Shown in pieces: positions 1 through 34,391 of a stretch of DNA of 34,391 nucleotides. A program made the position numbers and the translations under genes. Every line of letters starts with the position of its first letter. Position 1 is the first letter of the stretch. The stretch is from NCBI GenBank assembly GCA_018524725.1, contig JAEUWP010000142.1:1-34391 (forward strand). Direction: 5' to 3'. The stretch comes from Podaxis mareebaensis. Lineage: Eukaryota > Basidiomycota > Agaricomycetes > Agaricales > Agaricaceae. The notes beneath the pieces were generated by a model. The model had not been told where the DNA came from and ran no database searches. It saw only the letters and a program-made list of their open reading frames with translations.

Positions 1-302
1 GAGGGTGAGCTGTGAGGCAAACTTTCACATTTTCAAACTCCTGAAACGTTGTCAAACTCCCGATCAATGATAGTATATGTACATACCCGTCATCGGTGGT
101 GCAGTCGGCAGCCGCCGTGTTATGATTACATATGTTGTAGTCTCGACCTCACATCGAAAATGCGAGTTTGAACTCAATAAGACTGCTACAGGCTCTTGGG
201 CATCCTCATAACCCGGAAGAACTTGTCAAATTCCACAACAAGACCATTAGAACAGATGTATAATCAAGGTGATACATGTGCATGAGCGATGGTTGAACGA
301 AC
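1..302. other. Intergenic, no gene recognised
   Basis: No ORF with protein-like composition or splice structure was found here. Around 96-110 there is a sequence resembling a tRNA A box, and near 164-175 one resembling a degenerate B box, but no acceptor stem or T stem can be formed. I therefore do not call a tRNA. Confidence 0.5.
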
Positions 303-509
303 TCAAGCCTGGGTGGGGACGGGAGTGGGGGGTGTAATGTGGTACGTCGTGGTGGTCTGAGGCTCACAGACGGGTCCAATACCACCCAATGGAGGCCAGG
401 AGGTCGGGCATGGGATGCCCGCGTCGTTGTTAGCGACGGGAGCGGGGGCTGCAACAGCGGTCGCTGCAAAGGCTGCGAGGAGGCTGGTAATAGCAAAGAA
501 GCTCTTCAT
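303..509 (-). CDS. Small secreted protein, 68 aa, uncharacterised
   Basis: The start is set at the ATG at 507-509 because a hydrophobic signal peptide follows at once (MKSFFAITSLLAAFAATAVA, probable cleavage after Ala). The mature peptide is about 48 residues, rich in Pro and Thr, with two cysteines (IPCP and PVCEP). The ORF could be extended upstream, but that stretch is better read as a 59-nt intron in the 5'UTR at 512-570: a GTATGT donor, a CTACTAAC branch site and a CAACCAG acceptor, ending two bases before the ATG. A TATA box lies upstream at 735-742. The same layout (TATA, leader intron, ATG, signal peptide) recurs in the cysteine-repeat genes of this window, but this protein lacks the CWxCC motif. 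Its function is unknown. It could be an effector-like or cell-wall peptide, which is only inference. Confidence 0.65.
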   Translation of the reverse strand: MKSFFAITSLLAAFAATAVAAPAPVANNDAGIPCPTSWPPLGGIGPVCEPQTTTTYHITPPTPVPTQA

Positions 510-734
510 TTCTGGTTGAAAACACACACTGGTTAGTAGCTGAGGTAGATCTGACGCTTGGACCACATACCGACGAACGGGGGTTTGACGAGTAAAGGTG
601 GATGAAGCTAGATGGAGAGGTCTGTTAGGAAGGAAGGCCTCCCAACCCAGGTTTAGTTACGTACTGAGTAGGAGAGTACCCAAAGATGACAAGCTGAGAA
701 GCAAGATGAAGTTCTAGGGCCAATAGAGCTAGAC

Positions 735-742
735 CTTTTATA
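735..742 (-). promoter_or_regulatory. TATA box of the 303-509 gene
   Basis: The minus strand reads GGTATAAAAGG here, a close match to TATAAA. It lies about 165 nt upstream of the leader-intron donor. Confidence 0.55.
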
Positions 743-1597
743 CCTAGACTTTCAGGCTTTGCTGGGAATTCCGGTTTCCGGAAACCGACTAGATGACTAT
801 GAACGGTGGTCTAGCTAATAACTATTTTTGCGCTGATCAGAGGCGGGCGGTGAGTAACAGTCTACCGCCAACCGCAAGGGGTAGAAATGTACTATTTTTA
901 GCATCAGGAATCCTATTCAAAGCTTCGCTTCGAGCTCGCACCCTGCTTGCCAGTGCAGAGGACCAATTGAAGTGCAGGGTAAGACAGGTGCGACTGAGGA
1001 TACGCGTATGTCCTGAAAAACGTGAGACCTCACAGCGGGCTTGGTTATCGGAACTACTGCACACAAGAATGAGGGCGCTACGGTATGAAACGATCTCCGG
1101 GGAGTTGGGGAGCCCTAGCTTCTAACATGCGTGCCGCTGGGTCCATTTCGATTACCTCCAGCAAACATACTGAAACCTGCTTTCTGCGAGACACGCCCGC
1201 AATCCTCGCGAGCCGCTATTCCGTTCAGTCAGGAAACATGCCATAAAAATGCTGAAATCACGAAATGCCGAAACGTGACAGGTTGAAAATAGTCTTTGGG
1301 TGCTATTTATTACGATTGAATGATGTGCCTTGGTCGGTGTTGGGAGGCAAGGAGGCTACAAAGCCGCATTCGCCCTTTGCGGATCCCGGCGCCTGAGAAC
1401 ATATGTTTTCTATTTGTTGCAATTGAACCCGCGCATTTTGTGTTAGTCTGACCGCCGAATGACTCAGAGATTAGTGCAGTCTTCGAAACATCAGAGATCC
1501 CGGGTGTGCATGCGCTTAAAGCCCGACGTAGAATACTCCGCGTTTCGAAGAACAAACCATGCATATCACTGTTACTCTTAGGGACAAGAGCCTAGGA
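743..1597. other. Intergenic, no gene recognised
   Basis: Several overlapping ORFs on both strands (for example 793-1125 plus and 1310-1564 minus) have no domain, signal peptide or supporting splice sites. I see nothing supportable. Confidence 0.4.
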
Positions 1598-1810
1598 TCA
1601 AGTACGGGAGATTCGACAACAACGCCAACAATCTTCACCCACGAGTTTGACCGGCTCGTAATTGGGGTCCCGGTCACTGCAAAGGGTGGGAGGTTCCTGG
1701 GTGTAAAAACAGGCATTTGTGCAGCCTGGTTTTGGTGATAGGGGTTGTGCGTTGGATACGGTGAATAAGACCGTAAGAGTACAAAGTGCGCCGACGCATA
1801 AAGGTTTCAT
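1598..1810 (-). CDS. Secreted six-cysteine (CWxCC) protein, single module, 70 aa
   Basis: The ATG at 1808-1810 is followed by a signal peptide of about 21 residues (MKPLCVGALCTLTVLFTVSNA). The mature part holds one cysteine module, C-x3-C-x9-C-x15-C-W-x-C-C (CTNAC, TLC, GEDCWRCC). The order of cysteines and the GE.CW.CC ending match the repeated module of the genes at 5683 and 15350, so I regard it as a diverged single-module relative. A probable 55-nt intron lies in the 5'UTR at 1824-1878 (GTAAGT donor, CACTAAC branch site, GCCAG acceptor). A TATA box is at about 1929-1938. The product is expected to be extracellular and disulfide-bonded. Its function is unknown, and I know of no named family for it. 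Confidence 0.65.
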   Translation of the reverse strand: MKPLCVGALCTLTVLFTVSNAQPLSPKPGCTNACFYTQEPPTLCSDRDPNYEPVKLVGEDCWRCCRISRT

Positions 1811-1928
1811 GAGCGATTAGGCTCTGGCATTTGGTGTGTTAGTGCTCGCCATATGATACTAGCGGTTTGGACACTTACTACGGATCGTTCTGTCGATCTG
1901 GTTGAGAAACGAGGCAACACAGAGGGGG

Positions 1929-1938
1929 ATTTATATAT
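1929..1938 (-). promoter_or_regulatory. TATA box of the 1598-1810 gene
   Basis: The minus strand reads GGATATATAAATCC. It is placed about 50 nt upstream of the leader-intron donor of the 1598-1810 gene. Confidence 0.55.
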
Positions 1939-3780
1939 CCTGTGAGGGCCTTATTCTCTTGGCAATGTTGATCTCTTCGCCACTACAAGGCGTTCCTTCA
2001 CCGTTGCAATTCAAGCATTGTTCCCCCATGACCACCACTCTGTCAATGTCATAAACCTCGGGCATTCAGGATCTGTTAGAACCTCTGTTTCTCTGTTTTG
2101 AGGGATGGGTGGAATGTCCCGAGGTTCGCCGTCCTTCTGATCCAAGCGTTGGCTAGGAACTCATTTGAAGTGAATACTGGGAAATCTGCGCGAGCCGATA
2201 GCCATCAATTCGATGGAGACATTGCAATGATGTTGTTTGCCGTCGCTCGAGTTGGACACTAATTTCAAAATCAAAGGGGCTGTCGTTATTTATAGGACAG
2301 CTCCGAGGGGCATCTTCTCCGACTCGTGCCGGCGACAGGTCCCCCAACGCGATAGCGCTCAAAGAGGGTAGAGGTTAGACCGGCGCATGCTAGCAGTTTG
2401 GCAGGTTTTCCGACGGCCACGAATCTCCGCGTCTGTCTGATTGACAGATCGAACCTCATACAGGGACGAAGGTTATAAGGTGGAAAAAATGGCGGGATTT
2501 CTCACGTATAGGTAGTAGTGTAGCAACTTGGGTGGGGAGTTGAACAGTTACAGCTGTCCTTTGGTGGGCGGATCCAGAATATGGGTTCCTTCACGCCTTC
2601 ACCGGCCTCTTGACCGGAATCATTCCGACCTCACATATTGATGGTTTCTTCTCCCCACCAGCAACTCAGCTGACATAGATGAGGGACAAGTTGTGGAAGA
2701 AGTACGGCCTTTGACAACGATCAATACAAACAAGAGGAATGATGTGAGCCCCTCATTTCACCTGGACGATGGGCCGAGAACGTTGAAAACAGTAGCTTTG
2801 TGTAGGCCATCTTGTGATGTTCACCATTTCACCATTAGTACACTGGCGGGTAAGACGGAGTCTGGAGATGTTCCGTTATGGTGAATGTGTAATCCTGGAA
2901 TTGTCTATGATTCCCAACGAGTTACTTAAACCCCGCCGTATGTCCTCTGAGACGAGTATATACAGATCTCATGACCGTAAAGTGGCCATCATAGAATCCA
3001 GCCATGTTAACAGAGAGGAACCATTGACTTTGAAAATAGAAATGCAGAGCTTAAGGAAGTACGTTAGGGTGTCCTGTGTTCGAACTTGGTCGGACCGATA
3101 GCATGGCTGTCGTAAGCATGTTTTGTGTGAGCGCTGATTACTGACATAGGTTCAACTGATGCCCTTGTTGCTGCTGTCTCTGCTTTTTCTGTATATACCC
3201 CAGTAAAAGGTATACCTATAAGGGCAACGCTGGATCGGAGAATAGATATGCTTCAGTGCCATCATAAATATAGCTCCAACCGTGAGTCATTGGAAGCGAC
3301 TGATTTGGTCGTCATTTACTACTTGAGGCCAAGTCGGGACTTGCAAGGGATAAAGCCATGTCCTTGTGTCGTTCGTCGCACCCCTTTATGCTACGCGTGT
3401 GGAGAAGGAGTAATGGAGGTTCCATTCCGCTACTCAAGTGGAGAAGGAGGCAACGACGACCACGAGGTAACCTCCGTTAAGTCTTAGAGCTTTCCGCTTT
3501 GGGGCTAGTGATGGACATCTTTCCTGCTGAATGTATACTGGGGCCTGTAAATCTGCGTGCGTTCCCCGTCTTTAAGCTAAGTTTAGCTCTTTGTTTCATT
3601 TTTTCTTGACCAGCGCCCTGCTTATTCGTAGTAACCACGGTTCAAAGTATGTCTTGTTGAAAGCCACGTACGCCTCACCGTGACGGCATTGCTGAAATGA
3701 CCCTTTGGCGAAACGGTTTAATCGTGCAGAGCAATTTAGAACATTGGAAAGGAAACATGCAACAACCCAGATCTCCCACG
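1939..3780. other. Long intergenic stretch without a recognised gene
   Basis: ORFs of 60-95 codons occur on both strands, but none shows a signal peptide, a conserved motif or consistent splice sites. The plus ORF 3248-3487 contains a short repeated motif (GTGGAGAAGGAG at about 3400 and 3439) but nothing else. The last part, about 3735-3780, is the 3' flank of the duplicated secreted-repeat unit. Confidence 0.4.
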
Positions 3781-4244
3781 CTACGTATCCACAACTTCTA
3801 AACATCTTGTAACGGGCTGGCAACATCCCCAGCAGCCTTCACTTCCAGTTGGTGCCTCTCCGACAGGACACTCCGGCTTCTCTGGCAGGCAAACAGCAGC
3901 ACAAACGCGTGGGCTGCCCTCACCAGACTCGGAGGCAACGGCTTTGGCATCCGGGGCTTTGATGGGTTGACGACATCCCCAGCATCCCTCACCGCCAGTC
4001 GGTGTTTCACTGTAGGGACAGACTGGTTTCTCGGGGCGGCACTCAGCCGCGCGTGGGTTCGACGTTGGGACGGGCTTGCAACAGCCCCGACAACCTTTGG
4101 AGCCGGTAGGTGCTTCGCCTGGAGGACATTCGGTTTGACTTCGCGGCACACGGCGGTATGGCAGACGTCAGGTGATCCGGGGTTTGGAAGGGCCCCGACA
4201 CCGATGGCGGCTATGAGGGCGGCGATGATGAATGAAATCTTCAT
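3781..4244 (-). pseudogene. Decayed three-module secreted CWGCC-repeat gene (frameshifted)
   Basis: An intact signal peptide (MKISFIIAALIAAIGVGA) starts at 4244. The first module breaks at about 4131-4133, where one base is missing from a run that has one extra G in the paralogues at 5683 and 15350. The frame needed after that point is the one ending at 3781. Three module remnants are visible: CPPGEAPTGSKGCRGCC, then CPYSETPTGGEGCWGCR, then CPVGEAPTGSEGCWGCC. Beyond the frameshift, module 1 has CWGCC changed to CRGCC. Module 2 has lost its first cysteine and ends CWGCR. The acceptor of the leader intron (donor at 4305) is also altered: the AG used in the paralogue reads GG at 4247-4248. The promoter looks intact, with a TATA box at 4361-4370. 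Several independent lesions point to real loss of function rather than one sequencing error, although the frameshift alone could be an error. Confidence 0.75.
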
Positions 4245-4360
4245 ATCCGGAATAGTTCCGAAGAGGGTGAGCCTAATTCTCGAGCTCTGAAGATGCTCGA
4301 CTAACCTGGAAGTAGTAGTGCAATTATGGCTCTGATTACAGCTCTCTGAGGGGGACTCAC

Positions 4361-4370
4361 TTTTATAACC
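4361..4370 (-). promoter_or_regulatory. TATA box of the 3781-4244 pseudogene
   Basis: The minus strand reads GGTTATAAAAGTGAGTC. The same block occurs at the 5683 gene (GGTTATAAAAAGGAGTC), and a variant (TATTAAAGTGAGTC) at the 15350 gene, each 110-125 nt before the start codon. Confidence 0.65.
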
Positions 4371-5682
4371 CACTGTAGCTGAATCCACGTACCGTATTAG
4401 CGTTTATTTGCAGGGGGTTCTCCCGCCACTCGTGGCAGGATTTGGAAGATTAACGACACTGAGGATATCCATACTTCCCTTGGGATCTCCGGTTCTAGCC
4501 GGATCAAGCCAAAATCACCCAATAAATGCGCCTTGTTCTTACAGAAGGATGTTCTCTCATGGTTGCGTTTAGTGTGCCTTCAAATGTATAATACTCGCAT
4601 GATGCTTCCAGCCTAGCAGCCGATGAGCTGCCACAGCGCTCTCCAGAAGTGTTCATTGAGTCAATATTATGAAAAGGAGCCAGGCCGCAAATGCAGCAAT
4701 TGCATACGGTGAGCTCCATCAGCATCGTTGGAAGCGCCTAGAGGCAAACCCTCCACAACCTCGGCGGTGGCACAGTAAACCGACCTGCGGCGTAAACACC
4801 AGTTTACGGCAGTCAAAAATGCCTGGAAACTCGACAGAGAATTCCAGCCTTTCAGGGAACGAATTTGGTGCAGTATTTGGATCATGTAAAATGAGGTGTG
4901 TGTTGTCTTGTTTAACGAAGCGCTACATAACGAAAGTCCAGCTGCAGGGGTTCCATTGTTGTTCCATTCCGATGAGTCTAGCAATGATGCTATAAATAAG
5001 TCGTGATCATGAAGTTGACCCTTAAGAAACCTTGCGGGCCTCAGGGCGTTCCCTGATGTTGGGGGTATATTCGGGGTGATTGTGATATCAACCGATGGGC
5101 CTCATACTTCCGTTTTATCCAAGAGAAGCTATACCGAGCGGGCCTTGACGGAGTGTCATCGCCATTTGAGATACTACTGCACCAGTTGATGAAAGCTCCC
5201 CATTACTGTAGGGTGCTTAGTATCTAGTTGACTCTTGGCACTAGCTTCCTTGTTGAAAAAGAGCGGATAAGCGTCTGACTCGAACTGTAGAAATTGCTTT
5301 AAACTGCAGACCAACAAAATCTGGGTTCCTAGAAATAAAGTAACAGTCTTATACATCATTCGCATTTCTGAGATTTACCCTGGGGTTCAATTCTGTCTCT
5401 TGGGTGTGAAAGACGGCATTGGCAGCTGAGAGATGACCTTGGTCGCCACCCTCAAGTTCCCTGCCTTCGCTTCCACTCTGGAGGTTGGGAGGAGCGTATC
5501 TTTCTGATTATGAGTCGAGTTGTGAGTGCCCACATGGTGGGAAAAGGAAGCATGTCAGACTCGGTTTTGTGGATAAACAAAGTCGGCTATTAGAATTAAC
5601 ATGTCCGAACAAACGTAAAACACTGAAGAGGAATCAAATTAACAACCCAAGCTTCCTACAATATGTACTCGTCCCGGGGTAT

Positions 5683-6249
5683 CTAGGCATTTTCAACGGG
5701 CTGGCAACATCCCCAGCATCCTTCACTTCCGGTTGGAGCCTCTCCGGCGGGACACTTCGGCTTCTCTGTCTGGCAAACAGCAATGCAAATGCGTGGGTCG
5801 TCCCCAGCAACATCCTTAGCAGTCAAGGTGTCAACAGGTTGGCAGCATCCCCAGCATCCTTCACTTCCGGTTGGAGCCTCTCCGGCGGGACACTTCGGCT
5901 TCTCTGTCTGGCAAACAGTAGCGCAGGGGCGTGGGCCGTCCTGGGTGACTTCCTTAGTAGTCAAGGTGGTAACAGGTTGACAGCAGCCCCAGCATCCCTC
6001 ACTGCCGCTCGGTGCTTGGCCAGGGGGACAAACTGGTTTAACAGGACGGCAGACAGCCGTGCAAAAGACTGGCTCGGTAACGGGTTGGCAGCAGCCCCAG
6101 CAACCTTCGGAGCCGGTAGGCGCCTCACCCGGAGGGCATTCGGGTTTGACTTCGCGGCAGACCGCGGTACAGATATTAGTTTGGGGGTTTGGAATGGCGC
6201 TGACACCGATGGCAGCGACGAGGATGGTTGCGATGAATGAAGTCTTCAT
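5683..6249 (-). CDS. Secreted protein with four tandem CWGCC six-cysteine modules, 188 aa
   Basis: A signal peptide (MKTSFIATILVAAIGVSA) begins at the ATG at 6247-6249. It is followed by four modules of the form C-x3-C-x5-CP-x-G-x-APTGSEGCWGCCQPV. Modules 1 and 2 are separated by short spacers. Modules 2/3 and 3/4 are separated by Thr/Asp-rich spacers of about 15 residues (TTLTTKEVTQDG and DTLTAKDVAGDD). There are 24 cysteines in total, six per module. No dibasic Kex2-type site separates the modules, so it looks like a multi-domain disulfide-rich protein rather than a cleaved polyprotein. A 60-nt leader intron (6252-6311: GTTCGT donor, TTCCAG acceptor) ends two bases before the ATG, and a TATA box is at 6365-6373. 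This is the intact tandem paralogue of the 3781 pseudogene. Its function is unknown. An extracellular structural, binding or defence role is possible but is inference. Confidence 0.85.
   Translation of the reverse strand: MKTSFIATILVAAIGVSAIPNPQTNICTAVCREVKPECPPGEAPTGSEGCWGCCQPVTEPVFCTAVCRPVKPVCPPGQAPSGSEGCWGCCQPVTTLTTKEVTQDGPRPCATVCQTEKPKCPAGEAPTGSEGCWGCCQPVDTLTAKDVAGDDPRICIAVCQTEKPKCPAGEAPTGSEGCWGCCQPVENA
5708..5780 (-). repeat. 73-bp internal repeat, module 4 copy
   Basis: This segment is identical at all 73 bases to 5846-5918 (138-bp period). It encodes most of module 4 of the 5683-6249 protein. Modules 1 and 2 of the same gene are much more diverged. Confidence 0.9.
5846..5918 (-). repeat. 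73-bp internal repeat, module 3 copy
   Basis: This is the partner of 5708-5780, identical over 73 bases by direct comparison. It encodes most of module 3. Confidence 0.9.
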
Positions 6250-6364
6250 GTCTGGAACAGTTTTGGACAAGATGAGTCTAGCTCTCGACTTTGGAGTGAT
6301 GTTCAACGAACCTGGAAGTAGTAGTGTAACGGTGGTTCTGAGGTAACTCTCTGCGGAAGACTCC

Positions 6365-6373
6365 TTTTTATAA
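6365..6373 (-). promoter_or_regulatory. TATA box of the 5683-6249 gene
   Basis: The minus strand reads TTATAAAAA inside the block GGTTATAAAAAGGAGTC, which is shared with the 3781 locus. Confidence 0.65.
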
Positions 6374-7260
6374 CCCGCCGCAACCTATTTCGCTTGGCGC
6401 ACTGCCGTTTGCTGTGTGGGTGTTCCCTCCGCTATTCGGGGCAGGATTTGGAAGGATACTACCGGCCTGAGAGGACATTCAGAGTTCTATTCTAGCCGGA
6501 TCAGGCCAAGAAATCTAACATTAGGTCAAGCCAAGATCATTGAATAGTTCGTTCTCGACGGAGGGGTACCCTGACACATTTGCGCTTAATCCCGCACAAG
6601 GTTTTCGGTATAGCGGCCAACGGATTAATTCAAGGACCGCCACGAATACCCATTGAAACGATCGTAAGAGAAGCCCCAAACTGTAAATTGAGCTCACCGT
6701 CCTCATTGCAAGTCTTAGTGGTAAATCCTGCACCGCTTGAGGCGGTGGCACAATGAACCGTCCTGTGGGGTAAGCATCGCTTTACGGCAGTCACAGAACG
6801 GCTGGGGATCCGGTGGAGAACCTCAGCCGTTCAGGGGACGCACTTGACGTAGTGTGTTGGGTCATGGGTTATGGTCTGGATTCGGGGAGAAAGACCGCAC
6901 AAAGGGAAGATTAACCACTTAATAGGTTCCGAACTGACGGATCTAGTAACGGTTGGGTACCATGCACAAAGATCATAATCATCGCGTTGACCTAGAGTCT
7001 TTTGTCGACCTCCAGGCCCCATTTGATGACATCCTAACATCGTCGCAGAGCAGCAGCTCGCTTTCACGCATTCTTCGCAATGCAAGGGGAACAGTACTGG
7101 ACAGGCCTCGAGAAGTAGAGTATCCAAGATTCCAGTCAAGGAATCATTGCCGATCGAATGCCTGTCGCACTAATTGATCTATGCGCTCTGGTATCATAAG
7201 TCGCTTAGTTTCTACAGAGTTCCTGGCGCCAGCTCCCCTGTTGAGCCGGGTTTGATATAT

Positions 7261-7909
7261 GTCCGACAACAGGTTCGTCTATCTGATAGAACCGGCCTCA
7301 GTACTAAGAAGCAAACAGAACAGTTGTTGAGCAAAGACCACGAGGGGCGGCATACAGGATACAGATATACGGAAAATAGTGGGGCGTAATAGGAGTGCAA
7401 TGGTGCGAGTGGAACGAATGAAAACAGGGCACAACGGAAACAAGAAAGCCGGATTCCTCAATCGGCAACGAGTCCGCCGTACCGCTTACCCTACGAGACC
7501 TTCTAAACATATGTGTTTCACCGTCTCCTTCCTACATGCACCCATCTTTTCGCGCAAGGGAAGAATGTACTCCAACAAGATCCGTATCTGTCTCCTACAT
7601 TCCCCGCCCAGTATTTGATTGCTCCGCGGTGATATACAACTCGTCCACGACTTCCTTCGACATCTTGTTCGTTGCCTTTCCTCGATACCTTCGAAGCAGA
7701 TGAACCTAGGCGCAGGTGCAAACGCCAAAACCGTGAATATCAAAGGGTCTCGAAGAGGTAGAGGCGACAAGGATTGAAAAGGCAGGATTAGTATGATCAT
7801 CGTGCGGCCGAGGAAGTATGGAAGTGGTGTGAGTGTACCCCATGGAATTGGGGATATCGTATGTCACTAATCCATTTTCCAATTTTCCGGACGAGGCGGA
7901 GGAGGTAAA
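7261..7909. other. Unassigned; possibly 3' exons of the minus-strand gene at 7910-8657
   Basis: On the minus strand, the stretch read from 7707 down to the stop at 7518 is protein-like (motifs HRGAIKYWAGNVGDRYG and AKRWVHVGRRR) and follows a CCTAG acceptor. Another open stretch lies at about 7860-7700. Either could be 3' exons of the neighbouring minus-strand gene, but no intron chain joining them is compelling. Confidence 0.25.
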
Positions 7910-8657
7910 TTAGTCCACGAGCGCACTCCGTTGGGCATTTGCGGGCTTCTTCTTCATTTCTATCTGCCTCGTAAACTCCTGTAATTTCGGGTATCGAGTA
8001 GGTTTGCCGCATTTGCAAGGCTGCCGCTACATTTCAGAGCTCGGGCGATGATTGCACCGGGTGGTGTGACTACCGCTGAACCAGCACCGCCACTGATGGT
8101 CTTCCGACCGCTCTCGACGTCGACCAAGCATTGTTGGCATCCTTCTGGATTATGTTTGATGGAACATTGTGTGTTGCGGAGCATGCCGAGAGATGGGACG
8201 TGGGTGTACGTGATAGAAGACCAATTGTTGGATGACATGTGTCGTTTGGGGATCTCTATGTGTTGGCGGAGGCGTGAGGGTCTAACAATGATGGAAGCAA
8301 GGGAGGATGAGGCAATTCTACGGTCCGTGAGTATGGGCGTTGTGCGGCTTTGGGAAGAGGACCGAAGGGGTTTTGGAGAGGAGAGGAGATAGCGTCCGTT
8401 GGAGAAGGGGCAGTGAATAGGGGTTGACAGATTGTGGTAGGGATATTTGTGACACTGTCATAGGCGCCTGAGAGAGCCACTTCCTCGCAACTACGCGGGT
8501 TCCAGTACCGCTCCGTGTCAATGTTCCTATCATCGTTCTGGAATTCCTCATAGACCGCCATATCTTCGCTTGATTGGTCCGCAGAAAGCCTCGCGACAGC
8601 GATGTATAATGCGCAAATTTTCTTGCCGTTCTCCAGCTTGACTAAGCGCCCGTGATG
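7910..8657 (-). CDS. Probable multi-exon gene, uncharacterised, structure unresolved
   Basis: The best-supported exon is about 8456-8641 (or to 8657). It follows a TTAG or ATAG acceptor and reads KLENGKKICALYIAVARL ... EEFQNDDRNIDTERYWN, with the composition and codon pattern of real coding sequence. Downstream, an open frame at about 8245-8085 (HNPEGCQQCLVDVESGRK) joins cleanly across a 47-nt GTAGTC...TGTAG intron to RQPCKCGKPTRYPKLQEF, with a stop at 7910-7912. Joining the first exon to these needs either a long intron or an extra exon in 8245-8455, where two frames are open. Upstream, a stretch at about 8850-8660 (SNKGDDITAEEFPAKQEKGY) may be a further exon, but no normal-length intron links it. 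No domain is recognised. The CxC and CxxC pairs could hint at metal binding. Confidence 0.35.
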
Positions 8658-8911
8658 CTATTGGTTGAGTTCCACTTTCCTGTTCATAGCCTTTTTCTTG
8701 TTTAGCGGGGAATTCCTCTGCTGTTATATCATCGCCCTTGTTGGATTCGAGAGTGATCGGTGTTGCGGAGGAATGGGAAGCCAGAGGGAGAAAAAAGGTA
8801 TTGAAGCTTGTCGCATGCTCGAGCACGAGGATACTGAGGATACCTTTCGGCATCCGCGTGGTCTTGCTCCTCCAAATTTTTTGTCTTTGGGCGGAGGGCG
8901 GGCCGGAACAA

Positions 8912-9934
8912 GTATGTGTGTGTTGGATATTGCAGTTCGGGTATTGTACAACCAGATGAAAGCCCTACGTACGTGTGGGATTATGGGCACGAAGTCGAGT
9001 GAGGGCCACAGGGGGGAGACGTACCGAGAAAACAAAATTTTTCCCATTTCAGAAATCCCGGATTCCAGATCACCCTGTTACACATTTCCTAGGTCCTCAT
9101 TCCAGCATTTTTCAACGTTCATGGACGGCGGGGTGGACGACGAATGCAGAGACGAGTGCAAATTGTGAATTGATCCTTCTGACTTTCATTATTGGTGGTG
9201 GCCGGTAGGTAGGAGAAGGGAGCAAGTCGTTGAGAAAGTTTGGGTTGAAAAGCTCTGGCATAGGAAGAATGAATTTTGGCTGATCCGGACGAGGACTTCC
9301 ATGAATGTGTACCTTGCCCCTCCGATGGTTTGTCTGACCAGAAAAAGGTAAGAGGACGCGTCTAAACGCGTCCGTGGCCGGCGTCCTCGACATTGGATCA
9401 AATGAGTCACGGGAATGTTGGATCAACAACCGTGAATCAGTGATACGCAATTTCAATTACTGTAATTGATTTTGTGGCTGGGCACAACAAACTTCTGGTC
9501 GTATCGCGTATGAACAAGTCATAAAATCCGTGCATATTTCCAGTGTCAATGTATACAAATGTCGCATATCTACTTGTGCGAAGCATGGCTCTTAGCGCAA
9601 CCCTCTAACAGGCGTTAAGATGTATATGTCATAAGTTTCAGTGGTAAATATGCTAAACGCGGAAGAGTAAACAAGCGACTAGTACTTAGTGGCAAATGAG
9701 TCATGTATCTATCCAACACGGAGCCGGAAGGTGGTTCCGTGGCATGGCCCTTCACCATCGTCGAGAGCGTGGCGGGCAGTGGGGACTCCGAACCTGAGGG
9801 GAGGGGCATTTAAAGGCTTAGGACCAAGTCTCTAGTTTCACTAATACGGTTGAGTATTATTATTGCTCTATGGAGAAACGAAGAGCGCTATAAATTGAGA
9901 CGAGACGGAGTCAAACCAGGCCCTCACTAAAACA
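8912..9934. other. Intergenic, possible upstream exons only
   Basis: A minus-strand open stretch at about 9394-9190 (MSRTPATDAFRRV ... LFNPNFLNDLLPSPTYRPPP) is moderately protein-like and could be a 5' exon of the gene at 7910-8657. A GTACGT...CGTAG intron-like segment follows at about 9024-8966. Nothing else is supportable. 9457-9934 holds no recognisable gene. Confidence 0.25.
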
Positions 9935-10150
9935 TCAATAACTCCGAAGAGACTTGCAACACGTCCAACACAGCTTATGCTGCTCAAGACGCCAGCCATC
10001 CGGACAATCAAGCGGTTCCAACTCCCAGCATCCATGACATTCAGCATTGCCCGAACGGAACTTTGGTTTCTTTGAGTTTGCGGTGACCGTCGTTGCAGAC
10101 AACAATAAAAGAGTCGTAAGGATGAGGCTGAGGCTGAGGAAGGATTTCAT
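9935..10150 (-). CDS. Secreted six-cysteine (CWxCC) protein, single module, 71 aa
   Basis: The ATG at 10148-10150 starts a strong signal peptide (MKSFLSLSLILTTLLLLS...TVTA). One module follows: C-x2-C-x6-CPDG-x8-CWTCC (ECHGCW, DCPDG, LCWTCC). The CPDG...CW.CC order makes it a diverged relative of the CPxGEAPTGxEGCWGCC modules, like the 1598-1810 protein. The mature part is basic at both ends (SKKPKFR and CCKSLRSY). Upstream in the leader a GTAAGT donor lies at about 10290-10295, and GCCGCAG precedes the ATG by eight bases, so a leader intron like that of its relatives is likely. It lies about 0.9 kb upstream of, and divergent from, the first SDR gene. Its function is unknown. Confidence 0.65.
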   Translation of the reverse strand: MKSFLSLSLILTTLLLLSATTVTANSKKPKFRSGNAECHGCWELEPLDCPDGWRLEQHKLCWTCCKSLRSY

Positions 10151-10938
10151 GACGATGGTCTGCGGCAGAACAAAACGCAGCGGGTGAGGGTCAAACGATG
10201 TGGATAGGGATAAAGGCGAACTGGAAAATAGGAGCTAAAACCTGGTGAGGAGAGAAGCCTTAGGTGAGCGTTCGAGAGGTCAATAGAGACTTACGGATTG
10301 TCCTGCAATAAACGTTGTAGCTTCGACGTTCAAAAAAAAAGCTTGGTGAGTTGGTGGTGAAGACGCCGGGGTTGGGCTTGCAGCGCTGCTGGCGGATGGC
10401 GGTAAGCGAACAAGTGAGGGATTTAATAGTCTATGCCAAGAATAGAACGCATTATTTTCAAAACCCCATCACTGCATCAAAAATCAATATTTCAATTGCC
10501 TGATTATTACAATGAAGAAACAATGAATGGCGCCGTTCCTGTATATCATAGCAAGACTTCCGTCTATATTTTTCAGAGGTTGCTTTTAAGCCCGCGCGGA
10601 GCTGTTCCAGCACCATCTGGAAAAAAACCACGCCCTTTGTGTCACAGGGAATCAGAACAGGATCGAATAACGTAAATTACCTTCAGCACTCTGATCACCT
10701 GGACTGCCTTAGGTCATGTAACAGCGAAGGACTATTCAGAGGAACGTTGGAGCGAAAGATAACGCGCTGATGCTAAGAAGAACGTTGAGGAGTAGACCTC
10801 AAAACGAGGTCATTTGACCTATTATCATTGGCAACGAGAAGAATTCTTCCCACCAAAACATAAGTAGGGACCAAACATCTCAGTCATCCTGAGTTCTATC
10901 GGCCATGAGGCCTTCGACGGCATGTCCACTAGAATAAG
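10151..10938. other. Divergent intergenic region between secreted gene and SDR gene
   Basis: It contains the 5' leader of the 9935 gene (to about 10330) and a possible TATTAAAT promoter element on the minus strand near 10421-10428. The rest is the upstream region of the SDR gene. No further gene is seen. Confidence 0.4.
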
Positions 10939-10946
10939 TATATATA
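10939..10946 (+). promoter_or_regulatory. TATA box of SDR gene 1
   Basis: TATATATA followed by GG, 115 nt upstream of the ATG at 11054. This is a usual distance for a TATA-containing fungal promoter with a leader of about 80 nt. Confidence 0.55.
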
Positions 10947-11053
10947 GGCAGGGAGCCATAGAAGACTGTCACCGAGTACATTGATAGCTCACTCGTACTC
11001 CCCATCTCTCGGTCCTTGCAAGCACCTACTGTCGCTAGTCTGTCTAGTTGCAA

Positions 11054-12139
11054 ATGTCCGCCCCGGTACAATCCCCACTCATCGCAAGGGATGCACTCGC
11101 CACTAGAGTCATCCCCGAGATGGTGTTCTCGCAAGCGGACAATCCGTTGACAGCCCCTATCCCTACACCTGAGGGTCTAACTCCCACTGAGAGGGCCATC
11201 CGTCGGTTCTCAATCAGCGGGAATGCCATCGGTGAGTTCCCTAACCACTATCCTGGTGTTCGTATGATAGATCCTGGTCATAGTGACCGGAGGTGCTGGC
11301 CATCTGGGCTTAACAATCATCCAAGGGCTTCTCGAACATGGAGCAACTGGGATAGCGATCTTTGACCTCTTGTCAACGATCACATCCGCACAATCCGAGA
11401 TTCAAAAGCTTGAGAGCGAGTTTCCGCAAGCGAAGATCATCACCTTGGAGGTCGATGTCACCGACGCGGGTGCACTGAGCAAGGCGGTCCAGGAAGTAAA
11501 ATCGAATTTGGGATCGATCGACCTATTACTTTGTTTTGCTGGAGTCCTCGCTAACAGGCATTCAGTGGACACCAGCCCTGAAGAATGGAGGAAGGTCTTG
11601 GAAGTCAATACGACAGGAAGTTGGCTTTGCGCCCAAGCAGTGTCCAAGTTCGCAAACGCTTTGAATCCCTTGTTCAGGAAGCTGATGAAATCAATAGGCA
11701 CATGATAGAACAGGGCCAGGGTGGAGCAATTCTCTTCGTAGCGTCAATCGCGGCGCACAACGTTTTGTATGGGACACCTCTGGCCCCCTATAGCGTTTCG
11801 AAAGCCGGGGTTTTACACTTGACGAGGTGCCTTGCCGCGGAGTGGGCGCGCTACGGTATACGAGTGAACAGTATAAGCCCAGGGTATATGAAAACCGTCA
11901 TGAATGGTGGGAATGCTTTGGAGCCTACTAGGAAGCTCTGCGCTGAGCGGAATCCGATGGGGAGGATGGGGGAACGAGAGGAGCTAGTGGGAGCAGTCAT
12001 ATTCTTGTGTAGTCGATTTGCTGCAAGGTACATTACAGGTGAAGACATTCTGGTCGACGGTGAGTTTGTATCGTATTTTAGCCGACAAGGGTCACTGCTC
12101 ACCGGGACGTTTGTCATAGGCGGGGGAAGCATTTTCTGA
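11054..12139 (+). CDS. Short-chain dehydrogenase/reductase, polyol/sugar type (copy 1), 307 aa
   Basis: Exons: 11054-11231, 11284-11647, 11698-12059 and 12120-12139 (924 nt). All introns are GT-AG, 50-60 nt. After a 59-residue N-terminal extension the Rossmann motif TGGAGHLG lies at residues 61-68. The catalytic tetrad of classical SDRs is visible as N168, S197, Y212 and K216 (YSVSK). The usual NNAG motif is replaced by CFAG. The C-terminus is VDGGGSIF, reached only by splicing the last 20-nt exon. The fold and the RVNSISPGY segment resemble fungal NAD(P)-dependent sorbose reductase and D-arabinitol/mannitol dehydrogenase-like SDRs, so a cytosolic polyol or ketose redox role is likely. The exact substrate cannot be told. 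The paralogue at 16710 has the same exon lengths. Intron 3 (60 nt) has no in-frame stop, so retention would give a longer C-terminus. Confidence 0.9.
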
Positions 12140-12357
12140 GCTATTACTTGAGAATATTTGGGACCGAGTACCTCACCGAACGTTGAGAGGAGGAAGGAAA
12201 TGCACAATACAATCACCCAGTATTTGAGGATGCAGCATGATACGTATCTAGTCTAAGACATGTACTCGAACGGTTGCAGTAGCCTAAACAGCGCAAATGA
12301 TTCCAAACAAGACCTATCGCTGGAGCGTGACAGTAGTACGCGTGACAGGCGCGTTTA

Positions 12358-13253
12358 ATGAGCGTTCCCCCTCTTCTCATCTGTGAGGCCCTGGGCTTCT
12401 CTCCACAACTCCTCCTCGACGATATCATCAACGTTGCCAACCAGGCTGTACAAGATGGTGTAAATGGAATGGAAGAATTCCTCCAGAAATGGACAGACCA
12501 ACGCGCTGAGAAACTTGGTGGAGACTGGGACGGCACTCAGGAAGTCGAACAGGGACTCGTCGCCTTCCAAACCCTGCTCGAGTACCACACAGACATCGCA
12601 TTCGACTTCTTTGAGGCTTGGTCACTGCGGAATATCTTTGCGATTCCACCTGACCTACCCATCGTTCTCCCTCATCAAGAAAATCTCGATCTCACGGCAA
12701 CACCAGAACGCGAGCAGGAATTGATGGACGAAGTTGAGCAACTCCGAAAAAAGATCGATGCGGTATGCACCAAACCGCGTTCTCGTGTCCACACTGCTCT
12801 GACCTATGCTAGCAACGAAAACTTAAACGCGTTCTGAACCGTGCTCTTCGCGTATCTGCTCTCCAACGGCGTCGATCCGAACAACGACTCGCCCAGCTTT
12901 CTGTCCTCGAACATCCCTCCCTCGATACCCTCACTACTCTGCCTAATAACCTAGAGGCCATGTACAATGCATGCTCATCATTAGAGCCCCTCGATGCTGC
13001 AACTGTCTCGACACTTACCCAAGTTGAGCTTTCGGAGCCTGGTAAGCGCCCATGGGAATCAACAAAGAGTGGTTACCTCAAGTGGGCTACCGAGAGGCTA
13101 CTTGCTAAGGCGAAAGAACAAGAGGGTAGGAGCGGTGAGGTCACAAATTTGGTGGATCGCATGGACCAGGTTGGACGAGCAGAGAGGCTGAGAAAGGCTA
13201 TTGAAGTCACGGAGAACGCACGGGAGAGCCTGGGAGCTCTGGATGAAGAATGA
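12358..13253 (+). CDS. MIS12: Kinetochore protein Mis12/Mtw1-type, 281 aa
   Basis: Exons: 12358-12762 and 12813-13253. The 50-nt GT-AG intron is phase 0, with a CTGAC branch site and a GCTAG acceptor. The N-terminal segment EALGFSPQLLLDDIINVANQ followed by GMEEFLQKW matches the Mis12 family signature, in which a G-F-x-P-Q stretch opens a helical domain. It continues with GLVAFQTLLE...DFFEAW. A coiled-coil-prone region spans about residues 120-165 (REQELMDEVEQLRKKIDA, then QRKLKRVLNRALR). The C-terminal third is also helical. Mis12/Mtw1 is a subunit of the MIND (Mis12) complex, which links CENP-C and the inner kinetochore to Ndc80 and Spc105/KNL1 in the nucleus. The start is set by the conserved distance from ATG to the GF-P motif. 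It lies only 218 nt downstream of SDR gene 1 on the same strand. Confidence 0.85.
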
Positions 13254-13490
13254 ATGCGAGCACCCCTTGAGCTATTTAATATCTGTATATATGTATCAAC
13301 CAGTAACTAACTCAGGATGACTACAACAGTGTAAACTATCGAACGTCGTTAAATTCCTTCGTGTTTCTTCTACGACAACATTCGGCTTGTCGAGTTTTTT
13401 TTTCCTAGCCCTAGAAAACTAGCTACTTGGCTGTTGTCGGGAACGCGTTGGGGCTACAGGCACGATCCGAAGTATTACACTTGACATACA

Positions 13491-13680
13491 GGGGAAGCAT
13501 CCTCTGAGCTACTTAATAATTGCACGCTCATAGGAGGAAAAACGCACAATGCGATCGCCCGGTGCTCGGGGATCTTGCATGACACACATCTAGAGGCATA
13601 TACCCTAATAGTGGCATGGTATATGCAGATGCCCTAGAACAGCAGCACTAGTCGATGTGCGGCGTCCAATGCGTTTAATG
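13491..13680 (+). repeat. Relic copy of the SDR 3' end / Mis12 5' junction
   Basis: This aligns with 12124-12360. It starts with GGGGAAGCAT, the last SDR exon including a conserved TGA, and continues through the spacer (GGAGGAAR..., CACAAT, a diverged GGATnnnGCATGA block, CATCTAG). It ends in GCGTTTAATG, the Mis12 start context with its ATG kept. Similarity stops within about 25 bases after that ATG. It is too short to encode anything. The flanking stretch 13254-13490 shows no gene. Confidence 0.7.
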
Positions 13681-15231
13681 TGGCGGCCTCCCTTCAAGCT
13701 CGTAAGTTCTATTCTCTTCCTGAGTCCGGATCAATTCAATGGTCTGCGACCCGTCTATAGAGCCATTGAGGGACCAGTCAGGTTGAGTCCTTTTTAGAAT
13801 TTCGTTATGCAACGTTTGAACTTTCGTACGACAAGGCGACTTGAGAGTACTCGCACTATGTGTTCGTCCGAGTAATGCTCTAATCTGATGAACGGTGAAG
13901 CTACTTGCCGAATCTCGTAGGCGTTTTTGGTAACCGTAAGATGGTATTTACGTCATAGGTCAGGTAATGTCGCCACTGCGGCGCTCTCAGTAGCGATGGC
14001 AAGCTCACTGTATGCAATGGGGATGGAGAAGAGGAAGTCACCGACGGCGTGCGAGAGGATCGGAGGTCGTTGGTGGTGTGGCGCATGAGGTCCTAGTAGA
14101 AGACTGGTTACGAATTCGATAGCCGAAGTTGCCGGCTATAGTGGTTTTTGCAGGGGAGTGGTATGCAGGCGTCAGCTGGGATGTGCTCGCGCCTTCTAAA
14201 TCGTGAGAGTTGCATAGACGGTAAGCAATCGACCCGAAGGATTTTCGCCACAAGCTCCTCGGAATAGAATAAGAAATCAACGGCACAATTGTTTGTTATA
14301 TTTAATTCACACCGCCCTCTACTGCCGAATGATGGATCACGTCTGTGGGTAGACGATATTTCTGTGAATCGGAGTACTAAACATTTTTAAAATCCTTCTG
14401 TCAACGAGTGTAAATCTTGGAATAAATGTCCATATACTCAACATTTGGCCTACTAATGAGCCACCACAACAGTTATAAAAGGGCAGATTTATAGGTGTAA
14501 CCGTGAGCTTAATGTAGCCTATGAAGAATCCTGTGTAGTTGATTGCGATGTCCAACAGGTCATGAAATATGACCTACCTGCTATCTTTATGGGTAGTTAA
14601 TCATTTAGAGTCAGTCCGCAAGCACCTCTTCTTTTGTGGCTTAGGACTCACAGAGGAACCTTCTTTTCCATTTCAACAGCGGTTCCGAAAGTCATTGTTG
14701 ACATGAAGTATGCTCTTCGATCTATCAGCTGCACCATCCGCAGCGAAATGGGACGTGCTATACTTAATAAAGATTCGGACGTTCAGTGACCAAACGCCCG
14801 GAAGCCATTATCTAGTGTTCCCCACAGAACGTTTCGTGGTCTCGGCTATTCGCCCCGTCGCCAATGACCTTTCTTTTCCTGTTCCAAAGGGCCTCCGTGA
14901 CGAGAATCCCTGACGTCGCGGAGCTCACTGTTTGCAGTGGTTGCATTTATGGTTTGGCTTCCTTTCGTACGATTGGTTTCGCGAAAGTTCACTGCAGCTG
15001 CTATGCTGTAGTTCCATGCAGACACGTTACCAATCGAAGGCGAGTTAAGTAAAGAGATAATTCATTGGAGGATTTCGGCTTATCCAGCGTCATATTTTTC
15101 GCCCTGATCCAGTTAGACAGGAAATATGGAAGCTCTCATCGTGTCGGTACCTTTCCAATCCTGTATCGCATGAAAGGGAGAATTGTAGCCCAGTGAACGG
15201 CACTAGTTACGTGAATTCGGCTCTGGTCGAG
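13681..15231. other. Intergenic; contains the inverted upstream region of the secreted-repeat unit
   Basis: No gene is recognised. About 14920-14962 matches the reverse complement of 4676-4717 (GGAGCTCACnGT, then TTGCATTT, then GGCTnCCTTT). It sits 430 nt upstream of the 15350 ATG, against 473 nt for the 3781 locus. The promoter region of this gene therefore belongs to the same duplicated unit, in inverted orientation. ORFs such as 14337-14555 (minus) and 14710-14913 (plus) lack supporting features. Confidence 0.45.
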
Positions 15232-15239
15232 TATTAAAG
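15232..15239 (+). promoter_or_regulatory. TATA-like box of the 15350 gene
   Basis: TATTAAAG followed by TGAGTC, aligned with the TATAAAA blocks of the 3781 and 5683 loci. It lies 118 nt upstream of the ATG. Confidence 0.6.
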
Positions 15240-15349
15240 TGAGTCTCGTCCAGAGACTCTCACTCAGAGCCACAGTCGCCCTATCCCCAGGTTAGTCGAA
15301 CATTGCCTAACCTCGAGAGCTAGACTCACCATGAACTACTTCCGCAGAT

Positions 15350-15895
15350 ATGAAGACTTCCTTCGTCGCCGCCATCCTCGTCGCCATTATCGGTGTCAAC
15401 GGTCTCCCAAGCCCGCAGTCGTCCGATAACTGTATCGCACTCTGCCAGGAAGTCAAACCGGAATGCCCTCCAGGTGAAGCCCCTACCGGTTCCGAAGGCT
15501 GCTGGGGCTGCTGCGAGCCTGTCAAGCCGCCGACTATATGCCTGCCTGTATGCCGCCCCGAGAAGCCAGAGTGTCCTTACGGTGAAGCGCCAACCGGCGG
15601 TGAGGGATGCTGGGGTTGCTGCGAGCCCGTCGCGCCGCCGACTATATGCACGCTCGAGTGCCGCCCAGAGAAGCCAGAGTGTCCCTACGGTGAGGCGCCA
15701 ACCGGCGGTGAGGGATGCTGGGGCTGCTGCCAGCCCGTCAAAACACCGATCCCTGTCGCCACCACGCCCAACGAGGGCGGCCCAGATGCTTGTTTGGCTG
15801 TTTGTCAGAAGGAAAAGCCAGAGTGTCCCGCTGGAGAAGCGCCAACTGGAGGAGAGGGATGTTGGGGATGTTGCCAGCCAGTTAAGAGCTCTTAG
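15350..15895 (+). CDS. Secreted protein with four tandem CWGCC six-cysteine modules, 181 aa (inverted paralogue)
   Basis: A signal peptide of about 18 residues (MKTSFVAAILVAIIGVNG) is followed by four modules of the form C-x3-C-x5-CP-x-GEAPTGxEGCWGCC, ending in E/Q-P-V. There are 24 module cysteines, all retained. Modules 1-3 are joined by short KPPT/APPT linkers and repeat every 36 residues. A spacer of about 16 residues (TPIPVATTPNEGG) precedes module 4. The start is confirmed by a 57-nt leader intron (15291-15347: GTTAGT donor, CCGCAG acceptor) that ends two bases before the ATG and removes an out-of-frame upstream ATG at 15331. It is the plus-strand paralogue of the 5683 and 3781 loci, 0.8 kb upstream of SDR gene 2. 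It is likely extracellular and disulfide-rich. Its function is unknown, and no established family is recognised. Confidence 0.85.
   Translation: MKTSFVAAILVAIIGVNGLPSPQSSDNCIALCQEVKPECPPGEAPTGSEGCWGCCEPVKPPTICLPVCRPEKPECPYGEAPTGGEGCWGCCEPVAPPTICTLECRPEKPECPYGEAPTGGEGCWGCCQPVKTPIPVATTPNEGGPDACLAVCQKEKPECPAGEAPTGGEGCWGCCQPVKSS
15527..15735 (+). repeat. Two 108-bp tandem module repeats
   Basis: Modules 2 and 3 of the 15350 protein are encoded by near-identical 108-bp units. The landmark GCCGACTATATG ends at 15540 and again at 15648, and GCGCCAACCGGCGGTGAGG recurs at the same spacing. They differ at scattered bases. Confidence 0.8.
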
Positions 15896-16709
15896 GTACT
15901 CAGGGATGAATGAGTGGTGTAGGAAATTGATGTTGTTCGCTTGATTTCTCGTCAATGCTATGTGCCGGTCCAAATGCGATAGTTCTGAGAGCCGACGTGG
16001 GAGCGGAATGGAACACCCCAACCTTTGTTCCGTTGTTTCCAGAAGGAAAGTCCGGAGGAGGACGAGGAGGACGAGGAATAGTACAAGCACTTGGACCATT
16101 TTATAAGTCTCGTCGTAACTTCAGATAGGCAAACGGCGACCAGGGCTAGCTCCTATGCTAATCTCTAGCGAGACCACAACACATCTGCCCCCCAGGTCAG
16201 AGTTGCCCTTAGTGTCGCTCTTGGCAATGCGGGTATGTTTGCAAGTTATAACTGGAAAAAAACGCAGAATTAGATGATAAGCACGAGCAGTTCCGATTTC
16301 CCCAAAGCCCCATACCGATCAAGCATGGTACATAATTTGATCCTAATAATAGCTCCTCGAAGCTATTTTGGCCTCAGGTATCTCCGCATGTCATGGTTCG
16401 GAGTCATCGACACGAAAATAGGTGGAGATGATCGTACTACTATTCAGAGCAACACTAATTTTTTTGGTTGCTAATCCTTATTAGTTAAAGCTATGAAGCG
16501 CGTGGATCCTTACACGCATAAAGATGTACGGTTATCCCAGGATTCGGAGAACATGGATTTCAGTCAGGTGTCTGATGTCTATTTCAGTACCCCAAGGAAA
16601 AATGCCAGCGAACACATCGATAACTCACGTGTACATCTAACAATGACTCCTCGATTTCAATGGATATCTTCCGCACATTTCTAAGTTCCTCGTCAGCCTC
16701 CTCCGTACA
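15896..16709. other. Intergenic between secreted-repeat gene and SDR gene 2
   Basis: The first 100 bases are the 3' flank of the 15350 gene, alignable in reverse complement to the 3' flank of 5683 (around 5640-5690). Small ORFs at 16274-16474 and 16493-16684 have no supporting features. No TATA box was identified for SDR gene 2. Confidence 0.4.
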
Positions 16710-17795
16710 ATGTCTGCACCTGCACAGTCCCCCCTTGTCCCTAGAGATGCGCTAGCCAAACGTGTAATCCCCGAGATGGTGTTATCACAAGCGAGCAATC
16801 CATTGACGGCCCCGATCCCGACGCCTGAAGGGCTGACTCCTGCTGAAAGGGCGATACGTCGCTTTTCAGTTAGCGGGAACGCAATAGGTGGGTTCTTCAG
16901 TCACAGTTTTCGTCTTATCATCACACATCTGCATCACAGTGACCGGAGGTGCTGGGCATCTGGGATTAGCAGCCATTCAGGGACTTCTCGAACATGGAGC
17001 GACAGGAATAGCGATTTTTGATCTTTTGACGACACTCGTGTCTGCGCAATCTGAGATCCAGAAGCTTCAGAAGGAGTTCCCTCAGGCAAAGATTCTTACT
17101 TTGGAGGTGGATGTCACGGATGAAAATATGGTAGACAAGGCGGTCCAAGAGGTGAAGTCGACATTGGGATCGATCGATATCTTACTTTGCTTTGCTGGAG
17201 TCGTCGCCAACACGCACGCGATAGACGTCCCGCCGGCAGAATGGAGGAGGGTAATGGAGATTAACACGACGGGGAGTTGGCTTTGTGCCCAAGCAGTGTC
17301 CAAGTTCGTATTGCACCAGAACCTCATGGTTTCGAAGCTGACGTGCGTTTCCAGACAGATGATAGCGCAGGGTCATGGTGGAAGTATCCTCTTTATAGCA
17401 TCGATCGCAGGGCATAGTGTCCTGTATCCGCAGCCTCAGGTGGCCTATAATGTGTCGAAAGCTGGGGTTTTACACTTGACAAGATGTCTTGCGGCAGAGT
17501 GGGCACGTTATGGTATCCGAGTAAACAGCATAAGCCCAGGGTACATGAACACCATCTTGAATACCGGAGATTCGCTAGCGCACGCAAGGAACATATGGGC
17601 TGACCGAAATCCGATGGGGAGGATGGGTGAACCAGATGAGCTAACGGGTGTGGTTATATTGTTGTGTAGCAGGTTTGCCGGGAGATATATCACGGGTGAG
17701 AATGTCACTGTCGATGGTGAGTTTACAGCATAGTTGGTAGACCAGGTGTTCGGCCCACTTACTGGAATGGTGTAGGTGGAGGAAATGTTTTCTAA
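16710..17795 (+). CDS. Short-chain dehydrogenase/reductase, polyol/sugar type (copy 2), 307 aa
   Basis: Exons: 16710-16887, 16940-17303, 17355-17716 and 17776-17795, giving 178, 364, 362 and 20 nt, the same lengths as copy 1. The 59-residue N-terminal extension, TGGAGHLG, catalytic Asn, Ser and YNVSK, and the C-terminal VDGGGNVF are all conserved. Intron 2 is 51 nt with no in-frame stop, so an unspliced reading stays open but would insert 17 residues after the active-site Asn region. Without the last splice the frame would end at 17733 in GEFTA. The GG-rich ending shared with copy 1 supports splicing to the final 20-nt exon. The enzyme class is certain and a sugar or polyol substrate is probable. 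The gene is 0.8 kb downstream of the secreted CWGCC gene, so a CWGCC gene precedes each SDR copy. Confidence 0.9.
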
Positions 17796-18053
17796 GAGGT
17801 GCTACTTGAAGTTGAGTGTTGTCGAGGGTTGATAAAATAAATCTTATATATCGGCCGGGGCTTGGGTTTTTCACAAGTTCCGTGAGGGAATAGACTACCT
17901 AGGAATCGTGTATCTGGGTGTTGGAACAACAATTGTGTAGCCGGATTTGCTTTGGGTACTACTTTGCTAGAACAAGGGCAAATGACAAGCATCGACAAAC
18001 AATTGCATCAGACGCCAGAGCGCTTAAGTCGTTGGCATTCACACTGCTTCACC

Positions 18054-19041
18054 ATGGACCCATTCGAGGTTCGAATGCAATTCATCGCCCTTCTCAGGCG
18101 GCTCACTGCGTAAGTAAAACTACTTCATACGCCAAGTTATCCAGGTTAAAGCTATAATAGTACAGCTCTCAACAATCCATCCAAAAGGTTGTCGGATTCT
18201 CAATAAAGTTCTCCCAATGCGGTGAGGATCTCTGGGATTGCATCCTAGAGGAATGCCAAAAGGTGTGCTTCGCCCTTTCTGCATAACGTTCGACCTTGCT
18301 GATATCTGTTCTCACCGGAATAGGGCTCGATTAATTCACGGATTAATATCCTACATTTCCTCGACTCGTTATGCGAGACTTGCCTTCTGCTCAAGTCTCG
18401 ACAGAGCTCTGCCGCGAATCCAAGGGACAACTCTGCCACCAAATACGTGGACTATTTGGCACGAGACCTCGCAAAAATCATTGAATTGGTTGTACCGGAA
18501 GGACGGCAGGGTCTCCCAAACCTTTCTAGTACTAAACAGGTTCGTTTCCGTTCTCCTGCGAGACAGGAGACATCAACTATGTGCCTCAACACCTATGCTA
18601 TAGATACTTGAAAGCTGGCGCACAAAACGCGTTGTCGACCCGCAAAAGATTGAAGAAGTCTTCTCCACCCTCAACTCTCGAACCAAAATCACCGACGACC
18701 CTTCCCATGCAGCACCCCAACCGTCCTCACAAGACCATCTATCCCGAAACGACGTCTTCAAGCGTATTGAAGAGGACCGTGAACGTCATAAACGACTTCG
18801 TGAGCGACGATGGGTCCAGCCTATCACACATAACACAACGGACTACCGTGCACTGCCACTTGCGTGTCTCCTTCCATTGACAGAGTCGGCTGATGGAGAA
18901 CGCGAGCTGCCGATCGATATCGAATTTGAGAATGAGTGGGAAACAACAAGTGATTGGAATGAGGATGATGATGAGGCAGCTGCTGAAGAGTCGGAGTTGT
19001 GTTTTCGAGCTGAAGGCGAGGGTCCCATGGACTTGTCGTAA
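18054..19041 (+). CDS. CTK3: CTD kinase subunit gamma (Ctk3-type), 268 aa
   Basis: Exons: 18054-18109, 18166-18262, 18324-18539 and 18604-19041 (807 nt), with introns of 56-64 nt, all GT-AG. The start MDPFEVRMQFIALLRRLTA and the following SQQSIQKVVGF ... CGEDLWDCILEECQK, NSRINILHFLDSLCE, YVDYLARDLAKI and VVPEGRQGLPNL match the conserved N-terminal CID-like domain of fungal Ctk3. After exon 4 begins (ILESWRTKRVVDPQKIEEV) comes a charged RERHKRLRERRW segment and a low-complexity acidic tail. Ctk3 is the third subunit of CTDK-I (Ctk1 kinase, Ctk2 cyclin), which phosphorylates Ser2 of the RNA polymerase II C-terminal domain in the nucleus. The gene was not obvious from single long ORFs because the first three exons are short. 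It ends 106 nt before the convergent UTP20 stop codon. Confidence 0.9.
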
Positions 19042-19147
19042 CTTAGAGAATCTGACCATCAAGAAATGGATGATATGTACGATATGGACTATGCTACACA
19101 AATGCGGTTATCTAAATGTAATGCATGGGGTGTCTAGCTGCGCGACC

Positions 19148-22100
19148 TTAATCGCTCTTTCGTTTCTTAAATTTTCCTCGGCTCTCACTAGGCAAAAATC
19201 AGCACACTGAGCCTAACCTGAAAATCAAATCAACGTACGCGAAACTTCTATCTTTTCGTTTCCGACTCTCTTTCTTGATGGTGTTACGCTGCAACTTGCG
19301 CTTCGCCGCTGCTTCGGGGTTTGTCGCCACCTGTAGTGTTCTTGCAACTTTACGAGTTCGCCGCAGCTCCAACGTCTTTTGCCGAATTTGGTTATATACA
19401 TTTGAGAACTTGGTCGTTCCGACTTTGGCTTGCACGAGGTCTTGTAGTTCAATAGCGGTCGTCTTCAACTCCTCTGCCCAGCACACGACTGATGAGCAAC
19501 AAGGAATATTTACGTTGAAAAGTAAACACATACCCATCTGTGGATCGCGAATAGTGTCATCTTCTGTTAACCGATATACAGGTGTAAGTATATGCACAAG
19601 GAACTGTTCTACACTCTCGGCGTCCATATGTGACGCCATGGCAGCAAACCAGCGCAATACGGCGAGAGGTTGGTGGTGCCAAGCCGACTGCCAAACAAAA
19701 ACTCAGAATTGGACGAAACAGCGAACTGGTGGAACTTACGGCACTCGTTGCCCGTCTCCGCCTGCCAATATGCGCAGACTTGATCTGGTACGAGAGCTTC
19801 GAGAACAACCACGGTAACGGATCTTTTCCCTTTGGGACGACATCTTCGCCTTCCTTCTCGGCATCCTGCTCTCCATCCTCGTCATCCAACAAATCATCCG
19901 CAACCTCACCGACACCGGCCTTCCCGTTGCCCGCGTTTGCCTTGGGAATGGCATAGAAACACTTGCCCGCAAAGAACAAGTTCTTAACAACCTGCATCCC
20001 AAGCGTCTCGTCTAGATTCGGGCTCTTGAGCTGTAGCGACAGCTTCTTCGCCACGTCTTGCATTCCGACCAGTGAAGCTGGGTGGTCATCTGGTAGATCG
20101 GTTCTAGGAGGTGCGATGGGTAGCGCGGTGAATAGGAGTCCGAGAAGCCGGCATGCGGCTGTGCGGACCCATGCGTGCGGGTATAGCAAGTGAGTGGTAA
20201 CCAGACTCCATGACACTTTGATATCGTCCATGCACAAATCGGGGAACACACGAAGTGCTTTGAAGAGCACGGACAATGAATGATAGGGTATCTTCCATTC
20301 CAGGTCAACTTCCATCCCGACATCCTCGCCTCCGTCCTCAGTATCCTGAGCAAGTGATTCAGAGCTCTTGACAAGCGCGGCACGTAGGTCTTCCATGATC
20401 ATTGGGATATACGACTGAACCTCCGTCTGCGCAGCATCAATAATGAACCCATAGATCTGTGACGAGACCCAGATCAATTGCGGTTGTGCCTCCTGCGTCG
20501 CCCACGTATGCAGATGCGAGAATACGAGCTTCTTCCTTTCATCATCCAGTCGCGTGTACAAGTTCTTGATCAGTTGCGCGGCCATCTCTCGACATTTTGC
20601 GGAATCGTCATTGGCAATAACCATAACCAACGCCACGAACAATAAATCTGCGTATTCCTGAACCAACGCGTCTTGGAACTTAGCGATGATTGCACTAAGG
20701 AGCTCCATCACCGACTTCCGACCGCTTTCGTATACGTAGGACAGGTTCTTCGCGAAGAACGCCATCTGATTCCGTAGGCGGCCTTTGCCTTGAGGGTAGT
20801 CGAGGAGGAACTGGAGGAGGACGCCCCGGCAGAGTTCTTGGACTTGGGGAGACTGGTTCGTCACCATGATTTCGGCGACCTTGTCCATGATGTCATAGAT
20901 TTCGGGAACAACGAACTTGCGAGCAACTATTGCGCGGAGCATAGTAAATACAGCCGCTTGTCGCTCGTGTTCTTCCAGATCCGGCGTCAAGAGCTCGAGA
21001 AGGAATATGAGATCTTTCTCCTTCACTTGAGCACCGGGGAAGTCACGTAGAATGGTAGCCAGAGATTTGAATGCGACTTGGACGATCTCGGATTCGGTGT
21101 TGCCAGTTTGGCGGATGATGTCGATCATCTGAGAGATAAAGACCGGCACCGCTTTGGGAAGATTCTTGAGTGGGCATTTCATGAGGCCAGCAGCGCATTT
21201 GAGGCCAAGCATGATGACAGGTGCACTGGTGGAATAGAGGGTATTGCCGATAACTACCACAATAGACTCCAAACGCTTGATTGTCTCGGCATCATGGAAG
21301 TCGAACCGGCTTCGACGAAGGGCTGTATTGAATAGATCTAAGCCAAAAGCAACGAATCTGTAAAAGCAGAGTGAGCCAGTACAGCATGTCAGACGTGAAG
21401 CTCATACCTGAAGGAATTGTTGGCGTAATGGTCCGTATCCGCAGCAACCTCTCTTTTCAACTGCACGATCGCATCCCCCTTAGGTGTTGGCTTCCTCTTC
21501 TGCGCCGTCTGCTTCAGGAATTTCGCATTTTGATTTATCAATGTATGGCACAACACAATCAGCTCCGTCGGAACCAAATGTTTGTTGCTGTTCAGCCCAG
21601 ACGCAATCCGCTTTAGCACCTCATCAACGAGTTGCATCACCTTGAGGGACTCTGTCTCCCGCATAATACCGCGAAGTGGTGCAAGGAGACTGCTGATCTT
21701 GTTGGGACTAATAGCTTTGGCGATGATGGCAAAAGAGTCGAGGCCTCTTGATGACGATCCCCGGACTTCACGCATCTTGGTCTTGAAGTCTTCCGAGAGG
21801 ACATCTTTCCCGGATTCGCCAAAGATAACTTCAGCAGAGACATGAGCCACGTCATTGACACAATCATCCAGAAGGTTGAATGTGTCTGCGTGTTCCTGTG
21901 AGGTGAGTTGGACGAGGATAGCGTGTGTGACGAATGCGAGGACGTGGAGTTGAGGACCTCGAGTAAGCGCACTCCGAAGTTCCTTGAATACCAAAGGGAG
22001 ATATTTAGGTCCAAGACTAATAGAAATGCGAACAAGGGCGTCCCGCGTGAGGTCCCGCGTCTCCTGCGACCGGCTCCGTAGAATCTGGCTGAGGACGGTC

Positions 22101-25100
22101 AACAGGCGTGTAATCTGGGGTTCTCGAGTGTTCTCCGGAAGGTGCTTGGCTACGGTGACGATACCAATGGAAACAGGGATACGTGTATTATCGTCTGTTG
22201 TAGCATCGTGTTTTTCCAGATAGTTGAGCAAGGCGGGAAGTAGGCGTAGGTTTACAGCGTCCGAGATCCGAGACAACTGAGCCGCTGAAACTGTGATGGC
22301 GGGTGCCTTGTCCTTCTCATCCTGCTGATCTTCTTCCGTCTCCTCCTCCGCTTCCTCGCCATCCTTCTTTTCGCCCTCCGTCAACGCTTCGTCCATCGGG
22401 AAATGGAAATTATCCAAAACAGCAACAAGGGTTCGCACGTAGATCCTCTCCGACTCGTCCTTTACCTTCGACAACTTGATGTATCTCTGCACGAGCGCAT
22501 AATACGCCGACCAGTTAAGGTGCTTTGCCATGCGTCCCGTAGCGACAATAGCATCTGTCACGAGATGGTGATCCACAGTTGTCGTAGAAGCGATGTAATT
22601 CCCAACAAGCGGGATGAAAACCTCGGATAACGTGCTGCTCCGGAGATGGCCCTCGTCACAGTGGTCTCCCAAACGTCGAAGTGCTCGCGAACGACGATGT
22701 AACTGCACGTGGAGGATGTTATTGAAGAAGTTTGCTTCTTCATCTCCGCCTTCCAACAGCACCCGCATCTCCTTCAGCGTCGTGACGAACTCGAGTTTGC
22801 CTACAGCGTAAGCGATGACACCCAACACCTCTGCTCTAACCAGTTCATTCTTCGACCTCAACCCATTCTTGAGCCCAGGGAATAAAAGCTTCAAGAACAC
22901 CTCCTCAAACGCCTTCTCACTTTCCCTCCGTGCTGCGACAAGATCCACGAAGTGCCGCATCGAAAATGACGCGTTGTTTCTCATGGCTAACTCCACGGCA
23001 TCCTGGATGCAATGCAACGAATTATGCAATACAGGAATCCAATCTGCTGGAGAGAGCGTCTGATATAGCGTCTCATTCAGTCGCGCAAATGCTCCAAGCC
23101 GCCGATCAAAGTCTGGCTCGTCAACTCGTTTCGTCGAGTAGGCATTCAAATCCTCCAAAAGCAAGGCCAGGGGAAGGCTGTCGCTGAGCTTTGCGAGTTG
23201 ATTGAACGCATTGACAAGGCTTATGCGAGAGGCTCGGGATCGGAGGGACTGGAATAGCTGGCCGAAGAGGTCGTATGTCTTAGCATATATCCCACTTTGC
23301 CTATCGCGCAACTCCGGAACGAGACTCATTAGGCTCGCGAGGATCTTCAACAAGTCCACTTTGATCCTCTCCGATACAAATTTGGAGGGTTTACGAAGGA
23401 GAGGAATGAACAACGCGAGGAGTGTTGTAGCTTGTGTCGAGTCCTCAGAATACTGCGCAACTTCTGAGAGAATCCCAATTTGTCGTTGCCCAATGGGCGT
23501 CGCAACCGCGGTGACGTCCTTCACGCGTTCCACCAGTATAGCCAAGCTGTTTAACAGCCGCGAGACGTGTGGTTTGAGCACCTTATCCCGCACATTCTCG
23601 TCAGTTGCTGAGTGTATCAAAATGCGTTCCGTGATGTCGAAAACACGCATGATGACTGATGGTTTGACGTTCGTAGCGACGAGACAATCATATACCTTTG
23701 ACAACAAGGCATCGGAATATTGAACTAGAAACACATTGTACTCGCTCCGCAAGGACCAAACGTAGAACAGTTCCATGAGTGCAGACGGTGCTTGCGTGTT
23801 TTCTTTGTCCAGATTCGGTAGTCGTGGCAAAATGAAGGACTGGAATGCAGCAGGGAGGTACGGTCCGAAATCGAATGTAACCGGACATTTGAAGAAGTCC
23901 GCGAATCGTTTAAGGCCTAGTTGTCGTATATTCCGAACGACCTTGGCGGAGCTCGCAGAACCGACAGTGTCATCCTTTTCCTCTACAGCCTCGGCCTCCT
24001 CCACTCCATCTGCCTCGGCTGCATCCTCAACATCCTCTTGTGCCAACATATCCAACTTCTTCTGCGCATTATCGAGTATGTTAATCGTCGATCCCAGCAA
24101 CGCAGGCCAGTACGCCACAAGCCTCGACCCTAAATTCTTCAACACGTCTCCAAGCAACGTCAAATACCCCACAACTTGCTTATCCGTGACACTGTCTGGT
24201 ACTGTACCCACAACGAACCCTCCCTCATGGTCGTGTCGCGCATCTTTATGCGATCCGAGAGGCTTCAACATCAGATCGACGAGTAGTCCAAGTTCTTCAT
24301 CCGTACATCCTGCAAGTGCGGTCAACACCGCCGCCCTTCGATCTGCGCCTCTTGCCCTTCCCCTTCTTTCCAGCATCAACCCGAAGAGCAGGCGGACAAT
24401 AACATCCACGACGTGATGTCTATCTCCTGGGTCCACAGTGCCGATTTGTAGTAGAGTGAGTTCGTCGCGCCATCTCGTGTCATCCAGAAGTAAGCGAATG
24501 CGCTCTTCGTGATTCGCAAGTTCTGGATCCTTGTATGTATATAGACAAGAGAGAGCGAGAGATTGAATGGAGCGCTCTGGGTGGGAGAGGTACGAGGTGT
24601 AGAATGCACGGAGGGAGTTTGTTGAGTAGAGGGCTTTGGGGTTGGTGAATTTCGAGAAGAGGGTGAGCCAGCTTGTGAGTTTTTGTTTCGGAAGCTTGGC
24701 ACTCGAATCTGAGGAAGGTACTAGAGAGAGGAAGTAGGTGACGATGTCCCGATTATGTCTTTCTGCTAAGCTGTGGCATTCGCCGAGTGTCATGAGGAGT
24801 TGATGCTCGTATGAGACTGGGTCGAAACGGTCGCCTATCCGCGATTCCTGTCACCGTTGTTAGTATCCTAGCTGAAGAACACAACGCGAATAACGAACCT
24901 TAGCTAACTCCTTCACTCGATACTCCGAATCCAACCACCTCGCGAGAACAACCCGAAGCTTATGCGCGCTTGGATCCCTCCACGACCGTTCATCTTCCCA
25001 AATGTCATCACCAGTCTCCTCGTCCATTTGAGATGCTTCGTAATGACGCTCTGCAACGCGAGAAGTTTGCTCTCCGCCCTTCCGAATCTCCGAAAAGATC

Positions 25101-27797
25101 AAGTCCCAGACGACGTTCCCGAATCGTTGTGATAAAGACGACAACGCTGCTGCCGCGGGCGACCACAGGGGTCTCAAGTTAACCTTCAGTTGAGCTACGA
25201 ACAAAAAAACTGCTGTCAGTAACAGGTCCCAAGCACAGTTAGGACACGTACCAATCAACCACCGCGCACAAAACTCGGCGCCTTGAGCATCGCCCACTAC
25301 TTGCACAACCCTCCCAATCCGCAACACCCGCTCCCGAACACCTTGAACATCCAACGGAACTTCTTCACCCTGCAAACACCTTTTCATCACCTCCTGTATA
25401 CCATCCGGCGCGGAGATGAGCTTTGAATCCATCAATCGAAGGGCGTTCAGCCTGAGGACACGGGAGTGTGAGAGGAGTGCGGCACGAAGATGAGGGTAGA
25501 TTTCGGAGAGGGATATGCTTGCTTTGACTGAGTTCACACTGCCAAGGGAAAGACGTGCGTGAATGATTGGGACAGTGGAAAAAGAGGGGAAAGACGGACC
25601 TTAAGCGTACTAGCGGCGCTAATCCCGCGAGAACTTCTGGTGATGTACCCCAGTTCTTAGACCCCTTTCGTATCCAGTCGCATATATCCACTTTTGTAGC
25701 CCACTCGGAGTGTGCACGTCGCTGGAGGACTTGCATACACGTCCCTATAACCCACGCCGGTCTTGCGAGAATGGTGCCTGTATTGTCGCCGTGGCTAGTG
25801 CTACTGTCCGTAGCATCCATCGAATCCATTTGCACATCATTGGCGTTGAACGCGTCGGTGTCAGTAGCAGTGGCGGGACTAACACTAGGTGATTGCAGCT
25901 CTTGATTAATCATCTCGACGAGCCGAGATGTAAATTTATCACTGAAAAACGGTGAAAGCGCCAGTATGCTATCCAACTCCACGGCCTGCATCAAATAAAA
26001 GAGGTCAATACACAATAATCCAACATGAGAAGAACCCATAAACACTTACCGCAACATCTCCACCACCTTTCTCCCATCCTCCCAACCTCTCGCCGACAAC
26101 CCACTTTTCACACCCCTCCTTCCAAACGAGATCAACATCCTCCACGCTCAACTTTTTTGCTCTACACAACCCAGCCAGGAAACCCACGACCAACCGCGGA
26201 TCAACCTTCAAAGTATCCAGTTTTCTCGTGGCTTTGAGAAGGAGGGGTAGTGCGACGAGTTTCCACCCACCCCAGCTCAGTTCTGCGAGGATCGCATGAA
26301 GTTTTATTGCGAATTCCGTTGTGATCGTGGACGTTGGTGGTAGTTGAGAGGATTGAGGAGCGACGGAGAGCGTGGTCCACGTGTGTTGCAAGAATTTAAG
26401 GCCGGGGCCGAGCCAGAGGGATGTGTCCGATGCCAGGAATAACGCGGATGTGAATTTGAGTAGGGCAGGATGAAGATCTTTGTTAGCGAGGGGAAGCGAG
26501 GTCAGAAGGGTGAAAAGAGTAGTATGGTGTGATTCTGTGGGAGGCCCAATGCATCTGAATCAAAAAGCGGGACAAGTTGAGAATCTGAGACGTACGAGAC
26601 ATTCGTGAGCCTTGACGAACAGAATAGGGAATGCTGATGATTTCTAACGTCCGTCGTAGTTTTTCTGTACTTGAAGCAGGTTCGTTCACTGCTTTCGTCA
26701 GCTCACGGACAAGAAGATCGCCAAGGACTTGAAATTGCTCGGCGTTTTTCACGTGGTGAACGAGCGCTGTTAAGGAGCGACGAAGCACAGTATATGTCGC
26801 TTCCGGATGTTCCGTAGATATGTGGTATGCTAGCAGAGGCGTAAAAATCGATACCGTTGACGTATGTAGTGTTTGGGATATCGACTTGACGACAGCGTCA
26901 GTCTCCAAAAGACACATGGAAGAAAGTGAGCCAACCTTGGATGCGAAAACAACAGCCCATGCTGAAGCATCTTCCATCCCTTCAGCACTTTCTGCCAATA
27001 GATTCATGGCGTGATCCTTGGAGGCGCTTTTCAACCTGCGAAGTACCGAACCCCACACCTCTGCGACCGCTCTTTGTATCTCAGGTAGGCATTTCGGTAG
27101 AGTCGATCGAACAGCATTCCATGAATGTGTGATGAGCTCTGTGTGGATGGAGGGGACGAGAAGATAACGAAAAAGCGACGAGAGCGTTTCAAGCAGAGTG
27201 GTTAGAGCGGCTGGCTCGAGTGATCGAGGTAGTAGCTTGAGTAGTCGTTTGAGGACAGTTGGGTAGATCGGAGATAGCGTCGTCCGCAGATCATGAGCAA
27301 GTTTTTGCATCAAACTAAAGGGCCAATAAGCCTTGAAGCCAGAAAGCGCAGAATAAAAACTCACTCAAGCAGGGCTCGTAGCCCTTCATCGTCTGCCGAG
27401 TCCATAGCCTCCTCCCAGCGTCCAACGATGTCCCTCCAATGGTGAAGCAACAGTGGCATCGACAGGGACAAGGGCTCAGCATGGTTGGCAAACTTGATGA
27501 ACGAAGGAGCAAGGTTCAGCTGTCTCCAGTGTTCCAAGGCCTCATGAAAATGAGATTCGTTATCCTGATAGAGATAAATCAGTATAAACGCCCATGAAGG
27601 CCACTACTACACACGCTAATGTCACATTCAAACTGGCTCTGGTTGAACATAGAGGGTAAATGAACCTCCTTAAGGCTCTGGGTGTAGGACTGGTGTTGAT
27701 TTCGTCGTCAGTCAATGAAGTAACACGAGAATCGGCTAGTCACCTTAAAGCGCTTCGCGGATTGTATGCTCTCGATACCCGAACTCGCGGATGCCAT
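19148..27797 (-). CDS. UTP20: U3 snoRNP / SSU processome component Utp20, 2662 aa
   Basis: There are 13 exons (high to low): 27797-27744, 27689-27615, 27564-27365, 27314-26596, 26534-26050, 25985-25600, 25538-25252, 25194-24899, 24847-21408, 21357-19740, 19687-19534, 19473-19239 and 19187-19148. The total is 7989 nt in one frame, with introns of 50-64 nt. The least certain splice is exon 4/5. The protein is a giant HEAT-repeat scaffold needed for 18S rRNA maturation in the nucleolus. The DRIM-type segment (FDFGPYLPAAFQSF, ENTQAPSALMELFYVWSLR) lies near residues 1130-1240. Acidic stretches are at about 1655-1685 and 2463-2490. The basic C-terminus (KRKLQRNTIKKESRKRKDRSFA, then KFKKRKSD) is typical of the family and likely a nuclear/nucleolar signal. 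Its length fits yeast and human homologues (about 2500-2800). The last exon (40 nt) is found by the conserved ending ESRGKFKKRK. Confidence 0.93.
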
Positions 27798-27905
27798 TCT
27801 AAGTCCTTGCTGCTATGATGAAGCAGAAGTTTGGAGACTGGGATTAACCAGTTGCTAAGTGTTCATTCCAAAAAATCTAAAGTTCTTGGCACACACGTAC
27901 AAACA

Positions 27906-28093
27906 TTGGCATGATCATCAATTTGCTTGGCTAAGCTCCCAGTCGGCAGAATCCTCCTCATCTCGCACTAGCTCGTATCCTACGGCCCCCAGAACGTTGC
28001 CAAAAAACCGCTGTTCACGACAGATAATCGTGTTTATTGTCGCGCGCTCTAGGTCTAGCTACTTCTCATAGTGAGGTTCGCTCTCCCCCAGTA
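27906..28093 (+). repeat. Direct repeat R1, 3' flank of the dynamin gene
   Basis: This matches 32006-32205 in the same orientation. Shared strings include GAATCCTCCT, CACTAGCTCGTATCC, CCAGAAC.TT.CCAAA.AACCGCTGTT, ACGACAGA, CTAGGTCT and TTCGCTCT. It lies between the UTP20 start and the dynamin stop. Homology ends at CCCAGTA, exactly where the other copy meets the TA of a transposon insertion. The rest of 27798-28195 holds no gene. Confidence 0.75.
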
Positions 28094-28195
28094 TTCGTAT
28101 TCTGTGCGAGAGCATCTGGTATTGGCGAATGGCAAGAATTTCATAGCGTTCCAAAAAGAATACAGGAGTTGTACAAATACAAATAGTAACGGCCA

Positions 28196-31100
28196 TCAGT
28201 TATAAATCAGACGATTAGCGGCCTGCCTCAGTCTCTCCATCTTCTTATGCAGCTCCTCTCGTTTATCAGCTACCTGCGGTGCCTCCTGCGCATAATCGTC
28301 GCATATCTCACGCGCATTCTCTTTATCCATGCCCAACCTATCCCACAGCATGCGGAACACGTCTTGCTCTCCACCTCGCACCAGCTCATAGTCAATGGCC
28401 ATCGGAACATTGTCAATGAAACGCTTGTATGCGACTAGAAGCGCGCACGTTAATTACAAATGATCTCCTTGTCTTATAAAGTGCGCACCTTGGAAATAGG
28501 CCCGAACGGTCGCCATGATGTTCAACGCTGGCTCCATTGCATCCTGCCCAAGGAGCTTCGGCAAATCTTCTTTCGTCAACCCCTCATACCCGATCCGCGC
28601 TAGAAGGCTCAGAACCTCTGCGGTCGGATCTGAGGCCTCGTCCTCAAGCCCCGATGACCGGAAGAGACCGTCATCATTCCTTGTAGCTGTAGCGCCTGAG
28701 GCTTTGCGAACCTGCCGATAATGCATCAGGAACTTCTCCTTGTAATCGGCCAAGTAATGGTTGTTCAGTGTGAAAGGGTCGCTTTGAATCTTCATCAGCC
28801 ATTTAACCTTTCCTTTTGCCGCCTCCAGGCAATGACCCAGATGTTGGTGCATGAAGAGCCTGTATTTCTGACATTAGTCATTGATCGATGACTTTAATAA
28901 ATAATATTCACCCAACCTGGCGCTGCAACATGCCTTGCCCAAATGTTGCAAAGTGTTTGCAAACGAGATCCTCAATATGTCCCGTCAAGATCACATGCAC
29001 CTCGTCGCATAAGGTCACGGCAGGACCTTCCCACTTCATCAGGGCCTCCTGGATGTACTCCCGCTGGACGACAAATGGAAAGTGTCCAGGCAATTCGCGA
29101 GCACGTGCGCTTCAGGTCTGGTAAGTAACCAGGCATACCTCAGCAGAGAAGACGTACTCTTGCATCCGCTGGTATACCTCATCGGCATAAATCACGTCAC
29201 CTTCAGCCCCAACGTTCTCTTCCTCACCAAGTCCGTCACCACAACAATCTCCCTCCTCGTGCTCCAAGGACTTGGGCTTTGCAAGCGGCGGTTCCGAAAA
29301 CCTGACCGACTTTTCAACAGGCCGAAGCTCGGGTGCGGTTCGACGAACCCCTCGGAACCTGTCATGTGGAACTCGAATTCGTCGAATAATACCCTCCTTG
29401 TTCTGGATCCCTTCAATGTGCCTTTTGAAATCCGCATTCAAGCCCTTGAACACTTTCGCGACTTCGTCAAACGCATTCTGTGGCGGTGGCTTTGAAGGAG
29501 CATTAGTCTGCTGTTGGGTCGCCACAACCTTACTTTCGATCTTTTGAATCTCTGGCAACCTGTCTTCCTTTTTGACCTCCTTTTGAATATCCGGTAACCT
29601 GTCTTCCTTTTTGATCTCCTTTTGAATATCTGGTAACCTGTCTCCCTTTCCGACCTCTTTTTGAATCTCCGGCAACCTGTCTTCTTCACCAAGTCCACCA
29701 CCGCAACAATCTCCCTCCTCGCACTCCAAGAACTTGGGCTTTGCAAGCAGCGGTCCCGAAAACCCGACCGACTTTTCAAAAGGCCGAAATTCGGGTGCAG
29801 TCCCACGAATAACCCCCCGGAACCTGTGGCATGGATCTCGAATTCGTTGAATAACACCGTCCTTGCTCGGGATGCCTTCAATATGCCTTTTTAAATCCGC
29901 ATTAAAGTCCTGGAGCAATTTTGCGACTTCGCCGAACGCATTCTGCGGCGGTGGTTTTGGAAGGGCACCAATCTGTTGTCGAGTCGCCATGATCATACTT
30001 TCAATCTCCTTTTGAATCTCCGGCAATCTGTTGTAAAAAGTATGTCAGCTCACCCATTCTTGGGTTGTAACTTCAAATTTCAAACCACCCGCCTTTTGGC
30101 TATCAAATCTGACAACACCGCGCTCACCCTCTCCAGCAAATTCCTCGTCCTCAAATACCGCGCATATACCGGCTCCAACTCATTCCAGGGACTCGTGCTT
30201 GTGAAAAATTCGTCTTCCTTTGCTCTCGCTTTCTGCCAGCTCCATTCAGTCTGTTTGAGGTCGCTCGAGGATGGCTGTTTAACGCAGAACCAATTGTTCT
30301 GGAGCGGTTCTACCTCGTTCCGGATGAATTGGAGCCAGGAGTGCTCTTCGCCGGTCGGGATCCGGTCGGGTTTCGTTAAGACGCCTGCATGTAGAGCGAG
30401 TGAAGGGCTGAAAGTGGACGGATCAAGGAAAAAAACCAACCGATTGTGCGTTTTCCTTCGGGGTCATATCGTTTGACGAGTTGGTGTGCGCCTTGGTTCT
30501 CGAAGTCAGCTGCAGATACGGTGTTCGTGTGAGGTCTGAGGTTTTTGGAAGGTAGATGTAACACTGACTTTCACAGGCTACGGTCAATAGGATGATACAA
30601 TTAGCCTTCTTGATATAGGATGTCACGAGTCCTTCGACAAGCTGGATATCGCCAGAGTTCCCGCCGCGCCCGACGCTTGCGATCAATCCTAACACAGCAT
30701 AGCCAGGATTCAGCACTGCTTCTCTAACCAAACCCAGGAGGTGACTTACCCGGCAAATCAACAAACGATAAATCCGCAACATCAGGTCCACTAATCGCCA
30801 GAGAAACACAATTCTCTGAAAATGTCAAACTACCACCTTCACTACCCAACGCTACTACATCGTCCAACGCGTCATCTTCCAAAAAACTTGAGGCAGGTTT
30901 CTTTGGATTCAAAATCGCCAACTGCGCTCTTCTGATCCTGTCCTCGACCTCTCTCTTATCGTAAATCACCGGCCCGAAGGGTTCATTCCGCGATTGGCCC
31001 AATGGCTGGCCTTTCGCGTTTGTTGTGATTCTCAAAGATACGATGCATTTCCAAGGGCCGGTGGAGTGGGAGAGCCGGCACTCCGTTGGACAGCGGGTAC

Positions 31101-31594
31101 AGGTACCAGAAGCGCGCGGAAGGGTTATACCGGAGATGGACTCGATGAGGGAGGATTTTCCAGCGGATTGGTTACCTATAACTGCTATCTGTGGGAGATC
31201 AATGTCGACTTGGACTCTAGGGGGAACGAGAACATATATTGCTTAGTTAGGGTATTATTATGTAGGTTGACGAGGGAGAGATTATGCACCCTGTGTTGTG
31301 TAACCCGTTGACAAGGTCCAACATCCGACGACGACTTTGGGACATTTGTGGGTTAGAAAGACCAACTGCCTCGTCAGCGTTGCCACCGCCATTGGTGGCG
31401 CCGTTGACATTGCCATTGGTGGTGCTAGTGCTTATGGCGGTCGCTGTCGAAGTCGACGTAGTTGTGCCATTAGTCCAGGAAGGGAGAGAAGGGGTAAGGG
31501 AAGGACTGGGCAGGGAAGCAATACTGGGCGGCGTGCTTGGTACAACGACCGCCTTGGAGGGAGAGGATACAGCTTTGCTCTTTCTGAAGGCCAT
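28196..31594 (-). CDS. Dynamin-like large GTPase with internally duplicated middle region, 976 aa
   Basis: There are nine exons (high to low): 31594-31290, 31216-30750, 30688-30569, 30509-30441, 30384-30093, 30027-29158, 29109-28912, 28859-28489 and 28434-28196 (2931 nt). The N-terminus (1-75) is Ser/Thr/Pro/Asn-rich. GTPase motifs: G1 GNQSAGKSS (116-124), the switch-I region GTCTRCP (139-145), G3 DLPG (255-258) and G4 TKPD (324-327). The middle/stalk region follows from about 420, and the C-terminal effector domain is about 850-976 (YFQVAYKRF, VPMAIDYELV, ending RLIYN). It lacks an obvious PH or proline-rich C-terminal domain, so it resembles the Mx/Vps1-like soluble dynamins abundant in Agaricomycetes. 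Residues 419-533 are repeated at 575-688. The exon 5/6 junction fits only as a GC-AG intron (30092-30028). A role in membrane remodelling is likely; the organelle is unknown. Confidence 0.9.
29217..29558 (-). repeat. Internal duplication, copy 2 (dynamin residues 575-688)
   Basis: This encodes LPEIQKIESK ... SKPPPQNAFDEVAK ... RHIEGIQNKEG ... EHEEGDCCGDGLGEE. It then runs into the unique IYADEVYQRMQ segment expected once in this dynamin family. Confidence 0.85.
29559..29681 (-). repeat. 39-bp coding minisatellite in the dynamin gene
   Basis: About three copies of a 13-residue unit (DRLPEIQKEVGKG, DRLPDIQKEIKKE, DRLPDIQKEVKKE), plus DR and the start of the next LPEIQK. At DNA level the 39-bp unit AACCTGTCTnCC...TTTTTGAATnTC is clear on the plus strand. 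The unit is seeded by the LPEIQKE sequence that opens both flanking 115-residue copies. Confidence 0.9.
29682..30026 (-). repeat. Internal duplication, copy 1 (dynamin residues 419-533)
   Basis: This encodes LPEIQKEIES ... PKPPPQNAFGEVAK ... RHIEGIPSKDG ... ECEEGDCCGGGLGEE. It pairs with copy 2 at 29558-29217 across nearly its whole length. Confidence 0.85.
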
Positions 31595-32005
31595 GATTCA
31601 AATTTGATAGAGATGGTAAGGAACGGAACGGGCTGACAAGGGAGGGTGTTATTTATCATAATCCCGAGCGGCATGCCCTGTGGTACAGTATGTTACGTAT
31701 AGGGAGTCCTTGAGGCTCCAATATTGTGGCCGCAGGGTTGGAGGTGTATACCGCATGGCCTGTTCCGCAGCCATGGCATTTCGTACGAAAGCTTCTATGT
31801 GGTTCATGTATCAATTCTAAGAAGTTTTACTATTATTGATCACCTGTTGGCCACTTTTCATATGTATACCTTCTTCCTCGCTCATGGCGTACACTCTGTT
31901 GAATATTGCACAACTATGTATAAATATCTTCAGTGAATATTTATGATTTGTTTGCAATTTTATATTGGCAGATGGCCATGTCGGAACAGTTTTGACGAGC
32001 CCAAG
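31595..32005. other. Upstream region of the dynamin gene
   Basis: No gene and no clear TATA box are seen. The plus ORF 31724-31936 has no supporting feature. Confidence 0.4.
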
Positions 32006-32205
32006 CTGGCATAATGATCATAATGATCATCGTCTTGACTGTCTAAGTTCCCAGATGTTAGAATCCTCCTTCTCATCTCACACTAGCTCGTATCCAGTGG
32101 CCTCCAGAACATTACCAAAGAACCGCTGTTTACGACAGAGTCGCATTTATCGTCGCACGCCCTAGGTCTGGCTACCTCTAATAGTGATGTTCGCTCTTCC
32201 CAGTA
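32006..32205 (+). repeat. Direct repeat R2, upstream of the dynamin gene
   Basis: This is the diverged partner of R1 (27906-28093), with the dynamin gene lying between the two. It ends at the TA dinucleotide (32204-32205) that flanks the transposable element. Confidence 0.75.
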
Positions 32206-33034
32206 CTATTGACGCACCCTGGTTCGGATGGCACCCCGGTTCGGACGAACATTTGTATGTTGCTCTACACTCTGTGTAAATTCTCCAAAAATTCATAATA
32301 AATGGCTAATAAATAATCAATCTAATGTGCGTGCATTACTGTACTGAAATATGAGGCGGTTGGAGAGAGCGTCGAGCGGGGTCAATATCACTCTCTGTCA
32401 CCCTAGCCGAGGAATGCCGTGTCGGGGCTTGAATACCATTGATGAGATCTGGAGACTCACGTCATTTATTTGAGGACAATAGTCTGGCTCTGCTTCGACG
32501 CTGTGCGTCAAACTCTTCCTTCTCTACCTATGACCCGGACCAAGGGAGGCTCGTCACGGGATCCTCGTCGTGCCTATGAGGACCCAGAATACGAGAATCG
32601 TATTATGGCTGTACTACATCTGAACCATCTTCAGCAGTCGGGACAAGCACCACTACACAAGCTCAACCTGACCATGGTCCTCCAACTGTTCTGGTACACA
32701 TATCACCATACGCACCAGCTTCATATCTGTCTTTTCCGCCTAATCCTGGTGACCCTCCAGGGGCTGTTTATGCTCATTCGAGTTTGCTATCCCATAATTC
32801 ATCAGCATACTATTACCATAATCCATAATGTGGTCCATCTAATTACAACATGTATATAGACTCACATCCTCGTTACTGACTACATCAAGCCAGAATACCT
32901 AGTACCTACTAGTAATCTCAACATAATCATCTACGTACATAGATCAGCTGAGTTTGAAAAAGGCCAGGTGGGAAAGACGTGACTGAGGTGACCATCCGAA
33001 CCGGGGTGCCATCCGAACCGAGGTGCGTCAATAG
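32206..33034. mobile_element. Non-autonomous Tc1/mariner-type DNA transposon (MITE-like), 829 bp
   Basis: The ends are inverted repeats of 40 bp: 32206-32245 starts CTATTGACGCACC, and 32995-33034 ends GGTGCGTCAATAG. They match at 38 of 40 positions, with the two mismatches adjacent. Inside each end the string GGTTCGGA occurs twice, 16 bp apart, which recalls the sub-repeated ends of fungal pogo/Fot1-type elements. The element is flanked by TA on both sides (32204-32205 and 33035-33036), the usual Tc1/mariner target duplication. The related repeat R1 shows a single TA at the matching place. The interior has one ORF (32530-32859, start MTRTKGGSSRDPRR) without a recognisable DDE transposase, so the copy cannot move by itself. 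It may be a deletion derivative of a larger element. Confidence 0.85.
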
Positions 33035-33097
33035 TATAGAAGGATAATAGAATGTATATGCAACCTTGTTTTCAATGAGAACTGAATTGAAACTGAA

Positions 33098-33496
33098 TTG
33101 CTCCACATCTGGAATCTCGCTAAAACGTGTGGCATATACACTGATGAAGTGTATTACACTCTACCAAGCAGGCCGGCCATAGTGAAGAACCTGAAGAAGC
33201 ATGTGCCTAAAATAGAGGAACTTCATTTTACGTCCTCATGGGCGTCTTCTTCTCCCATACTACATCATGGAACTATCTTCCCTGCCTGATGATCTTGTCC
33301 AAGCCGGCTGGCCGTATGCTACGGGTAGCAGCACCCAAGCCAAACAAGCACCATCGGCCATGACATGTTTCTTGGCGGTGCTCCGAAGGCCCTGCTGCCG
33401 TTCACAACTGGGTATATGTGCGCTGAACGCACGCCTGTCCAATACAATGAAGTGGTGCGAAAGCCAGACCGGTGCCAGATCTTCGAAGCAGCACAA
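33098..33496 (+). other. Possible coding fragments, unassigned
   Basis: Two plus-strand stretches look protein-like. One lies around 33150-33288 (VKNLKKHVPKIEELHF), recalling the leucine-rich part of fungal F-box-type proteins. The other is at about 33330-33496 (IGHDMFLGGAPKALLPFTTG ... DRCQIFEAAQ), lying between a GGTAG acceptor and a GTAAGC donor. They are in different frames with no convincing join. They may be exons of a gene I cannot resolve, or remains of one. Confidence 0.2.
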
Positions 33497-34046
33497 GTAA
33501 GCTAGACCGGTGTTAGAACCTCTTTTCCTGAGGTCGATGGTTCGGGCTATTCGTCCATGCCGTCGACTGCAGTCGCTTGAATTCGCGAGGTGATGAGGGC
33601 ATGGGATGCGGGCAGATTTGGGAAAGAGTGTTCGAGTTGGCTGGATGCACGACTGTGGACTGACAAAGGTAAATGAATTGACTATATAATGTATTTTCAA
33701 ATCGCAGTATACAATAGCAAGTGACCGAGGGAAGACGACAACCAATCTGGGGATGCGGTGCGCCGTTATTCGAGTCCCCATCCCCGGAGATGACTAAATC
33801 CGCAACATGTGTCGGACCCTATCAGACGTTGGCAGGTGCGATCGGGCTCTCGTGATGTTCACGAACAGACTTGTGCATGCGTTTGCCTCATTTCTTTGAT
33901 CCCCTCATTTCCCTTTCATTTCGGGTTCTGACTGCCTCGCCTGCGCCTCGTTGTTTACTAAATCTATGAAACATGCTCATTCCACGTCTCAGGGGATGAT
34001 GCGAGCACCTCAACCTCTGCTTCAACCTTCGATTCTCTGAGCAGCC

Positions 34047-34054
34047 TATAAAAA
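34047..34054 (+). promoter_or_regulatory. TATA-like box
   Basis: TATAAAAA followed by a pyrimidine/CA-rich leader. The only nearby ATG (34129) opens a 14-codon frame, so the transcript it might serve is unknown. Confidence 0.3.
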
Positions 34055-34274
34055 CGATCCTCCTTTGCCCCACACCAAAACATTCCCCCCCTAGTGCTAT
34101 TGGCCCCTCCTTTCCCTCTAACTGGACATGCGTTTCTATGTCAATGTTAGCCTCCATGCCAAGCCGATGTAGGTGTCCAAGGTCGAGGCGTGTAGCCAAT
34201 GAGGCTTGAAGAACAATTAACGATCAACGGCCCGTTCGCGCAAGGTGTACGTTTAGACTTTGCGCGAGTATCTC

Positions 34275-34288
34275 GCGTGACGTCACGC
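34275..34288. promoter_or_regulatory. CRE-type palindrome (bZIP/ATF site)
   Basis: GCGTGACGTCACGC is a perfect 14-bp palindrome containing TGACGTCA, the consensus bound by CREB/ATF-class bZIP factors (Atf1 or Atf21 in fungi). No gene is assigned to it. Confidence 0.45.
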
Positions 34289-34391
34289 TCTTTCATGGCG
34301 CCGCACTTGAACGGCTTTTTTGTGTGCCATCTCAGGCGTCCTGGTATGTTTTTCTAGAAAGGAAAATCGATCCCTTTGGACGTGCTTGCCT

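Follow-up and report, generated by a model that had tools for sequence, protein, structure and literature searches.

A clustered family of secreted proteins built from a CWGCC module in Podaxis mareebaensis

What kind of protein repeats a six-cysteine module ending in CWGCC, one to four times, behind a secretion signal, and what might it do for the fungus that makes it? The question is raised by a 34,391-nucleotide stretch of contig JAEUWP010000142.1 from Podaxis mareebaensis, which we call the window. A sequence-only reading had placed such genes at five loci, named here by their first positions: one module each at 1598 and 9935, three in a decayed copy at 3781, and four each at 5683 and 15350. 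It put them forward as its best candidate for a family with no described counterpart. When we re-read the open reading frames and modules, all five were there with those module counts, and both four-module proteins began like signal peptides (Table 1). The five-locus cluster is confirmed as real. Nor is the module pattern in the window a product of chance, since a loose version of it matches 14 times and was never matched in 200 first-order Markov simulations.

A mini-domain with strict spacing

The family unit is a mini-domain of about 28 residues, C1-x3-C2-x6-C3-x11-C4-W-x-C5-C6, present in one to four copies per protein and up to five in the Aspergillus nidulans protein AN8544. The spacing C-x3-C-x6-C-x11-CWxCC is exact in 78 of 91 scored modules from 45 homologs (a set that includes P0002, the 42562 gene of the same genome) and in 28 of 34 modules from 21 genes within the P. 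mareebaensis genome. The 15350 and 5683 genes keep it in all eight modules; the 1598 and 9935 genes depart from it. This spacing is the strictest feature of the family and did not figure in the sequence-only reading, which had singled out a nearly invariant core, GEAPTGxEGCWGCC. That core is present in seven of the eight modules of the two intact four-module proteins, the exception being module 2 of the 5683 protein (GQAPSGSEGCWGCC).

Table 1. Family features in the window (spacing gives the residues between successive cysteines)
Feature	Position	Strand	Basis or remark
Intact four-module secreted protein, 181 aa	15350-15895	+	ORF and module positions
Modules of the 15350 gene	15431-15514, 15539-15622, 15647-15730, 15791-15874	+	Spacing 3-6-11-2-0 in 4/4
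Probable 5' leader intron, GTTAGT...CAG, directly before the 15350-gene ATG	15291-15347	+	Leader alignment of five C5 genes, ends checked
Intact four-module secreted protein, 188 aa	5683-6249	-	ORF, module positions, repeat registers
Modules of the 5683 gene	6088-6171, 5980-6063, 5842-5925, 5704-5787	-	Spacing 3-6-11-2-0 in 4/4
Probable 5' leader intron, GTTCGT...CAG, directly before the 5683-gene ATG	6252-6311	-	Leader alignment, ends checked
Decayed three-module copy	3781-4149	-	Match contains one internal TGA
Signal-peptide part of the decayed copy	4150-4244	-	Frame different from 3781-4149
Single-module secreted protein, 71 aa	9935-10150	-	Spacing 2-7-11-2-0
Single-module secreted protein, 70 aa	1598-1810	-	Spacing 3-9-16-2-0

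The loci are in different states of repair. In the decayed copy all six cysteines are left only in the last module (3820-3903); of the two damaged modules, one reads CRGCC and the other is missing the first cysteine and ends in CWGCR. Before the ATG of this copy stands GG, where the 5683 gene has its probable splice acceptor AG. The 5683 gene also has a TATAAAA about 50 bases farther upstream of its probable leader intron. Paralogs or orthologs support the 15350, 5683 and 9935 genes, and the 9935 protein is 63% identical to one from Macrolepiota fuliginosa. The 1598 protein is the most divergent and its membership is the weakest: a genome search gave no paralog at E<=1, and its likeness to one contig-7 member (6e-4) comes from one single pairwise comparison.

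The cluster continues beyond the window, where contig positions 42562-46325 add three genes to it, and the family numbers at least 23 open and four interrupted copies, spread over six contigs of the genome. The first 25 residues include 11-16 hydrophobic ones in 21 of 21 genes, whose starts were themselves picked by a hydrophobicity criterion.

Known families and the potato type II skeleton

A significant match to a described domain, which the sequence-only reading had named as refuting its claim, was sought in Pfam, NCBIfam and the PDB, and the searches returned nothing both significant and reproducible. Pfam had no family for the proteins of the 15350, 5683, 1598 and 9935 genes or the damaged ORF, and its best E values were 0.15 among six homologs and 0.12 among 19 diverse members. 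NCBIfam gave stray matches to the 19 members, each in one of them (0.0023 and 0.17), and the best PDB match had E 0.82. The view that this family has no described counterpart is thus supported as far as such comparisons reach. The word undescribed calls for caution, since members are already databased as 'hypothetical' or 'small cysteine-rich' proteins; subscription literature lay outside the scope of the search.

Several familiar families come to mind. Hydrophobins, hevein/CBM18 domains and knottins are likewise secreted, cysteine-rich and about as small, and none is among the Pfam matches of the window proteins, homologs, 81 separate modules or 19 members. Hydrophobins have eight cysteines and two CC pairs, whereas the module has six and one; hevein also has eight, and the cysteine order of knottins differs from the C-C-C-C-CC found here. 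The IGFBP N-domain is characterised by a GCGCC motif. PF00219, which we take to be that domain, is absent from the Pfam matches at E<=10 (window proteins, six homologs) or E<=1 (modules, 19 members).

Metal binding, in the manner of a metallothionein or ferredoxin, is suggested by the CxxCC clusters and by incomplete UniRef labels that call some entries (P0006, P0012, P0026) 4Fe-4S ferredoxin-type. Yet secreted proteins meet an oxidising pathway, and no ferredoxin or metallothionein turned up among the Pfam matches, P0006 and P0026 being among the proteins scanned. We regard metal binding as the least probable of the functions discussed here.

The closest known framework is that of the potato type II (PotII) protease inhibitors (PF02428; tomato 1OYV/1PJU, Nicotiana 1FYB), with which the cysteine skeleton alone is shared. 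Were the family PotII-like, the C3-C4 loop would be a reactive-site loop held on a disulfide scaffold. Both are tandemly repeated, and the first six cysteines agree in order and nearly in spacing (tomato repeat 1: C-x3-C-x7-CP-x11-C-x2-CC, x11 counting the P). C1-x3-C2, C3-x11-C4 (in that repeat) and C4-x2-C5C6 are identical, with a Pro after C3, and one of the 81 modules scanned separately matched PF02428 (E 0.044). The full proteins (window, homologs, 19 members) gave no such match, however, and beyond the cysteines two PotII repeats aligned no better than their own shuffles (P 0.46 and 0.40; 5000 shuffles each). PotII chains are absent from the module-profile PDB matches at E<=10, and hhalign assigns a probability of 22% over 18 columns. 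PotII inhibitors belong to plants and have eight cysteines; the fungal module has six, lacks cysteines 7 and 8, and ends at CC and a short tail. At the position that we take to be aligned with the P1 (reactive) residue, 86 of 94 modules have Gly, an unlikely P1 for an inhibitor. A family of PotII-like inhibitors seems to us improbable.

Fold, constraint and possible function

AlphaFold gave the same two-strand hairpin for an isolated module (mean pLDDT 81) and for all four modules of the 15350 protein, the one full-length protein modelled (core ten-residue block means 78-94), in models whose pTM is low (0.40 and 0.33) and whose output leaves disulfides and binding face out of view. Each module is thus predicted to be a beta-hairpin whose second strand bears C4, W, C5 and C6. 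Cysteines on one strand cannot easily pair together, so each of C4-C6 probably pairs with one of C1-C3.

We tentatively read the family's proteins as multivalent binders, stapled by disulfides, that sit in the wall or matrix of the fungus, and give this a little better than one chance in three. On this reading the modules would present one binding face, made up of the nearly invariant Trp and the conserved loop of the hairpin (in the CWGCC branch PxGEAPTGxEG), to a ligand that they share outside the cell. The likeliest ligand would be a polymer, either from the wall or matrix of the fungus itself or from its substrate. Avidity would be raised by joining tandem modules through flexible linkers. 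Some relatives carry, after the module, a tail that is Gly/Thr-rich or else hydrophobic and GPI-like. Gly/Thr-rich tails are found in four genes of the genome (three on C202, one on C68), and homologs P0029-P0031 have Ser/Thr-rich stretches and then a hydrophobic tail at the C-terminal end. The family's mode of action would then be that of a wall- or matrix-binding protein with several binding sites.

The sequence-only reading had noted an absence of dibasic sites. This stands for the linkers, where KR or RR occurs in one of 52 scored across the family (EKRQ, in a C104 gene), but not for the 9935 protein, which has KK before its module. With so few sites in the linkers, the modules probably stay joined. 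The near-identical tandem cores and the EKRQ linker would suit a precursor of small peptides, RiPP-like or processed by Kex2; the rarity of dibasic linkers and the look of the cores, which resemble whole disulfide domains, make this very unlikely.

Purifying selection on the CWGCC branch is shown by a pN/pS of 0.22 among 14 modules of four CWGCC genes on the window's contig (0.31 without cysteines) and a full-length dN/dS of 0.17 between the two four-module genes. Its x11 loop is the most constrained (0.21, against 0.66 for loop 1 and 0.43 for loop 2), a pattern easier to reconcile with a single common ligand than with an arms race. Outside this branch constraint is weaker (pN/pS 0.29 in C382, 0.40 in C202 and 0.64 in C104, the last 1.04 without cysteines). 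Loops 1 and 2 of C202 and C104 together are near 1 (1.08, 1.06), which could reflect relaxed or diversifying selection, as in defence peptides.

A less likely reading makes them secreted peptides for defence, against microbes or against animals that feed on the fungus. Such peptides would be clustered, duplicating and disulfide-rich. The number of open and interrupted copies, loops 1 and 2 of one branch, which are near neutral or diversifying, and the compact single-module precursors (64-78 aa) are in keeping with this. So are TATA-like boxes, read from the alignment some 110-130 bases upstream of the ATG in six C5 leaders, among them that of the decayed copy. The longest loop of the multi-module branch is kept, though, both within the genome and from mushroom to Aspergillus, which would be out of the ordinary in an arms race; dibasic sites do not divide the tandem modules, and the PDB and Pfam searches gave no likeness to a solved or catalogued peptide. 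Against multivalent binding, in turn, it counts that the single-module secreted peptides (C382, C7, 9935) need no multivalency and that C382, C202 and C104 are under weaker constraint.

Relatives in Agaricales and Aspergillus

Of 55 homologs, 27 carry an organism name, and all 27 come from Agaricales mushrooms or Aspergillus. The Agaricus bisporus 'small cysteine-rich protein' P0009 has the same modules (49% identity over 142 residues), three of them against four in the window protein. AN8544 and its Aspergillus relatives, all hypothetical proteins, belong to the same CWxCC family, and P0001 shares 47% identity with the query across 95% of the query's length. Read-through letters in public gene models, inspected by eye, suggest that introns split some Aspergillus modules immediately before GCWGCC or behind CPxGE, whereas the modules of the window genes are uninterrupted.

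Mean module identity between the A. nidulans group and the Podaxis CWGCC modules is 0.72, in a homolog set found with a CWGCC-branch query and so favouring likeness to that branch. Within the Aspergillus group it is 0.74, and among other Agaricales 0.55. The Aspergillus modules are thus as close to Podaxis as to each other, a pattern that would fit a multi-module gene having moved horizontally. The full reading, in which such a transfer left mushrooms and Aspergillus with a common, previously uncharacterised disulfide mini-fold that is repeated for multivalent binding outside the cell, is doubtful.

A host- or substrate-facing effector, or a developmental signal, released at fruiting or colonisation, might also be small, secreted, cysteine-rich and expanded. 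The CWGCC modules are conserved rather than diverse, however, and the named carriers of the family are mostly saprotrophs, so we think such a role unlikely. In the available part of an array study AN8544 is strongly regulated, as such a role might have it, but it falls during growth on a plant polymer, being listed as strongly down-regulated at the middle and last suberin time points (PMC4117967). On the side of the wall or matrix reading, the same part reports loss of biofilm matrix and down-regulation of hydrophobins at the first time point, and states no link between AN8544 and the matrix loss (PMC4117967).

This is a real but unstudied protein family whose outline is clear and whose job is a guess. 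Scattered 'hypothetical' entries from mushrooms and Aspergillus become one family that has a strict signature and a predicted fold and whose members have been counted in one genome. Because A. nidulans has the homolog AN8544, function can be tested in a fungus that is easily handled in the laboratory. Should the module prove to inhibit proteases, the family would have converged strikingly on the cysteine skeleton of the potato type II inhibitors; should it bind a polymer of the wall, it would add a new minimal repeat for binding carbohydrate or matrix.

Module genes on contig C5 and across the genome

The genome we analysed comprises 36.95 Mb in 429 contigs, of which the window takes in positions 1-34391 of C5. 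Its five secreted-protein loci are as the sequence-only reading had them, two with four modules, one damaged copy with three and two with a single module, and these genes and their relatives are fungal. A loose pattern for the module, a unit of about 28 residues with six cysteines, matched 14 times in the window and not at all in 200 simulated windows.

Module genes of the window and the genes adjoining the cluster
Feature	Position	Strand	Remark
Four-module secreted protein	5683-6249	-	intact
Four-module secreted protein	15350-15895	+	intact
Three-module copy	3781-4149	-	damaged; signal-peptide part (to 4244) in a different frame
Single-module protein	1598-1810	-	
Single-module protein	9935-10150	-	
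Mis12-like kinetochore gene	12358-12837	+	adjoins module cluster
UTP20-like gene	19557-24793	-	adjoins module cluster

The leaders were read by eye. Those of both intact four-module genes contain a TATA-like box, and directly before the ATG lies a probable intron ending in CAG. A similar leader, its acceptor less canonical, precedes the multi-module genes at 42562 and 44540, further along C5; the damaged copy has altered bases at the acceptor. A short-chain dehydrogenase gene is present twice, at 11053-12139 and 16709-17733 (+), and alternates with the module genes; the copies are 74-80% identical in DNA over matched stretches and spaced by 5656 bases, the assignment coming from Pfam on the 16709-17733 copy. 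A small secreted-looking ORF at 303-509 (-) has a Pro/Thr-rich tail and two cysteines after its signal, with no module and no Pfam match.

A census, whose counts are lower bounds, combined searches by six query proteins with one by a DNA pattern. It found at least 23 open genes: C5 carries seven, C382 six, C202 five, C104 and C7 two each, and C68 one. Interrupted copies number at least four. C5 and C202 have one apiece and C104 has two, of which one is weak (E 0.026); the stops in some of the interrupted copies could be introns.

A strict spacing and the search for known families

The order of the cysteines had been described from the sequence; what that description lacked was their strict spacing, C-x3-C-x6-C-x11-C-x2-CC. 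In 45 proteins that the first homology search supplied, 78 of the 91 modules scored match it exactly, as do 28 of 34 modules from 21 P. mareebaensis genes, and it is kept even by branches sharing little else, such as CLLICYPEKPDCRPGWFPSGGDGCWTCC. Among 94 modules picked for exact spacing, in which cysteine invariance is therefore by selection, Trp directly follows the fourth cysteine in 93, Pro stands two before the third in 91, and position 8 of the loop between them is Gly in 86.

Pfam has no family for the two four-module proteins, the three-module ORF or the single-module 1598 and 9935 proteins; its best E was 0.15 among six homologs scanned alongside and 0.12 among 19 diverse members. NCBIfam gave E 0.0023 for one of 19 members and 0.17 for one. 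The PDB offered a pantothenate kinase at E 0.82 and 0.9, and three profiles gave 1.1, 2.1 and nothing. Among searchable open papers, subscription papers lying outside that coverage, the family has no description. The original observation is right and the interpretation given with it largely right; the family is real, and the libraries we searched contain no model of it.

Scanning 81 separate modules against Pfam produced one match, to the potato type II proteinase inhibitors (PF02428, E 0.044). We pursued it because the first repeat of tomato inhibitor II, C-x3-C-x7-C-x11-C-x2-CC with Pro after the third cysteine, resembles the module in spacing. Outside the cysteines the likeness does not exceed that of shuffles (P 0.46 and 0.40), a module-profile search of the PDB did not list the inhibitor chains, and their last two cysteines have no counterpart in the module. 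On these grounds we rejected membership. An analogous mode of action is possible yet unsupported, and we consider protease inhibition an improbable role.

Relatives in mushrooms and Aspergillus

Three homology searches gathered 55 proteins, 27 with an organism name. Aspergillus accounts for 13 of these, each from a different species, and nine mushroom species that we take to be Agaricales account for the other 14 (lineage was looked up for Macrolepiota fuliginosa among the mushrooms, and for A. nidulans). No order besides Agaricales and that of Aspergillus appears among these 27 of 55, in a search relying on shared five-residue words. M. fuliginosa has a protein with 63% identity to the 9935 protein, whose divergence is thus maintained in another genus.

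Pattern scans for the CWGCC branch (the multi-module genes of C5) confirmed no relative in 84,980 prokaryote species, one genome each, or in viral contigs. One homolog, P0032, has a bacterial-looking N-terminus; the prokaryote scan confirmed no relative in any bacterial genome.

Modules of the A. nidulans group of Aspergillus are closer to the P. mareebaensis CWGCC branch (mean identity 0.72) than to other Agaricales (0.60), whose own modules average 0.55 among themselves; the comparison is biased towards that branch, since one of its proteins served as query in collecting the homologs. Several module types seem common to mushrooms and Aspergillus, 28 columns being too few to settle their history, and horizontal transfer between the two is a live idea. 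Judged by eye, the public Aspergillus models P0001, P0004, P0042 and P0052 seem to miss introns that split modules, either ahead of GCWGCC or following CPxGE. In P0001, P0042 and P0052 what is printed behind GE or E is consistent with a GT-type splice donor; what seems to come next in P0042 is an out-of-frame remnant of GCWGCC. The annotated A. nidulans member, AN8544, may carry extra residues. It is listed among the genes most down-regulated on suberin, between days 2-4 and 4-6 (PMC4117967), which is the sole expression clue for the family.

Constraint and possible roles

Across 14 modules of four CWGCC genes on C5, pN/pS is 0.22 (0.31 without cysteines), and the four-module genes 5683 and 15350 differ by dN 0.23 and dS 1.32. 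Constraint is weaker than on C5 on C382 (0.29), C202 (0.40) and C104 (0.64). For the long loop joining the third and fourth cysteines the multi-module branch shows 0.21, against 0.66 and 0.43 for loops 1 and 2. The three loops are alike on C382 (0.42, 0.42 and 0.48); on C202 and C104 together loop 3 is at 0.63 and the others near 1.

Dibasic sites, reported absent by the sequence-only reading, indeed occur in just 1 of 52 scored linkers. Gly/Thr-rich tails are found on three C202 genes and the C68 gene. Long Gly/Thr/Ser-rich tails follow one module at L057 (contig C68:38870-39280) and at contig C202:81647-85816.

Defence peptides would be an unlikely reading of these proteins, and an effector or signal a more doubtful one. 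Because of the conserved long loop, the near absence of dibasic linker sites and the tethering tails of some relatives, we favour, at a probability of a little over one in three, modules that would stay joined as a multivalent binder of one common extracellular ligand. The single-module branches would then possibly have diversified towards other targets.
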